Positions 1 to 64,000 of a stretch of DNA of 64,000 nt are shown in pieces. Numbering within the stretch: the first letter of the stretch is position 1; each line of letters starts with the position of its first letter. The notes under the pieces are model-generated. The model did not search any database, was not told the origin of the DNA, and was given only the letters and a program-made list of their open reading frames with translations. The position numbers and the translations under genes are program-made. This stretch comes from Paludibacter sp. (GTDB taxonomy: Bacteria; Bacteroidota; Bacteroidia; Bacteroidales; Paludibacteraceae). The stretch is from positions 1 through 64,000 of the forward strand of contig JAQTUE010000017.1 of assembly GCA_028710415.1 (NCBI GenBank), in the 5' to 3' direction.

Positions 1-78
1 TAAACCTGATTGACTGAACTTTAAAATTAAAAAAAAGATAAAACCGTATTATTTAGAACATTAATTCTGAATTTTTAG

Positions 79-86
79 TAATTTTG
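79..86 (+). promoter_or_regulatory. Putative Bacteroidetes -7 box for the Ehr-like operon
   Basis: TAATTTTG fits the Bacteroidetes primary sigma factor consensus TAnnTTTG and lies 23 nt before the ATG of the first operon gene. No clear -33 TTTG element is seen at the usual distance, so the call rests on the -7 box and its position. Confidence 0.4.
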
Positions 87-109
87 TATTCCAAATAACA
101 AATACTTTC

Positions 110-2107
110 ATGGTTGAATTGATTAATCTGAGCTGGATCATAGCACTTCTGGCCATCATTGTCTTGCTTTTAGTTCCCACAAATATTAAAGCTCCGGTAG
201 CAGCTTTTGCAGTTGTTGCCAATGCAATCACCACAAGCTGGTTAGCCATTGCTGCATTGAGCGGACAACTTATCAGTTTTACTTTCGATGGAGGGATCAG
301 CATGGGCGATATCGTGATACGGATTGATGAGCTGTCGGCGTGGTTTATACTGATAATCAATTTCACCTGCGTCACCGGGGTTTTCTATGGCTCGGGGTAT
401 CTGAAGGCTTACGACAATCCGGCCAAAAAGCTTAGTCTGCATTGGATACTGTATGTCCTGTTCCAACTTTCGATGGTGTGGGTATGCATGATCCAGCATG
501 GATTGGTGTTCCTCATTGCCTGGGAAATCATGTCATTGTCCTCGATGATGCTGGTTATCTTCGATGCCAACAATCCAAAAACGATAAAAGCGGGTATCAA
601 TTACCTGGTTCAAATGCATATCAGCGTGGTTTTCCTGACCATTGGATTTGTATGGCTGTACTTTCAGACCGGTTCATTTAGCTTTGACGCATTCGTACAT
701 TACTTTGGAGCCAATAGCAATATCTGGTTATTTTTGGTGTTCTTTGTGGGGTTTGGACTCAAAGCGGGCTTTATCCCGTTGCACAGCTGGTTGCCTCACG
801 CCCACCCGGCTGCCCCATCACATGTGTCAGGCGTTATGTCCGGGGTGATAGTAAAACTTGGGATTTACGGGTTGTTCAGGGTGGCCTCGTACCTGAAAAG
901 CGATTACCTGGTATTGGGCGAAATATTGATTATCGTATCCGTACTGACAGGCTTGTACGGAATTATCAATGCAGCCGTTCACCGTGATTTTAAAAGGATG
1001 CTGGCTTATTGTACCATTGAAAACATAGGCATCATTGGTATCGGCATGGGCATCGGGTTAATCGGCCTTGGAAATAATGTGCCAATCCTGTATTACCTGG
1101 GTTTCGGGGGTGCCTTGCTGCATGTACTCAACCATTCGCTATTCAAATCGTTGCTGTTTTATTCGGCCGGATCGGTGTACCAGCAGACCCATACCCGCGA
1201 CATGGAAAAGCTGGGCGGACTGATAAAAAGCATGCCACGGACAGCCGTTTTGTTCCTGATAGGAGCCATTGCCATTGGCGGGATACCTCCATTTAACGGA
1301 TTCATATCGGAGTTCCTGATCTATAGCGGGTTGATTGAAGGGATCAAACTGCAGAGCATGACACAAATCATACTCATGCTGCTTACCTTTGCCGGATTAA
1401 GCATTATAGGGGGACTTTCCATACTTACTTTTACAAAAACCTTTGGTACCATCTTTCTGGGAACCCAACGGCAGGAGTTGCACCATAAACATCATGAAGT
1501 ATCGCGGATCATGTTGATCCCGCAATATGTCATTATCGTGATGATGATGAGTGTAGCCATCTTCCCGCAGGTTTATTTGCAGGTAATCGGGAACTTACTT
1601 TCCGGGCTTACCAAAAGCGCCGTGATACCCATGCCTGAGGAGTTTGCCGGTTACATTTCCATCATGCGAAGTATCAGCCTCTACTCCCTGCTTTTCATAG
1701 GAGTGATTGTTGTATTCTGGGGAATCAGGACGCTTACCATGCGTGGCAGGAACCAGGTCGTTGGAGCTACCTGGGGCTGTGGTTATACGGCGCCAACCAG
1801 CAGGATTCAGTATACCGGAAAGTCATTCTCAAAATCATTGAGCAAGATGTTTAACTTCCTGGTGATCGAACGGAAGCAATACGAAGAATTAAAACCCGGA
1901 GAGATATTCCCTGGGGACAAAAAATACACCTCACATTATCATGATTTCTTTGAATTACGGGTGATACGGGTAGTCACCAACCAGCTGGTATATGCTGCGA
2001 ATTATTTCAAATTTATCCAGAACGGGCGTATACAATCGTATGTGCTTTATGGAATTATATTTATCCTGAGCATTTTTATCCTGACTGTCTTTAATATTAT
2101 ATTATGA
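110..2107 (+). CDS. hyfB: HyfB-like proton-translocating membrane subunit (first of two)
   Basis: A 665-residue integral membrane protein of the NuoL/M/N, MrpA/D and HyfB antiporter family. It should form a proton (or cation) channel in the inner membrane. The family signature is present: a membrane Glu in AWEIMSLSSMM (about E139), a Lys in GLKAGFIPLHSWLP (about K218), the HSWLPHAHPAAPSHVSG loop and a second Lys near K249. The C-terminal part carries the HyfB hallmark GCGYTAPTSRIQYTG and ends with another membrane segment. It is the first gene of a seven-gene operon for a group 4 hydrogenase-like complex, and its stop overlaps the next start as ATGA. Family membership is clear; the ion and the partner reaction are inferred. 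Confidence 0.9.
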   Translation: MVELINLSWIIALLAIIVLLLVPTNIKAPVAAFAVVANAITTSWLAIAALSGQLISFTFDGGISMGDIVIRIDELSAWFILIINFTCVTGVFYGSGYLKAYDNPAKKLSLHWILYVLFQLSMVWVCMIQHGLVFLIAWEIMSLSSMMLVIFDANNPKTIKAGINYLVQMHISVVFLTIGFVWLYFQTGSFSFDAFVHYFGANSNIWLFLVFFVGFGLKAGFIPLHSWLPHAHPAAPSHVSGVMSGVIVKLGIYGLFRVASYLKSDYLVLGEILIIVSVLTGLYGIINAAVHRDFKRMLAYCTIENIGIIGIGMGIGLIGLGNNVPILYYLGFGGALLHVLNHSLFKSLLFYSAGSVYQQTHTRDMEKLGGLIKSMPRTAVLFLIGAIAIGGIPPFNGFISEFLIYSGLIEGIKLQSMTQIILMLLTFAGLSIIGGLSILTFTKTFGTIFLGTQRQELHHKHHEVSRIMLIPQYVIIVMMMSVAIFPQVYLQVIGNLLSGLTKSAVIPMPEEFAGYISIMRSISLYSLLFIGVIVVFWGIRTLTMRGRNQVVGATWGCGYTAPTSRIQYTGKSFSKSLSKMFNFLVIERKQYEELKPGEIFPGDKKYTSHYHDFFELRVIRVVTNQLVYAANYFKFIQNGRIQSYVLYGIIFILSIFILTVFNIIL

Positions 2108-4131
2108 CCTTTGTATTGGTATTTATACTGATTCCGCTCGTATGCATGTGCCTTATTCCTTTTGTGAAAATGAAAGGGAAAGCCATTGCTGTCTATGCAT
2201 CGGTCAGTGTAATTGCTATTCTTACAGGATATTTAGCTTTTCAGGGTTTAGCAGGTAATGATTTTGAACTCATACTTCCGGGGAGCCTGGTAAGCGGTCC
2301 CGTCAGGCTGCATATTGATGCCCTTTCGGGTTGGTTCATGCTGATCATCAACTTTGCATTCCTGACAGGAGGCTTCTATGGCATATTCTATATGAGGGCC
2401 TACATCAGCCAAAAGAAGAATTTAAACTTACATGGCATACTGTTTATACTACTCCATGCTTCACTGATAAGCCTTTGCGCCATTCAAAACAGTATTGTTT
2501 TCCTGGTTGCCTGGGAAATTATGGCATTATCGGCTTTCCTGAGCATCATCTTTGAGCATGAAAAGATTGCAACCGTCAGAGCCGGGATTAATTACCTGAT
2601 CCAGTCGCATGTGTCCATCCTGTTCCTGATGCTTGGATTTATTTGGGTAGCCGGCCAGACAGGGAGTTATGACTTCAGCGCCATACACAGTTATTCAATG
2701 ACACATTCAGGGGCGTTATCGTTGATGCTATACCTGTTCTTCTTTATTGGTTTTGCCATCAAGGCCGGGTTTGTACCTTTCCATACCTGGTTGCCCTATG
2801 CGCATCCGGCTGCACCCGCCCACATATCGGGGATCATGTCGGGGGTATTGATTAAAATCGGTATCTTTGGGATACTAAGAATGTTACTTCTTATCGATGT
2901 CGACTATACTCTGGTGGGTACCATTATACTGATCATGTCGGTAATCTCCGGAGTGTACGGGGTGATGCTGGCGATCCTGCAACACAACCTGAAGAAACTC
3001 CTGGCTTACCACAGCATTGAGAATATCGGGATTATCGGCATTGGCATCGGGCTGGGCTGTATCGGACTGGGGACTAATAATCCCGTACTTAGCTCGTTGG
3101 GCTTTGCAGGGGCACTGCTGCATACCCTGAATCATTCACTGTTCAAATCACTGTTGTTCTTTACTGCAGGGAATGTATACCAGGCTACCCACACACTGGA
3201 TATTGAGAAACTGGGAGGACTGGTAAAGAAAATGCCCCAGACAGCTATACTGTTTTTGATTGCAGCCATTGCCATATCGGGGATACCTCCGTTTAACGGG
3301 TTTATATCTGAATTTATATTGTATACGGGCCTTTACAACTGGATGCAACAGGCAGTAATCGGGACATTGGTGGGCAGTGCCTTTACTGTCATCGGACTGG
3401 TGATGATCGGCGGATTGGCCATGATGTGCTTTACAAAAGCATTCGGGGTAGTTTTTTTAGGAAATCCAAGGCATACGTTCCAGCATGAAGTCAGGGAAGT
3501 TTCTTTCCTGCAGATAGCACCTTTGTATTTCATAGCAGCCCTGATTGTATTCATAGGCTTGTTTCCGGGTATCTTCCTGGATCTGCTGGTAAAGCCGGTT
3601 CAACTTTTTACAGGAGTACGTCAGCTGCCCTTTGCCTCATTTCAGGGAAACGGTATCGAAGCACTCTTATCAGTTAGCCGGGCTAGTTGGTATTTGGTAA
3701 TAATGGTATTAATTCTGTTGGGAGTCAGAATGCTGGTCATGCGAAAAAGAACTGTCACTGTCCTGCCAACCTGGAATTGCGGGTATACTGCGCCAACAGC
3801 CAAAATACAATATACCGCCAGTTCATTTGTAAAGACCTACAGCCAGCTCTTTGGGATGGTGTTCCTGATCTTTAAGAAAGAGAAAGAAGCAGAAGGAATA
3901 TTCCCAACGACTGCACATTTGGAAACACGGCCGTATGATAAGATAGAGAAATGGCTGATCGATTATCCTATTACTAATTTGAAATTATTCTTAGGAAGGT
4001 TCCGGTTTGTACAGAACGGAAAATTGCAGTTTTATATCCTGTATGGAATCCTGTTTATCATTTCGATTATCAGTATTCCGATATTGTATGATAAGGTAAT
4101 GCAATTTATTGAGTTTTTAAAAGCGTTATAA
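2104..4131 (+). CDS. hyfB: HyfB-like proton-translocating membrane subunit (second of two)
   Basis: A 675-residue paralogue of the preceding gene, colinear with it over its whole length. It keeps the membrane Glu (AWEIMALSAFL, about E138), the Lys of AIKAGFVPFHTWLP (about K220), the PYAHPAAPAHISG loop and the C-terminal NCGYTAPTAKIQYTA motif. The start overlaps the upstream stop by 4 nt (ATGA), which implies translational coupling and near-equal amounts of both proteins. The pair most likely arose by tandem duplication, giving the complex an extra antiporter-type subunit. A 363-nt repeat-bearing spacer separates it from hyfC. Confidence 0.9.
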   Translation: MTFVLVFILIPLVCMCLIPFVKMKGKAIAVYASVSVIAILTGYLAFQGLAGNDFELILPGSLVSGPVRLHIDALSGWFMLIINFAFLTGGFYGIFYMRAYISQKKNLNLHGILFILLHASLISLCAIQNSIVFLVAWEIMALSAFLSIIFEHEKIATVRAGINYLIQSHVSILFLMLGFIWVAGQTGSYDFSAIHSYSMTHSGALSLMLYLFFFIGFAIKAGFVPFHTWLPYAHPAAPAHISGIMSGVLIKIGIFGILRMLLLIDVDYTLVGTIILIMSVISGVYGVMLAILQHNLKKLLAYHSIENIGIIGIGIGLGCIGLGTNNPVLSSLGFAGALLHTLNHSLFKSLLFFTAGNVYQATHTLDIEKLGGLVKKMPQTAILFLIAAIAISGIPPFNGFISEFILYTGLYNWMQQAVIGTLVGSAFTVIGLVMIGGLAMMCFTKAFGVVFLGNPRHTFQHEVREVSFLQIAPLYFIAALIVFIGLFPGIFLDLLVKPVQLFTGVRQLPFASFQGNGIEALLSVSRASWYLVIMVLILLGVRMLVMRKRTVTVLPTWNCGYTAPTAKIQYTASSFVKTYSQLFGMVFLIFKKEKEAEGIFPTTAHLETRPYDKIEKWLIDYPITNLKLFLGRFRFVQNGKLQFYILYGILFIISIISIPILYDKVMQFIEFLKAL

Positions 4132-4145
4132 CCTCACCCCCTGCC

Positions 4146-4165
4146 CCCTCTCCTTGAGGAGAGGG
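4146..4165. repeat. Hairpin CCCTCTCC/GGAGAGGG after hyfB-2
   Basis: A perfect 8-bp inverted repeat (CCCTCTCC, loop TTGA, GGAGAGGG) starts 15 nt after the second hyfB stop. No T-run follows, so it is not a standard terminator. It may stabilise or punctuate the long operon mRNA, or be a dispersed repeat element. Confidence 0.55.
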
Positions 4166-4276
4166 TGTTAGAGCACAGGGTTGCAGAAGTTTTATTTAAA
4201 ACAAAAAGACACTTTTAATTTGCTATTATAGTATGTTTAAGTAATTGAAAATATTTAATGATATATTTTGAGTTTT

Positions 4277-4385
4277 GACCCCCTAACCCCCAAAGGGGGC
4301 ATAAAGACGCAGTATTTGAATAATTGATAATACTAAATCGCTCCTGAAGATGCACTCTTACGCCCCCTTTGGGGGTCGGGGGGTC
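4277..4385. repeat. Paired inverted element with CCCCCAAAGGGGG cores (copy A)
   Basis: Two 24-nt arms, 4277-4300 and 4362-4385, are reverse complements apart from two bases. Each arm contains its own small palindrome (CCCCCAAAGGGGG or CCCCCTTTGGGGG), and a 61-nt AT-rich spacer separates them. Related pairs occur at 6325-6503 and 56763-56867. The layout suggests a small non-coding mobile or REP-type element sitting between hyfB and hyfC. Confidence 0.8.
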
Positions 4386-4494
4386 AGGAATTAAATAGTT
4401 GCAATAATAGTCAGCTTATATATTTAATAAACATATCAATATTTATTACTGATTACTTAAAAGAAAAACTAACAAACATATAAACAACAATAAT

Positions 4495-5400
4495 ATGCTG
4501 AGTTTACTATTGATCATCTTAGCCGCCACATTTTTTACCGGTATCATTATCCGCACGAAAAGCATTGCTTCGGGGCGTAAGGGACCCGGGATATTTCAGC
4601 CACTCAGGGATGTGATGCGTCTGTTCAAAAAGGGAGCTGTGTACAGCGAGACATCAAGTTTTGTATTTCGAATAGCTCCCACGATCTATTTTTCTTCGGT
4701 ATTTGTAGCCATGCTGGTAGTGCCGTTCGGACAATCGAAAGGACTTATCAGCTTTAACGGCGACTTTATCTTCTTTGCCTACGTACTGGGACTGGGCAAG
4801 TTCTTTAGCATCATTGGCGCCATGGATACAGGTAGCAGTTTCGAAGGCATGGGTGCAAGCCGTGAAGCCCTCTATTCCATGTTTGCGGAGCCGGCCTTTT
4901 TTATCCTCATGGGGTCGTTGGCATTAATGACCGGACATACTTCATTCCAGGAGATATTTTCAACACTGCACCTGGGATCGTCGATTACCTATGCGTTGGG
5001 GGTATTGGCTGCCTTTGTATTCTTAATGATTGCTATGATTGAAAACAGCCGCATGCCGATTGATGATCCAAAGACTCACCTGGAGCTCACCATGGTACAC
5101 GAAGTAATGATCCTGGACAACAGCGGCTTTGACCTGGGCCTGATATTGACAGCCGGATACCTGAAGTTTGCAGTCTATGGGGCGATTATCTTTAACCTGT
5201 TCAGCGGATCAATCGCTTACGAATATGCCATACCGTTATTCTTTGTCATGCAGGCTTTCCTGGCAATTGTTGTGGGAATGATTGAATCGTTTATGGCACG
5301 TTCGAGGATGAACCACAATGCACAGTTTATTGTAGTGCTTTCGTCGGTGGCAATACTTATATTCTTTGGGGCATTGCTGGTATCGGGGAAATTTATTTAG
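4495..5400 (+). CDS. hyfC: HyfC/NuoH-like membrane anchor subunit
   Basis: A 301-residue membrane protein of the NuoH/HyfC/HycD family, which anchors the peripheral NuoD/NuoB-like module to the membrane antiporter subunits. The conserved cytoplasmic loop ENSRMPIDDPKTHLELTMVHEVM (begins at about residue 183) is intact; in complex I the matching loop lines the quinone and proton pathway. Length is normal for the family. Spacers of 363 nt before and 291 nt after the gene are long for one operon and are filled with repeats, but gene order and orientation match hyf-type operons. Confidence 0.9.
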   Translation: MLSLLLIILAATFFTGIIIRTKSIASGRKGPGIFQPLRDVMRLFKKGAVYSETSSFVFRIAPTIYFSSVFVAMLVVPFGQSKGLISFNGDFIFFAYVLGLGKFFSIIGAMDTGSSFEGMGASREALYSMFAEPAFFILMGSLALMTGHTSFQEIFSTLHLGSSITYALGVLAAFVFLMIAMIENSRMPIDDPKTHLELTMVHEVMILDNSGFDLGLILTAGYLKFAVYGAIIFNLFSGSIAYEYAIPLFFVMQAFLAIVVGMIESFMARSRMNHNAQFIVVLSSVAILIFFGALLVSGKFI

Positions 5401-5419
5401 AAGTTTGAGTGAAGAATAA

Positions 5420-5568
5420 AAAACCGAACCACAATAGACACATAGTACACAATAAAAAAAGTACTTAATAGTGAATACAATACGGTTACTTAGGAAAAGA
5501 ACAGCAAGATAATTGAAAGCATTATTTCTATTGTGTTCTTCTATTGTGCCTATTGTGGTTAGGTTTTA
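5420..5568. repeat. Imperfect inverted repeat in the hyfC-hyfE spacer
   Basis: The left arm (5420-5456, containing ACCACAATAGACACATAG) pairs imperfectly with the right arm (5527-5568, containing CTATTGTGCCTATTGTGGTT). Arms of about 37-42 nt face each other across about 70 nt. This is the same two-armed layout as the CCCC/GGGG elements but with unrelated sequence. Confidence 0.6.
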
Positions 5569-5592
5569 TTTTTCAAAGCAGCATTAATAAGA

Positions 5593-5617
5593 ATTCTTGG
5601 GACAGTGTCCCAAGAAT
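5593..5617. repeat. Perfect 12-bp-arm palindrome (TTGGGACA-G-TGTCCCAA core)
   Basis: A perfect palindrome with 12-bp arms around one central G, 75 nt before the hyfE start. It could be an operator, an mRNA hairpin or a short dispersed repeat. No T-run follows, so it is not a typical terminator. Confidence 0.65.
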
Positions 5618-5691
5618 CAAAAACTAATATATTTAAAGGTTTACATTTAAAATCTGACCTTTCAGAATTAATAATTTAAAATTAAGAACTT

Positions 5692-6324
5692 ATGTTACAC
5701 GTACTACTTATAGTTTTTCTGATTACGCTGTTTTACATAGCCATTGCGAACCGCATGACGACCTATGTGAATGTGCTGGCTTTGCAGGGTATACTGCTTT
5801 TCTTTGTGGCATTCCTGGAGCTGAAACATATCAACACGGTCAACCTGATATTAATCCTGTTGGAAACCATCATTTTTAAGTCGATAGCTGTACCCGTATT
5901 TTTAAAATATGTACTGAAGCGGAACCATATTACCAGGGAAGCGGAACCCTATCTGCCAAATTTCGTATCGCTGATCATTACAACAGTAATTGTTGTGACT
6001 ACTATCCTGCTTTCGAAAACTATGGAAGAAAGCTACCTGGATAAAATGTATTTTGTAGTTGCCCTGTCGACTTTGTTTACCGGACTTTACTTTATTGCCA
6101 CACGCCGGAAGATCATAACTCACGTGATGGGATATTTAATAATAGAAAATGGTGTATTTGTACTTTCACTGGCAGTAGGGAATGAAATGCCCATGTTGGT
6201 GAACCTGGGTATTATGCTCGATATTTTTGCCAGTGTGCTTATACTGGGGATCTTCCTGAATAAGATCGGGGATGTATTTAAAGATATTGATGTAAACCAA
6301 CTTACAAACCTCAAAGACTATTAA
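5692..6324 (+). CDS. hyfE: HyfE-like membrane subunit
   Basis: A 210-residue, highly hydrophobic protein with several predicted membrane segments, matching HyfE of hydrogenase-4-type complexes (related to NuoK/MrpC). The conserved end NLGIMLDIFASVLILGIF, followed by a soluble tail ending LTNLKDY, is typical. It lies between hyfC and hyfF as in canonical hyf operons and probably helps form the proton channel between the antiporter subunits and the anchor. Assignment relies on size, hydrophobicity, end motif and gene order. Confidence 0.82.
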   Translation: MLHVLLIVFLITLFYIAIANRMTTYVNVLALQGILLFFVAFLELKHINTVNLILILLETIIFKSIAVPVFLKYVLKRNHITREAEPYLPNFVSLIITTVIVVTTILLSKTMEESYLDKMYFVVALSTLFTGLYFIATRRKIITHVMGYLIIENGVFVLSLAVGNEMPMLVNLGIMLDIFASVLILGIFLNKIGDVFKDIDVNQLTNLKDY

Positions 6325-6503
6325 GGACCCCTAAATCCCCTAAAGGGGACTTTAAGACCAAGTTTATATATGTGTATATTAAGAACTAAATTACGAACCA
6401 ATTAACTTTGAAATAAGATATTTTTTATCTGCAAAGAACAAAGACTTTCAAAATTAAAATATAAAGAAATACTAACTTAGTTCCCCTTTAGGGGCTAGGG
6501 GTC
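6325..6503. repeat. Paired inverted element with CCCCTAAAGGGG cores (copy B)
   Basis: The left arm at 6325-6350 (TCCCCTAAAGGGGAC core) and the right arm at 6480-6503 (TTCCCCTTTAGGGGC core) are imperfect reverse complements about 130 nt apart. They almost fill the 199-nt hyfE-hyfF spacer, with the left arm starting right after the hyfE stop codon. Same family as 4277-4385 and 56763-56867. Confidence 0.75.
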
Positions 6504-6523
6504 ATCAAACAATAAGCAATTTT

Positions 6524-7954
6524 ATGATAGAAATATATTTAATAGGATCGATAGGGATAGGGACAGGGATATTCTTCAACAGGGGGAAAGTGCTGAACTA
6601 CTCGTTGATTTGGTTGTTCATTGCGCTGCAGTGTGCATTCACCATTTATGCGTGTATGAATTACAACCAGACGGAAGCAACTTATTTCACGTTCGACTCC
6701 CTGGGGATCATCATGTTGCTCACAGCTACAATTATCGCTATCCCCGCGGTGATACACAGCCATATTTACCTTGAGGAGAGCGAGGAAGGGACACCACGAT
6801 CACGATCGGTCTATTTTGGGGCGTTGACACTGCTGATTACAGCGGTCAGTGCTGCCTACCTGGCCAATCATATTGCCGTGGTATGGATCTTTACTGAAAT
6901 AACTACCCTGAGTGCTTCGGCTTTGATCTATCACCACCGGAATAAACTGGCACTGGAAGGTACCTGGAAATATGTGTTTATCTGCGCTATCAGCATTACG
7001 TTTGTATTTATCGGGATCCTATTTTTAAGCCTCTCGTTTGCCAAGGCAGGGTCGGATGATTTATCGTACAAGAACTTATTATCGCATAGTTCGATTTTGA
7101 ACCTATCCTGGTTAAGGCTGGCATTCTTATTTATATTTACCGGGTTTACCGCCAAGCTGGGACTATTCCCCATGTTTACAGCCGGGGTAGATGCAAAGGA
7201 TAAAGCTCCGGGTCCTGCTGCTGCCTTACTTTCGAGTATCGTGATGTGCATGGGCTTTGTGGGGATATTCCGTATTTACATTGTGATGGCTAATACTCCG
7301 TTGCTTCATTGGGCTAGCCTGGTAGTTGGCATTGCAGCATTCCTATCGTTGTTCATTGCTGCAGTATACATGATCAAGGTGAAAAACATCAAGCGTATGA
7401 TGGCATACTCAAGTGTGGAACATATGGGCCTGGTGATGCTGGGTATTGCAGCCGGGGGAATCGGGTATTATGCAGCCATACTTCACATTGTGCTCCATGC
7501 ATTTGTGAAGTCCAGCTTTTTCTTCCAATACAATCAAATATACCGGATATTTAAGAATAAAAACATCTATCTGCTGGGGAATTATTTCAAATACAACACC
7601 ACAGGAGCTATTGTGGTGCTGTTGGCATTTATCAGTGTTACAGCCATGCCACCTTCGGGAATGTTTGTCAGTGAGTTTCTGATATTCAGGTCACTATTCG
7701 AATCGAACCAACTGATATTGCTGTTGGTTGTATTGTTGTTGCTTACACTGATCATCTGGGCATTTGCCAGGAATATATTCAAGATATTGTTTATCCCGGC
7801 AGTAAATTTTGACGAGTCAACTGTACCGACCGTAAGCCCATGGAGATCGGTATCCCAGTTTATACTGATTGGTGGTGCAGCTTACCTGGGACTAAATCCA
7901 CCACTTATTTTTGTGGATCTGATAAAGAGCAGTATTATGTTGCTGCCACATTGA
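6524..7954 (+). CDS. hyfF: HyfF-like antiporter subunit
   Basis: A 476-residue membrane protein of the HyfF/NuoN/MrpD branch. Key residues of the antiporter fold are visible: Glu in FTEITTLSAS (about E125), Lys in FTAKLGLFPMF (about K211), then KDKAPGPAAALLSS and the MAYSSVEHMG helix. The loop that reads HSWLPHAHPAAP in the HyfB proteins here reads LFPMFTAGVDAKDKAPGP, as is usual for HyfF. It is the third antiporter-type subunit of the complex and sits just before the soluble catalytic-like genes. Confidence 0.88.
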   Translation: MIEIYLIGSIGIGTGIFFNRGKVLNYSLIWLFIALQCAFTIYACMNYNQTEATYFTFDSLGIIMLLTATIIAIPAVIHSHIYLEESEEGTPRSRSVYFGALTLLITAVSAAYLANHIAVVWIFTEITTLSASALIYHHRNKLALEGTWKYVFICAISITFVFIGILFLSLSFAKAGSDDLSYKNLLSHSSILNLSWLRLAFLFIFTGFTAKLGLFPMFTAGVDAKDKAPGPAAALLSSIVMCMGFVGIFRIYIVMANTPLLHWASLVVGIAAFLSLFIAAVYMIKVKNIKRMMAYSSVEHMGLVMLGIAAGGIGYYAAILHIVLHAFVKSSFFFQYNQIYRIFKNKNIYLLGNYFKYNTTGAIVVLLAFISVTAMPPSGMFVSEFLIFRSLFESNQLILLLVVLLLLTLIIWAFARNIFKILFIPAVNFDESTVPTVSPWRSVSQFILIGGAAYLGLNPPLIFVDLIKSSIMLLPH

Positions 7955-7962
7955 TTAGTAGG

Positions 7963-8093
7963 TAGTAGGTAGTGGGTAGTAAGTAGTGGTTAGTAGGTAG
8001 TAAGTAGAAAAAAACACAGATCAATAAACAATACCGAAGAACGCGGAACCTTTCAAACATCAAACCTTTCAAACATCAAACTTTTCAAACGAT
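7963..8093. repeat. Simple repeat tracts GTAGTAG and CTTTCAAACAT
   Basis: The hyfF-hyfG spacer holds two degenerate tandem tracts: about seven copies of a GTAGTAGGTA-like unit (roughly 7963-8007) and three to four copies of TTTCAAAC(AT) (roughly 8048-8091). The second tract is the reverse complement of the GTTTGAA tracts near 17.69-17.74 kb and 31.44-31.51 kb. Confidence 0.7.
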
Positions 8094-8103
8094 TAAAACG
8101 AAT

Positions 8104-9603
8104 ATGAACTACATCAGCATAAAAAACAACCAGACGATTCAGCTTTCTGAGATTCCGGAAAGTAACTATGAAGCTTTTTATGATATGAACCTGGACCTGG
8201 TTCGTGGGCATACTGAGAGGCATTGTGTGAATTATTTCGGATATAAAGTTGGGAATAACATCAAACTTATTTGTTGTATTGCCGATGATTCAACCCATAT
8301 CATCATGGTTTCCACTTGCCTGGTTCACAAAGCGCATGCCCTGGAATCATTTACAGCCCAACTGTTGTGTTTTGAGAAATTCGAACGTGAGATTCATGAG
8401 AACTTTGGCATTAACTTCATTGATCATCCCTGGTTAAAACCGGTTCGGTATGCTTTCAATCGGGATAATATGTCGCAAACCAAGGAAAATTACCCTTTCT
8501 TTTCCATCGATAGTGAAGAACTTCATGAAGTGGGTGTAGGACCTATTCATGCCGGGATTATTGAGCCGGGACATTTCAGGTTTATATGCAACGGGGAACA
8601 GATCCTCCACCTGGAGATCCAACTGGGATACCAGCACCGGGGCATGGAACAATTATTTATTGAAAAAAAGAAACTTCTTCAAAGGGCTACCCTTGCCGAA
8701 GACATCGCCGGTGATACGGTTGTAGGGCATGGAACAACTTTTGCCCATGCATGGGAAAGTTTATGCGGTTTTGAAGCCACCCGGGATATAGAATTTGCAC
8801 GAACCCTGGCAATGGAACTTGAACGAATTGCTATCCACGTAAGCGATTTGAGCGGTGCCTGCACGGATATCGCTTACCAGTTGGGCAGTTCTGTATTTGG
8901 AAGACTTCGTACTCCTATTATCAACTTCATGCAGGAATGGGGCGGCAACCGGCTGGCAAAGGGATTGATCAGGCCCGGAAGAAACCAGTTTCCTTTTACC
9001 CCTGCTTTAGCGGAGCGGCTGACACAAATACTGGATATTTTTGAACGTGAATTCAGGGAAATGGTTGAAAAGTTATTCTCATTGCCCAGTGCCCTGTCAC
9101 GTTTTGAACGGACAGGCGTAGTATCCAATGCCGATGCACTTTCCATTGGGGCAGTCGGCATGACAGCCCGGATGACTAACCTGAACAGGGATATCCGCAC
9201 GTCACATCCCTTTTCACTATATTCCGAGTTAAATCATATACCGGTTCTGAAGCGACATGGGGATGTCTACTCACGGGTTCAAATACGCAGGGAAGAAATA
9301 GAACAATCAATGCGCTATATCCGGAAGCTAATATCAGAAGTACCTGCATTGCCTGCAAAATACGAGACATTAAATGCACCAAAAGCCGATTCATTCTGCC
9401 TGTCACTTGTTGAAGGCTGGAGAGGTGAAATATGCCATTGTGCACTGACCGATAAAAAAGGTGAACTGATGCTCTATAAAATTAAAGATCCTTCGTTCCA
9501 TAACTGGCTGGCGCTGGCTCTGGCAGTGAGAAACAATGAAATATCAGATTTCCCGATTTGCAATAAGAGTTTCAACTTTTCCTATTCGGGACATGATCTT
9601 TAA
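8104..9603 (+). CDS. hyfG: HyfG-like large subunit lacking NiFe ligands (Ehr type)
   Basis: A 499-residue fusion of a NuoC-like domain (about 1-125) and a NuoD/hydrogenase large-subunit domain (about 145-499). The family fold is clear from LEIQLGYQHRGMEQL and HAWESLCGFEATRDIEFARTL. In true group 4 hydrogenases the next motif is ERICGICG, whose two Cys bind NiFe; here it reads EDIAGDTVVG, with Ala202 and Thr205 at the Cys positions. The C-terminal CxxC is also absent: the protein ends NKSFNFSYSGHDL with one Cys near 486. It therefore cannot hold a normal NiFe site. This matches the large subunit of Ehr complexes; substrate and reaction are unknown. It might instead bind a quinone or another carrier, as NuoD does (inference). 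Confidence 0.88.
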   Translation: MNYISIKNNQTIQLSEIPESNYEAFYDMNLDLVRGHTERHCVNYFGYKVGNNIKLICCIADDSTHIIMVSTCLVHKAHALESFTAQLLCFEKFEREIHENFGINFIDHPWLKPVRYAFNRDNMSQTKENYPFFSIDSEELHEVGVGPIHAGIIEPGHFRFICNGEQILHLEIQLGYQHRGMEQLFIEKKKLLQRATLAEDIAGDTVVGHGTTFAHAWESLCGFEATRDIEFARTLAMELERIAIHVSDLSGACTDIAYQLGSSVFGRLRTPIINFMQEWGGNRLAKGLIRPGRNQFPFTPALAERLTQILDIFEREFREMVEKLFSLPSALSRFERTGVVSNADALSIGAVGMTARMTNLNRDIRTSHPFSLYSELNHIPVLKRHGDVYSRVQIRREEIEQSMRYIRKLISEVPALPAKYETLNAPKADSFCLSLVEGWRGEICHCALTDKKGELMLYKIKDPSFHNWLALALAVRNNEISDFPICNKSFNFSYSGHDL

Positions 9604-9658
9604 ACAGAGGTAAGAGGTAAGGAGAAAGTAGTAGGTAGAAAGATAAAAATTAAATGCA

Positions 9659-10411
9659 ATGTTCGAAAATATAAAAATAGTATTTCATCAGGGGAAACAG
9701 TTCATTCCAAATATAAGGACTGCCATTGTTCCCGGCATTTTCAGGGGTCGGCCAGTCATTAGCCGAGAGAAAGTAGATGAGGAAGAGTTGATAGCAATCT
9801 GTCCGACAGATGCCATTAGTGGAAATCCTGTTAGCATAAACCTTGGAAAATGTACTTTCTGTGGTGAATGTGCCATGCGTTTTCCTGAAAAGATTACCTT
9901 TACAAAAGATTATAAGCTGGCCAGCAATGTCCCCGACCGGTTGATTATCCGGGAAGGTGAAGATAAGCCAGTAGAAGTAGATCCGGATAAGGTTCGGAAA
10001 GAAATTCACAGTGTGCTGGGCAGATCCCTGAAACTACGACAGATTTCAGCAGGAGGGGATAACAGTTGCGAGATGGAATTGAACGCAGCCAACAATGTCC
10101 AATTCGACATGAGCCGTTTTGGAATAGATTTTGTGGCTTCCCCTCGCCATGCGGATGGAATTGTAATTACAGGACCCATTACTAAAAACATGGCAGAGGC
10201 AGTTCAAATTTGTTATGATGCTACCCCTGACCCCAAAATAATTGTATTAGTTGGTACGGATGCCATCAGTGGAGGTGTTTTTGAAGGCAGTCCTGCGATA
10301 GACAGAAGCTTCCTTGAGAAATACAATGTCGACCTTTACATCCCCGGGAATCCGGCTCATCCACTGACCATTATTAACGGATTACTGGATTTAACACGGA
10401 AATTAAAATAA
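9659..10411 (+). CDS. hyfI: Fused ferredoxin / NuoB-like small subunit with degenerate N2 site
   Basis: A 250-residue protein joining a ferredoxin-like domain (about 40-95) to a NuoB/HycG-like domain (about 120-250). The ferredoxin part keeps CPTDAI (Cys48) and CTFCGEC (Cys65, 68, 71), the ligands for one [4Fe4S] cluster; the ligands of the second cluster are gone (Phe75 before Pro76). The NuoB part is recognisable from ISAGGDNSCEMEL, FGIDFVASPRHADGIVITGP and VDLYIPGNPAHP. Of the four Cys that hold the proximal cluster, only Cys137 remains; the others are Asp134, Asp201 and Asn231. With the NiFe-less large subunit this implies a complex whose electron path ends differently from a hydrogenase. 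It is the last gene of the operon. Confidence 0.85.
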   Translation: MFENIKIVFHQGKQFIPNIRTAIVPGIFRGRPVISREKVDEEELIAICPTDAISGNPVSINLGKCTFCGECAMRFPEKITFTKDYKLASNVPDRLIIREGEDKPVEVDPDKVRKEIHSVLGRSLKLRQISAGGDNSCEMELNAANNVQFDMSRFGIDFVASPRHADGIVITGPITKNMAEAVQICYDATPDPKIIVLVGTDAISGGVFEGSPAIDRSFLEKYNVDLYIPGNPAHPLTIINGLLDLTRKLK

Positions 10412-10524
10412 TAGAAAGCTTGTTTTGAAATTTGATTATTGACTTTTTATACGAAACATAAAAAGATTAATGTCGATTTTCAAGAAAAAACCTAAATATA
10501 TTTTATTATTTCAATCCAAAAGCG

Positions 10525-10532
10525 TATTTTTG
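10525..10532 (+). promoter_or_regulatory. -7 promoter box (TATTTTTG) for the coiled-coil/zapA genes
   Basis: TATTTTTG matches TAnnTTTG exactly and ends 18 nt before the start codon at 10551. This separates the zapA genes transcriptionally from the upstream Ehr-like operon. Confidence 0.5.
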
Positions 10533-10550
10533 TGTAGATTTTTTTGAAAA

Positions 10551-10844
10551 ATGACTAACCGTTACGAAGAACTTATTAGCGCATTTGAGACAAAACTGCG
10601 AAAATTAATTTCGGAGTATACGATTTTAAAAGAGCAGAACTCATTGATGAAAGTAGAATTAGACCGGAAACAAACCGATTTAATGATTGCGCATCAGGAG
10701 ATTTTGGAACTTCGGAAAAATTACGACCATTTGCAAATTGCAAGAAACCTGGGGGCTTCAGAAACTGAAAAGGCTGAATCCAGGCAACAAATCACTAAAA
10801 TGGTGCGGGAAATTGACAAGTGTTTAGCTCTTTTGGATGAATAG
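10551..10844 (+). CDS. Small coiled-coil protein upstream of zapA
   Basis: A 97-residue charged protein without membrane segments. Its middle (about 10-75, LISEYTILKEQNSLMKVELDRKQ and on) looks like one continuous coiled coil, and it ends MVREIDKCLALLDE. It lies 5 nt before zapA and is surely co-transcribed with it. Its position and shape suggest a cell-division accessory protein, perhaps a functional counterpart of ZapB. That function is inferred from the neighbour, not from a recognised domain. Confidence 0.75.
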   Translation: MTNRYEELISAFETKLRKLISEYTILKEQNSLMKVELDRKQTDLMIAHQEILELRKNYDHLQIARNLGASETEKAESRQQITKMVREIDKCLALLDE

Positions 10845-10849
10845 AGCTT

Positions 10850-11143
10850 ATGAAAGACGATAAATTCACAATAAATGTTCAGATTGGTGGCTTTAAATTG
10901 CCATTGAGTATTCCTCGTAAAGACGAAGAGTTATACCGGAAGGCTGAAAAAATGGTCGTACAGATCCTGGATCAATACCAAAGACAGTACAGTCAACGAG
11001 CTACCGAAGAAATACTTATACTGGTGGCATTTCGAATCGCTGTAATTGTATCAAAACAAGAGCTTAGCGAGGATACGGTTCCTTTAGCAGAAAAAATTCA
11101 ATCCCTGGATAATGAATTAAAAGCATTGCTTTCGGAGGATTAA
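10850..11143 (+). CDS. zapA: Cell division protein ZapA
   Basis: A 97-residue protein with the ZapA layout: an N-terminal beta region (FTINVQIGGFKLPLSIPRKDEELYRKAEKMV) followed by a long helix. ZapA binds FtsZ and promotes bundling of Z-ring filaments at midcell. Size and the start of the globular domain match the family. It follows the coiled-coil gene by 5 nt. A strong hairpin with a T-run lies 33 nt after its stop, before rny. Confidence 0.85.
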   Translation: MKDDKFTINVQIGGFKLPLSIPRKDEELYRKAEKMVVQILDQYQRQYSQRATEEILILVAFRIAVIVSKQELSEDTVPLAEKIQSLDNELKALLSED

Positions 11144-11176
11144 ATACATTTAAATCGTTTTCAAAACATTATTTTC

Positions 11177-11247
11177 CGCATTACATTGTTAAGGTAAAAC
11201 TTTAAGCATCTTAAAGTTATTATTCTTTCGATGCAATGCGTTTTTTT
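11177..11247 (+). ncRNA. Structured hairpin RNA between zapA and rny: terminator or short 6S-like RNA
   Basis: A 12-bp closing stem (11177-11188 with 11229-11240, one A-C mismatch) encloses unpaired strands of 9-10 nt on each side and a perfect 9-bp apical stem (AACTTTAAG 11198-11206, CTTAAAGTT 11210-11218). A run of seven T follows at 11241-11247. The T-run makes it an intrinsic terminator for zapA. The closing stem, central bubble and apical stem also resemble 6S RNA in miniature, and in many bacteria 6S RNA lies next to zapA. At about 70 nt it is shorter than known 6S RNAs, so terminator is the safer reading. Confidence 0.5.
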
Positions 11248-11320
11248 ATGCAAACAACTACTAGATACAGAATTATTAACTCACATATTATTAATTATTT
11301 ACACACTTTAAATTCACAAA

Positions 11321-12841
11321 ATGGAAAACATAATAATTGGACTGATTGCACTTGTTATCGGAGCCGGAGGGACTTTTGCCCTTCTACGCTTTGTAAACAA
11401 ACGGGCGGTTCTGGAAGCAGAGGCTGAAGCTGAGCTTCTCAAAAAGAACAAGCTCATAGAAGTAAAAGAAAAATTTATTGCACTGAAAGCTGAGCATGAA
11501 CAACAGGTTCAGGAACGGAATGCTAAAATTCAATCGGTTGAAGTGAGACTTCAGCAGAAAGAATTGCAATTGAACCAAAAGCAAGGTGACGTACAACGCA
11601 AGATCAATGAAGTTGACGGATTAAAAGATTCACTGGAACAACAACATAACGCGATTGAGATTAAGAAAAAAGAACTGGATCACCTGAATCATCAGGCTCA
11701 CGAACAACTTGAAACCATATCGGGATTATCTGCTGATCAGGCAAAAGAACGTTTGATTGAAGCATTGAAAGAAGAAGCCAAAACAGAAGCCATGTCCTAT
11801 GTGAATGACATTATGGAAGAAGCTAAAATGACGGCTAACAAAGAAGCTAAGAAAATCATTGTTCAGAGCATTCAACGGGTAGCTACTGAGACTGCCATTG
11901 AAAACTCTGTAACCGTATTCCATATTGAATCGGATGAGATAAAAGGACGTATTATCGGTCGTGAAGGACGTAATATCAGGGCGCTTGAAGCTGCTACCGG
12001 TGTTGAAATCATTGTAGATGACACCCCCGAAGCAATTGTACTTTCTGCGTTTGACCCCGTTCGTCGTGAAATAGCACGCCTGTCACTTCACCAATTGGTA
12101 ACTGATGGTCGTATTCACCCTGCCCGTATTGAAGAGGTAGTGAACAAGGTGAAGAAACAAGTGGAAGATGAAATCGTTGAGATTGGTAAGAGAACCACTA
12201 TTGACCTAGGCATTCATGGTTTACACCCTGAATTGATCCGTTTGGTAGGAAAAATGAAATACCGTTCATCTTACGGACAGAACCTGTTACAGCATGCCCG
12301 TGAGACAGCAAATCTTTGTGCTACTATGGCAGCCGAACTGGGATTGAATCCAAAGAAAGCAAAACGTGCCGGTCTGTTACACGATATAGGCAAGGTGCCT
12401 GATGACGAACCGGAATTACCACATGCAATCCTTGGAATGCGCCTCGCTGAGAAATATAAGGAAAAACCGGATATTTGCAATGCTATCGGTGCCCACCACG
12501 ATGAAGTGGAAATGGAAACTCTGATTGCTCCGATTGTTCAGGTTTGTGATGCTATTTCAGGAGCACGTCCGGGAGCACGTCGCGAAATTGTAGAAGCTTA
12601 CATTAAACGTTTGAATGATCTGGAAGCATTGGCGCTATCCTATCCTGGCGTATTAAAAACTTATGCTATCCAGGCAGGTCGTGAATTACGCGTTATTGTA
12701 GGTGCTGATAAGATTGACGATAAAGAAACAGAGTTGTTGTCATTTGATATTGCTAAAAAAATACAGGATGAAATGACTTATCCGGGTCAGGTGAAAATTA
12801 CTGTCATCAGGGAAACCCGTGCAGTAAGTTATGCAAAATAA
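11321..12841 (+). CDS. rny: Ribonuclease Y
   Basis: A 506-residue endoribonuclease that starts bulk mRNA turnover at the membrane. Domains in order: an N-terminal membrane helix ([19 protein letters not shown], about 3-22), a long coiled coil (about 30-190), a KH RNA-binding domain with [15 protein letters not shown] (about 210-270), and an HD domain with AGLLHDIGK and [10 protein letters not shown] (about 320-430), the metal-binding catalytic centre. Length is normal. The Met at 11321 places the membrane helix at the very N-terminus. An intrinsic terminator follows at 12886-12933. Confidence 0.95.
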
Positions 12842-12885
12842 ATCATTGCATGCTATAAGCACTTTCAAATAGGTGTTTCAAATTT

Positions 12886-12933
12886 AAGAGATAATCAAAG
12901 GCAACTTGCTTGCTAATGGTTATCTCTTTTTTT
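12886..12933 (+). terminator. Rho-independent terminator after rny
   Basis: An 11-bp stem (AAGAGATAATC 12886-12896 with 12918-12928, one G-T wobble) runs into a T-run (12927-12933) 45 nt after the rny stop codon. Confidence 0.8.
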
Positions 12934-13078
12934 GTGCTTATTAAGTTCAATTCTTATTTGAGTAGAAATCCTTTATTTTAATTTTCGATATTGCATTGTA
13001 AACTATAGAAAATGACAAAATGTATACTTTCCATTAATTAATAATAGTTAATGTATATTTATTTATTAAGCACATCAT

Positions 13079-13109
13079 TAATTGCTTATTATTGAATAAT
13101 AAGCAATTA
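13079..13109. repeat. AT-rich inverted repeat (14-bp arms)
   Basis: Perfect arms 13079-13092 and 13096-13109 (core TTGCTTATTAT / ATAATAAGCAA) with a 3-nt loop, about 90 nt upstream of a good promoter box. It could be a regulator binding site or a hairpin. The remaining DNA between the rny terminator and 13198 shows nothing recognisable. Confidence 0.6.
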
Positions 13110-13197
13110 CAATGTGATAAAATATCTTACTGTAATACTGACAATATATACTACATTTACATGTAGCGTTTATTACATTTTTATCAGGTTTATTTGC

Positions 13198-13205
13198 TAC
13201 TTTTG
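13198..13205 (+). promoter_or_regulatory. -7 promoter box (TACTTTTG) before two tiny ORFs
   Basis: TACTTTTG matches TAnnTTTG exactly. It lies 10 nt before the ATG of a 32-codon ORF and about 120 nt before a 42-codon membrane-protein ORF, so this apparently empty region is probably transcribed. Confidence 0.45.
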
Positions 13206-13214
13206 AGCTGAATT

Positions 13215-13313
13215 ATGTATTTTCAAACCGATGCTACATTAAATCACTACCGGGAAAATCACCACACTATCAACACTAAGTTAGAATTTGAAAAAGATTT
13301 AGATTCTATTTAA
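13215..13313 (+). CDS. Possible 32-residue peptide or leader ORF
   Basis: Encodes a polar peptide starting MYFQTDATLNHYRENHH and ending KDLDSI. It begins just after the promoter box at 13198 and ends 13 nt before the next small ORF. No family is recognised. It may be a leader peptide, part of the 5' leader of the downstream ORF, or chance. The main support is its place between promoter and membrane ORF. Confidence 0.25.
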   Translation: MYFQTDATLNHYRENHHTINTKLEFEKDLDSI

Positions 13314-13326
13314 ACCCTTAAATTAT

Positions 13327-13455
13327 ATGTTAAATAAATTGGATGCGTTTTTAAGCTGGTTATTAAGAGAAGGAATAACTTTTATGATTTTTATTTCAAT
13401 CATGATAGTAATAGTATACGGATTGTTTCAATTATTTAATAGCCCACATATTTAA
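13327..13455 (+). CDS. Small single-pass membrane protein (42 residues)
   Basis: Encodes MLNKLDAFLSWLLREGITF followed by one strongly hydrophobic stretch (about 19-37, FMIFISIMIVIVYGLFQLF) and a short tail ending NSPHI. The amphipathic start, single membrane helix and upstream TAnnTTTG box at 13198 make it a credible small membrane protein, of the kind gene finders miss. No known family is recognised; regulatory or toxin-like roles are possible but unsupported. The following 400 nt (13456-13854) show no gene, repeat or RNA signal that I can recognise. Confidence 0.45.
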   Translation: MLNKLDAFLSWLLREGITFMIFISIMIVIVYGLFQLFNSPHI

Positions 13456-13854
13456 TACTCCTTCTAAAAATCCAATTTCACATTCTCTTTTCAACGGATG
13501 CACAACAAACCGTTCGTCAAGGGGCAACTAACCGTCACTTCTCTTCTCAAAAATGCAAGTTGCACCTTCGGCATTACAGTACCATATTTACAAAAAACAT
13601 AGTCATACCCCACTTCCTGATACTTATTGAGAGATAATGTGATCGTACAAAGCTAATAGTCAAAATAATCAAATCACCTATCCAAGATCCTTTCCATTGA
13701 ACTCAATTAGACCTATCCAATGAGCATGTGATTTCAAATTGTCAATTAGAGCCATCAATAAGAAAACTCAAATTTGAAGTTCGATGATTTCTCCCAAAGT
13801 TTTCGTATTTATGCCCTCCTGTTCATTTGAAGAGCCATTTTCACGATTACTTTA

Positions 13855-13900
13855 TTAGAGTGTTCTACTATACTTGATTAGAGTGTTCTACTATACTTGC
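13855..13900. repeat. Perfect 23-bp tandem duplication inside the transposase remnant
   Basis: The 23-bp unit at 13855-13877 (starting ATTAGAGTGTTCTAC) is repeated exactly at 13878-13900. On the minus strand the junction creates an early stop in the transposase reading frame (after EHSNQV), so it is one of the disabling changes. Confidence 0.85.
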
Positions 13901-14890
13901 TGGAATGGCAAGCATTTTAAACCTTAAGGTAGATAATCTATTCCACACTTTATCGTTGATAATAACCTGTTTAAATAGGCTTATGAAGTTGTATGCAATG
14001 GTCATTAACAGCAAACATGCCTCAGTACCATCAAACTCATCTTGGTTCATTTTATCCAATCCGTAATCGTATTTGAGTTCTTTTATCCTGTTTTCGCAAT
14101 TTGCACGACCTCTGTACAATCACCAAATATCTACCGCAGATAACTTTAAGATTGTAATGTAGCACGTGTACTGATAACCATTCAGTTCATAATCATCCTC
14201 AAACAAACTTAATTGTTTGCCTACAGCTTTTGGGCGTTTTGCTATTTTCTGAAGCACTGCTATCATTCGTCTGCCTATAGTGCCTTATATTCGAATTCAG
14301 CTATTTCAAGACCATCCTCTATGTGTAACCATGTGTGCTGGGAAGCAATTTTTCGTTGTATGGTAACGTACATCGGAACAGCCACAATGCAATCAATAGA
14401 AACATCTTTTTGTTCCAGATAATCAAATATGCTCTTATCGTAAAATTCACTATCTAACCGTAATAACCCTATTTTCCTGCCACCAAAGAATGAAAGCGTT
14501 TCTTCTAAAAATGTCTTGAAATTATTGGCTGTATGAGCATCGCCCGCGCATAACCAGAAATTGGTAACCATTTCTATTTCTGAAACAAAGGCAATAATAG
14601 GATGTTGCGATTTGCGACCTGGCTTATGTTTTTATAGCCTTTTTTAGCTCCTTCTTGCTCGCCATACCGTGTAATGACAGATCCAACTGAGCAAACCTGT
14701 TAGCACCACACCAGACCCCTGCCATGAACTGAATAAACAACTGAATGGGAGGATAACCCCGATTGGAACCCTGTACCGGTAAGGGTAAATGTTCTAATTT
14801 ATCTATAAAACCAGATTTGGTTAACATCTGTTGTAAGATAGCCAACCCACCATAAGCGGTAATCTCCTGATCTACGAACTCTAATTCCAT
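13868..14890 (-). pseudogene. Decayed IS1380-family transposase
   Basis: Three blocks on the minus strand match successive parts of IS1380-type DDE transposases. N-terminal: MELEFVDQEITAYGG...QGSNRGYPPIQLFIQF (14890-14624). Middle: KPGRKSQHPIIAFVSEIEMVTNFW...GLLRLDSEFYDKSIFDYLEQKD (about 14625-14275). C-terminal: YRGRANCENRIKELKYDYG (14119-13868). Damage is visible: an in-gene deletion joins AQLD directly to SVITRYGEQEGAKKGY, removing roughly 60 codons; frameshifts lie near 14630 and 14275; an in-frame TGA replaces Arg just before LYRGRA; and a 23-bp duplication truncates the C-terminus. It is inactive. No terminal inverted repeats were found. It marks the boundary between the rny block and the pectin locus. 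Confidence 0.85.
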
Positions 14891-15012
14891 AAGCTTGCAT
14901 TAAAGGACAAAAACAATACGAAAATATAATGAATTAATGCAATATAACAAGCTGATTATAAATAGTATGCAACCAATATCTTCTAATGGTTTCCATTTGA
15001 AAATTCTGAATA

Positions 15013-15060
15013 AAAAAAAGAACCCAAAGATTAGATAGCTCTAATGGACAATTTGGGTTT
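15013..15060 (-). terminator. Terminator of the GH2 gene at 15096-17522
   Basis: An 8-bp stem, AACCCAAA (15022-15029) with TTTGGGTT (15053-15060), followed on the minus strand by a U-run (A-run 15013-15020). It lies 36 nt after the GH2 stop codon. Confidence 0.7.
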
Positions 15061-15095
15061 ATTATATTGCGAGTCAATTGACAACAAAAGACTTA

Positions 15096-17522
15096 TTATT
15101 TGAGGCTTCTTATCACGATATTTTCTTTTTTTAGTCCTTTACCCGAAACGGTAAGTTCAATATCGCCTTCGGTATTCGAAGACTGAACCAATACCACCAG
15201 TTTTCCGCTAAATGCTTTCATGGTTTGTCTCTGAAACTGTTCTAATGAGGTAGCATCCCCATTACAGACGGCTCTGAATGTACCGGCACCCTTCGTTTTA
15301 AATTGCAATTGATTGGAAGCTAAAGGGCATTGATTTCCATTTTTATCAACGATAGAAGCCGTTACATAACACAGGTCTTCACCATTAGCACTGATTGTCT
15401 TTCGATCGGCTTCCAGTTTAATACTGTATGGTTTGTCAGCGGTAGTTACCGATTTTTCAGACACAGCTTTACCGGCATCATCATAAGCCACTACTTTTAT
15501 TGTTCCCGGCTCATATTTCACGTTCATCCACATCAGTCGGTAACGGTTCTGTTTGGTATCATTGTTCTTTATTTGAATGCCCTGACTCTTTCCATTTACA
15601 AATAGTTCAGCACTTTTATAATTGGTATAAACAAAAACCGGTGTTACTTCACCTTCGCGGCCAGGCCAGGTCCAGTGTGGTAAAATGTGCAGGGTTTCGT
15701 CCTTTGTGTTCCATCGACTCCGATACAAATAATACCGGTCTTTGGGCAATCCTGCCAGATCGCACATACCAAAATAGGAACTACGCGATGGCCAGAAATT
15801 ATCATACGGCGTTGGTTCTCCTAAATAATCAAAACCGGTCCAGACAAATTCGCCTATCACCCAGGGTTTATCATCCTGCATTACAAAATCATCATCGGGC
15901 AGATTCGACCAATTACAGTACTCCATATCGTACGAAGAGCACTGGTAATCGTCATAAGTTTTCTCAGCTTGTTTTACAACAGGAAACTTATACACACCAC
16001 GGGAACTAACCGTAGATGCCGTTTCAGAACCCAGAATAAATCCTTGAGGGAATGATTTATAGGCTTCTTCGTACAATTGGACACGATAATTCAGACCGGG
16101 AACATCCAATAAGGCACCAAAACCGGAGGCCATAGTTGCTTTTACCTGATCCATCCCAACGGTTACAGGACGTGTCGGGTCTTCGCGATGGAAAATATCC
16201 TGCAACCATTTGGCACGTTTTACGCCTTCACTACCCCGCTGATCAGGAACTTCATTACCGGAACTCCACATCACTATACAAGGATGATTCCGAGTGGCCC
16301 GAACCAGGTTAATAACATCTTTTTCAGCCCATTCATCAAAATAAAGATTGTAGCCGTTTTTTACTTTCGGTTTTTTCCATTCATCAAAACTTTCTGCTAG
16401 AAAGAGGAATCCCATTTCGTCGCAAAGCTCCAGTTGCTCATGCGAAGGCATATTGTGGGACGAACGGATGGCGTTGCATCCCAAATCTTTCAAAATAGTC
16501 AACTGTCGTTTGAGTGCTGCTTTATTAATAGCAGTGCCCAACGGCCCCAGGTCGTGATGCAGGCAAACACCTTTAAACTTCGTCACTTTCCCATTCAGTT
16601 CAAAGCCATTTTCAGCACTGTATTTTATTGTTCGAATTCCAAAACATACCGTTTCAGTATCTTTTAAAGTGTTACCCTGATAAAGCCTAAGTTCTGCCGT
16701 GTACAAATAAGGAGAATCCGGACTCCATAAACGAGGATTCTTCACACCAACGTTTTGTTCTATCTCGTCTGCATACCTATCGGAAGCAGTATTTTCAGCA
16801 ACCACGTTGCCCTCCGAATCGCGAACAATGGTTTTGATAGTTAGATTATCACCCTGCACCTGCGACCGGATATTTACTTTTGCCACTTCACCGGACACAT
16901 AAGGCGTAGTGATGGATTGTGCCCACTGTTTAAAGCTCGTTTTATTTTTCACTATTACTTTTACCTTCCGGTATAAGCCTGCCCCCGGATACCAACGGGA
17001 AGAAAAAGAATTATTTTCAAGACGAACTGCTATGACATTTTCTATGCCTGGTTTTATATAAGAAGTGACATCAAAATAAAAATAACTGTATCCGTAAGGC
17101 CGGTTGCCGACCTTCTCGCCATTGACAAATACCTCTGCATTGCTCATAGCTCCGTCAAACGAAAGGATTACTTGCTTTTCGGTTGTAAATTCCGGCAAAC
17201 GAACCTTATTTCGGTACCAGCCTATACCAATAAAGGGTAAAGCACCAGTACGTCCGGTTTTTTCTGTAGCCGTTTTCTCATTGTTTTGTTCTATTTTAAT
17301 AACTTGTTTATCTATTTCTTTGTCAAACGGTCCATTGATTGCCCAGTCGTGAGGAACATGTACCGATTCCCAGTCAGAATCATTAAAACCAACAGATGAT
17401 GCAGTTGAATTTTCTCCTTTATAAAACTTCCAGGTAGATAGCTCCTTTACTATGGTTTGAGCAAATAAATTCGAGGTACAAATGGCACAAATAACGAAAA
17501 GTAAGCATATATTTTTTCTCAT
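15096..17522 (-). CDS. Exported GH2 glycosidase, probable beta-galactosidase
   Basis: An 808-residue GH2 enzyme with an N-terminal signal peptide (cleavage likely after SNLFA). Domains in order: sugar-binding jelly roll (about 30-190, VPHDWAINGPFD), immunoglobulin-like domain (about 190-300), TIM barrel (about 300-590) and C-terminal DUF4982/Ig-like domains. The acid/base Glu is in MWSSGNEVPD (about E424) and the probable nucleophile in LGSETAST (about E500); GEFVWTGFDYLGEPTPYDNF closes the barrel. This is the usual layout of Bacteroidetes exo-beta-galactosidases. In this locus it would remove galactose side chains from rhamnogalacturonan-I (inferred from context). Upstream lies an AraC regulator on the same strand. 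Confidence 0.88.
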   Translation of the reverse strand: MRKNICLLFVICAICTSNLFAQTIVKELSTWKFYKGENSTASSVGFNDSDWESVHVPHDWAINGPFDKEIDKQVIKIEQNNEKTATEKTGRTGALPFIGIGWYRNKVRLPEFTTEKQVILSFDGAMSNAEVFVNGEKVGNRPYGYSYFYFDVTSYIKPGIENVIAVRLENNSFSSRWYPGAGLYRKVKVIVKNKTSFKQWAQSITTPYVSGEVAKVNIRSQVQGDNLTIKTIVRDSEGNVVAENTASDRYADEIEQNVGVKNPRLWSPDSPYLYTAELRLYQGNTLKDTETVCFGIRTIKYSAENGFELNGKVTKFKGVCLHHDLGPLGTAINKAALKRQLTILKDLGCNAIRSSHNMPSHEQLELCDEMGFLFLAESFDEWKKPKVKNGYNLYFDEWAEKDVINLVRATRNHPCIVMWSSGNEVPDQRGSEGVKRAKWLQDIFHREDPTRPVTVGMDQVKATMASGFGALLDVPGLNYRVQLYEEAYKSFPQGFILGSETASTVSSRGVYKFPVVKQAEKTYDDYQCSSYDMEYCNWSNLPDDDFVMQDDKPWVIGEFVWTGFDYLGEPTPYDNFWPSRSSYFGMCDLAGLPKDRYYLYRSRWNTKDETLHILPHWTWPGREGEVTPVFVYTNYKSAELFVNGKSQGIQIKNNDTKQNRYRLMWMNVKYEPGTIKVVAYDDAGKAVSEKSVTTADKPYSIKLEADRKTISANGEDLCYVTASIVDKNGNQCPLASNQLQFKTKGAGTFRAVCNGDATSLEQFQRQTMKAFSGKLVVLVQSSNTEGDIELTVSGKGLKKENIVIRSLK

Positions 17523-17686
17523 TTTTTATTTCTTTTTATATTTTCAATTCATTAATGAATTTGCTCTGATAGTTATTGAAATCATCTTTCTTTCATTAAA
17601 TCTACCTGGCCGAATAATCCTGATTTTTGTTAAGTTGAAGGTGTGAATGTCTGTTATATAAAAAATTATTGCAACTAGATAAGAGT

Positions 17687-17960
17687 TTGAGGTTTGAAAG
17701 GTTTGAAGTTTGAAAGGTTTGAAAAGTTTGAAAAGTTCAATGTCCAATGTTCAGCGTTATTTGGATTGAAGCATGCAGAGAGTTCTGTGTTCTGTGTTCT
17801 GTGTTCTGTGTTCGGCGTTATTGGAACTGAAGTTTTCCGCAATTGGAGGAGTATTCCCCATATGGAAACAACTAATAAACGAGTCATCCAACTAACCTGT
17901 TAACCAATCAACTTAATTAACCAATCAACTTAATCAACGAATCAACAAGTCAACCAACAG
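17687..17960. repeat. Degenerate short tandem repeats between GH2 and the AraC gene
   Basis: Three tracts lie in a row: about seven copies of (A)GGTTTGAA / AAGTTTGAA (17687-17741), four to five copies of the 7-mer TTCTGTG (17782-17815), and two copies of AACCAATCAACTTAATT followed by diverged AATCAAC units (17897-17960). The first tract matches repeats near 31.44 kb and, in reverse, near 8.05 kb. No gene or promoter is seen in this 440-nt spacer. Confidence 0.7.
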
Positions 17961-17963
17961 GAA

Positions 17964-18851
17964 TTACCTGCTGAACGTCCTGTATTGGGAGGGTGAATAT
18001 CCGGTTCGTTTCTTAAATAAAGTGCCGAAATGGGCTACTGAATTATAATTCAGGGTATACGAAATCTCTTTCACCGAATGCGAAGTCTCCAATAACAGTT
18101 GTTTTGCTTTGCTTATTTTAAGCTCATGGAAATAAGTTGCCGGTGCAAACCCTGTTACGTTTTTAAATAGTTTTCGAAAGGTAGTGTAATTCGTATTTAA
18201 GTTCTCGGACAGTTCACCCGGATGGATGTTTTTAAAAACTTGCTCATTCATAATAATTTTGGCCCGTTCCACCAGTTGCAAATCAAATTTTGAAGCAATT
18301 TCGTGGTTGTTTATTTCAAATATCAGAAGTCCGATCATGTGGTATACTATCCCTGACAACTGAAGATCCAGGGGTTGAAGTTCAAATTTAGCCAATTCAA
18401 TAGCCCGGTTATAGAGTTTCGCCAGTTCCTCATTCAACCCGATAGTATAGACCTGACTGTCATATCCCAGGAATGAGTTTTCAATCCAGTTAGATACAAT
18501 GCTGCTTTTGAATCCGATATAGTACTCATTCCAACCTGTTTCTACAGAAGGCGTATATGAATGCCACTGGCCAGGGCGTATAATAAAGATTTTACCTGCA
18601 GTGAGAGTATATTCCCTGTTTTCGATCAATAACCTGCCACTGCCTTTGGTGATATAAATCAATTGATACTCATCCAACGTCCTCCCGTTTTGGAAATTAA
18701 AATAATAACCTGACGGGTGACTTTTTACCGGATATGGTGTATGTGGCTGAATGGTCTGAAATCCGACAGTATTGACAGTTACTCCCAGATTTTTATTCTC
18801 TGTGTTTCTGTGCAGATATTTCACATCAACACCTAAATCATTATAATTCAT
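17964..18851 (-). CDS. AraC-family transcriptional regulator
   Basis: A 295-residue regulator. The N-terminal cupin-like ligand domain (about 40-170, with YYFNFQNGRTLDEYQLIYITKGSGRLLIE and IIRPGQWHSYTPS) is followed by a C-terminal double helix-turn-helix of the AraC type (about 195-295, ending TLNYNSVAHFGTLFKKRTGYSPSQYRTF). Such proteins usually sense a sugar or oligosaccharide and activate nearby catabolic genes. It lies upstream of the GH2 gene on the same strand and is the second regulator of the locus beside the hybrid sensor at 31.7 kb. The effector is not visible from sequence. Confidence 0.88.
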   Translation of the reverse strand: MNYNDLGVDVKYLHRNTENKNLGVTVNTVGFQTIQPHTPYPVKSHPSGYYFNFQNGRTLDEYQLIYITKGSGRLLIENREYTLTAGKIFIIRPGQWHSYTPSVETGWNEYYIGFKSSIVSNWIENSFLGYDSQVYTIGLNEELAKLYNRAIELAKFELQPLDLQLSGIVYHMIGLLIFEINNHEIASKFDLQLVERAKIIMNEQVFKNIHPGELSENLNTNYTTFRKLFKNVTGFAPATYFHELKISKAKQLLLETSHSVKEISYTLNYNSVAHFGTLFKKRTGYSPSQYRTFSR

Positions 18852-19229
18852 AATTAAGCTGATTCTTATAATATAAGTTTGTCACAAGGTTTAAATCCAG
18901 AAAGCTGCAGTTTCACCTCTATACCCTGAATTGATCATTTCGGGATATGCTGCGATTGCAATATAATGTCGTAAATAATAAAGATAGGAATGCGAATGGA
19001 TCATGCTATTAAATTTATTTTGCTAAATTTAATTGTTAGTGATATAAATAAAATCAAAAAATGATTATCCGCAATGTGTCCTAAAGTTACAAATAAGGAG
19101 TATCGATGCTTTGCACCTTTAATTGCTTTTCATATTTCAATCATTTCTACCAAAATATCGGGTTACACTTCTTGTCCAGGCAATGAAAAGGAACAGCGTT
19201 CCGACATGTTGGTAGAATTAAAAAATATC

Positions 19230-19858
19230 AAGAACAAATAAAAGGTGCAGATGGTACATTCCGGTCTATCGGAAGCACCGAAAGATAATACCAATTATTA
19301 TGTTTTAGAACTTTATGTAGATAATTATTTAAATGAGCCTCTTTAAGTCCCCTTTAAGGGTCATCTTTACTCTTCTTCTTCACGATGTCACCATCATAAC
19401 ACTTCTAAACAATAAATAATTCATTCATTATCCAATAGTATTCCATCTATATTCCATATCTTTATAATATTGGAATATATATGGATCATATATGGAACAC
19501 ATATGGAATATATATGGAACATCACCGATATGGTATCGATATGATGGTGGTATCAACAGAACAAGTGTAATAAATAAAAAAACTGAACCCATTCATTAAA
19601 ATCCATTCAACATTATTCATTTTAAGTATGTGAAAATAGAACGTATTATTCTAGAAATAATTATAATTAACTGACCGACAAACATTTTAAAAGGTACAGA
19701 GCACCGAAAGATAAAACCAACAAGTAAGTTTTAGGACTTTATGCGGATAATCATAAAAAAAATAAACCTTTCAATAAAGTTTGCATTAAAACCGGAAATT
19801 ATAAACAGCCGGAGTATCTAGAACCATCATTCTTTTACGGGTAAACACACCATATTGA
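19230..19858 (+). pseudogene. Two decayed copies of an unidentified coding fragment
   Basis: Two stretches, about 19270-19340 and 19702-19770, align as DNA and as peptides: APKDNTNYYVLELYVDNYLNEPL in the first, APKDKTN, stop, VLGLYADNHKKNKPF in the second. The second copy reads on to QPEYLEPSFFYG before stopping. Both lack starts and carry stops, so they are relics of one paralogous sequence. The family is not recognised. A 22-nt piece next to the first copy (19253-19274) recurs at 56962-56983 with one mismatch. Confidence 0.4.
19383..19554. repeat. Inverted array of degenerate 11-bp units (locus 1)
   Basis: The right half repeats an 11-nt unit such as ATATATGGAAC about six times (about 19472-19537). 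The left half carries the inverse (TATTCCATCT, ATATTCCATAT). The outermost parts are also inverse: GATGTCACCATCATA near 19384 faces TATGATGGTGGTATC near 19538. The array is therefore one long imperfect hairpin built from 11-nt repeats, in a 1.45-kb non-coding region between the AraC gene and the first PL11 gene. A structurally similar array is at about 42290-42470. The remaining non-coding DNA, 18852-19229 and 19860-20242, shows nothing recognisable. Confidence 0.65.
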
Positions 19859-20242
19859 TAATGCAAATAAACAACAATAAGTATCAACATAAACTGTAAT
19901 TCCATTCAATGACCATAAAAATAATACAAAACTAAAACAGCTAATTATGAAGTGGATAAAAAAACAGTATTATTTAGATAAAATATATTTTTTGTAACTC
20001 TAAAACGAGTTTTAGCAAAGTATTTTTTACAATAAGGGGGCTTATACAGTTTAGGATTTCAGCATTAACTGTCGGCTGTTTTATGGTACTCCTAGAATCA
20101 CATAAAGCAAAAGTCTATTCATCAAAATAAGAAGAACAACAGGTAATGACAGGTACCATATGAGTTTATAGTGAAATATCTGTCTGTAAGCATATTTTTA
20201 TTATTATTCACTAATAATCAATGAAAGTTTTGCATAACCGGC

Positions 20243-20294
20243 TTATTCAACAAAAAAGCAGCCGGTTTACACCGGCTGCTTTTTTGTTGAATAA
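20243..20294 (-). terminator. Strong bidirectional terminator after PL11 gene 1
   Basis: A perfect 23-bp inverted repeat, arms 20243-20265 and 20272-20294, with loop TTTACA. The GC core GCAGCCGG/CCGGCTGC is flanked by A6 and T6 runs, so it can end transcription on either strand. It lies 10 nt after the PL11 stop codon. Confidence 0.9.
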
Positions 20295-20304
20295 CTCTGT
20301 TTCA

Positions 20305-23300
20305 TTAAAGTTTAATTACTTTCCGTAGGAATGATTGGTTGTTGCTGTTGGTCACTTTAACAAAATACAATCCCGGTTGCATGCCATTCATTTCCAATTT
20401 ATAGTTTTGTACTACTGAGCTGGTTATTCTTGAAGAAACCACCGTACCTACTTCACTGATCAATTCCACTTTCACTTCACCGTTTAGCCCGCCAATGCTG
20501 ACAAAGCAAAAATCGTGAATCGGGCTTGGATAAACGCGAATGTTGGAACCAGAAATATCTTCAATGCCATCGGCCAGATCAACAGAAATGATACCCTCCG
20601 TAATTCTGGAAGTGTTCCATTTCAAACCATCTCCCGGAGTAACCGGTGAAATAGCATCAAAAGCTCCACTGGCTGTTGCTGCACTGAAAATGGTATAACT
20701 GTTTCCTGACTTATAAGCTGCACCGCTATTTATCAATTCCAGCGTTCCCTTCAATACTACTGTTCCGGCAACTGCAATCTTGTCATTCAGAATGCCTAAC
20801 ACCTTGATAATAGTCTTCGAACCGGTCTGAAGAACCAGATTTGTGCCCAGGGTAAGCATCCCTATCGAAGTGATACCCGGTGCCAGGAATGCTCCGGAGC
20901 CAATAACAACTGATCCCGTGACAATACCTGTGCCGGCAAGTGTTCCACCGTTGTTTACGTATACGGTTCCGGTTCCGGTAGCACTACCTGTTGTATTTGT
21001 GGCAATCACTTTTCCTCCGTTGATTGTGAATGACGAAGTCATCAGGTTTGCACCCGATAACGTCCAGGCTCCGGTGCCTGATTTTGTAACAGTAGCACCA
21101 TCTTTGAATACCCCTGCAAAAACAGCATCACGGTTATCAGTACCTGTTTGCCAGATGCCGGCACCTACGGTAGAGCCTGCAACTCCGGAAATAGATCCTG
21201 TTTTTACGATGGTTGTTGTACTCGAACTACTTGCCCCGATGGCTGAATATGCGCTCAGGTCCACTGCATTTGACAGATGAACGTTTGCCAGCGGGAATCC
21301 AATGGTGTTGGTTGTAATGCGGCAGTTTCCGCTACCTCCATTGATAATAACCAGTTTTCCGGTAAAGTTAGCACCACCTGCCACTAAATCGGCACGGACG
21401 TATGGTACCGTGTAATTCAGCGTTCCGCCCCCTGAAATACTTCCATTAATCACACAGCGTCCTGATGCCTCAAGCGATCCGGTCTGGTTAGCACCTATGG
21501 TAAGGCTCCAGGTTGGTTTTTGATTGTAGTCAGCTGTGTTGTAGAACATGGTTATTTTTCCTCCATTTTCGAGGGTTACAGGTCCTGTCCCAAGGCCACT
21601 GGTATTCATTGTTACCGTTCCCAACGCCAGGTTGCCTCCATTAATGATGGTACCTCCGGAATAAGTGTTAGCAACATTCCCTGAAAAATTTAATTGTCCG
21701 GGACCATTCTTTACCAGCTTTCCTGCTCCGGAAACTATCCCGGAAACAGAGACCACTCCGTTTGATTTCGGCACATTGATCGTATCATTTCCGTTTAGAA
21801 TAATACAGTGGTTTGAATTCGTTGTCACTGCATTCACAATCAGACGGCTGTTGGTCATAGTGAAATTTGCAGGATCAACAGTTGCAGATCCCAATGAGCT
21901 GGCAGCTCCACCATCCCCCAACGCAGCAACCTGTATAACGGTATTGTTTAGAATTGTTTTACCGGTATAGGTATTGTTGGTTGTCTGGATATCCAGTAGG
22001 CCACTGCCTGTTTTCACAAAGTCACCGTTCCCTGTTATTCCACCTGCTCCATTTAATACATAATTGGTATTATTCGTAAAGTACGTTCCGGAAGTTGTCA
22101 TATTATCCTTGAGTGTAACCGTTTTTACGGAGGCAGTATCATTGAACTGAACCGAATCGCTGTTCACAAAATAAGTCGGGTTACCGGTAATCTTGAAATT
22201 AGCAGATAGAAAGTCCCAACTGCTGCTTTCTTTTCCTGTCCAGGTAACCGTACCGGCTGACCGTGTTGAATTTACAACCAGTTTTAAAGTATTATTTTCA
22301 ATAATTAAAGCAACCGGAAGGCCATTAATTCCGGCAATTGCAAAGTTAGAGACCGAGCCGGTGAGCGCGCCTGTCCATTTAATCAGGGAGTAAGTCCCGG
22401 CAGGGAGCACACCACTTTCGGTATTAATAACGACATTGTTTACACCTGACAAAGTCAGATTACCATTAATAACCAACGAATCATTTTTATAGGCGTCAAA
22501 AGGTAAAATATCCAATTGAACATTTACTTTACCCGCCATAACGACATTGCTGTTTATAGTCATTTTACCAAGCTTACCCGGTGCGAGCCCATTTCCGGGG
22601 GATAATCTGCCACCTTCGATATTGAGTGCCGGATTCAACGTAATACCTCCGTTAAGTACAGCATTACCACCTAACGTGCCTTTAGCCAATATCACTACCG
22701 GGCTTGCCAAGGAGCCGTTCACAAATACCGATCCTTCGGATACTATTGTTTTACCGGTGTAAGTATGATTTCCGTTGAGAATAAAAGAGCCATTGAGCGA
22801 TTTGACAAGTTCCATGGCACCGGTTAATTTACCGGTTCCTGAAAGCGTAAAATCGTGTCCCAGTGGATTGATAGCCCATAGCTTAGAAGGAGCCAGATCA
22901 CTGTTAAGTTGAATAGCTGAGGAATTACTGCCCGAAATATCAAACATGACATCATCTCCATCAGTGAAAGCAGATGTTGTTTTCTCATCGTCAAGCACAA
23001 AGTTAGCCGATGATTTATCGAACGCAGTTCCTGAGGTCCAGGTCAGCTTTGCCTTTTGCATTGGTGAAATGGGTGGTGTGGGCATATTATACCCCAGATA
23101 AAAATCAGGGAATGCAGACTGGTAGTACCCTCTGGTAGTTGCTTGCATACGGTATGCCGGATTTTGCATCAAACAGTAAATACGATTGCTTGTGGGATAA
23201 TCTGTTGAAAATGCCACAAATCCGGGGCAAGTGGCATAGGTAGAATCGCCCACCAGCACAGAACCTTTTTTCTCAAGTACAATTTCTTCGCGCCAATCAC

Positions 23301-24969
23301 CTGAGATATCACCGAAGAACATGGGACGTGTGCCCCATTCGGATTTAACCTGCCAATTGGTCATCTTGGCAAATTCTATCAACCGGTTATCAAAAGAATG
23401 GTTTGTCATACTATATTTACGGATATCAGCATTAAATCCACTGCCATCGGCGGAGGCAAGTTCTTCACGGGCCAGGTCACCATCCCACCAGACACCTTCG
23501 AATGGGAATGGCGTATTGCCTTCAAACAGGACATTTCCCTTGGCATCGTAGATATTGGGCATGGTAGACCAGAACTCATATCCTAACCTTGTAGAGTCAA
23601 CATCCATACATTCACCGCGGCCTACATCACCAACTCCTGATAAATAATACTTTTTAATAGCCTCTCCTGTTCCTGAATCATAAAGTATCTGACCCAACAT
23701 GGAGCCTGAATTTTGCCCGATAGCAAATGTCTCCAGCCCCGGACGTTCAGGGTTAATATCCCCGACCCGGAAACGGTCGCCATGACTGATATGGGCATTA
23801 AAAGCCACTGTTCCGTCATATTTTATTCCGTACCCGATATCCAGCAACTCATCGTGGCCATCCAGATCTACGTCAGCCACACGAATTCCATGTCCCTCTG
23901 CTGCATCCAGTTTACCACGTTCCCAATTATACCAGTTTACCCAATTCCCGGTTTTATCATACCCGTAAGCCGATGCATAATACCAGTGATATTGATCTGA
24001 AGCTGTACGGGTTTTATAGATAAATCCTACAGAGGGGTGTTTACCGTCCAGGTAGGTTATGGCCATGTGTCCATTCAGATTACTATACTCATCACTCATA
24101 AATATGGCTTTATTTGTGCGGGTATAGTTAGATGGATATTTCATCTCAATACTGTTTTTCTCAACACCGGTCATCCCATCAATAACAGTAATATATTGTG
24201 GTGAATTCCTCACTGTTTGTGTTTCATAGTTAATAATACCATCGTTATCAGTATCGAGTGTAGTCGATCCAAGCACGCCTTTACCATTGGCAAATTTGGT
24301 TCCGTCACTGCTCTTGATAACCACTTCGCCTTTTCCGTCACCATCCATATCATAGGCAATCACCATGTCATCCTGTCCCTGGCAAATGCTTACATTTGGT
24401 CCCATATCGACAGTCCATAGCAAGGTGCCACCCCGCAGGTAACCCTGAATTTTATGTGAACCCCCGGTTGTAGAAAGACGGTCGACCACAAAGTCATACT
24501 CCCCGTCACCATCTAAATCGACAGGCCAGCAAAACTTAGTACTGTATTGCCATAATTCCAATCCGTCCAATAAAGGATTAAAAGGTATATCCAGATAAGC
24601 ACTGCGGTATGTAGTGAACCCGTTTGACGGAATAGTAAAGATACCGCTTGGAGCACCTTCCACGCCATTGATTACAGGAGTAACATACAGTTGGGTTCCG
24701 GCAGCTACATTTCCTGTGGAAGGTGAAAAATTTGTCATGGTGAGCAAGCTTGTATTTAGCTTGGCAAAACCGGCCCCACCGGTCTTTTTGGCATACAGAT
24801 TGAATTGTATGTTTTCAGGATCGGTAGCAAAATAGCGCCAACTAATAAAAAAGTTGCCGGTTGTATTGCGTACAGCAACCACACTACGGTCAAGCTTCTC
24901 CATTTTCCGTTGAGCACTTAAACTTCCAAGGGTTAGAACCAAGACAATAAAAAGGAATAGTTTTTTCAT
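20305..24969 (-). CDS. PL11 rhamnogalacturonan lyase fused to beta-strand repeats and T9SS tail
   Basis: About 1554 residues from the chosen start at 24969, where a signal peptide begins (MKKLFLFIVLVLTLGSLSAQ); an in-frame ATG at 25032 would put 21 residues before it. Residues about 20-635 form a PL11 rhamnogalacturonan-I lyase: RKMEKLDRSVVAV, calcium-binding DLDGDGEYDFVVD, DMDGDGKGEVVIKSSDG and DVDLDGHDELLDIG, then GDISGDWREEIV. About 640-1460 is a long repeat region with autotransporter-associated motifs such as GTGAWTLSGANLMTSSFTINGGKV. The last 80 residues (NIRVYPSPIHDFCF...GLYFVKVTNSNNQSFLRKVIKL) are a type A T9SS sorting tail. It should be exported and held at the cell surface, cutting the pectin backbone there. 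Confidence 0.9.
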   Translation of the reverse strand: MKKLFLFIVLVLTLGSLSAQRKMEKLDRSVVAVRNTTGNFFISWRYFATDPENIQFNLYAKKTGGAGFAKLNTSLLTMTNFSPSTGNVAAGTQLYVTPVINGVEGAPSGIFTIPSNGFTTYRSAYLDIPFNPLLDGLELWQYSTKFCWPVDLDGDGEYDFVVDRLSTTGGSHKIQGYLRGGTLLWTVDMGPNVSICQGQDDMVIAYDMDGDGKGEVVIKSSDGTKFANGKGVLGSTTLDTDNDGIINYETQTVRNSPQYITVIDGMTGVEKNSIEMKYPSNYTRTNKAIFMSDEYSNLNGHMAITYLDGKHPSVGFIYKTRTASDQYHWYYASAYGYDKTGNWVNWYNWERGKLDAAEGHGIRVADVDLDGHDELLDIGYGIKYDGTVAFNAHISHGDRFRVGDINPERPGLETFAIGQNSGSMLGQILYDSGTGEAIKKYYLSGVGDVGRGECMDVDSTRLGYEFWSTMPNIYDAKGNVLFEGNTPFPFEGVWWDGDLAREELASADGSGFNADIRKYSMTNHSFDNRLIEFAKMTNWQVKSEWGTRPMFFGDISGDWREEIVLEKKGSVLVGDSTYATCPGFVAFSTDYPTSNRIYCLMQNPAYRMQATTRGYYQSAFPDFYLGYNMPTPPISPMQKAKLTWTSGTAFDKSSANFVLDDEKTTSAFTDGDDVMFDISGSNSSAIQLNSDLAPSKLWAINPLGHDFTLSGTGKLTGAMELVKSLNGSFILNGNHTYTGKTIVSEGSVFVNGSLASPVVILAKGTLGGNAVLNGGITLNPALNIEGGRLSPGNGLAPGKLGKMTINSNVVMAGKVNVQLDILPFDAYKNDSLVINGNLTLSGVNNVVINTESGVLPAGTYSLIKWTGALTGSVSNFAIAGINGLPVALIIENNTLKLVVNSTRSAGTVTWTGKESSSWDFLSANFKITGNPTYFVNSDSVQFNDTASVKTVTLKDNMTTSGTYFTNNTNYVLNGAGGITGNGDFVKTGSGLLDIQTTNNTYTGKTILNNTVIQVAALGDGGAASSLGSATVDPANFTMTNSRLIVNAVTTNSNHCIILNGNDTINVPKSNGVVSVSGIVSGAGKLVKNGPGQLNFSGNVANTYSGGTIINGGNLALGTVTMNTSGLGTGPVTLENGGKITMFYNTADYNQKPTWSLTIGANQTGSLEASGRCVINGSISGGGTLNYTVPYVRADLVAGGANFTGKLVIINGGSGNCRITTNTIGFPLANVHLSNAVDLSAYSAIGASSSSTTTIVKTGSISGVAGSTVGAGIWQTGTDNRDAVFAGVFKDGATVTKSGTGAWTLSGANLMTSSFTINGGKVIATNTTGSATGTGTVYVNNGGTLAGTGIVTGSVVIGSGAFLAPGITSIGMLTLGTNLVLQTGSKTIIKVLGILNDKIAVAGTVVLKGTLELINSGAAYKSGNSYTIFSAATASGAFDAISPVTPGDGLKWNTSRITEGIISVDLADGIEDISGSNIRVYPSPIHDFCFVSIGGLNGEVKVELISEVGTVVSSRITSSVVQNYKLEMNGMQPGLYFVKVTNSNNQSFLRKVIKL

Positions 24970-25529
24970 TCGAAATGATATATTAGTGAGAAATAAGATA
25001 AATATAAACAAGAAACAAGAATCAAGAGCCAAGAAACAAGAAACAAGAAATAATAAGAAACATATTAGCGTTGTTCGAGACAGTATGTCAGATTAATATG
25101 TTGGTTGTAAATACAGGTTGAAAAGACTGTGTTTTTAATATTAATGCATCGGATTAATTACTGGGTCATGGATAAATAATGTCCGATTGTTGATTTGATC
25201 ATTCAGGTTTGTAAAAATAAATAAACTTTGGGTTATGCACATCATCCATTTTTACATTTAACCATCAGACTTCAGTTCGGTAATGGCGATCCTGTCTTTT
25301 AATGTCAATAAAAAGAATCGAACAATTATCTGAAAATTTGGAGTGTAGAGAATGGTATCAACAACTAATTTTAAGTTCTCAAACAAGACATAGCCTATTG
25401 ACTATATCCTGTTTGTTGAACTTAAACTTTGCAATAAAATTTATTTAAAACTTCGGACTTATTCTGACACTATTTTTTGAACGTGTATATGTTCGTGAAT
25501 AATGTAAATTATAGTCAGAATAAATCCTA

Positions 25530-28229
25530 TTATTTTTGATAAATAATTTTGCTAACTGTAACAGATCCATCTGTTGATTTCACTTTCACATAATAAGCTC
25601 CTGTAGATAAACCGGAAAGACTGATTGTATTCGTTGTTGCAGTAGTATTTATCTGTTTAACCGATTGTCCCATCAGATTGACAATATTAATTGCCGAAAT
25701 GTTTTGTCCGTTTATCTGAATGCTGTTATTCGTAATTGTAGGATAAACGCTCAGGGTTGATTTTAGAGACTGAACGCCTGTTCCAAGTGGATAATAAGTC
25801 AGCTCACCGGTTGCATTGTTGTATCCCCAGGCAGAAGAATTTGTTGCAACAGGTGTTATTACGTTTACTGCTGAAAATGTTCCTGAATAACTTCCGGCAT
25901 TAATCAATTTAATGGTTAAAGGTGCTGTCGGTTCAGCAGCTGTAATACTTACATTTAATACACCTCCATTTACAACTGCCCCGGTTACATTGATAACGTC
26001 AAATGAACCAGCATCAAATCCTGTTCCGGTTATGTTTGTTGTTCCTGCTAATGTTAGAGAACTTCCGAAGTTAAGTTTGCCTTCCAGAGTTCCGGCCACT
26101 GTTGTTGCACTACCGATTGTTCCTGTTCCTGCCAGGGTTGCACCTGCAGCCACTAAGACTGGTACAGCTGCACCGTTTAATGCTCCGGTCAAAATAACTT
26201 TACCTGCATCAACATTAAATAGACCGGGTGAATAGGTACTTGCTCCGGTTAATGTCCATGTTCCGGTTCCTTTTTTATAGACATTAAGAGGTGCTGTTGT
26301 TACAGTTAAATAATTTTTTATTACACCTGCAAAAGTAGCATCAGTATTCAATGCACCAATTTCATAAGCTAACATACGATTTGATGCATCTACCATTCCA
26401 CCTTCAATCGTAGAACCTGCAGTTCCATTTAATTCACCAACTACAATTGTAGAAGTACCACCACCTGAAGTTGACTGATTGTACCAACGTAATAAACGGA
26501 CACCATCGCCTAAATTTACTTTATTGTTCGTCAACAAAGCATCACCAACACCAAAACCTGCTGCAGCTAACCCAGTAGTAACATTAATTTGTGCTCCACT
26601 TGGTAAGCTTCCACCCCAATAATCACTCCATGTTGAGCTAGAACTTCCTGCATTGTCTAAAATAATGTTTACAGTAGAAGCACCAGTTATTGCCTGAGTG
26701 TAAAACACATTTGAAGCTGCTTCAATAGTTACAGTTCCTGTTCCTGCAATTGCTTTACTAAATGCTGCTCCTGTTTGGAGCTTCAATTTTGTTCCATCAG
26801 CAACAGTATAAGTTGATGTTCCCAAATCATTTGTAACAACTGCTATACCACCATTGACCACAAGACCACCAGTTAGATTATTTTTAATTCCAATAGTGGC
26901 AGTTTCACCGGCATTCAAATTCAAATTCAAAGCACCTGTTCCTGAGACACTACCTGTTCCTGTTAAAGCATACCCATCACCAGATAAATTGATGTTGTTG
27001 CTTCCTAATGTCAGATCGCCGGTTAGTATGGCTGATTTCATTGTTGCAGTTGCAGGAAAAATGATTGGGTTGTTGCTTTGATAAGCAAAACTGTTGACAC
27101 CATCTGTTGTAAAGTTAGCATCAACATCACTCCAATTACTACTTGTAAGTCCGGTCCATGTATAAGTTCCAGTTGCAACATCTACTTTTTTAAATTTCAG
27201 GTTAATAACAGAGCTTCCGTCTGCAGCAACTACGGTATTATCTGATATTGTATTTGTTGCGTCATATATATAATAATACGAACCATCAGTATATGTAGCT
27301 TTATCGGAAGAAAGAGCTGTATAAGTACTTGCTACAGTAAGATCCGTTACAGTCCTTGCAGTTTTAAATGCTACATTCGATGGATCTAAATAATTAACAG
27401 TAACGGTTGAAGTTGTAGCTTGTGTTAATTTATAGGTTTTGAAATTATCTATTGAGAAATTAAAATTAGAGTTATTGCCATTTGTACCAGAATTATTGCT
27501 TCTGTTACTTGTAAAACTAATTTTAGAAAGGTCATTAGCTGTTGCATTTAAGAAATTAAGAGCCGTAAATGTCACATTTACAGTTGCATCTGATTTTTTT
27601 GATATCGTAATACTGTCGATCATGTGCGTAGTGAAATTAAGCTTGGCTTTAATATTGTACCATGTACTTGTAGCCAAGGCTAAATTAGTATTACAGCCTG
27701 AATTACGTGTACTTGTTCCGGCAATACTTATGTTTGTTGCACGATTGAAGTTACCACCTGTAAGAAAAGTTGTAGAGTCTTTTTGAAGATTATTTAGATA
27801 GAAGAACCCTCCACTACCGCAATTATATAGACAGATAATGTTTTGAGGGTCAGTTGTTGTAGCTCCACTTCCATGAAGAAGCAGTCCAGTTGCATTACGC
27901 TGACCTATAGATTGAGCAGTAATAAACCAATCAAAATTTAAATAAACAGTAGTTTCTGTTCCACTGCCTGGGAAATTGATAGTATATCCTCTGTTGCCAG
28001 TTCCCGACCCCGAACTACTTAATTGGTCTGAAGCAGGGCTTGTCCATGAAATAGCACCTGAACCTGCATAAAGTGCAGTTCCAACTGACCAACCGGTAGG
28101 GTAAGTTGTTGCGCCGGTAAATGATTCGTTTACAAAGTAAGTAGGAACTAAAGTGTTCGACCCTGCACTTGCACTGTTTGCCCAACATAAAGCAACTGTA
28201 GCAATTAATAAAAGTGTAATTTTCTTCAT
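25530..28229 (-). CDS. T9SS-exported beta-strand-repeat surface protein, paralogue 1
   Basis: 899 residues: signal peptide (ends NSASA), an N-terminal LamG/concanavalin-like region (about 30-265; FVNESFTGATTYPTGWSV, SIDNFKTYKL), a MucBP-like segment (about 275-345; VNYLDPSNVAFKTARTVTDL...IYDATNTISDN), then TYTWTGLTSSNWSDVDANF and autotransporter-associated repeats (GTGTWTLTGASTYSPGLFNVDAGKV) and a T9SS type A tail (about 820-899; LSVYPTITNNSIQING...STGAYYVKVKSTDG). No catalytic domain is recognised. It is colinear with the next gene and lies downstream of it on the same strand. A polysaccharide-binding or adhesin role fits its shape and place but is inferred. Confidence 0.8.
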   Translation of the reverse strand: MKKITLLLIATVALCWANSASAGSNTLVPTYFVNESFTGATTYPTGWSVGTALYAGSGAISWTSPASDQLSSSGSGTGNRGYTINFPGSGTETTVYLNFDWFITAQSIGQRNATGLLLHGSGATTTDPQNIICLYNCGSGGFFYLNNLQKDSTTFLTGGNFNRATNISIAGTSTRNSGCNTNLALATSTWYNIKAKLNFTTHMIDSITISKKSDATVNVTFTALNFLNATANDLSKISFTSNRSNNSGTNGNNSNFNFSIDNFKTYKLTQATTSTVTVNYLDPSNVAFKTARTVTDLTVASTYTALSSDKATYTDGSYYYIYDATNTISDNTVVAADGSSVINLKFKKVDVATGTYTWTGLTSSNWSDVDANFTTDGVNSFAYQSNNPIIFPATATMKSAILTGDLTLGSNNINLSGDGYALTGTGSVSGTGALNLNLNAGETATIGIKNNLTGGLVVNGGIAVVTNDLGTSTYTVADGTKLKLQTGAAFSKAIAGTGTVTIEAASNVFYTQAITGASTVNIILDNAGSSSSTWSDYWGGSLPSGAQINVTTGLAAAGFGVGDALLTNNKVNLGDGVRLLRWYNQSTSGGGTSTIVVGELNGTAGSTIEGGMVDASNRMLAYEIGALNTDATFAGVIKNYLTVTTAPLNVYKKGTGTWTLTGASTYSPGLFNVDAGKVILTGALNGAAVPVLVAAGATLAGTGTIGSATTVAGTLEGKLNFGSSLTLAGTTNITGTGFDAGSFDVINVTGAVVNGGVLNVSITAAEPTAPLTIKLINAGSYSGTFSAVNVITPVATNSSAWGYNNATGELTYYPLGTGVQSLKSTLSVYPTITNNSIQINGQNISAINIVNLMGQSVKQINTTATTNTISLSGLSTGAYYVKVKSTDGSVTVSKIIYQK

Positions 28230-28490
28230 AATGTAAATTGAATTTAAAGTTATTTATAAATGATTTTTTAATTATTATTTGACATAAATTAGCGATACAA
28301 AAAAACCAAATTTCACCTAACATTACAATGGAATTCTATCCGTTTACCTAGAATTTAATTCGTTTTCTGTACACAACCAGATAAAGTATTTATTGTCAAC
28401 AAAATAGTCAGGAAAGATTATATAGAGTAAAAGCTGGAAGTAATTGGAAAACAAATATTTTGAGATCTGTTCAACTTGTCCTGAAACAAA

Positions 28491-28518
28491 ATAGGTGTTC
28501 CGTCACCGGAACACCTAT
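28491..28518 (-). terminator. Terminator after the 28545-31286 gene
   Basis: A perfect 12-bp stem (ATAGGTGTTCCG 28491-28502 with 28507-28518, loop TCAC), followed on the minus strand by a U-rich stretch (A-rich 28483-28490). It lies 26 nt after the stop codon of the upstream paralogue and separates it from the 25530-28229 gene. Confidence 0.8.
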
Positions 28519-28544
28519 CTCTTCATACTAATTACTAATTAATT

Positions 28545-31286
28545 CTATTCATGAAATAGAATGTGTTGTACTTTAAATGAATCATCACTAAACCTTACTT
28601 TTACCAGATAAGCACCATTGGCTAAACCTGCCAGTGGAATTGAAGTTATTGTTGATTGGGCTTGTACTCGTTTTAATACCTGACCTGTCAGGCTGATGAT
28701 TTCAACAGAAGCAACCTTTTCTCCAGATACTTGTACTTTATCCGATGCAAGGGTTGGGTACACTCTGAAATCAGTTGAAACTTCATCAAGTTTAGAAATG
28801 GTAGTGCTGTAAGTAAGCATACCTGTTGTTCTGTCAAAAGAGTAATTTGCAGGAACATTTACCGGTTGGGTGAAATCCCCTGCATACGTTGCTGCATTAA
28901 ACAGTTTAATTGAAGTTCCTTCTGCCGGTGCAGCAGCACTTACAGTAACATTCAATACTCCACCAAAAGTTACTGCTCCTGTCACATGAACTACATCAAA
29001 TTGTCCATCTGTAAATCCATTGACAGTCATGTTCGTTGTTCCGGTCAATGTCAGCGAGCTTCCAAAATTTAGACTGCCTTCCAGTGTTCCATTTACTGTT
29101 GTTGCTCCACCAACTGTTCCTGTCCCGGAAAGTTTTGCACCTGTCACTGCTGCTACTGTCACTACAGAAGTAGCATTTCCGATAGATCCGGTTACGTTTA
29201 AATTACCACCATTTACAGTGAAATTTCCGTTGTGAGTATTGGCTATTCCAGAAAGAGTCAGTGTTCCTGTTCCTTCCTTAATTAAATTTGTCAGGGCACC
29301 AGCGTAGAAACTACCTCCCGAATTATACCCTCCGGTATTTGAAATTGTTCCGGCATAGGTACTGTTTTCGTTCAATGCTCCCACGCTCCAGGTAATATCG
29401 TTTGTTGCTGTTCCTTTACCCCATCCTAAACGTGCTCCGCTTTCTCCGGATAAAGTTCCGATATTGATAGTCGAAGCATCAGTTTGGGTTGCATCTACGT
29501 ATAGAAATGCGGATCCTTTCAACGTCACTTTTGCATTAGCGAGGTAAGTTGGGGTTACTGCTTTCATACCATATCTGGTATCAGTGCCGGTACCATTTAA
29601 TTCCAACTCGCCGGAGAAAGTTCCCGTTGGAGTAAATCCGAAAGCATAAGCGCCATTCAATGTATTAAAAGTTGATGTTATGGTTACTTTCGATCCGAAA
29701 ACTGCCGACATTTCAGGAATGGAGATGGCAGCGGTTGATTGAATCTCTGCAGAGGCATTAAAAGTGGCAGCCGGAATAGCGTAATTAGATGCGATTACGG
29801 TGGGTCCGTTTACTACAAGACTCGAGCCTAATGCTCCGGCTTTCGTAACTGTTACTGCTCCACCTGCAATTTGAGTAGCGCCGGTCAGATTATTTAATAC
29901 ACCTAATGTTAAAGCATCGCTTCCAGTTAAATTAATATTTAAAGCTCCGGTACCGTTTAGGGCACCTACACCAGCACCATTGATAGTGTAGCCTGGACTG
30001 TTCACTGTCACAGAGCCTGTTCCTAAATTTAAGTTGTCACTAACAAGAACTGTTTTGGTTGACCCGGTTACGGTAAAAATTGTTGCATTACCTGCTTGAT
30101 AACCCAAGCTATTAACACCATCTGTAGAAAAGTTGGTTTCAACATCATTCCAGTTACCACTAATTAAACCGGTCCAGGTATAAGTTCCGGGGGTAACAGC
30201 AATCTTTTTAAATTTTAAATCTATTTTAGCTGATCCATCTGCAAGTACCACCACATTATCTGACAAAGTGCTTGTTGCGTCATAGGTATAATAATTTGCG
30301 CCGTCGTTGAATGTAGCTTTATCAGTAGAAAGTGCTGTAAAAGTAGCTCCAACAATTTGATTGGTGACAATGTTTGCTGTTTTGAATGCGACTCCATCTG
30401 GATCGAGATAATTGATGGTGACACTAGAAGTTGGTGCTTCTATTAAAGTATAAATTTTCATATTGTCAATGTAAGATGCAACTGTTGTATTACTTGAATT
30501 TGGCCTTCTGGCATACATATCAAGACAAGCAAGATTTGTTGCTGCTGAATTGATAAAAGGCAAATCCGTATAAGTTACTGTTGTTGTTGCATCTGCCTTA
30601 TCAGTGATTGTTATACTGGTAATTCTTTTAGTCTGGAAATTCAAAACGGCACTGATAGAGTAGGTTTTTAATGCACCAGTGGTAAATTTGACTCCCAACC
30701 ATTCACTGGCAGTTGCAGTTTGAACATCAACAGCAGTTGTTGTAGCAGGATAAGTTGTACTACCAGACGTATAAGCTGTTAATTGATCAGGTACGTCTAA
30801 AAGTATATCTGCATTTGTCACAAATTGATTTTTCACAATTGTAGTATCAAGGTTTACCAATAGCATTCTACCTCCCCAACTAAATGAACCGGCGTTACCA
30901 CCGACCAGAATTGACAGAATTGCATTTTTTGAATTATCCCGGATAGTGAGATTAAGTTGACGAATTGTAGGATTATTTGGACAATAGTCAAACTCATAAT
31001 GAACTTCAGAACTCGTTAAAGCCGTTGTAGCAGTAATACCGGTTAAACCCATACCACGGTTACCAGATCCTGATGCTGTAAAATTTAGTCGATCGGTTGA
31101 AACTGCAAAAGCTCCCGTTGCAGTTACAAAAGTAGCTGCAGTCCAACCTGTAGGCAAAGCTATTTTCCCATCGAAATTCTCATTTACCAGATAACTTGGA
31201 ACCAATGTTGATGATTTCGCATGCGAATTCATTGACATAATTACCATGGCAACTAATAAAAAGGAGAAGAGTGTAATTCTTTTCAT
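28545..31286 (-). CDS. T9SS-exported beta-strand-repeat surface protein, paralogue 2
   Basis: 913 residues with the same order of parts as the 25530-28229 protein: signal peptide (ends NSHA), LamG-like N-terminus (LVNENFDGKIALPTGWTAA...SYIDNMKIYTL), MucBP-like segment (INYLDPDGVAFKTANIVTNQ), the TYTWTGLISGNWNDVETNF junction, repeats (GTGTLTLSGIANTHNGNFTVNGGNL) and a T9SS tail (FRVYPTLASDKVQVSGE...GAYLVKVRFSDD). Both genes share an almost identical sequence just before the start codon (ATTTACATTATG), which supports tandem duplication. A terminator lies between them, so they can be transcribed separately. The function is probably surface binding (inference). Confidence 0.8.
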   Translation of the reverse strand: MKRITLFSFLLVAMVIMSMNSHAKSSTLVPSYLVNENFDGKIALPTGWTAATFVTATGAFAVSTDRLNFTASGSGNRGMGLTGITATTALTSSEVHYEFDYCPNNPTIRQLNLTIRDNSKNAILSILVGGNAGSFSWGGRMLLVNLDTTIVKNQFVTNADILLDVPDQLTAYTSGSTTYPATTTAVDVQTATASEWLGVKFTTGALKTYSISAVLNFQTKRITSITITDKADATTTVTYTDLPFINSAATNLACLDMYARRPNSSNTTVASYIDNMKIYTLIEAPTSSVTINYLDPDGVAFKTANIVTNQIVGATFTALSTDKATFNDGANYYTYDATSTLSDNVVVLADGSAKIDLKFKKIAVTPGTYTWTGLISGNWNDVETNFSTDGVNSLGYQAGNATIFTVTGSTKTVLVSDNLNLGTGSVTVNSPGYTINGAGVGALNGTGALNINLTGSDALTLGVLNNLTGATQIAGGAVTVTKAGALGSSLVVNGPTVIASNYAIPAATFNASAEIQSTAAISIPEMSAVFGSKVTITSTFNTLNGAYAFGFTPTGTFSGELELNGTGTDTRYGMKAVTPTYLANAKVTLKGSAFLYVDATQTDASTINIGTLSGESGARLGWGKGTATNDITWSVGALNENSTYAGTISNTGGYNSGGSFYAGALTNLIKEGTGTLTLSGIANTHNGNFTVNGGNLNVTGSIGNATSVVTVAAVTGAKLSGTGTVGGATTVNGTLEGSLNFGSSLTLTGTTNMTVNGFTDGQFDVVHVTGAVTFGGVLNVTVSAAAPAEGTSIKLFNAATYAGDFTQPVNVPANYSFDRTTGMLTYSTTISKLDEVSTDFRVYPTLASDKVQVSGEKVASVEIISLTGQVLKRVQAQSTITSIPLAGLANGAYLVKVRFSDDSFKVQHILFHE

Positions 31287-31440
31287 AATGTAAATAGATT
31301 TAATTGTTTATTAATCTTTGTTGAAGAAAAATCAGAATACAAAGAAAATAAATATCATTTTGTGCAGTAATAGAAAATAATACGATAGTATAGAATTCTA
31401 TACTATTTTTATCAATTGGAATTCTATCAGGAAATTCTTG

Positions 31441-31510
31441 ATGTTTGAGCGTTGAAAGGTTTGGAGTTTGAAAAGTTTGAGAGGTTTGAGGTTTGAGGTT
31501 TGAGATGGAA
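31441..31510. repeat. GTTTGAA-type degenerate tandem repeats
   Basis: About seven copies of GTTTGA(G/A) or AAAGTTTGAGAG-like units lie in the 443-nt spacer between the hybrid sensor gene and the repeat-protein gene. They match the tract at 17687-17741 and the reverse complement of the tract near 8048-8091. Apart from this and the terminator at 31623-31662 the spacer shows nothing recognisable. Confidence 0.65.
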
Positions 31511-31622
31511 AGAGAAGAATGATATCCTGTGTTGAATGTGATGTGCCAATAAAATCTGACACAAGAAACTTTTCAAACAGGTGTAACTCATTTGAAAAAT
31601 AATTTGGCAGGTAGATCATTGT

Positions 31623-31662
31623 GTAAAAAAAATACGACCTCAATGAAGTCGTATTTTTTTAC
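31623..31662 (-). terminator. Bidirectional terminator after the hybrid sensor gene
   Basis: An inverted repeat with AATACGAC (31631-31638) facing GTCGTATT (31648-31655), flanked by A and T runs on either side. It lies 68 nt after the stop codon of the hybrid two-component gene. Confidence 0.85.
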
Positions 31663-31729
31663 AATAATTTAAACCCTGAATCTAAACATTCTAATTCTTA
31701 ATAGGAATGTCGAATCTTATTCTTTAATT

Positions 31730-34700
31730 CTAAGAATTAATGTAATGCGAAGGTGAACAGCCGTACTGGGCTTTAAAACACTTACTGAAATAGAACGGGT
31801 CATTAATACCGACCATGTACGAGACTTCGGATACATTGTATTTGTATGATTTCAATAATTCAGCGGCCTTTTTCATTCTTCTGAATCGAATGAATTCATT
31901 TGGAGAATATCCTGTCAGGAATTTTATTTTCTTGAAGAATAAGGTCCTGCCTGTATAGGTCATTTGGGCAAATTCATCCACCGAGAATTCCGGATTGGTG
32001 AGATGTTTTTCCAGAATTTGCTCAATCAGTTTTAGAAACTGGCTATCCCGTTCTGGAATGGCGAGTTCTATTTCTTCCATCTCCAGTTCCAGCTCTTCTA
32101 CAATGGTTATATCTGCGTTGGCGTAATGTTTATTTATTTTCTCACGTTTTTCAATCAATTTATTAACCTGCAGCATTAAATGCGTCATGCTGAAAGGCTT
32201 GCTGATATAAGCATCCGCTCCGGCTTTAATACCTTCTGTATTGTGTTCATCTGAGATATAAGCAGTCAACAGAATAATGGGAATATGACACGTAGCAAAA
32301 TCATCTTTTAGCTTTTTAGTCAGTTCAAATCCATTCATTCCGGGCATCATCACATCGCAAATGATTAAATCCGGATCTTCTTCCATACTTTTTGCAAAAC
32401 CAATTTCACCATCTTCAGCTGTAATTACTTCGAAATGCGGATTCAATTTTTCACATAGAAAATCCCGGATATCGTCATTATCATCAATAACCAGTATCTT
32501 ATATTTTACACCGGCGTTTTTTTCTAATGGAACAAAATTAAGCAGTGAGTCTTCCGTTTTATGGTCGAAGAATTCTGTCAGATTATAGACTTGTTTATCG
32601 TTTTTAGAAACTACTATTTGTTCTTCTACAAAATCGTCAGGATTGTAAACCTCTTTATTTATTGTGAACTTTACTGAGAAAACTGATCCGCCACCTTCGT
32701 TTTCATTGAAATGAACAGTTCCTTTGTGAAGTGTCGTAAATTCATTTACCAGTGATAAACCAACCCCGGTACCATGTGCCGAGAAATTAATCTGCATAAA
32801 CCTTCCGAAAAGCATGTTTTGTTTTTCTTTCGGGATGCCAATACCATTATCAACCACTTTGATTTTTAATAATTGTTCTGCCTCAACGACTTCTGCAACC
32901 AGGAAAATCTTGCCACCACGGGGTGTAAACTTAAAGGCATTTGAAAGTAAATTAAAGACTATTTTATCTACTTTGTTTTGATCCAGATAGATTGGAATTT
33001 CCGGCAGTTTATGTAAATATTCATAATGGATATTTGAACGTTCAGCCACATTGTTGAAACTTTTAAATATCTCATCTAAAAAAGGCACTGCGTCAGTGAG
33101 TTGCAGATAAAGCTTTTGTTTGTTATTCTGAAATTTGCGGAATTCCATCAACTGGTCAATCAACCGAAGCATATGAGTGGTATTCTTCTCCAAATCATTT
33201 ACCACATGGTGAAGTGGTTCAGTCATTTTACTTTTCAGTTCATTCAATGTATCCACGCTGCCTTTAATTAAAGTAAGTGGTGTACGGAATTCGTGACTAA
33301 TATTTGTAAAGAACCGGAGCTTATAATCTGTTAACTGCCGTTCCACAGTCACAGCGTTGTTGAGGTTGTTAAATTTTATAATTAGTTTAAAGGTAAAATA
33401 GGCAATGCCTAAAATTAATAACAAATAAATAAAATAGGCGAATGGAGAAAGCCAGAATGGGGGTGAAATAATAATTTCCAGCCGGGTAGGCTCGTTATCC
33501 CAAACACCCTGGCTATTCATTCCTTTTACCAAAAAAGTGTAATGACCCGGCAGAACATTCCGATAGGTAGCCGCATTGATTGTACCCGAAAGATTCCAGC
33601 GTTTTTCGTAATTCTCCAACATATACATAAACTGGTTTACACCGGGGTCACTGAAATTCAAGCTTGAAAAATCAATATGGAATACCTTGTCAGAAGCTTT
33701 TAGAGTAATTTTATCTGTAAATGTAACTGATTGTTTTAGCGGGGAATTTTTGCTGTCTATTTTTGCTTCCTGATCATAAATAAAGAATCCGGTTAGCAGG
33801 ACTTTGCTTTTTTCTTTTTGTTTTTGATCCAGTTGTTTCGGATTAAAACTATAAAAACCATTCAGACTACCCCAGAGCATTCTTCCATCCTGACGTGTGA
33901 GGCAAGTGGCTTCCGAAAAAATGTTGGAAGAAAAATCATCTGAGAATTTAAATAGTTGAAACAGGTTTGTTTGAGGATTAAATTTATGCAAACCTCCTTC
34001 GGTACTTATCCATAAGCATCCTGCCTTATCTTCCTGGATAGCCATGATATTATCGTTAGCCATCCCTTGTTTATTGCTGTAAACCTTAAAAATACCATTC
34101 CCATCCGAGCCTTCACCCAGGAATTTATTTAATCCACCACCGGCAGTTGCTACCCAGACATTCCTTTTGGAATCCTGAAAAATGTAGCGTACTTCTGGGT
34201 TGCTCAGGCAATTTTCACTCGCTACATTAAAGGTGTAATGTTTGTATGCTTTGGGATTGCTTAATAACTTATCAGGATTGAAACGCAACACCCCATTCGT
34301 GGTGCCTACCCACAAATCTCCGTTTTTATCCATAAATATATAGTGGGCAAACCTCACCCAATCGTCATTACTAAAATAGGTGCGAAATCCGTCAATTCCA
34401 TCACGGGTTAGCTTTACACAGACCCCACCTCCAAAAGTTGCTGCCCATAAGCGGTCTTTCCGGTCTTTTGTAAGTGAGAAAACAGTGTTTATACTGAGAC
34501 TTCCCTGATTAGGTGTATTTTTATAAGAAACAGCACCCGAGAGCACCCCGTTTTTAAGTTCAACAATCCCGTTTCCTTTGGTTGCAAGCCAAATAGAACC
34601 GGACTTATCCTGATACATATTGTAGACATTGTATCCGTTTTCAAATATTGTACTTTTATGGGTTAATGTCGGGTCGTATTTATAAAGGTTGCCGGCCTTA

Positions 34701-36097
34701 GTCGAGACCCAGATATTATGAGTTCTATCTTCCAGAAAAGCCCTGATAACGTTATCATTAATTACTGTTTTTCCTGCATCGGGATACAGCAACTGCACAT
34801 TCCGGTTTGCGAATGAAAGTTTGTTAACACCCATATTTTCAGTGCCAACCCAAATGTTTTCATTCTTATCAAGAACCATCGAAAGTAAATAATTTGATGC
34901 CAGTCCTTTGATATTCTTGCCGGATTTATAATGATCTAAATTCCCCGATACAGTATTGTAACAGAACAGGCCATTCCCATACGTTGCAATCCAGACATTT
35001 CTGTATTTATCTCCCAAAAACTGATATCGTTCCTGATCAATTAAAGGAAGAAGACTAGTGGGAATAATATTGATTTTAACCGGCTTTACTCCTGCAGGAC
35101 TCAGTTTCCAAAGGTTACCGGAAAAATTATAGGTCCATACATTTCCAAACTGATCCGATTGAAAGCTTGCTCTTCCGGTAATATGCTCGCCATATAATTT
35201 GTCAGCAGTTGTAAACTGGTCTAAAGAGGTATTATATACATAAATCCCATTTCCAGTGGTTGAAATAAGTATTTTGTCTGTACCCAATTTGGAAGTTTCA
35301 AGGACATTGGATGCAATACCGGGATTTGAAGTTTCAAACTTATTATTTGCAGGATTGTAAATTAAAATTAGTCCTTTCAAGGAAATCAAATACACTTTTT
35401 TGTTTAATTCATAAGCCTTTATGAATTCGGAATGGTCTTTTATGACTCCTTTTAAATTTACAACGGCATTGTTTTTATAAAGAGCTACGCCTTTAGATGT
35501 TAATATCCAGGTATTTAATTTGCTGTCCTGAAAGATATCAAAAACTGTGTTGGAAGGCAGGATGGTTGGATCAGTAGCTGTATTGAAAATGGTGGAACTA
35601 ACATTCTCCTTGTCAAAACATATTTTTACACATCCGGCAGTCGCACTTCCAAGCCAAATGTTCTTTTGACGGTCTTCATAAAAAAGCTTGTATTTAATCG
35701 ACTTGTTGGTTTTATTTTCGTAGAGGGAGAGAAATTTTTCGGTATGCGGGTCGTAACACTCCATATCATCGTTATAACTTCTGACCCAAATATGTCCAAA
35801 AGAATCCTGATGAAGTTCTTTTATCTTTCCGCTGGAAATAGATGCCGGATTTAATCGCTCCGGTTTCAGGCTTTTTATTTTAATGCCGTCATATCGGTTT
35901 AAACCATTCAACGAACCAAACCATAGAAATCCGGTTTTATCCTGCATCATGCACCGGATTGTATTGTGTGAAAGTCCGTTGTTTGAATTAATCAACTCAA
36001 TAATTGGCTGATTTTCGGCAGACACTGACGTTGTCAACAGGATTACAATAAAATAAATCCAACAGTAAGATTTTAAGAGTATTTGTGGTGATTTCAT
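31730..36097 (-). CDS. Hybrid two-component system sensor/regulator (HTCS)
   Basis: About 1455 residues from the start at 36097 (MKSPQILLKSYCWIYFIVILL, signal peptide); an upstream in-frame ATG at 36136 adds 13 residues. Order: a periplasmic sensor of two-component propeller repeats (about 30-740; repeated QDKTGFLWFGSLNGLNRYDG-like blades), a Y_Y_Y domain (about 750-845), a membrane helix (about 850-880), HisKA with NISHEFRTPLTL (His near 934), an HATPase domain with NLLSNAFKFTP and GTGVGLSLV, a receiver with DLIICDVMMPG (Asp near 1248), and an AraC-type HTH at the end (GYSPNEFIRFRR...YFSKCFKAQYGCSP). Such proteins bind a specific oligosaccharide in the periplasm and switch on the matching degradation genes; here the ligand is probably a rhamnogalacturonan fragment. 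It is divergent from a GH2 gene. Confidence 0.93.
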   Translation of the reverse strand: MKSPQILLKSYCWIYFIVILLTTSVSAENQPIIELINSNNGLSHNTIRCMMQDKTGFLWFGSLNGLNRYDGIKIKSLKPERLNPASISSGKIKELHQDSFGHIWVRSYNDDMECYDPHTEKFLSLYENKTNKSIKYKLFYEDRQKNIWLGSATAGCVKICFDKENVSSTIFNTATDPTILPSNTVFDIFQDSKLNTWILTSKGVALYKNNAVVNLKGVIKDHSEFIKAYELNKKVYLISLKGLILIYNPANNKFETSNPGIASNVLETSKLGTDKILISTTGNGIYVYNTSLDQFTTADKLYGEHITGRASFQSDQFGNVWTYNFSGNLWKLSPAGVKPVKINIIPTSLLPLIDQERYQFLGDKYRNVWIATYGNGLFCYNTVSGNLDHYKSGKNIKGLASNYLLSMVLDKNENIWVGTENMGVNKLSFANRNVQLLYPDAGKTVINDNVIRAFLEDRTHNIWVSTKAGNLYKYDPTLTHKSTIFENGYNVYNMYQDKSGSIWLATKGNGIVELKNGVLSGAVSYKNTPNQGSLSINTVFSLTKDRKDRLWAATFGGGVCVKLTRDGIDGFRTYFSNDDWVRFAHYIFMDKNGDLWVGTTNGVLRFNPDKLLSNPKAYKHYTFNVASENCLSNPEVRYIFQDSKRNVWVATAGGGLNKFLGEGSDGNGIFKVYSNKQGMANDNIMAIQEDKAGCLWISTEGGLHKFNPQTNLFQLFKFSDDFSSNIFSEATCLTRQDGRMLWGSLNGFYSFNPKQLDQKQKEKSKVLLTGFFIYDQEAKIDSKNSPLKQSVTFTDKITLKASDKVFHIDFSSLNFSDPGVNQFMYMLENYEKRWNLSGTINAATYRNVLPGHYTFLVKGMNSQGVWDNEPTRLEIIISPPFWLSPFAYFIYLLLILGIAYFTFKLIIKFNNLNNAVTVERQLTDYKLRFFTNISHEFRTPLTLIKGSVDTLNELKSKMTEPLHHVVNDLEKNTTHMLRLIDQLMEFRKFQNNKQKLYLQLTDAVPFLDEIFKSFNNVAERSNIHYEYLHKLPEIPIYLDQNKVDKIVFNLLSNAFKFTPRGGKIFLVAEVVEAEQLLKIKVVDNGIGIPKEKQNMLFGRFMQINFSAHGTGVGLSLVNEFTTLHKGTVHFNENEGGGSVFSVKFTINKEVYNPDDFVEEQIVVSKNDKQVYNLTEFFDHKTEDSLLNFVPLEKNAGVKYKILVIDDNDDIRDFLCEKLNPHFEVITAEDGEIGFAKSMEEDPDLIICDVMMPGMNGFELTKKLKDDFATCHIPIILLTAYISDEHNTEGIKAGADAYISKPFSMTHLMLQVNKLIEKREKINKHYANADITIVEELELEMEEIELAIPERDSQFLKLIEQILEKHLTNPEFSVDEFAQMTYTGRTLFFKKIKFLTGYSPNEFIRFRRMKKAAELLKSYKYNVSEVSYMVGINDPFYFSKCFKAQYGCSPSHYINS

Positions 36098-36266
36098 ATC
36101 AATATAAAGCCTTATTATGATGTAAAGATAGATCAAATTGTTGAATTACCTTATGTTTCAGTATGTTTTTTAATTGAAAAATTATCTGTTTTTAATAATT
36201 GTGTTTTAATGCATTTTATTTCTGCTATCTGTACGTTTTTCCATTTTAAGAAGATACCTTTTGCTC

Positions 36267-36274
36267 TAATTTTG
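36267..36274 (+). promoter_or_regulatory. -7 promoter box (TAATTTTG) for the GH2 gene at 36347
   Basis: TAATTTTG followed by C matches the Bacteroidetes -7 consensus and lies 72 nt before the ATG at 36347. It is downstream of an in-frame ATG at 36209, so a transcript from here could only use the later start. Confidence 0.5.
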
Positions 36275-36346
36275 CAAAATCCAGAATTGACTGTTCAAAA
36301 ATCATATTTTTTAAGCCTGGATGCGCATTGTAAATTAAAATTGTTT

Positions 36347-39232
36347 ATGAAAAAACTTGCACTTGTATTCATTACCCTATTTGCTTTTTCTGTCCAGTTA
36401 TTCATTTCTGGTGAGAATACCATTAATTTGAAAGGGAAATGGAGTTTTGCTATGGATGAAAAAGACCAGGGCATTACTCAAAAATGGTTTACCCAGCGCT
36501 TGAAAGATTCTATTAATTTACCCGGATCAATGGTTGAAAACCTGAAAGGTGATGACATTACACTCGAGACTAAATTTACTGCGAGCATTTACGACAGTTC
36601 GTGGTATTTCAACCCCTATATGGCTAAATACCGGCAACCCGGCAATCTAAAAATGCCTTTCTGGTTGACTCAATTAAAACATTATACCGGTCTGGCCTGG
36701 TATCAGACAGAAGTACATATCCCTGCTTCCTGGACGGGTACACACATGACACTGAATCTGGAACGTCCCCACTTTATAACCCGGCTTTGGATCGATGACA
36801 ATCAGGCAGGAACACAAAACTCCCTGACGGTTCCCCATGTTTTTGATTTGACAAACCTTCTGACTCCCGGTAAACACATTATTACCATTCGCATTGATAA
36901 CCGGCTGAAAAGCATGGATGTGGGCACTAACTCACACAGTGTAACCGACCAGACACAAGGAAACTGGAACGGAATTGTAGGCGACATGCTCCTTAAATCA
37001 GGTTCATTGCAATATATAAATGACGTACAGGTCTTTCCTGATTTGAAACACAAGATTGCATTAGTTAAGATTCAAATCATGAATCTGGATAATAAAACGG
37101 TTTCAGGAAAAATCTCCCTGGCGGCAAAAAGCTTCAATAGTGATAAAACACATATCGTCCCTCCGCTTGAAGTTCCTGTATCGCTTTCAACTAAAGAAAC
37201 AAACCTGGAAATTAAAATGCCAATGGGCGATGGAATGCTTACCTGGGATGAATTTGCCCCGGCCTTATACAATCTGACTGCAACACTTACTGCGGAGAAT
37301 CAATTGAATTCAAGATCTGTAGAGTTTGGAATGCGTGAAATAACCATTCAGGGAAAATATTTTTATATAAACGGCAATAAAACAGTGCTACGTGGAACGG
37401 TTGAAAACTGTGTTTTCCCCCTGACAGGTTATGCACCGATGGATGAACCTTCGTGGGAACGTGTTTTCAGAATTTGTAAATCATACGGATTAAACCACAT
37501 GCGTTTTCATTCATACTGCCCTCCTGAAGCTGCTTTTAAGGCTGCAGATCGCATCGGCTTTTACCTCCAACCCGAAGGTCCAAGCTGGCCAAATCACAGC
37601 ACACAGCTGGGAAGGGGGTTGTCCATTGACACCTACCTCATGGATGAAACAAAGCGAATGGTAAAAGAATATGGCAATTACGCCTCATTTACATTTATGG
37701 CTGCAGGGAATGAACCTCGTGGAGCCTGGGTGCCGTGGGTAGGTAAATTTGTGGATTACTGGAAGGCAACAGACAGTCGCAGGCTTTACACAGGCGCCTC
37801 CGTTGGAAATGGCTGGGCGTGGCAACCTAAAAGCCAATATCATGTAAAAGCCGGTGCACGGGGGTTAAGCTGGAGCAATGTCCGGCCTGAAACCATGTCG
37901 GACTACCGTTCTAAAATTGATACCGTGAAGCAACCCTATGTGTCCCATGAAACCGGACAATGGTGTGCATTCCCTAATTTTGAAGAGATTAAAAAATATA
38001 CAGGTGTTACCCGTGCTAAAAACTTTGAACTGTTTCAGGAAGATTTGGCTGATCATGACATGGCTGATTTGAGTCATGACTTTTTGATTGCTTCCGGCAA
38101 ATTACAGGCTTTATGTTACAAGCATGAGATTGAACGGACACTCAGGACACCTGATTATGCAGGATTCCAACTATTGAGCCTGAACGATTACAGCGGCCAG
38201 GGAACCGCCATGGTTGGAGTGCTGGATGCTTTTTGGGACGAAAAGGGATATACCACAGCTCCCGCCTTCCGTCGTTTCTGTAATTCAACTGTCCCATTAA
38301 TCCGTACTGAAAAATTTGTTTACAAAAATAGTGAAACTCTGATTGCTAAAGTTGAAGTTGCCCATTTTGGGAAAGCACCCATAACGAATACTAAAACCTT
38401 ATGGCGGATACAGAACGAAGCCGGTACGATTTTGAAACAGGGTGTCGTTTCTGAAAAAGACATTCCGGTAGGAACTGATTTTGAGCTTGGAGTCTTAAAT
38501 CTGAATTTATCTGAATTTAAGACCCCAATGAAGCTGAATCTTGAAATTGCCATCGAAGGAACCGGATTTGTAAATGACTGGAATTTCTGGGTCTACCCGG
38601 ATCACAAACAGGAAGTGAATACAACAGGAATCTATATCACTAGTACCCTTGATACCAAAGCAATTAATCAGTTGAATCAGGGACAGAATGTATTATTACT
38701 GGCTGCAGGACACATTCAATATGGAAAAGATGTTTCACAGTTTTATTCACCGGTATTCTGGAACACTTCCTGGTTCAAAATGCGTCCGCCTCATACAACA
38801 GGGATGTTGGTAAATAACACACATCCTGTTTTCAAGGATTTTGTAACTGATTCCTGGGGAGATATGCAATGGTGGGAGTTGATTAACCATGCTCAAACAA
38901 TGCTGCTGACTGATTTCCCGAAAGGATTTAAGCCGATCGTACAACCAATTGATACCTGGTTCCAGAACCGGAAACTCGGAATGCTTTTCGAGACAAATGT
39001 TGGCAAAGGAAAATTGATTATGACTTCCATTGATTTGCAAAGTGACCTTGCCAACCGTCCGGTAGCCTCACAGCTTTATCAATCGATTATCAATTATATG
39101 CAATCTGACAAATTCCATCCTTCGGTGACGGTTGAAATGAATACTATCAGGGATTTATATGAGAAAAAATCTGCGGTAATCAACACCTATACCAAAAGTA
39201 ATCCGGATGAATTGAAGAAGGATGTAAAATAA
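36347..39232 (+). CDS. Exported GH2 glycosidase (large, 961 residues)
   Basis: The start was set at 36347 because a clean signal peptide begins there (MKKLALVFITLFAFSVQLFISG) and a promoter box lies between it and the earlier in-frame ATG at 36209. About 961 residues: N-terminal jelly roll (KGKWSFAMDEKDQGI, LAWYQTEVHIPASW), Ig-like domain, TIM barrel and a long C-terminal region of beta domains. The acid/base Glu is in AAGNEPRGAW (about E456) and the likely nucleophile in SHETGQWCAFP (about E535). The substrate is uncertain; beta-galactoside or beta-glucuronide side groups of pectin are the best guess from context. It is divergent from the hybrid sensor, suggesting direct control. Confidence 0.83.
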   Translation: MKKLALVFITLFAFSVQLFISGENTINLKGKWSFAMDEKDQGITQKWFTQRLKDSINLPGSMVENLKGDDITLETKFTASIYDSSWYFNPYMAKYRQPGNLKMPFWLTQLKHYTGLAWYQTEVHIPASWTGTHMTLNLERPHFITRLWIDDNQAGTQNSLTVPHVFDLTNLLTPGKHIITIRIDNRLKSMDVGTNSHSVTDQTQGNWNGIVGDMLLKSGSLQYINDVQVFPDLKHKIALVKIQIMNLDNKTVSGKISLAAKSFNSDKTHIVPPLEVPVSLSTKETNLEIKMPMGDGMLTWDEFAPALYNLTATLTAENQLNSRSVEFGMREITIQGKYFYINGNKTVLRGTVENCVFPLTGYAPMDEPSWERVFRICKSYGLNHMRFHSYCPPEAAFKAADRIGFYLQPEGPSWPNHSTQLGRGLSIDTYLMDETKRMVKEYGNYASFTFMAAGNEPRGAWVPWVGKFVDYWKATDSRRLYTGASVGNGWAWQPKSQYHVKAGARGLSWSNVRPETMSDYRSKIDTVKQPYVSHETGQWCAFPNFEEIKKYTGVTRAKNFELFQEDLADHDMADLSHDFLIASGKLQALCYKHEIERTLRTPDYAGFQLLSLNDYSGQGTAMVGVLDAFWDEKGYTTAPAFRRFCNSTVPLIRTEKFVYKNSETLIAKVEVAHFGKAPITNTKTLWRIQNEAGTILKQGVVSEKDIPVGTDFELGVLNLNLSEFKTPMKLNLEIAIEGTGFVNDWNFWVYPDHKQEVNTTGIYITSTLDTKAINQLNQGQNVLLLAAGHIQYGKDVSQFYSPVFWNTSWFKMRPPHTTGMLVNNTHPVFKDFVTDSWGDMQWWELINHAQTMLLTDFPKGFKPIVQPIDTWFQNRKLGMLFETNVGKGKLIMTSIDLQSDLANRPVASQLYQSIINYMQSDKFHPSVTVEMNTIRDLYEKKSAVINTYTKSNPDELKKDVK

Positions 39233-39320
39233 ATTAGGCTATAAACGAATAGGGTGGGTAAAATATCTAGGTTATTAAACCCGTTTGCTTTTGAGATGGG
39301 TAAATTTAATAATCGGATTG

Positions 39321-39484
39321 AACTCTGTAAGAGTTTCCCAATTAAACAAGTATTTTACTTGCAATATGAGAGTTTTAATAACATATTCTATGATGGTAAA
39401 CTCCTACGGAGTTTTTTCATTTCTATTATTCTTACTTTCCCCCAGATAAATCTGGGGGTTATGCACTGATTACTCCTACGGAGT
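39321..39484. repeat. Cluster of short palindromes (AACTCCTACGGAGTT and CCCCCAGAT/ATCTGGGGG)
   Basis: Four hairpins lie within 164 nt: AACTCTGTAAGAGTT (39321-39335), AACTCCTACGGAGTT (39399-39413), CCCCCAGAT with ATCTGGGGG (39439-39458) and ACTCCTACGGAGT (39472-39484). Three share the ACTC(C/T)...GAGT pattern. They fill the convergent spacer between the GH2 gene and the MG2-domain gene. They look like REP-type elements. Confidence 0.7.
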
Positions 39485-39566
39485 AAGAAATTAGGATGGT
39501 AATAATTTAAGAGAATCAATTACTCACCTAAAACGTTATAGAGCCATAAATTGTAATCTTAAACAA

Positions 39567-39600
39567 CAAAAAACGCGAACTGTAAGGTTCGCGTTTTTTG
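39567..39600. terminator. Bidirectional terminator between convergent genes
   Basis: A perfect 14-bp inverted repeat, CAAAAAACGCGAAC (39567-39580) with GTTCGCGTTTTTTG (39587-39600). It serves the minus-strand gene ending at 39620 and probably the plus-strand GH2 gene ending at 39232. Confidence 0.9.
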
Positions 39601-39619
39601 TTTTAATGATCTAATAATT

Positions 39620-42181
39620 TTACTTGTTTAATGCTCCTATTACTCCATTTTCAGTAACCGTTTCGGCACTAATATTCATTTCTTTGCAGGTACTGTTGTT
39701 GAAAAACTGGACCTGTGCATGTCCGTCTTTGTCTGTTTTTACGTCTGGATTCCAATAGAGCGTGCGACGGTAGTCATTTTCATTAGGCACCCTGTAACGA
39801 TTGTATTGTGGACTAAAGAACTCTTTTGAATAGGAGTAGCCAGAATAAGTGGTATTCCGGATCCCATTAGGATCGGGATGATAGTTCTTTTTTGGAATAA
39901 TGACGGCTACCACCACTTTGGTTGGATCGGGTACATTTCCATTTAATATTCTGCTGATGGTACCATAATCTTCAATAATAGAAACCGATTCTATTTCATC
40001 AATTAATGGCAATCTGCCTTTGATGTTACTTCCGGTATTATCACTATTGCCTGAACCTTCCGAACCCGAGAAAGAACTATCATCACCTACTTCGGTGGCG
40101 AAAGCTTTAGAATCACGACGAACGAAACGTACGTCTTTGCCTTTATAGGTCATTCGGGTGCTCCCATCAGCTTGTGGTATGGACGTAGCATATTTATTGG
40201 TTTTTTGAAGGAATCCATAGATATCAGTAGGTTGCCATTCACCGGTATCCTCCATTTTGTCAATTTCTTTTACCACGTCGTATTTCATGCTCATTTTCAT
40301 AGGCAGAAGTTTTTCCTTCACAACCACATCTTTCAGCAGATATTCACGCTCACTCATGGGTAAATTATTCTGGTTTTTCACTGAATATTCATTTGCTGTG
40401 TCGTTGCCTGCATTTAAAGAAGTTTCATTCTTTGTATTAAAGTACTGTTTAGCACTGAGAGCAGCAACATTATACGGTTGGGGCTCAGGTACGAATTGGC
40501 GGTTAAGCATGATACGCGTGTCCTTACGTTTATTATTTACCTTTGATTGCAAAATAAGCTTTGCATCGCCCTTGAAGTCGCGCAATGCAAAATTGAAATT
40601 GCCCACAGAATCAGTCTTGCACTTGCCCTGTTGCGACAAACTATCCGAAAGTAAAATCATGGATACATCCACGTTTTTAAGTTTCTTTTTAAGTATGATG
40701 GATGCAATATTTCCATCAATGAACAGTTCTTTTTCCAGGGGTTGTTTAATATTAAAAGGTTCTTTCCCTGCCATTTGTTTCCATGAATATCGCGTCCAGC
40801 CCTGGGTAAGCATTAATAGTTCCAAGGCATACTGATGCGGGATGTCGTTGGCTTTAAAGTAGAGTCCAGGATTTTCAATATAGCCTTTAATCTCAGATGA
40901 AAGTAACAGCTCGGTCAGAATGGTATTACTGTAAGGATTATTTGAGCTGGTTGATCCATCGCGCACAGACAAAGAAAATGTTGTCTCAACGGGATTGTTT
41001 CGCACATCACTCAATAGAAAATTCAGATTCACTTTTTCGAATGGTTGGTAGACCGGTTTATTTTGCGAAACGTTTATTTTCATTTGGCTTTGGTGGTTTA
41101 TAAAAGCCAGACGTTCTCCTAAGATTTCACCCGAAGAATTGTAGAGCGTTATTTGGGCTACTCCACTTGGAAGCATCTTTTTTAGGAAACTAAAAGCTAT
41201 TGCATTCTTCGAATCCGGATTTATTTCCTTAAAGGAATATAAAAGTCCCCGACAGGAGATTGAAACTCCAAGAGGTTCATTTTTTGTGGTTTCATTCTTC
41301 TGAATAAGTATATCAATTTTCTCATCGGTAGAATTGTCGATCAATAGCGTATATCCATTGGGCAATGCTGCAGGCAGATCGAACCTGTAGTCATGCCCGT
41401 TGCATGAAACCTTTGCATAATATTTCCCGGCATCCGGGGTAAGCTCAAAGGAGCCCATCCCCTGATATTCGGTATTAATATCCACCACTTTTTCATTTCT
41501 TGCATTAAACACGGCCCCATTCATAATAGCATCTTCGCCATTTTGAGTCGTAGTCTTGAAGGCAATCCTGGAAGTCACGTTCTGAACCAGGCTTCCCCCT
41601 TCCGGAAAGAAATTCATTGTCAGCTGTTCTTTTTGCGATTCGTCCGGTCTTATTTTAGGAATCCGTTGGGAATTAAGCCGGTCGGTAATTTGAGTTGTGA
41701 ATTTCCCGGGAATTTTAGGAGCATCGTATACCGGAAATATCCTTGAAAAATAGTTTGCATTCCCGAAATTCAGCATGTAGCGGGTATAAGCCCTGACTTC
41801 ATAAAAACCGCCATAATTTGTTTCATTCAGTTTGAAATCACCGTGGCACGATCCATTTTCCAGTTTAAGTTTCTTTGTCTCCAGCACAAAACCCTCGGCA
41901 TTCAGCAGTTCCACATAGAGTATTTTACTGATGTTACTCAACGAATTCCGTCCTGCACGAACTGCATAGGCTTTAAACCAGATCGTTTCGCCTAAATGAT
42001 AGGATGTGTTGTCAAAGTGAAGATAAACTTTTTCCTGGGGATAACTTTTGGAAAAATCCACATAATGCTGTGAAAAGGCTTTTATCTTGCGAATGGCTGT
42101 ACTATCCTGGGCAGAAATAGTTTGAAAAGAAAGAATCAGAAAAAAGATCAATAACTTACAACTATTCATGGTTTTTTTCAT
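39620..42181 (-). CDS. MG2-domain (macroglobulin-like) exported protein of unknown role
   Basis: 853 residues with a signal peptide (ends FQTISAQ). The first third carries an alpha-2-macroglobulin MG2-type domain (YPQEKVYLHFDNTSYHLGETIWFKAYAV, about 40-140), followed by further beta domains. A segment near 650-770 (LLKDVVVKEKLLPMKM...LPLIDEIESVSIIEDYGTISRIL) resembles the plug region of TonB-dependent receptors, but there is no beta barrel. Such proteins are common in Bacteroidetes and their function is not established. It has no obvious link to pectin breakdown and may be a bystander between the GH2 and PL11 genes. Confidence 0.7.
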   Translation of the reverse strand: MKKTMNSCKLLIFFLILSFQTISAQDSTAIRKIKAFSQHYVDFSKSYPQEKVYLHFDNTSYHLGETIWFKAYAVRAGRNSLSNISKILYVELLNAEGFVLETKKLKLENGSCHGDFKLNETNYGGFYEVRAYTRYMLNFGNANYFSRIFPVYDAPKIPGKFTTQITDRLNSQRIPKIRPDESQKEQLTMNFFPEGGSLVQNVTSRIAFKTTTQNGEDAIMNGAVFNARNEKVVDINTEYQGMGSFELTPDAGKYYAKVSCNGHDYRFDLPAALPNGYTLLIDNSTDEKIDILIQKNETTKNEPLGVSISCRGLLYSFKEINPDSKNAIAFSFLKKMLPSGVAQITLYNSSGEILGERLAFINHQSQMKINVSQNKPVYQPFEKVNLNFLLSDVRNNPVETTFSLSVRDGSTSSNNPYSNTILTELLLSSEIKGYIENPGLYFKANDIPHQYALELLMLTQGWTRYSWKQMAGKEPFNIKQPLEKELFIDGNIASIILKKKLKNVDVSMILLSDSLSQQGKCKTDSVGNFNFALRDFKGDAKLILQSKVNNKRKDTRIMLNRQFVPEPQPYNVAALSAKQYFNTKNETSLNAGNDTANEYSVKNQNNLPMSEREYLLKDVVVKEKLLPMKMSMKYDVVKEIDKMEDTGEWQPTDIYGFLQKTNKYATSIPQADGSTRMTYKGKDVRFVRRDSKAFATEVGDDSSFSGSEGSGNSDNTGSNIKGRLPLIDEIESVSIIEDYGTISRILNGNVPDPTKVVVAVIIPKKNYHPDPNGIRNTTYSGYSYSKEFFSPQYNRYRVPNENDYRRTLYWNPDVKTDKDGHAQVQFFNNSTCKEMNISAETVTENGVIGALNK

Positions 42182-42289
42182 ATTAGTATTTTTTCAATGT
42201 ATTTTCTTGGGAATTCCGGGAAAATGATTTATCGCTTTTTGTAGCCGGAATAATAGTACATGCTGTTATTGGGATCGAACAGACAGGAT

Positions 42290-42470
42290 GTTCTTATGAT
42301 GTCACCAGGATGTTGCTGGAATAAATGAAATAATAATGAGATATTAAAGAGATATTACAGTGATATTACACCCTAATATTAGGGTGTAATATCACTGTAT
42401 CATCACTGTATCATCACTGTAATATCACTGTAATATCAGCGACATCGTGCCAACATCATAGCGATAATAT
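42290..42470. repeat. Inverted array of 11-bp units around a perfect 44-bp palindrome (locus 2)
   Basis: A perfect 44-nt palindrome (42356-42399, centre ACCCTAATATTAGGGT) is flanked on the right by tandem 11-nt units (ATCATCACTGT, AATATCACTGT, to about 42438) and on the left by their inverse (GATATTAAAGA, GATATTACAGT). The outer parts, ATGATGTCACC near 42298 and GACATCGTGCCAACATCAT near 42441, continue the inverted pattern. The array lies 110 nt upstream of the MG2-protein start and about 350 nt downstream of PL11 gene 2. The rest of this 636-nt spacer shows only the terminator at 42745-42773. Confidence 0.8.
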
Positions 42471-42744
42471 TTTCCATTGAACCGGGTACTAAACTAAAAT
42501 AAAGTATACTATCAGGAAAAATGGAATCGCTGTTAAATTCAAATTCTAAAGTAAATGCAGGAGTTTCCTTTTGTAATAAACCCGCCATAAAGATAAGGAT
42601 TCTTACAGAATAATTTAATAAAACCTGAAAGTACGATCAAAAGTCTTTATTCCTGAAATTTTACAGCAACTTTTAATCAGACTTCTGACGGCTAATATTT
42701 GTTTAATCAGGATCTTTCATTTTAATTGTTTTTAGCTAAAAACA

Positions 42745-42773
42745 ATCGGTTGAACACTTAATGATCAACCGAT
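42745..42773 (-). terminator. Terminator after PL11 gene 2
   Basis: A 9-bp stem, ATCGGTTGA (42745-42753) with TCAACCGAT (42765-42773), with A-rich and T-rich flanks. It lies 44 nt after the PL11 stop codon. Confidence 0.75.
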
Positions 42774-42817
42774 TTTTGGTTTATTTTCTACTCTGTTGCT
42801 ATTTACAGCCGGGTAAA

Positions 42818-45800
42818 TTATTGCTTTATCAGTTTCAACATTTTCGAAGTGTCATTATCCGAAATAACACGGAGCATATAGACCCCGTCAGGTTGTCCGG
42901 TTAAATCAACTTCAAATTCAGATTTGCCGGAAATAATGGTTTTAGAAATCAGTTTACCCTGCATAGTGCTTACCAAGACATTCAGATTGTCCATCGGGTA
43001 CTCCGTGTATATTCTAAAGATACCGGTAGTAGGATTTTGCTTGACACCGGTTTTAATTCCGGGGATATTAAAACCTGTGGCAGCTTTTATCTGAATAATT
43101 CCTGTGGTGTACAAGGCTGTAGTATCCCACTCCAATCCCTGAACCAGTACAGGTAAATTAACTGTAACAAAGGCACCTGAAATACTTCCGGCAGAGATCA
43201 GCTGATACGTATCCCCAATTGCCTGTAATCCAGAAAGCATGGTAACATTCAACGAACCATTGCAGGTAAATTTACCGGTAACGGCCAGTTTATCGCAATT
43301 AGAAGAGCCACCGGACACCTGCATGGAAAGTGTCGCGGTAGTATTCATGGTCACATTTCCTCCAAAAGTCAGGGTACCGATAGAAGTATTTCCAGGAATG
43401 GTGGTTGAATTATTCGATAGACTTGCTGTACCAACGATGGTACCTGTCCCGTTTAATGTACCGCTGTTCACAAGACTTCCTGCCACCGTGCCGGTAACAG
43501 ATGCTGTGCCACCGGTGGAAATAATCAGGGCACCTGTTGTGGAACCATATAAATTCAGATTAGCCCCATTGGCAACGGTAAGAGATCCCGAGGCCAAACT
43601 TCCGGTTAAGGTTAATGTTCCGGCAGTAACTGTGGTGGAACCGGTATAAGTATTTGCACCTGACAGAGTCCAGATCCCTGCACCTACCTTATTGACAGAA
43701 GACGCCCCGGAAATGATTCCTGAAAATGATCCGCTAACGCCTTTAGCACCAACTTCAAGCCCTGCATTGTAAAATGTCCCGGCACCGTTGAGCATTCCCA
43801 CTTTAATAGTCGTTGTACCATTATCACTGGTTCCGTTTTTATAACACATCAACACGCCTGTCCCAATATTAACCGTTGCATTTGGAAAACCATTGCCGTT
43901 GTTTACAATAAAATGATTTTCGTAAGTTGAATTGGCACCGTTGGCAGTGATATTCAGTATTCCTGTGAATGCCGACCAGTTACCATTTAAATAGGCACGG
44001 ATATAGTCACAGCTCCAGTTTAATGTTCCGGCTCCAGTCAATGCACCGTTGTATTCACAGCGTGAGCCGGCTATTACGGTAGCAACTGATCCTGCAGGAA
44101 CGTCAATGGTGTGGCTGCTGGTCAGGTAAGAACCAATGCTGTTCAGGGTTTCGAGTGTTCCACCCATCAATGTGATTTTTTTACCAACACCGTACGGTAC
44201 CGCTTCATTTGAATTCAGTTTCAAAGTTCCAGTTTTCAGAACCGTTTCAGTGAGTCCTGTATTATTATTGCCAATAAAAAGTGTTCCGGCACCAAATTTA
44301 GTAAGTTTTGTACCTGCTATCGCTCCGTTCCAGTATAAATTAGCAGCAACATTCATCAAACCTCCTGCTGAACCTGCCATAGTCATCCCACGTGTTGACA
44401 TCTCATTCGCAGTACTAACCTGAACAATCGCACTGTCCTTCACCACAAAAAAAGCCGGATCGGCAATTGGCGTTCCTATACCCCCATTGTTCGTGGCTGT
44501 CGGGGCATATTTCATCACTAAAGTCCCTCGATCTACAATTGTTTTTCCACTGTAATTATTCCGGTTGTTAATGGTTAATGTGCCTGTATTGGTTTTATAC
44601 AAATCCATAGCTCCGGTTAATGCTCCGGTACCATTAAATGTGTAAGCAGCATTGGAATTTACTTCCATGTACGACGCAGGAATACTGTCGGCTACAGTTA
44701 TCGTTTTATTTAAACCGGTTGCATCGAAATAAACGCTGTCGTTGCTGACAAAAATATCAGCAAAACCCAAATTACTCCAATTGGCTGTTTTGGCAATATT
44801 CCAGTTTGCATCAACCTTCCCCGACCAAACCACATTTCCGGCTGCCCGGGTACCTTTTACTACGAGATACAGGTTTTTGGTTACAGCATCATAACTGAGT
44901 TCAACTGATTTACCAGATGCTCCCTGAATTTTAACGGTTGACAATGTCCCTGTAATTGCATTTACTTTTCCGAGCAGGTATTTCCCAACAGAAATTGAAT
45001 CGGCAACTTCATTAATTAAAAGTATAGCACCCGATCCGATTTGCAAGGTTCCATTAATATACAGAAAATCATTCTTTGCTGATGAACCACCGACTTTTCC
45101 GGTAGTTGTCTGCACATTGGGATTGTCGGATAAATCAAAAATCAATTTAGCCCCGGCAACAAAATTAAAATTACCATTGACAGTCATTGTATCGGCAACC
45201 ATATTTCCTCCCGGATAAACGCCGGCATTGTATTCAGTTGTGAGATTATTACCCAGGGTCACCTTTCCTCCAAAATTAGCATGTCGTCGCACAATGACAG
45301 GAGAAGCAGACAATGTTCCATTTATCCACATGTTGCCTTCCCAAATATCCGTGCTGCCGGTATAGCTGTGGGTTCCGTTCATTACCAATGTGCTGTCACC
45401 CATTTTATCGAGATGCATGGCACCTGCCAATGATCCTGTGCCTCCGATAGTATAATTATAAACACCCGACACACTTAATAACTCCGGGCTGAGTGTACCT
45501 ACCAGGTTTACATTTCTGGTCGTGGAATGCGTATCAAACAAGACACTTTTTCCATCGGAGAATGAAGTGGCTGTACTTGTTCCGGCAATAATCCGGACAG
45601 CATCATCACCATCTATAAAGTTAGAGGAAGTATTATCCCAATTTGAAGTAGTTCCCTTCCAGACCAATTTACCATTGGTACATTTAGGGGGAATAGGTGT
45701 CGGGAAATCGCTTCCTAAATAAAAGCTGGTGTGAGGCGGTTGATTATACCCGCACATTTGCCAACAGATAGCCTGACGATATTGAGGATCGTGCATGAGG

Positions 45801-47557
45801 GTGTAAATGCGGTTGGTGGTTGGATATGGAGTTGAATAAATGCGCAATGCAAGGCTATCCGTTCTCCACCAGACTTCTTCTTCACGCCAGTCGCCAATCA
45901 AATCGGCTTGCAAACAAGGCGTTCCCTTGCTATAATTACAGGAATAAGCGTCAGCAGTTAATAAAGGAGTGACACTGCCATACCCATTAAATTTAGTGAT
46001 TTGACCAAAGCCAACACCGGTAGAAGATGAAAATCCTGAATGATCGCAAAGTTCCTGCAGTAAGTCACCATCCCAGTAAACAGCATAGTTTTCGGCCACC
46101 CCAAAGGAAGACATTTCTACTTTGTCGGTTGCTGACAAACCAACTCCGCCACCCCAAACCTCAGCACCTTTATAGGCATCGGAGATATTACCGGCGCAGG
46201 CACGACCCACATCACTGGACGCCACCTTGCGATAAAGGATCTGGCCTGTTTTAGCATCCCTGAGGTTAGTACCCGGGTTCGCTTCGTTGCAGGCAAAAAC
46301 TTCTTCTCCCTTGCGATATGGATCAAAATCACCATAATGTTGCGCATCACCGTGACCAAGTTCGGTAGAATACAGTGGTTTTCCATCATGGTCAATGGTC
46401 ATGGAGCCCCAGTTTACTTCATCACAGCCATCACCATCCACGTCGGCAATGGTGTAATTGTGATAACCCTGTGCAAAATATACTTTTGGATACAAATCAT
46501 ATTTTCCCTGGAACAACTGGCCGGAACTGGTAACTTCCCAATTCCAACGGGGAACCATTTTCTTATTTACCACATCATAGGTTTGCATTTTAGTCATGGT
46601 GTAAATACCACGTCCGACGAATAAACTCGGATGTTTACCGTCCAGATAAGGAGCGCCAAAGAAGAATTTATTGGCACGGTGACCATAATCATCACCCCAG
46701 TCACCGGATTTGCCGCGAGCAATAAAGTTTGCCCAATCCAGTTCTTTCCCGGTAACCCCATCAATCAAGGATAGATATTCAGGACCTGCATTCATAAATC
46801 CATCACCTCCGATACCATTGAACGGAGCCTGACGATAGTTCGTATATCCATCACCATCACGGTCACCTACTGATGTACCATTCTGGTTATTTTTATCTAA
46901 TCCGAAAATTGTATTGTCGGAAGAACGCATGAATACTTCCGCTTTTCCATCACCATCAAAATCGTAGGCTGCAATATTGATTTCCACATCCATAGTGATG
47001 TTAGGACCCACGTCGATGGCCCACATAAAAGTACCATCCAGTTTATAGGCTTCAAAATAAGTAAAATCGGGACAGGTAGCTGACCAGTCACGCTTCATGC
47101 GTTTGACGATTATTTCGTATTGTCCATCACCATCCAGATCGGCTGCTGTGGCATCATTGAGATAATACCCCTGTTTACCGAGAGATTTAATGTCCCGGAC
47201 TGGGATTTCAAGATATCCATTCGTAATAAATACCCCGGGGGCAGATGGAGCAGACTCAATACCGTTTTTTACTTTGGATACCGTATATTTTGAAATTATT
47301 GTGCCGGAAGGATCAACGTAATTTGAAGCTCCGGTGGCGGTAGTTTCAAAAATCTTCGTTCCATCACGGTACAGTCGGTAGGTGGTATTGTACCATTCAT
47401 CTGCACTTATACGCCAGTTTACATAAATGCCGCCTGTGATTTTTTGAGCAACAACACTGCGGTCAAGTTTATCCATAGGGCGTTGCGCCGACAAACCGGT
47501 TGCTAGAAATAACAGAGCGAACAAAAGGATTTTGATTCGGGAGGTAGAATTTCTCAT
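42818..47557 (-). CDS. Second PL11 rhamnogalacturonan lyase with beta-strand repeats and T9SS tail
   Basis: 1579 residues. Signal peptide (ends ATGLSAQ), then a PL11 catalytic region (about 25-620): RPMDKLDRSVVAQ, DLDGDGQYEIIVKRM, DFDGDGKAEVFMRSSDN, DVDGDGCDEVNWGSM and DLIGDWREEEVWW. About 620-1490 is a repeat region with autotransporter-associated motifs (GAGIWTLSGANTYTGSTTVTAGTL). The last 75-80 residues (TGIFRIYTEYPMDNLNVLV...PDGVYMLRVISDN) are a T9SS-type sorting tail. It has the same three-part design as the 20305-24969 protein but diverged sequence, so the two may differ in endo/exo mode or substrate decoration. It lies 99 nt downstream of the GH115 gene on the same strand. Confidence 0.9.
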   Translation of the reverse strand: MRNSTSRIKILLFALLFLATGLSAQRPMDKLDRSVVAQKITGGIYVNWRISADEWYNTTYRLYRDGTKIFETTATGASNYVDPSGTIISKYTVSKVKNGIESAPSAPGVFITNGYLEIPVRDIKSLGKQGYYLNDATAADLDGDGQYEIIVKRMKRDWSATCPDFTYFEAYKLDGTFMWAIDVGPNITMDVEINIAAYDFDGDGKAEVFMRSSDNTIFGLDKNNQNGTSVGDRDGDGYTNYRQAPFNGIGGDGFMNAGPEYLSLIDGVTGKELDWANFIARGKSGDWGDDYGHRANKFFFGAPYLDGKHPSLFVGRGIYTMTKMQTYDVVNKKMVPRWNWEVTSSGQLFQGKYDLYPKVYFAQGYHNYTIADVDGDGCDEVNWGSMTIDHDGKPLYSTELGHGDAQHYGDFDPYRKGEEVFACNEANPGTNLRDAKTGQILYRKVASSDVGRACAGNISDAYKGAEVWGGGVGLSATDKVEMSSFGVAENYAVYWDGDLLQELCDHSGFSSSTGVGFGQITKFNGYGSVTPLLTADAYSCNYSKGTPCLQADLIGDWREEEVWWRTDSLALRIYSTPYPTTNRIYTLMHDPQYRQAICWQMCGYNQPPHTSFYLGSDFPTPIPPKCTNGKLVWKGTTSNWDNTSSNFIDGDDAVRIIAGTSTATSFSDGKSVLFDTHSTTRNVNLVGTLSPELLSVSGVYNYTIGGTGSLAGAMHLDKMGDSTLVMNGTHSYTGSTDIWEGNMWINGTLSASPVIVRRHANFGGKVTLGNNLTTEYNAGVYPGGNMVADTMTVNGNFNFVAGAKLIFDLSDNPNVQTTTGKVGGSSAKNDFLYINGTLQIGSGAILLINEVADSISVGKYLLGKVNAITGTLSTVKIQGASGKSVELSYDAVTKNLYLVVKGTRAAGNVVWSGKVDANWNIAKTANWSNLGFADIFVSNDSVYFDATGLNKTITVADSIPASYMEVNSNAAYTFNGTGALTGAMDLYKTNTGTLTINNRNNYSGKTIVDRGTLVMKYAPTATNNGGIGTPIADPAFFVVKDSAIVQVSTANEMSTRGMTMAGSAGGLMNVAANLYWNGAIAGTKLTKFGAGTLFIGNNNTGLTETVLKTGTLKLNSNEAVPYGVGKKITLMGGTLETLNSIGSYLTSSHTIDVPAGSVATVIAGSRCEYNGALTGAGTLNWSCDYIRAYLNGNWSAFTGILNITANGANSTYENHFIVNNGNGFPNATVNIGTGVLMCYKNGTSDNGTTTIKVGMLNGAGTFYNAGLEVGAKGVSGSFSGIISGASSVNKVGAGIWTLSGANTYTGSTTVTAGTLTLTGSLASGSLTVANGANLNLYGSTTGALIISTGGTASVTGTVAGSLVNSGTLNGTGTIVGTASLSNNSTTIPGNTSIGTLTFGGNVTMNTTATLSMQVSGGSSNCDKLAVTGKFTCNGSLNVTMLSGLQAIGDTYQLISAGSISGAFVTVNLPVLVQGLEWDTTALYTTGIIQIKAATGFNIPGIKTGVKQNPTTGIFRIYTEYPMDNLNVLVSTMQGKLISKTIISGKSEFEVDLTGQPDGVYMLRVISDNDTSKMLKLIKQ

Positions 47558-47656
47558 TTTTGAATAGTAGATTTTATAAGTAGCAAATAAACTACTTATT
47601 CTGATTTATGGAAATGGACTACTGTACAATGGCATAGAAAAAAATACAGGCCATTT

Positions 47657-50482
47657 TTACTCTGCAATTCCATAAAACTGCCTATTTGTTTTGAAATCAA
47701 TCATTAATCTGTCAAAAGCCACATCTGTATCTACTGCAAAGACCTGCAACGAATGCTTTCCGGACGAAGTGAACTTCCATGGTATCTTTACAATTGCCTG
47801 GTTCCGTAGCACATTCTCTTTCCAGGTATTGCTTCTGCTCTCAGTTTTGAAATTATACGATCCTGGGATTTCATTATCGATAGAAACTGCAATGCGGAAT
47901 TGATTGTGGCTATCCCCCGGATGAGTCGGCAACAGGTATAATCGAATGAGAGCACTGTCAGCTTTCTCAATCGAAAAATCAAATTGAAGTGATGGATTAT
48001 TCGTTATTTCGGCCTCTAATTTGCAATTAAAAGGCTGCAGCAACATGGCCGAACGACTGTAACCCAATCCATCAATAGATTGCCAATGAGCAAAATCTTT
48101 CGGATTGTTGCGTGTAAATCCGGAAGCACTTAATATTATGCATCGATCTTTCGGAGTCACTTCGGGATTGAAAGTTCCATTCAGGATAACATAATATTTG
48201 TTTCCTTTTGAATTCAGAATTAATAACCCGGCAGCTGTTTTAACATTCATTCTTTCGGGGATTAACCTTAAAATCAGTTTATTTGCAGGCAAAGTTGATT
48301 CCTGTTGTTTGGAAATCTGCTCTATTGAAATCCAATCCGGTTTAGACTGAATGGTAAATGAATCTTTGCCAAAGGAATAGATTCCTTTCGTACAATTGTC
48401 CAACACTAGGTGAGCTGTATCTCCTTTTAATAATGGTTTTTCGGATTCTTCAGGCCAGAAAACAGCAGTTTCAGCTGTTGATGGAGAGATTTCAGGCAAA
48501 GTGGGTTTATCGAATACCGGTAATTTCCGGGGTTGAGCGGACATTATGTATTTCCACTTTCCATTTTCTATCGAGTCGTTGAAATAGGAAGTCATTTTCT
48601 GAATAACCTGCCATGCTTTTATACTTTTATCACCTGTTGAACTTACTTCAGGCAGTTGATTTGCCGAAAAAACAGTTGCATATTGCTGGTTCAACCATTT
48701 ACGATTCATTTGTGAAGCACCCGAAACCGGATATTTAATCAACTCAAAATAAGCATTTCTCAACGATAAAGGAATTTTCTTATAAACAGAATCAACCTTG
48801 TTTTCAATCTTTTCATACTGTTGCAATCGTGTAGCCATTTCATCACCGAATTCTGTAAAATTCAATTCGGTGGGTTTTACTTTGGTAGTAGGCTCTGTCT
48901 GACTCCAGCCCATAAATTCAGGTCGCCGGATAAATGCCAGCCAGTAATACTCATTCATTATATTTTTAAGTGGAGTTGCATTTTCCGGACCAAATGTTTT
49001 GCCCAGCCAGTTTTCTAAATGCGTCGAAATCTGGTTGGAATTCATGGCGTTGATGTTCCATGCCATATCGAGGTAAAACTCTATCAGATATTCAGCCGGC
49101 TTAATATCCCCGACATTCAGTATCCACATTTTTCGGGCATTATATGCCCATGCCTTTTGCATTTCTTCCCAGATAAATGAAGGTTGGGTAGTTGCCAGCC
49201 ACAAATAATCATGAGGCCTTCCCCAATACGAAATATGATAGTAAACGCCAGAACCACCTTTGCGTTTTTGCTCGGCTTCATTGCTTAACCGCTTCATGTA
49301 CCCATAATTATCATCACACCAAACGAGTGTTACATCATCGGGCACTTTCAACCCGGCATCATACGCATCGAGTACTTCTTTATACGGTATAAAAATCTGA
49401 GGAATCTGCTCAGCATCTTTGTGTAAATAATTGGTTAGCAGTCGACGTTGCAGCCCAAAAACATCGGTGAGTCCTTCCACCTGTTTTGATATTGTTTTGG
49501 CACCTTCCATGGCTCCATCGTGGATACCGCGCATTCCAACCGTGTAAACATTCTCAAAGGTTGACACTTCTTTTAAGCGTTCGGACCAATACTCAATTAC
49601 CTTTTCCTTGTTTGTAAAAATATTATAGTCACCCCTGGCTTTCTTATCCCATTCAATAGGATTGCTTCGCATGAGCGGTTCACAGTGCGAGGTACTGACA
49701 ACAATTCCAAAACTGTCAGCCATGGCAGCATTTCCTGACACAAAATAGAATGGAGTGGTACATTCGTGCATGGCAGGCCAAATGGTATTTGCACGTAACC
49801 GGAGCAGCAGCTCAAATATTTTCCGATAGGTTTTAGGACCTATTTCCCCTGTCACCGGGTCGAGGGTTTTAGATGACCAGGGCTTTAATCCCCAGTCCTC
49901 ATCATTCAGAAAAATACCGCGGTATTGTACGGATGGTTTTTGAAACACCGGTTTTGACAGGGTGAGCGTAAGTTCCTTCCTGGGAACAGGCTTTACATCT
50001 GCCCACCAAATCCAGGGCGAGATACCAATCATGCGTGAAAGTTCCAGAATACCATAGGCTGTTCCGCGTCGGTCGCTTCCCAACACCACCAATAAGTTTC
50101 CTTCTTTTCTATTAATAATCTGAATCGAAAAAGCCTCCCAGCAACCCGAAACCGAATCAGTATTCAGGTTGTATTTTTTGACAATTTTATCTAATACTTT
50201 GCTTTGCCCCAGTGTCCCGGCAATGATGGAACAACCGTTGTTTTCCGGACTGTTTTTAATTTTCAGTACTTGTCCTGTTATTTCAAGTACATCATTTCGG
50301 AACATTTCCATGGATTTTTGAACCACGGAAGGTTCATTTATGTCCAATACAAGCGTTGGGTTGTTTCCGGCCTGGCCAATTAGAATAGAATTTTGATTTT
50401 CAGCATTTACTTTCGAGGAAATTAAAAGAACTACCAGAAGTATCAGAATGCTTAAGTTCGATTTCTGTGAATGAAGATTCAT
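47657..50482 (-). CDS. GH115 alpha-glucuronidase
   Basis: 941 residues with a signal peptide (ends SSKVNA). The GH115 fold is recognised from VVLGSDRRGTAYGILELSRMIG, SPWIWWADVKP, SVQYRGIFLNDEDWGLKPW, LLRLRANTIWPAMHE, HCEPLMRSN and WCDDNYGYMKRLS, followed by the GH115 C-terminal beta domain. Family members remove alpha-linked glucuronic acid or its 4-O-methyl form from xylan or arabinogalactan chains. In a rhamnogalacturonan locus the target is probably glucuronic acid on side chains (inference). It heads a minus-strand pair with PL11 gene 2 and is divergent from the acetylesterase at 50699, with a 216-nt shared upstream region in which I see no clear -7 box. Confidence 0.9.
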   Translation of the reverse strand: MNLHSQKSNLSILILLVVLLISSKVNAENQNSILIGQAGNNPTLVLDINEPSVVQKSMEMFRNDVLEITGQVLKIKNSPENNGCSIIAGTLGQSKVLDKIVKKYNLNTDSVSGCWEAFSIQIINRKEGNLLVVLGSDRRGTAYGILELSRMIGISPWIWWADVKPVPRKELTLTLSKPVFQKPSVQYRGIFLNDEDWGLKPWSSKTLDPVTGEIGPKTYRKIFELLLRLRANTIWPAMHECTTPFYFVSGNAAMADSFGIVVSTSHCEPLMRSNPIEWDKKARGDYNIFTNKEKVIEYWSERLKEVSTFENVYTVGMRGIHDGAMEGAKTISKQVEGLTDVFGLQRRLLTNYLHKDAEQIPQIFIPYKEVLDAYDAGLKVPDDVTLVWCDDNYGYMKRLSNEAEQKRKGGSGVYYHISYWGRPHDYLWLATTQPSFIWEEMQKAWAYNARKMWILNVGDIKPAEYLIEFYLDMAWNINAMNSNQISTHLENWLGKTFGPENATPLKNIMNEYYWLAFIRRPEFMGWSQTEPTTKVKPTELNFTEFGDEMATRLQQYEKIENKVDSVYKKIPLSLRNAYFELIKYPVSGASQMNRKWLNQQYATVFSANQLPEVSSTGDKSIKAWQVIQKMTSYFNDSIENGKWKYIMSAQPRKLPVFDKPTLPEISPSTAETAVFWPEESEKPLLKGDTAHLVLDNCTKGIYSFGKDSFTIQSKPDWISIEQISKQQESTLPANKLILRLIPERMNVKTAAGLLILNSKGNKYYVILNGTFNPEVTPKDRCIILSASGFTRNNPKDFAHWQSIDGLGYSRSAMLLQPFNCKLEAEITNNPSLQFDFSIEKADSALIRLYLLPTHPGDSHNQFRIAVSIDNEIPGSYNFKTESRSNTWKENVLRNQAIVKIPWKFTSSGKHSLQVFAVDTDVAFDRLMIDFKTNRQFYGIAE

Positions 50483-50698
50483 AATGTTGATTTTGTGACT
50501 GTAAAGTAACAGAAAAAACTTTTTATACTAAAACAGTTGTATGCTAATTGATGGTGTTATGAATTTATTTCAATGTAATAGTACATTTATCCATTTGTAA
50601 AATGCGGAAATCAACCGATTTTTGTAACATGTTTCCGGATAAATAATCTGACTCATAAAATTCTGTGAAAGCTTCAAATTTTAGACTCTCAATTAACG

Positions 50699-51613
50699 AT
50701 GAATTATTTCAAATTGCTTGTGTTTAGTTTGTCACTGATACTTTGCGTATCGGGAATGTCTCAGGATATTAACACTAAAAAACCGGAACAAGCAACAAAT
50801 AAAAGTACACTATCAGGAGAAGACCTGCTTGGATTAAAATCAGGTGCTGACCCTAAAAAAGCAAAGCCGACTAAAGCCGGAAATTCCAGAAAAAAAGGCC
50901 GTCCGGTAGTTTTTGTTATTGGCGATTCAACTGTTAAGAATGGCAAGGGCGACGGAAGCAACGGCCAATGGGGTTGGGGTAATTTCTTCTGGCAGAATTT
51001 TGATACGACGAAAGTCTCCATTGAAAATCATGCTTTGGGAGGTCGCAGCAGCCGGACTTTTATCACAGAAGGACTTTGGGACAAAGTACTGGAAGCAGTG
51101 CAACCGGGTGATTACGTTTTGATACAGTTTGGACATAATGATTCAGGATCACTCAATATTGGAAGGGCACGCGCTTCACTCAAAGGGAATTCGGATAAAG
51201 ATACCACAGTGATTATGGAGATCACAGGAAAGAAAGAGACAATTCATACTTTTGGCTGGTACATGCGTAAATATGCCAGCGATGTGAAAGCTAAAAAAGC
51301 GACTCCCATTCTTCTATCCCATATCCCGCGAAACATGTTTACTTCGACTGACAGCACAACGGTCATTCGCAACACCGAAAGTTATGGGAAATGGACAAAA
51401 GAAGCTGCAGAAATGGAAAACGTACCGTATATTGATTTGAATAGTATGGTTGTTAACAAATACGAAAAAATGGGCAAAGACTCCATTCAATTAATGTATC
51501 ATGGAGATCATACCCATACTTCCAAAGCTGGTGCTCTTTTAAATGGTAAAACTGTTGCAGAGGGCATCAAAAATTTAAAAAACTGCAACCTTAAATATTT
51601 ATTGATAAAATAA
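50699..51613 (+). CDS. Rhamnogalacturonan acetylesterase (CE12-like, SGNH)
   Basis: 304 residues with a signal peptide (ends LCVSGMSQ) and a Lys-rich linker (about 55-70) before the SGNH esterase domain. The catalytic blocks are intact: VIGDSTVKNG (Ser about 77), ALGGRSSRTF (Gly), FGHNDSG (Asn) and HGDHTHTS (Asp and His near the C-terminus). CE12 enzymes remove acetyl groups from galacturonate in rhamnogalacturonan-I and so expose the backbone to lyases. It starts a run of eight plus-strand pectin genes. Confidence 0.88.
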   Translation: MNYFKLLVFSLSLILCVSGMSQDINTKKPEQATNKSTLSGEDLLGLKSGADPKKAKPTKAGNSRKKGRPVVFVIGDSTVKNGKGDGSNGQWGWGNFFWQNFDTTKVSIENHALGGRSSRTFITEGLWDKVLEAVQPGDYVLIQFGHNDSGSLNIGRARASLKGNSDKDTTVIMEITGKKETIHTFGWYMRKYASDVKAKKATPILLSHIPRNMFTSTDSTTVIRNTESYGKWTKEAAEMENVPYIDLNSMVVNKYEKMGKDSIQLMYHGDHTHTSKAGALLNGKTVAEGIKNLKNCNLKYLLIK

Positions 51614-51705
51614 CAGCTAAAAATCAAGTTCCCCTCTCCCACTTTATCAGTTAACCGGAGTTGAAGATATGAATACCAGGAATGAAAAATAAAAATCAGT
51701 ATAAA

Positions 51706-53103
51706 ATGAAACGAGTAATTACTTATTACTTAATCCTATTATTTTGTTTTGTATCATTTAATTTTCGGGCTCAAAATATTGCTCCGAAAGAGAAGATGAA
51801 TGACTTCAACACACCACTTCATCTCATGAAGCCGGCCTATCAGATCCCTTATGGCGTCTCGAAACCTGAAGAAGTGAAGGTGGTGATTGATCGTGTGCTT
51901 ACATTTCTGGAAACTGCCACACCCACAAAAGTTATCAATAAAGATACAAAAGCAGTTATTAATGATTTTACCAGGATTGACAGGAATTCTATATTGGAAC
52001 GTGGCACGTTTCGGTTGGCTAGTTACGAATGGGGTGTGACTTATGCAGGAATGCTATTGGCAGCTCAAACCACAGGAGACAACCGGTATTCAAAATATGT
52101 TTCAGACAGGTTCAGTTTTTTGGCTGAAGTGGCTCCCTATTTCGAGAAATTACGAAAAGAGGGTATTGTAGAACCTCAGATGCGCCAGGTACTTCACCCC
52201 GAAGCGTTGGATGATGCTGGCGCCATGTGTTCTGCCATGATAAAAGCGCAAAATGAGGGCCTGAAAATAAACACAAGGCCGTTGATAGATAATTACATGG
52301 ATTATATCATGAACAAGGAATATCGGTTGGCAAATGGCATTTTCGCACGAAACCGCCCACAGAAAAATACTGTATGGCTTGACGATATGTTTATGGGTAT
52401 TCCCGCCATTGCCAATATGGGCAAATTAACCGGTGATAACAAGTATTATAATGAAGCAATTAAACAGGTTAATTTGTTTGCCGATTGTATGTTTGTAAAA
52501 GAAAAAGGGCTTTACCGCCATGGATGGGTGGAAGGAATGAGCGATCATCCTTCTTTTCACTGGGGGCGTGCCAACGGTTGGGCTATACTTACAACCGTAG
52601 AAGTGCTTGACGCATTACCCGAAAATTATCCGGGGCGCGACAAAATACTTTTATTATTAAAAGCACACATACGTGGACTGGCAGCCTGCCAATCGGGAGA
52701 AGGATTCTGGCATCAGTTGCTGGACAGGAACGATTCCTACCTGGAAACCTCTGCAACTGCCATTTACACTTATTGCTTTGCACATGCCATCAACAAAGGC
52801 TGGATTGATGCACTGGCTTATGGGCCGGTTGCTATGCTAGGCTGGCATGCAACGGCATCGCAGGTTGATGATTTAGGTGAAGTAAATGGTACCTGCGTGG
52901 GAACCGGCATGGGTTTCGATCCGGCTTACTACTATTATCGCCCAATTCATAAATATGCTGCGCACGGTTATGGACCTGTATTATTGGCGGGAGGTGAAAT
53001 GATTCGTTTATTGCAAAAAACACATCCTAAGATGAATGATAGTGCAGTTCAATTTTATCAAAAAGATCAGGAAACAACTGAACCAATTTTTAAAGCTAAC
53101 TGA
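51706..53103 (+). CDS. GH105 unsaturated rhamnogalacturonyl hydrolase
   Basis: 465 residues from the start at 51706 (signal peptide MKRVITYYLILLFCFVSFNF); an in-frame ATG at 51682 adds eight. It has the alpha/alpha barrel of GH105: YEWGVTYAGMLLAAQ, the catalytic block VWLDDMFMGIPAIA (Asp about 226/227), HGWVEGMSDHPSFHWGRANGW and SYLETSATAIYTYCFAHAI. The enzyme removes the unsaturated galacturonate left by lyases from rhamnogalacturonan oligosaccharides. It is followed by rhamnose mutarotase, which fits release of L-rhamnose. Confidence 0.88.
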   Translation: MKRVITYYLILLFCFVSFNFRAQNIAPKEKMNDFNTPLHLMKPAYQIPYGVSKPEEVKVVIDRVLTFLETATPTKVINKDTKAVINDFTRIDRNSILERGTFRLASYEWGVTYAGMLLAAQTTGDNRYSKYVSDRFSFLAEVAPYFEKLRKEGIVEPQMRQVLHPEALDDAGAMCSAMIKAQNEGLKINTRPLIDNYMDYIMNKEYRLANGIFARNRPQKNTVWLDDMFMGIPAIANMGKLTGDNKYYNEAIKQVNLFADCMFVKEKGLYRHGWVEGMSDHPSFHWGRANGWAILTTVEVLDALPENYPGRDKILLLLKAHIRGLAACQSGEGFWHQLLDRNDSYLETSATAIYTYCFAHAINKGWIDALAYGPVAMLGWHATASQVDDLGEVNGTCVGTGMGFDPAYYYYRPIHKYAAHGYGPVLLAGGEMIRLLQKTHPKMNDSAVQFYQKDQETTEPIFKAN

Positions 53104-53163
53104 GTAGGACCATTTTCATTTGACAAATAACAAGTTAACTAATCAACTTAATAACCAAATACA

Positions 53164-53478
53164 ATGACACGATCAGCATTTAAAATGTTTTTGAAACCAG
53201 GATTTGAAGCAGAGTACGAAAAACGACACAACGCTTTGTGGCCTGAATTAAGACAATTATTGAAGGAAAATGGAGTTTCAGACTATTCGATTTTCTGGGA
53301 TAAGGAAACAAATATTCTTTTTGCGAGTCAAAAAAACAATGGCGAAAGTGGTTCTCAAGATTTAGGTACTACTGAAATCGTACAAAAATGGTGGGCCTAT
53401 ATGGCTGATATTATGGAAACAAACCCTGATAATTCACCGGTATCAATTCCATTGCCTGAAGTTTTTTTTATGGAATAA
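53164..53478 (+). CDS. rhaM: L-rhamnose mutarotase
   Basis: A 104-residue cytoplasmic protein of the RhaM/YiiL family, which interconverts alpha and beta anomers of L-rhamnose. The family pattern is clear: AFKMFLKPGFEAEYEKRHNALWPELRQLLKENGVSDYSIFWD, with the active-site His in EKRHNALWPEL, and WWAYMADIMETNPDNSP near the end. Length is standard. It sits 60 nt after the GH105 gene and links the locus to rhamnose use; other rhamnose catabolic genes are not in the window. Confidence 0.92.
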   Translation: MTRSAFKMFLKPGFEAEYEKRHNALWPELRQLLKENGVSDYSIFWDKETNILFASQKNNGESGSQDLGTTEIVQKWWAYMADIMETNPDNSPVSIPLPEVFFME

Positions 53479-53590
53479 TTAATCAAGGATAGTTTTTTAA
53501 GAGTTAATAAAAAGTAGTTTTTTAATGAGTTTGCTGGTATTTGATTTTGAAGTGAAGAGTGAGCAAAGAATAGTAGTTGTAATATCCTGC

Positions 53591-53598
53591 TATCTTTG
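53591..53598 (+). promoter_or_regulatory. Putative -7 box (TATCTTTG) upstream of the GH28 gene
   Basis: TATCTTTG matches TAnnTTTG and lies 141 nt before the GH28 start, in a 261-nt gap after rhaM. No -33 element stands at the usual distance. It may be an internal promoter of the plus-strand gene run. Confidence 0.35.
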
Positions 53599-53739
53599 CT
53601 CTTACTTCCCTGAACCGAATCAATTTAAACTTTTGATTAAATAAATGGTCAAAGAACATGGAGCGGTAATAAGTACCAATACAGGGTATTCCAATTACAG
53701 GTTCAATTTCTTTAACCTTTACATAATAACCATTTTACA

Positions 53740-55266
53740 ATGTATCGGATCTATCTAATAATCAGTATCATTCTGACAATCGTAATTCCTGTTCAATCAG
53801 GAATATACTATAATGTCAGGGATTATGGCGCCCAGGGAGATGGAGTCACCATAGATACTAAAGCGATAGATGCAACGATAGATGCTGCGTCCAAATCAGG
53901 AGGCGGAACGGTTTTTTTCCCTGCAGGGACTTACCTGAGTTTTACAATTCATTTAAAAAGTTATATAACGCTTCAATTTGATAACGGAGCCATACTTGAA
54001 GCTGCCGGTACAGAAAAAAATGGTTTCGGGTATGATAAGGCAGAACCGAATCAGTTTGATATGTATCAGGATTTTGGTCACAGCCATTGGAGTAACAGCT
54101 TGATTTATGGCGAAAACTTACAAAACATTGCGATCATTGGGTTGGGAACTATTTATGGAAAAGGACTGACACGCGAAGGCTTTAAGACAGTAGGAATGGC
54201 AAACAAAGCTATTTCGTTGAAATTGTGCCGCAATGTAGTTATTAAAGATATATCCATTTTAATGGGTGGACATTTTGCCATTTTGGCTACCGGGGTAGAT
54301 AATCTGACTTTGGACAATTTAAAAGTTGACACCAACCGGGATGCATTCGATATTGATTGTTGCCGTCACGTGCGGGTTTCAAATTGCAGCGTCAACTCAC
54401 CCTATGACGATGCCATTTGTCTGAAAAGTTCGTATGCATTGGGTTATAGCCGTAGTACCGAAGATGTGACTATTACAAATTGTTTTGTCAGCGGTTTCGA
54501 TCGTACTACTTTTCTCAATGGAACGTATAAAAAAGATGAAGCAAATACTGTTCCGGACAAAGGGGTAGTAACAGGTCGTATAAAATTTGGAACTGAATCA
54601 AATGGCGGATTTCGGAACATTACCATTTCAAATTGTACATTTGAGTTTTGCCGTGGGTTGGCATTGGAAACTGTAGATGGAGGAATATTAGAAGATGTAA
54701 CCGTGGATAATATTGTCATGAAGGATATTCAAAATGCTCCTTTCTTTCTTCGTTTGGGAGCACGCATGCGTGGACCGGAAGGAACACCGGTAGGTAGTAT
54801 AAGACGGATTAATATTAGCAATGTTGTAGCCTATAGTCAAAATCCTAAATTTTGTTCGATGATCATGGGTATTCCCGGCCATCCAATAGAAGATGTAAAA
54901 CTGAATAATATCCTGATCCGGGTTAAAGGTGGTGCACCCAAAGAACAAGCACAAAAGGAAGTTGGAGAACATGAAAAGTCATATCCCGATCCACAGGAAT
55001 TCGGGGACATGCCGGCATATGGTTTCTACATTCGGCATGTCAAAAATATCGAATTAAATCATGTTGAGCTGATACTTGAAAATGAAGATTTTCGTCCAGC
55101 AATAATTTTGGATGATGTGCGTGGTGCAGGTTTAAATTTTGTAAAAGCAGACAAAACAGGATCGACACCAACACTTTTACTTCGAAATGTTCAGGAAATA
55201 AAAATTAGCAATTGTACGCCTTTGAAAGACAAGTTGATCAAAAATACAATAGCAGCTGAACTTTAA
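53740..55266 (+). CDS. GH28 pectin hydrolase (polygalacturonase / rhamnogalacturonan hydrolase family)
   Basis: 508 residues: signal peptide (ends PVQSG), the usual N-terminal YNVRDYGAQGDGVTIDTKAIDATIDAA segment, then a right-handed parallel beta helix. The three GH28 catalytic Asp are present: NRDAFDID (about D201) and PYDDAICLKSS (about D223 and D224). The usual downstream block is FGTESNGGFRNITISNC. In this locus it probably hydrolyses galacturonate linkages in rhamnogalacturonan or homogalacturonan; endo or exo mode cannot be told from sequence alone. Confidence 0.88.
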   Translation: MYRIYLIISIILTIVIPVQSGIYYNVRDYGAQGDGVTIDTKAIDATIDAASKSGGGTVFFPAGTYLSFTIHLKSYITLQFDNGAILEAAGTEKNGFGYDKAEPNQFDMYQDFGHSHWSNSLIYGENLQNIAIIGLGTIYGKGLTREGFKTVGMANKAISLKLCRNVVIKDISILMGGHFAILATGVDNLTLDNLKVDTNRDAFDIDCCRHVRVSNCSVNSPYDDAICLKSSYALGYSRSTEDVTITNCFVSGFDRTTFLNGTYKKDEANTVPDKGVVTGRIKFGTESNGGFRNITISNCTFEFCRGLALETVDGGILEDVTVDNIVMKDIQNAPFFLRLGARMRGPEGTPVGSIRRINISNVVAYSQNPKFCSMIMGIPGHPIEDVKLNNILIRVKGGAPKEQAQKEVGEHEKSYPDPQEFGDMPAYGFYIRHVKNIELNHVELILENEDFRPAIILDDVRGAGLNFVKADKTGSTPTLLLRNVQEIKISNCTPLKDKLIKNTIAAEL

Positions 55267-55453
55267 ATTAAAATAACATAAGTACATGCTCGAAATTAGT
55301 TTATACTTTGATAATGCATTAAGTTGTTGTATTTCAAATAGTAAACGTAAAACAATAATATAAACTAATTAGCGTGTAGTACTTACAATGAATTAAACAT
55401 TACTGAATTCATTGAAACAAAATACCTAAATTAAAAATAACGACTCAATTTTT

Positions 55454-56587
55454 ATGAAAACAGGAAAAATAAAAATCCTATTTACATTCTTAGTATTTAC
55501 TTGCAGCTTTAATCAGGCGCAACAACTTCCTTCAAAAACGGAAGTTTTGGCTACTATGAAACTCACTAATTCTTACTTTGTAAAAAAATGGCCTGATCCG
55601 GGGAAAGAAATCGTAATTAAGAAAGTACGAACCAGTAATATCTGGACGCGTGCAGTTTATTACGAAGGACTCATGGCAATGTATCAGATAAATCCAGAAA
55701 AGGAATTCTACAATTATGCTTTAACCTGGGGAAATTCGCACCATTGGGGTCTGAACGGGGGTATTAATACCCGGAATGCCGACAACCTATGTTGCGGACA
55801 AACCTATATTGATTTATACATGTTAGAGCCAAAACCGGAACGGATAAGCAATTTAAAGACATCAGTAGATTTGATGATGCAATCACCAAAAATCGACGAT
55901 TGGAATTGGATTGATGCCTTACAAATGGCTATGCCGGTTTATGCAAAATTGGGAGTTTTGTATCACGATAAACGTTACTTCGAGCGGATGTACCAAATGT
56001 ACATGTACAGCAAGACTATTGAGGGTGGAAAAGGTTTGTACAACCCGGAAGATCATTTATGGTGGCGTGATAAAGATTTTGTGCCTCCCTTTAAGGAACC
56101 GAATGGCGAAGACTGTTACTGGTCGCGCGGAAATGGTTGGGTAATTGCAACCCTGGTGCGTGTTTTAGACATATTGCCTAAGGATGATCCTCACCGTAAC
56201 GAATATCAAAAGACTTTTGAAGAGATGTTGAATGCCCTGGCTCCTATCCAGCGAAAAGATGGATTTTGGAACGTAAGCTTACACGATCCAAACAACTTTG
56301 GTGGTAAAGAGCTAACCGGGACAGCATTATTCACTTATGGAATGGCATGGGGTGTTAACAATGGAACACTGAGTAAAGAGAAATACCTTCCGATCATTAC
56401 AAAAGCCTGGCAAGCAATGACCAAAGAATCTGTTCAACCAAACGGATTCCTGGGATATGTTCAGGGTACCGGCAAACAGCCTTCCGATGGTCAGCCCGTA
56501 ACCTATAACCAGGCACCTGATTTCGAAGATTACGGACTTGGATGTTTTCTATTGGCGGGAAGCGAAGTTTACAAACTTTGTAACTAA
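55454..56587 (+). CDS. Second GH105 family unsaturated uronyl hydrolase
   Basis: 377 residues with a signal peptide (ends FNQAQ). GH105/GH88-type barrel: TSNIWTRAVYYEGLMAMYQ, NADNLCCGQTYIDLY, DDWNWIDALQMAMPVYAKLG (probable catalytic Asp about 154), DCYWSRGNGWVIATLVRVLD and KELTGTALFTYGMAWGV. It is shorter than the GH105 at 51706 and only distantly similar, so the two probably differ in oligosaccharide size or linkage preference (inference). Confidence 0.85.
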   Translation: MKTGKIKILFTFLVFTCSFNQAQQLPSKTEVLATMKLTNSYFVKKWPDPGKEIVIKKVRTSNIWTRAVYYEGLMAMYQINPEKEFYNYALTWGNSHHWGLNGGINTRNADNLCCGQTYIDLYMLEPKPERISNLKTSVDLMMQSPKIDDWNWIDALQMAMPVYAKLGVLYHDKRYFERMYQMYMYSKTIEGGKGLYNPEDHLWWRDKDFVPPFKEPNGEDCYWSRGNGWVIATLVRVLDILPKDDPHRNEYQKTFEEMLNALAPIQRKDGFWNVSLHDPNNFGGKELTGTALFTYGMAWGVNNGTLSKEKYLPIITKAWQAMTKESVQPNGFLGYVQGTGKQPSDGQPVTYNQAPDFEDYGLGCFLLAGSEVYKLCN

Positions 56588-56762
56588 TAACACAAACTAA
56601 ATAATGTCATATTATTTTATTTTAAATAAGGGAATTAGGGTTAGATTTTTTGTTTAACATTTCTCTTATGTAACTAAAATATAAATATCAGTATATAAAC
56701 CATTTATAGTTGATAATTTCTTTTTTTTATATTTCTTTTGAAGTTGATTTATTCCAGTTTTA

Positions 56763-56867
56763 CCGCCCCAAGCCCCTAAAGGGGATGTGAATTACTTTTG
56801 TCTCCTAAAGTAATTACAAACATAGGAGACGGTACTATTATACATCCCCTTTAGGGGCTTGGGGCGG
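56763..56867. repeat. Paired inverted element with CCCCTAAAGGGG cores (copy C, perfect arms)
   Basis: The 25-nt arms 56763-56787 and 56843-56867 are exact reverse complements, each holding a CCCCTAAAGGGG or CCCCTTTAGGGG palindrome. Inside, GTCTCCT (56800-56806) also faces AGGAGAC (56824-56830), so the whole 105 nt can fold into one hairpin. It lies in the 580-nt gap between the GH105 and GH2 genes. The rest of this gap shows nothing but a 22-nt fragment (56962-56983) also found at 19253-19274. Confidence 0.85.
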
Positions 56868-57167
56868 TTTAACAGAAGTTTTCAACAACTTAACCAGTTA
56901 TTTTTATTGGGGCTTTTTTATATATATGGAGGGACTACTAAGGGTGCCAAAACAAAAATAAGGTACATTCCGGTTTATCGGAAAGGTTTTTAATTTAAAA
57001 CCCTTACATATGGACTTTAACCCTTCGTAGAAAATCAAACTCCCCATATTAAAACCCTTATTCCCTTATTTAGAAAAGCTGTTTTAGTCGTTTTTTAAGA
57101 AATTAAACAGGACAATATATTGTTCTAACTACTTACTATTGCACCTTAAAATTAATATTGTACAGTC

Positions 57168-59507
57168 ATGTTCAAACTAAAATATTTTTCGATACCGTTT
57201 TGTTTATTACTTCTTTTTTCAACAACAATTCAGGCTCAAAAAGAAGCAGGTAATTCGAGAACTATACTAAACTTTGATACTGATTGGCGTTTTTTGAAAG
57301 GTGATGCACCGGGAGCAGAAAATCCGGAGTTTGATGATTCGAAATGGCGGGTGCTGGATGTACCACATGACTGGAGCATAGAAGGAACATACGATCAGGC
57401 GAATCCAACCGGTCGTGGGGGAGGATATTTACCTGCAGGAATCGGATGGTATCGCAAATATTTCACTGTAAAAGCAGCAGATTCCAACAGTAAATTTTTT
57501 ATTGAGTTTGATGGGGTAATGGCAAACAGTGATATCTGGATAAACGGATTTCATTTAGGTAAACGTCCAAACGGAACTATCAGTTTCAGTTACAATTTAA
57601 CCGGGCATTTGAAATTTGGAAAAGGAGAAAGAAATGTATTGTCAGTAAAAGCCGATAATTCTCTTCAACCGGCTGCACGTTATTATACCGGTGCCGGCAT
57701 TTATAGACACGTACGCCTGGTAAAAACGAATTCCCTGCATATTGTCCAATGGGGTGTATTTATTTCAACAGCAAAGGTTACAGCTAAGAATGCAACCGTC
57801 AATTTGCAGACAACTGTAAGTAACGACACTAAAACTTCCGGTTCAATAGTCCTTGAAACCTCAATTATCGATCCTGCCGGTAAAAAAGTAAAATCTATAG
57901 AATCGAAACAGAACATTCCATCCGGTAAATCCATAACAATTAATCAAATATTGGAAGTTACTGATCCTCATCTGTGGGATGTTAATCAACCAAACCTATA
58001 CCGGGCAATTTCAAAAATTAAGACAGCTAAAAATATCCTTGATGAACAAACCAACACGTTCGGAATCAGGGATAGTAAATTCCAAGCTGCCACAGGATAT
58101 TGGTTAAATGGTAAAAACATTAAAATTAAAGGCGTTTGTCTTCATCACGATGCGGGCGCAGTGGGGGCTGCTGTTCCCGAAAGTGTGTGGGAACGCAGGC
58201 TTGCTTTATTAAAAGAAGCCGGGGTAAACGCAATTCGTACAGCACACGATCCGGTGGCACCGGAATTTTTGGATATCTGCGATCGGTTAGGATTCCTGGT
58301 CATGGATGAAACATTTGATACGTGGACAGTTGCTAAACCCTATGGAGAAAAAGGGTATAACCTCTATTTCAACCAGTGGTGGGAAAAAGACACCCGCGAT
58401 ATTGTACTTCGCGACCGCAATCATCCATCCATCATTATCTACAGTGTCGGAAATGAGATTCGGGACAATTTGAATGACTCTTCCGGATTTAAGAAATATA
58501 AAGATCAACAGGATTTAGTACACCGGTTAGATCTGGGACGTCCTGTTACTATGGCTTTGTTTCGTCCGGGTTCTTCCAAAGTATATACAAATGGTTTTAC
58601 AGAAATTATGGATGTAGTAGGCCAGAATTACCGTGAAAAGGAATTGGTGGAAGCTCATGTGTCAAACCCGGGACGAATCGTCATTGGTACCGAAAATGGC
58701 CATGAACAATCCGAATGGTTGGTGTTGCGTGATAATCCATTTATGGCCGGACAATTCTTGTGGACAGGTTTCGATTACTTAGGCGAAGCCCAATGGCCTG
58801 CCATTTCAAGAAATACAGGATTGTTTGACCGCACGGGCAGTTGGTCGCAACAGGGCTATCAACGCCAAAGCTGGTGGTCGGAGAAACCCGTTGTTCATAT
58901 GGTCCGGAGATCAGATAATAATGGTGAAGGAAAATGGGCTGCCAATTGGACACCACTTGATTTCGGAACATATGATGAAGCCAAAGTTGAGGTTTACAGT
59001 AATTGCAACGACGTGGAATTATTCCTGAATGACAAATCACTGGGCGTTAAACAGAAACCGGCGAATGATGCTCCACGGGCATGGGATATTTCTTTTGAAA
59101 AAGGAACATTGAAAGCAATTGGCCGGAATGCCGGAAAAGTTGTGGCAACTGATGAATTCAAAACTGCCGGCGATCCTGTCAGTATTATACTCGTAGCAGA
59201 CAAAGACAGGTTGACCAAAGACTGGAATGATGTAATTTATGTTACAGCTAAAATTGTAGATTCAAATGGAATTGTTTGCCCGAATGCCGACAAACTCATT
59301 ACATTCAATGTTTCCGATGCAGGTGAAATTATAGCTGTCGACAATGGAAATGTAGACAGCCATGAATCCTATCGTGGCCTGGCACGGCGGGCATTCAATG
59401 GTCAATGTATTGCAATAATCCGTGGTAAATCAAATTCCGGCCAGATTAAAGTATCCGCAAATTCAACCGAATTGAAAGCCGGAAGTGTTACTATTGATAT
59501 CAAATAA
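57168..59507 (+). CDS. Exported GH2 beta-galactosidase-type enzyme
   Basis: 779 residues with a signal peptide (ends STTIQAQ). Layout as in the 15096-17522 enzyme: jelly roll (DWRFLKGDAPGAENPEFDDSKW, VPHDWSIEGTYD), Ig-like domain, TIM barrel and DUF4982/Ig-like C-terminus. The acid/base Glu is in YSVGNEIRD (about E430), the likely nucleophile in VIGTENGHE (about E509), and GQFLWTGFDYLGEAQWP closes the barrel. It probably acts on galactose side chains of rhamnogalacturonan-I. The acetylesterase gene follows after 66 nt. Confidence 0.88.
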   Translation: MFKLKYFSIPFCLLLLFSTTIQAQKEAGNSRTILNFDTDWRFLKGDAPGAENPEFDDSKWRVLDVPHDWSIEGTYDQANPTGRGGGYLPAGIGWYRKYFTVKAADSNSKFFIEFDGVMANSDIWINGFHLGKRPNGTISFSYNLTGHLKFGKGERNVLSVKADNSLQPAARYYTGAGIYRHVRLVKTNSLHIVQWGVFISTAKVTAKNATVNLQTTVSNDTKTSGSIVLETSIIDPAGKKVKSIESKQNIPSGKSITINQILEVTDPHLWDVNQPNLYRAISKIKTAKNILDEQTNTFGIRDSKFQAATGYWLNGKNIKIKGVCLHHDAGAVGAAVPESVWERRLALLKEAGVNAIRTAHDPVAPEFLDICDRLGFLVMDETFDTWTVAKPYGEKGYNLYFNQWWEKDTRDIVLRDRNHPSIIIYSVGNEIRDNLNDSSGFKKYKDQQDLVHRLDLGRPVTMALFRPGSSKVYTNGFTEIMDVVGQNYREKELVEAHVSNPGRIVIGTENGHEQSEWLVLRDNPFMAGQFLWTGFDYLGEAQWPAISRNTGLFDRTGSWSQQGYQRQSWWSEKPVVHMVRRSDNNGEGKWAANWTPLDFGTYDEAKVEVYSNCNDVELFLNDKSLGVKQKPANDAPRAWDISFEKGTLKAIGRNAGKVVATDEFKTAGDPVSIILVADKDRLTKDWNDVIYVTAKIVDSNGIVCPNADKLITFNVSDAGEIIAVDNGNVDSHESYRGLARRAFNGQCIAIIRGKSNSGQIKVSANSTELKAGSVTIDIK

Positions 59508-59573
59508 GATTTAAATAGGATTAAGTCAGCTAAACGATCAAACAAACCAAATTTATTTAACTTACATTTAAAA

Positions 59574-60890
59574 ATGAAACACCTTATTTTAGTTGCAGTG
59601 ATTGTCTTTCTGTTTTCAGGTTTCAGTCAGGCAAAAGACAATCAGGTTAACTCCCGTTTTACTTTTGGGACTGTCAAAGTTCAAAAAGGTTGGACAAAAA
59701 TTGAATCGTCAACACTCTATACTGCCCAAACGGGATATGGACTTGTACCATTGGGCGAAATCACTTCTAACAAGACTGAATCGAAAACAGGTTTTGTAAG
59801 CAGCAAAAAACCTTTTTATTTTGAAGTCAATTTACCGGAAGGACATTATGTGATAGAACTTACCCTCGGGGGATCACCGGAGGGCTCTTCAACTACACTA
59901 AAAGCCGAATCGCGTCGCCTGATGTTTGAGAATGTGAAAACTGCCAAAGGTGAATTCGTAAAGAAGACCATTGTTGTTGATGTCAGGACTCCACAAATTA
60001 ATACAGATGAAAAAATAAAACTTAAGGAACGTGAGTTGAAATACCTTAATTGGGATAATAAACTTACGTTGGAATTTAATGGTGAAAATCCTTGTGTATC
60101 CGCTATTGAAATTAAAAAGGCAAATGATCTTCCAACCATCTTTCTGGCCGGCAATTCGACTGTTACCGATCAGGAAAACGAACCATGGGCTTCATGGGGA
60201 CAAATGTTTCCACGCTTTCTAGCATCGAATGTGGTTGTAGCTAATTTTGCAGAGTCCGGTGAAACACTGCTTGCTTTCAAACGAGAAAAACGGTTGCAAA
60301 AATTACTAAGCTTAATGAAAAAAGGCGATTACCTGTTTATTGAATTTGCACATAACGACCAAAAACCTGGTGGAAACCATTTAGATCCATTTACCACCTA
60401 CAAAGCCGAAGTTAAGATGTACATTGCCGAAGTTCGGAAAAAGGGTGGAAACGTCATCTTAGTCACTTCCATGAACCGCCGTCAGTTTGATGAGGCTGGT
60501 AAGATAATCAACACCCTCGGAGATTATCCTGAAGCTATGCGTCAAACAGCAGCCGAAGAAAAAGTACCGGTTATTGACCTGAATGCTATGAGCAAGGACT
60601 TTTACGAAGCCATGGGACCAGAAAATTCAAAAAAAGCTTTTGTCCATTATCCTGCCAATACGTATCCGGGCCAGGATAAGGCCCTGGCGGACAATACGCA
60701 CTTTAACCCTTATGGAGCTTACGAGTTGGCACGATGCATTGTGTCTGCCATTATTCAACAAAAGCTGGATTTAAAGAAATACCTGATTGATCCAGTAACT
60801 GTTTTTGACCCGAAATATCCCGACTCCATGACTGTATTCCATTGGTACGAAAGTCCTTCGGTAAATTTAATTAAACCGGATGGGAATTAA
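59574..60890 (+). CDS. Rhamnogalacturonan acetylesterase with extra N-terminal beta domain
   Basis: 438 residues: signal peptide (ends GFSQA), an N-terminal carbohydrate-binding-like beta domain (about 25-175; SKKPFYFEVNLPEGHYVIELTLGG) and an SGNH/CE12-like esterase domain (about 185-435). Catalytic blocks: LAGNSTVTDQ (Ser about 195), NFAESGET, EFAHNDQKPG (Asn) and ADNTHFNPYG (Asp about 373, His about 376). The first block reads GNST instead of GDST, which is common in this subgroup. The added domain distinguishes it from the 50699 enzyme. It should remove acetyl groups from rhamnogalacturonan. Confidence 0.85.
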   Translation: MKHLILVAVIVFLFSGFSQAKDNQVNSRFTFGTVKVQKGWTKIESSTLYTAQTGYGLVPLGEITSNKTESKTGFVSSKKPFYFEVNLPEGHYVIELTLGGSPEGSSTTLKAESRRLMFENVKTAKGEFVKKTIVVDVRTPQINTDEKIKLKERELKYLNWDNKLTLEFNGENPCVSAIEIKKANDLPTIFLAGNSTVTDQENEPWASWGQMFPRFLASNVVVANFAESGETLLAFKREKRLQKLLSLMKKGDYLFIEFAHNDQKPGGNHLDPFTTYKAEVKMYIAEVRKKGGNVILVTSMNRRQFDEAGKIINTLGDYPEAMRQTAAEEKVPVIDLNAMSKDFYEAMGPENSKKAFVHYPANTYPGQDKALADNTHFNPYGAYELARCIVSAIIQQKLDLKKYLIDPVTVFDPKYPDSMTVFHWYESPSVNLIKPDGN

Positions 60891-60990
60891 GAAAACTCTC
60901 TGACCCCTCAAAGGGATTAAAACATTACTTTTACTTAATTTTTGAAACGAATATTAATCAGTTCCCTGTAGGAATTTAATTATCAATACT

Positions 60991-63975
60991 ATGTTTAAAA
61001 AAATTGCACTTTTATTCTTTCTGTTACCTGTATTCTCCGGATTTTCAACTACTAAGTTTGAGGGGAATCTCCGCCAGACTTATAACTTTAATTCTTCCTG
61101 GAAACTACAAATCGGAGATATCCCAAATGCACATCAGTCAGATTTTAATGATGCTTCATGGAAACCTGTTACATTGCCACATGCTTTCAATGAAGATGAA
61201 GCATTTCGGGTGCATATTGAGCAATTAACCGATACGGTAGTCTGGTATCGCAAAAACTTCCGCTTGCCGGCATCCGATATCGGGAAAAAAGTATTTATTG
61301 AATTCGAAGGAGTCCGGTTTGCAGCCGAAGTATATATAAACGGAGTGAAAGTAGGCCTGCACGAAAATGGCGTAATGGCTTTCGGGTTTGACATTTCAGA
61401 CAAGGTGAAATTTGATGCCAGTAATGTTATTGCCGTCCGCGTTGATAACAGCTGGAAGTATCATGAACGTTCCACTAAAAGTCCTTATGAATGGAATAAC
61501 AGTAATTTCAATGCCAATTACGGTGGCATACCTAAAAATGTATTGATGCATATAACAGGAAAAGTGTATCAGACACTTCCGTTGTACTCCATGCTCAAAA
61601 CTACCGGGACATATATTTATGCCACTAACTTTGATATAAAAGGGAAAAATGCAGTTATCCATGCCGAGTCGGAAGTTAAGAATGAAGAATCTGCACCACG
61701 GACAATTCAATACGAAGTGAGTGTTGAAGATATAGATGGTAAAATTATTGCTCAGTTTTCAGGTGATAAACAAACCCTTGCACCCGGTGAAACAACTAAA
61801 CTTACAGCATCTTCGTTGGTTTCAGGATTGCATTTCTGGAGCTGGGGTTACGGCTATTTATACAATGTCTATACTACGCTGAAAATTAATGGCAAACCGG
61901 TGGATGTGGTAAAAACTCGTACCGGATTCCGCAAGACAGAATTTAAAAACGGTACAGTTTACCTGAATGACAGGGTACTCCAGATGAAAGGTTACGCACA
62001 ACGAACCAGTAATGAATGGCCGGCAATTGGCATTTCTGTTCCTGCATGGTTAAGTGATTACAGCAACAGATTGATGGTTGAAAGTAATGGGAATTTAGTC
62101 CGTTGGATGCACGTTTCACCCTGGAGACAGGATGTTGAATCGTGTGACAGGGTTGGATTGATGCAAATGTTTCCTGCCGGAGATGCAGAAGCAGATGTAA
62201 CAGGTAGACGTTGGGAACAGCGGACCGAATTAATGCGCGATGCCATCATCTATAACCGTAACAGCCCGAGTGTTTTGTTATATGAAAGCGGGAACAAAGG
62301 GGTGAGCGAAAAACACATGGTTGAAATGAAAGCAATTCGTGATACTTTCGATCCACACGGGGGTCGTGCAAGTGGTTCACGCGAAATGCTCGACAGCAAA
62401 ATTGCTGAATATGGTGGTGAAATGTTGTATATCAACCACAGTGCCGGCAAGCCGATGATTGCCACCGAATATTGCCGTGACGAAGCCTTGCGGAAATACT
62501 GGGACGAACTGACTCCTCCTTACCACAAGAACGGTGCAGGTCCTCTTTACAAAAATGCAGATGCAAGCGACTATAACAGAAACCAGGATTCGTTTGCCAA
62601 AGAAGATATTATTCGCTGGAACGATTACTTTGTTTGTCGTCCCGGAACAGGGAAGCGTGTGAGCGGCGGTGGATTGAATATTGTTTTTTCCGATACCAAC
62701 ACCCATTGCCGTGGTGAAGAAAATTACAGGCGTAGTGGTGAAGTGGATGCCATGCGAATTGCCAAAGACGCTTACTATGCTCATCAAGTTATGTGGGATG
62801 GTTGGGTTGATGTTGAAAAACCTCATTCGTACATTATTGGCCATTGGAATTATACTCCCGGAGCAGAAAAAGAGGTCATGGTAGTTTCGCCTTCCGATAA
62901 AGTTGAACTATTCCTGAATGGCGTATCACTTGGATTTGGAGAAAAAAGTTATAATTTCCTGCACACTTTCAAAAATGTAAAATATGAAGCCGGAGAATTA
63001 AAAGCGGTATCGTATTCAGCTAACGGTGGAAACTTAAAAGAAGTTAGCTCTGATATAAAGAAAACAGCCGGAGCACCTGTTGCATTAAAATTAACTTTGG
63101 TTGATCACCAAGCAGTTGTCAAAGCAGATGGTGCCGATATGGTATTGGTGCAAGTGGAAGTCGTTGATGCAAAAGGCCAACGTTGCCCGACTGCATTTAT
63201 CCCCGTAAATTTCAAACTTGATGGACCTGCCGAATGGCGTGGCGGCATTGCACAAGGACCAAATAATTATATTTTATCAACAACATTACCTGCCGAATGT
63301 GGCGTTAACCGTGCATTGATTCGCACGACTCCTGAATCCGGGAAAGTAACTGTTTCAGCGACTTCTGAAGGGTTGAATGCTGCGAGTATTTCATTTGAAA
63401 CCACTCAGGTAAACATTGTCAACGGACTCAATGAGGTTTTGACAAGTGATGGATTACCTTCAAACTTAAATCGTGGAGAAACACCTACCACACCTTCCTA
63501 TCAAATTTCCCGTGAAGCTATAGATATCATTTCTGCCACAGCCGGTGTCAATGTAGAAAAAGCAGCATTCAGTTACGACGATAACGAAGTGACCGAATGG
63601 ACCAATGATGGGAAAATATCCACAGGTTGGATTACCTATCAGTTCGCTAAAAAAACTGCTATATCTGAAGTCTGCCTGAAATTGGCAGGTTGGCGTACAC
63701 GCAGTTATCCGATTGAGATATTAGTAGACAATAAAATAGTCTGGAAAGGCACAACCGCACAAAGTCTGGGTTATGTAAACATACCATTTACACCAACCAA
63801 AGGAAAATCACTGACTATTCGTCTTACCGGTTCGAATACCGAAAAGGATGCCTTTCAGAATATGATTGAAGTAAATGGCAACAAGGAGCTCGATGGATTT
63901 AAAGACCCGAAGAATGCAAATACCAAAGGCCAGTTGCGAATTATAGAAGCCGAGATTTATGAAAAAGTAAAATAA
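60991..63975 (+). CDS. GH2-family protein with altered acid/base position and C-terminal beta domains
   Basis: 994 residues with a signal peptide (about 1-20). GH2 layout: jelly roll (SSWKLQIGDIPNAHQSDFNDASW, VWYRKNFRLPASD), Ig-like domain, TIM barrel, DUF4982/Ig-like domains and a discoidin-like beta domain (about 880-960, GWITYQFAKKTAISEVCLKLAGW). At the position where GH2 enzymes read GNE it reads LLYESGNKGVSE, placing Lys436 where the catalytic acid/base Glu should be. The nucleophile candidate is kept in MIATEYCRDE (about E493). It may use another residue, act on an unusual substrate, or be a binding protein. It is the last gene of the window, and the stop codon is inside. Confidence 0.85.
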   Translation: MFKKIALLFFLLPVFSGFSTTKFEGNLRQTYNFNSSWKLQIGDIPNAHQSDFNDASWKPVTLPHAFNEDEAFRVHIEQLTDTVVWYRKNFRLPASDIGKKVFIEFEGVRFAAEVYINGVKVGLHENGVMAFGFDISDKVKFDASNVIAVRVDNSWKYHERSTKSPYEWNNSNFNANYGGIPKNVLMHITGKVYQTLPLYSMLKTTGTYIYATNFDIKGKNAVIHAESEVKNEESAPRTIQYEVSVEDIDGKIIAQFSGDKQTLAPGETTKLTASSLVSGLHFWSWGYGYLYNVYTTLKINGKPVDVVKTRTGFRKTEFKNGTVYLNDRVLQMKGYAQRTSNEWPAIGISVPAWLSDYSNRLMVESNGNLVRWMHVSPWRQDVESCDRVGLMQMFPAGDAEADVTGRRWEQRTELMRDAIIYNRNSPSVLLYESGNKGVSEKHMVEMKAIRDTFDPHGGRASGSREMLDSKIAEYGGEMLYINHSAGKPMIATEYCRDEALRKYWDELTPPYHKNGAGPLYKNADASDYNRNQDSFAKEDIIRWNDYFVCRPGTGKRVSGGGLNIVFSDTNTHCRGEENYRRSGEVDAMRIAKDAYYAHQVMWDGWVDVEKPHSYIIGHWNYTPGAEKEVMVVSPSDKVELFLNGVSLGFGEKSYNFLHTFKNVKYEAGELKAVSYSANGGNLKEVSSDIKKTAGAPVALKLTLVDHQAVVKADGADMVLVQVEVVDAKGQRCPTAFIPVNFKLDGPAEWRGGIAQGPNNYILSTTLPAECGVNRALIRTTPESGKVTVSATSEGLNAASISFETTQVNIVNGLNEVLTSDGLPSNLNRGETPTTPSYQISREAIDIISATAGVNVEKAAFSYDDNEVTEWTNDGKISTGWITYQFAKKTAISEVCLKLAGWRTRSYPIEILVDNKIVWKGTTAQSLGYVNIPFTPTKGKSLTIRLTGSNTEKDAFQNMIEVNGNKELDGFKDPKNANTKGQLRIIEAEIYEKVK

Positions 63976-64000
63976 GCATACTAAGAAATAAAAAAAATAT

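Follow-up and report, generated by a model that had tools for sequence, protein, structure and literature searches.

The closest described relatives of the operon found in the window (the whole 64,000-nucleotide stretch of Paludibacter sp. DNA analysed here) are the Ehr complexes of Geobacter sulfurreducens (GSU0739-45), Nitrospira and CPR bacteria. A hydrogenase-4-like gene set and a large subunit without the [NiFe] cysteines are common to both. The founding papers on Ehr are reportedly those of Coppi and of Marreiros (2013). A preliminary description of this locus stated that no reaction has been established for such complexes, in agreement with the accessible excerpts of the literature, which call the function of Ehr unknown or never investigated. 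An excerpt of one paper suggests that the higher Ehr of Geobacter on formate may help it to form H2 from this compound, which speaks against a purely non-hydrogenase Ehr (PMC7894505). The same description presented the [NiFe]-less complex as a candidate for an undescribed machine. In this respect it went too far, as Ehr complexes without these motifs are already in print, according to the excerpts at hand.

Other members of the complex I family provide further points of comparison. MBS, the sulfane sulfur reductase of Pyrococcus furiosus, is fed by ferredoxin and has lost two of the four [NiFe] Cys; its catalytic site is reported, in the available part of the paper, to be the proximal [4Fe-4S] cluster held by three Cys (PMC7684303). 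In comparison, the window complex has at most one Cys at the proximal site, and the ligands of the catalytic cluster are gone. Gene content and order resemble those of E. coli hydrogenase 4 and formate hydrogenlyase (Hyf, Hyc), but both the [NiFe] and the proximal ligands are absent here, and a ferredoxin domain is fused to the small subunit, whereas E. coli has separate HyfA/HyfH proteins. NuoD, NuoB, NuoH and antiporter-like subunits are shared with respiratory complex I (Nuo). Unlike the latter, the operon consists of seven genes only, without an NADH or other input module, three of the four N2 ligands are lost and, in the alignment, a Gly occupies the column of the Tyr that we take to be the quinone Tyr of complex I. 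Antiporter-like subunits are also common to DAB (DabAB) and Mrp, but the hydrophilic arm is made here of Ehr large and small subunits instead of DabA, and HyfC is present. The antiporter-like subunits of both are thought to function without electron transfer, DAB2 being a proposed non-redox precedent (PMC13144422, in excerpt).

The operon is intact and covers positions 110-10411, with all seven genes on the + strand, as are the features located below. Two HyfB-like antiporter-type membrane subunits (B1, 110..2107; B2, 2104..4131) are followed by a HyfC/NuoH-like membrane anchor (C, 4495..5400), a HyfE-like membrane subunit with a NuoK-like C-terminal part (5692..6324), a HyfF-like antiporter-type membrane subunit (F, 6524..7954), an Ehr-type large subunit with NuoC-like and NuoD/HyfG-like parts and without [NiFe] ligands (8104..9603), and a small subunit in which an N-terminal ferredoxin domain precedes a NuoB/HyfI-like domain (9659..10411). 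The open reading frames were confirmed at these coordinates, and the set and order are indeed those of a group 4 hydrogenase, as first described. In NCBIfam, every best model scores under the database's curated cut-off; these models are hydrogenase 4 subunit B (twice), NuoH and hydrogenase 4 membrane subunit for genes 1-4, a hydrogenase membrane subunit model and then HyfF models for gene 5, and NuoD and NuoB for genes 6 and 7. Pfam gave a match over its cut-off for each protein except protein 4 (HyfE-like), whose sole match, Oxidored_q2, is slightly under the cut-off, as is the Fer4 match of protein 7, the small subunit. The best PDB sequence match of the large subunit is FHL subunit 5 (7z0s_E, E 5e-35), and the small subunit matches 6cfw_J and then 7z0s_G, by sequence and fold.

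Alignment of the large subunit with E. coli HyfG and HycE shows that none of the four [NiFe] Cys is left. The place of the first CxxC is taken by A202-G-D-T205 (8707..8718; EDIAGDT) and that of the C-terminal CxxC by S493-Y-S-G496 (9580..9591; LSYxG), in the end motif NKSFxLSYxGHDL. The substitutions named in the preliminary description are thus borne out, and with all four Cys ligands missing, the residues exclude a [NiFe] hydrogenase, as it had concluded. A hydrogenase with Cys ligands relocated elsewhere in the protein, which it had raised as the counter-case, was rejected as well: there is no CxxC anywhere in the large subunits of the 81 aligned family members. Polar residues at the former [NiFe] region, for example E199, D204, R440, S493, H497 and D498, are invariant in all 62 aligned sequences.

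The small subunit is also modified, having lost three of the four ligands of the proximal (N2-type) [4Fe-4S] cluster. In the alignment, D134-N-S-C137 (10058..10069) occupies the position of the first two proximal Cys, D201 (10259..10261) that of the third and N231 (10349..10351) that of the fourth. D134 is found in 75/75 family members, C137 in 71/75 (Y, A, G or V in the other four), D201 in 73/75 (E in two) and N231 in 74/75 (Y in one). Going from Cys to Asp or Asn takes two base changes in the genetic code. With the replacement residues near-invariant, the loss is fixed and not a matter of decay. In the ferredoxin domain, the ligands of the outer (N6a-type) cluster are gone and those of the middle (N6b-type) cluster are kept; C48, C65, C68 and C71 (9800..9871), present in 75/75, are the predicted ligands of the single remaining [4Fe-4S] cluster. 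The N2 region and the cavity loops are of low confidence in single-chain structure models. The preliminary description, right about the [NiFe] ligands, had overlooked the lost proximal and ferredoxin-type cluster ligands of the small subunit. Their loss undercuts the reading as an energy-conserving oxidoreductase and is of greater interest than that of the [NiFe] site. Among the matches listed in the openly licensed literature, available in excerpts, there is no published Ehr without the proximal cluster.

Most of the related operons examined keep the proximal-cluster ligands. The four Cys are present in 15 of 17 related small subunits drawn evenly across the Bacteroidota, the two exceptions including the window's own genome, and in 8 of 10 plasmid operons, which were chosen and not evenly drawn. 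A tree with a Nuo outgroup separates 48 Ehr-like rows, none of them a published Ehr reference, from HycE/HyfG at 99/95, and the window's large subunit groups with those from Bacteroidota and plasmids, which supports the earlier assignment to the Ehr type. The clade differs from most Ehr-like operons examined by the loss of the ligands of the proximal and of one ferredoxin-domain cluster; hyfB is also doubled in at least 52 of its 80 loci.

Cofactor ligands were lost stepwise across the family, and on the tree three separate losses of the proximal ligands are needed: in Bacteroidota, in Allomeiothermus and in a Mycobacterium plasmid. The hypothesis of one common origin is rejected (p-AU 2e-79; pairs 4e-9 and 3e-9), with the reservation that the Allomeiothermus and Mycobacterium losers are each represented by one plasmid-borne case on a long branch and that the tree tool warned that long branches may meet and that ten rows have an odd letter composition. 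All three losers have kept the same four middle-cluster Cys and lost the outer-cluster ligands. They also carry an acidic residue at site 201 and another at either 134 or 137, a pattern with a rough chance product of 1.6e-5, calculated post hoc. The four proximal sites of the other two losers read TDES and NDDA, with no Cys.

Invariant lone Cys exist in the large subunit of the clade. C253 (8860..8862; 81/81) is not specific to losers: it is absent from L091, the sister operon that keeps the cluster, but E. coli HyfG, HycE and six plasmid keepers also have a Cys at this position, for which reason it was dropped as evidence for a new site. C444, in C444-H-C446 (9433..9441), is present in 81/81 (C446 in 77/81) and also in L090, the first-branching loser, and it alone among the invariant Cys occurs in no keeper examined, including L091. 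As a general compensating site it was rejected, as it arises with the loss in Bacteroidota and not in the Allomeiothermus or Mycobacterium losers. The doubling of hyfB, considered as a partner of cluster loss, was set aside as a separate event: L118 and L119, from the genomes of L090 and L091, respectively, each have a single B.

The operon is not a product of chance, given 501 coding relatives in genome_contigs. The order B-B-C-E-F-LS-SS on one strand is found in 52 of 80 fetched loci, and 24 of the other 28, including L016, have matches within 1500 bases of the end of the fetched stretch. In L016 the small subunit lies on the opposite strand; L063, L065 and L071 have one B only, and L066 has a split C. 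Across the seven genes dN is 0.03-0.19 and dS is mostly saturated. Where omega could be computed, it does not exceed 0.065; in the large subunit, for which it never could, pN/pS is 0.10-0.14. Taken together, the sequences describe an intact complex I-superfamily complex of Ehr type under purifying selection.

In the rest of the genome, HypD (PF01924) has no match in any of the 104 contigs (G000), while E. coli and three other controls were positive. This extends the claim of missing maturation genes, for HypD, from the window to the whole genome, and is a further difference from Hyf/Hyc. PF00374, the group 1-3 [NiFe] large subunit, has no match in the genome either. There are only three NuoB-like genes; the other two adjoin NuoCD genes, in two separate Nuo loci, which rules out a stand-in small subunit supplying the proximal cluster. 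An FDH partner, as proposed for some Ehr (PMC6349859, in part), was searched for by PF00384 and no FDH gene was found, the sole match to this Molybdopterin family lying inside the nuo operon on contig 26.

The membrane arm retains most of its antiporter-type charged residues, four of four in B1 and B2 and two of four in F. The TM5 Glu and the TM7, TM8 and TM12 Lys are invariant in B1 (E139, K218, K249 and K443; 60/60) and in B2 (E138, K220, K251 and K445; 63/63). In F, the TM5-type E125 and the TM7-type K211 are invariant (74/74), and the TM8 and TM12 Lys columns hold Cys and Arg, compared with Asn and Arg in E. coli HyfF. The HyfC loop DDPKTHLELTMxHEVMILDNSG is conserved.

A reading that we judge to have a little less than an even chance of being right is that of an ion-translocating complex in which the wire into the catalytic cavity has been dismantled, and whose drive or gating would come from a source other than electrons arriving at that cavity. 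We infer that the usual electron path to the old catalytic or quinone cavity is closed; if no electron reaches the cavity this way, ion movement in the membrane arm would not be driven by reduction at that place. The most likely mode would be a use of the machine as in Mrp or DAB, with H+, and perhaps another cation, passing through B1, B2, F and C, either down the ion-motive force or against it. This movement may be linked, through the conserved loops of the large subunit and HyfC, to the vacated pocket, to a protonation there or to the binding of a ligand, and the new carboxylates D134 and D201 of the pocket may stand in for the change of charge that the cluster formerly provided. The lone [4Fe-4S] cluster would then be a structural part or a redox or oxygen gate. 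It is conceivable, with more doubt, that evolution has, at least three times, removed the electron from a complex I-type machine, discarding the [NiFe] site and the proximal and outer clusters while the pump subunits, the coupling loops and one isolated cluster were kept, and leaving it redox-independent or merely redox-gated, with carboxylates as charge switch.

Several observations speak against a non-redox reading. One [4Fe-4S] ligand set is strictly conserved, favouring some electron traffic; C444 (and C446) could belong to a new redox site, although the other two losers are without C444; and F deviates in the TM8 and TM12 columns, but so does E. coli HyfF. An alternative that we hold to be rather unlikely is a redox pump with a re-routed wire, in which electrons would pass from ferredoxin via the lone cluster to a new cofactor, to redox Cys (C444/C446, perhaps with C253 or with C41/C58 of the large subunit) or directly to a soluble acceptor on the surface of the arm, a flow that would drive pumping. 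The four ferredoxin-type Cys in 75/75, the appearance of C444 with the loss, in L090 and in the 81/81 of the clade and not in L091 or other keepers examined, and the retention of both hydrophilic subunits and the coupling loops agree with it. Against it, the same clusters disappeared in Allomeiothermus and Mycobacterium with no C444 gained, C253 is not confined to losers, the outer cluster, the normal point of electron entry, is also gone, and no electron-donor gene recurs nearby among the neighbour groups of at least six loci. By analogy with DAB, the vacated pocket might instead perform a hydration, a protonation or ligand binding driven by the ion-motive force. The invariant polar residues of the former [NiFe] region (62/62) would suit such energy-driven, non-redox chemistry, for which the coupling of a complex I-like subunit to CO2 hydration offers a precedent (PMC13144422, in the part available), but no known catalytic motif or metal-site signature was recognised and the operon has no metabolic partner; we regard this reading as improbable.

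The remaining explanations leave the wire intact or deny the loss any meaning. Fe-S clusters with a single Asp ligand are known, and C137 is retained in 71/75, so an unusual proximal [4Fe-4S] cluster held mostly by oxygen and nitrogen ligands (two Asp, one Asn, one Cys) could be imagined. It is very improbable given the four members with another residue at C137 and the two other losers without any Cys at the four sites. Still less probable is an ordinary Ehr that works like the others and for which the proximal cluster was dispensable all along. In operons of the Rhizobium type the proximal Cys are present and the small subunit is without a ferredoxin domain, so an unbroken wire is not a rule of the family; the 15/17 Bacteroidota with all four Cys, however, imply that the cluster is under selection elsewhere. 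The stepwise loss of ligands would also fit a functionless remnant on its way out, but purifying selection on seven genes, near-invariant replacement residues and the full gene order in 52/80 loci, most of the exceptions (24 of 28) being near a stretch end, reduce this to the faintest of the alternatives.

How electron transfer is coupled to ion pumping in complex I is a long-standing question. A conserved natural relative that has the pump and the coupling loops but is missing the redox centre by which they are set off would directly test this coupling: either it can be driven by a different trigger, or the electrons follow an unknown route. The recurrence of the loss, three times on the tree, offers a comparative handle. 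For annotation, such a relative would also caution that a gene named 'hydrogenase-4' or NuoB/D in Bacteroidota of this kind does not have to indicate a hydrogenase or quinone reductase.

The gene neighbourhood was compared by clustering ORFs of at least 90 aa from 81 stretches (the 80 loci and the first 25 kb of the window, which begins 109 bases before the first gene). Among the groups present in at least six loci, all inspected, none is electron-donor-like. Apart from the operon's own genes, they comprise a Crp-type regulator (11 loci) and a 175-aa protein that is acetyltransferase-like by eye (8 loci). Window ORF 10551 and RNase Y follow with 7 loci each, and ZapA, a nucleotidyltransferase-like and a glycosyltransferase-like protein, the last two assigned by eye, were found in 6 loci each.

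The seven forward-strand genes at 110-10411 are all intact and follow the order given in the preliminary description. By Pfam and NCBIfam, they encode two HyfB-like subunits (B1 and B2), a NuoH/HyfC-like, a HyfE-like and a HyfF-like protein (F), a NuoC-NuoD-like large subunit (LS) and a ferredoxin-NuoB-like small subunit (SS); none of the seven reaches the NCBIfam cut-off of its best model, and with Pfam, protein 4 and the ferredoxin part of protein 7 fall slightly short of theirs. The nearest solved relatives of LS are E. coli formate hydrogenlyase (FHL) subunit 5 (7z0s_E, E 5e-35) and MbhL (6cfw_L, E 5e-32), and those of SS are MbhJ (6cfw_J, E 6e-27) and FHL subunit 7. The AlphaFold models of LS (mean pLDDT 79.6; Foldseek top match 7z0s_E) and SS (pLDDT 85.5; top matches 6cfw_J and 7z0s_G) are in accord with the sequences. 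The other two NuoD-like genes of the genome are both located within complex I-type operons, at loci C26 and C59. The C26 locus is long, with genes read by eye as NuoA to NuoK; C59, close to a contig start, carries NuoB, NuoCD and, by eye, NuoA.

Both CxxC motifs of the [NiFe] site are gone from LS, as had been claimed, with A202 and T205 at the first and S493 and G496 at the C-terminal one. Four Cys elsewhere in the protein, which the preliminary description held to contradict its reading, were not found, CxxC motifs being present in 0/81 aligned LS. At the position of the quinone Tyr of complex I, the LS alignment has a Gly. HypD has no match across the whole genome (four control genomes were positive), and no group 1-3 [NiFe] large subunit was found in it. 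By its absent [NiFe] residues, the operon belongs to the already known Ehr family, described without those residues in passages of three papers (PMC6349859, PMC10284858, PMC7304191). According to further passages, Ehr does not metabolise H2 (PMC5037454) and has no known function (PMC10284858), and its role in Geobacter had never been studied (PMC7894505). The same Geobacter paper reports Ehr subunits as more abundant on formate than in hydrogen-containing conditions and suggests that they are linked to forming H2 from formate, an argument against Ehr having a purely H2-free role in that organism. The FDH-Ehr idea of PMC6349859 is ruled out for the present genome, since no formate dehydrogenase was found in it by PF00384; two Rnf/Nqr-type genes are present.

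The preliminary description saw the loss of the [NiFe] Cys and overlooked a loss of ligands in SS. The proximal (N2-type) motif of HycG/HyfI is GGCNxCE ... GAC ... PGCP, and is much alike in operons that keep all four Cys (keepers); in the NuoB-like domain of the window SS it reads GGDNSCE ... GTDA ... PGNP. Among 75 full-length SS (the window and 74/80 relative loci, the incomplete L008, L034, L057, L060, L062 and L079 being excluded), the proximal sites are D134 (75/75), C137 (71/75), D201 (73/75, Glu in 2) and N231 (74/75, Tyr in 1). These proteins are 66-83% identical to the window protein (59 compared). In the genetic code, Asp and Asn codons are each two substitutions away from those for Cys, and fixation of Asp/Asn among such proteins is judged to be beyond what drift gives. 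One of the two ligand sets of the N-terminal ferredoxin domain is also lost. In alignment with HyfH, HycF and the NuoI of the same genome (identified by eye), motif 1 has lost its CxxCxxC and keeps its CP cysteine, and motif 2 has lost its last Cys and keeps its CxxCxxC. The retained set is of the N6b type, the middle cluster, the naming and the order N6a-N6b-N2 being those of complex I structures. With the proximal and outer ligand sets lost, the sole remaining SS cluster is predicted to lack both neighbours.

An even draw of Bacteroidota yielded LS (E up to 1e-30) in 17/395 genomes, the window's own among the 395, and SS (E up to 1e-25) in the same 17. All four proximal Cys are kept in 15 of these SS; the window genome and another Bacteroidota genome (G009) have D, C, D, N. 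Ten plasmid operons, picked for divergence and not drawn evenly, show three states. Variovorax copy 1 and Caballeronia are complete, with eight ferredoxin-domain Cys and the proximal four. Proximal Cys are kept in an SS without ferredoxin domain in Rhizobium, Azospirillum, Methylovirgula, Methylocalor, Rhodococcus and Variovorax copy 2. Allomeiothermus silvanus (T, D, E, S) and Mycobacterium branderi (N, D, D, A) have lost all four proximal Cys and, like the window clade, the outer ferredoxin ligands.

A maximum-likelihood LS tree of 52 rows (25 losers, oversampled; 22 keepers; 2 [NiFe]; 2 Nuo; 1 unscored; published Ehr reference sequences not among them) requires three losses, forced by its starred branches. 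Holding all losers as one clade was rejected (p-AU 2e-79), as was joining the Bacteroidota losers with Allomeiothermus (p-AU 4e-9) or with Mycobacterium (p-AU 3e-9), on a tree where the latter two are single rows on long branches and the program flags possible long-branch attraction (Allomeiothermus included) and unusual residue composition in ten rows. Site 201 is acidic in all three loser groups, as is either 134 or 137 (roughly 1.6e-5 as a product assuming independence, calculated post hoc), and all three keep the same four middle-cluster Cys. The proximal-ligand loss is thus read as a derived, recurrent state. The order of loss looks stepwise, outer cluster and then proximal cluster, because some keepers (L092-L094, L104) already have a single complete ferredoxin-domain set. 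As no report of Ehr without proximal cluster was found among the matches listed from the open-licence literature, the loss of proximal and outer cluster ligands is taken to define a new Ehr subfamily, with three lineages on the LS tree.

In the membrane arm, B1 (60/60) and B2 (63/63) show no variation at the TM5 Glu and the TM7, TM8 and TM12 Lys, residues with pumping roles in complex I. F keeps E125 (TM5) and K211 (TM7) in 74/74, has Cys and Arg in the TM8 and TM12 columns (Asn and Arg in E. coli HyfF), and carries two further charged residues, K290 and E384, in 74/74. The cytoplasmic loop of the HyfC-like subunit is conserved. Plain decay of the operon is contradicted by dN of 0.03-0.19 versus six close relatives, by omega of at most 0.065 wherever dS was computable, synonymous sites being mostly saturated, and by pN/pS of 0.10-0.14 for LS, where omega was never computable.

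The proximal cluster feeds [NiFe] in hydrogenases and reduces quinone in complex I. For MBS, it is reported as the catalytic site (PMC7684303). MBS-, hydrogenase- and complex I-type use of this cluster would be impossible by the usual path in the operon complex. We tentatively favour an ion machine whose cytoplasmic arm (LS and SS) would no longer be an electron wire; ion movement may be linked to a protonation or ligand-binding event within the former cavity, and the lone middle cluster could be a structural part or a gate. DAB2 has been put forward as an instance in which complex I-like subunits serve non-redox chemistry (PMC13144422). The main rival, a redox path re-routed through new Cys such as C444, seems rather unlikely to us, the more so since C253 of LS is not special to losers.

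Scanning a single genome for each species gave 501 coding relatives. The best 80 of the 501 are 63-88% identical to the query, with record titles naming Bacteroidota taxa in 77/80 and 'bacterium' alone in 3/80. The order B-B-C-E-F-LS-SS on a single strand is found in 52/80 loci; 24 of the other 28 have matches within 1500 bases of an end of the stretch. In one MAG (L016), SS (19447-20190) lies ~8 kb from the other operon genes on the opposite strand, by rearrangement or assembly error. Among the plasmids, one of Variovorax (L107) carries two different Ehr-like operons ~3.4 kb apart (8845-16129 and 19541-26725), one with and one without ferredoxin domain. Allomeiothermus silvanus pMESIL01 (L109 and L116) has two copies of an Ehr-like operon without proximal Cys in a duplicated region, and a six-gene Ehr-like operon of a Methylovirgula plasmid (L117, 1-8453) adjoins an F-type ATP synthase beta gene.

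The window contig starts 109 bases 5' of the first operon gene, and the neighbourhood in view is the downstream side only: a short ORF without Pfam match, then zapA and rny. The same operon, short ORF and zapA in three Paludibacter-titled MAG loci (L009, L012, L014) speak for the operon belonging to the Paludibacter genome, the contamination of which is estimated at 6.3%. When ORFs of 81 stretches were clustered, a Crp-family regulator gene recurred in 11 loci, and no electron-donor-like neighbour was among the groups present in at least six. By Pfam matches for five proteins and otherwise by eye, the region at 15096-64000 looks devoted to the use of plant polysaccharides (rhamnogalacturonan/pectin); GH115, lyases and a hybrid two-component regulator are among its products. 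On its reverse strand, two ~900-aa proteins (25530-28229 and 28545-31286) match passenger-associated-transport repeats (PATR) and a secretion tail, one of each pair of matches being below cut-off, and have no catalytic domain by Pfam. In two proteins of 1575 and 1579 aa on the same strand (20305-25032 and 42818-47557), Pfam recognises PATR and a type IX secretion tail together with a family 11 rhamnogalacturonan lyase, so that autotransporter-type repeats are combined with T9SS sorting.
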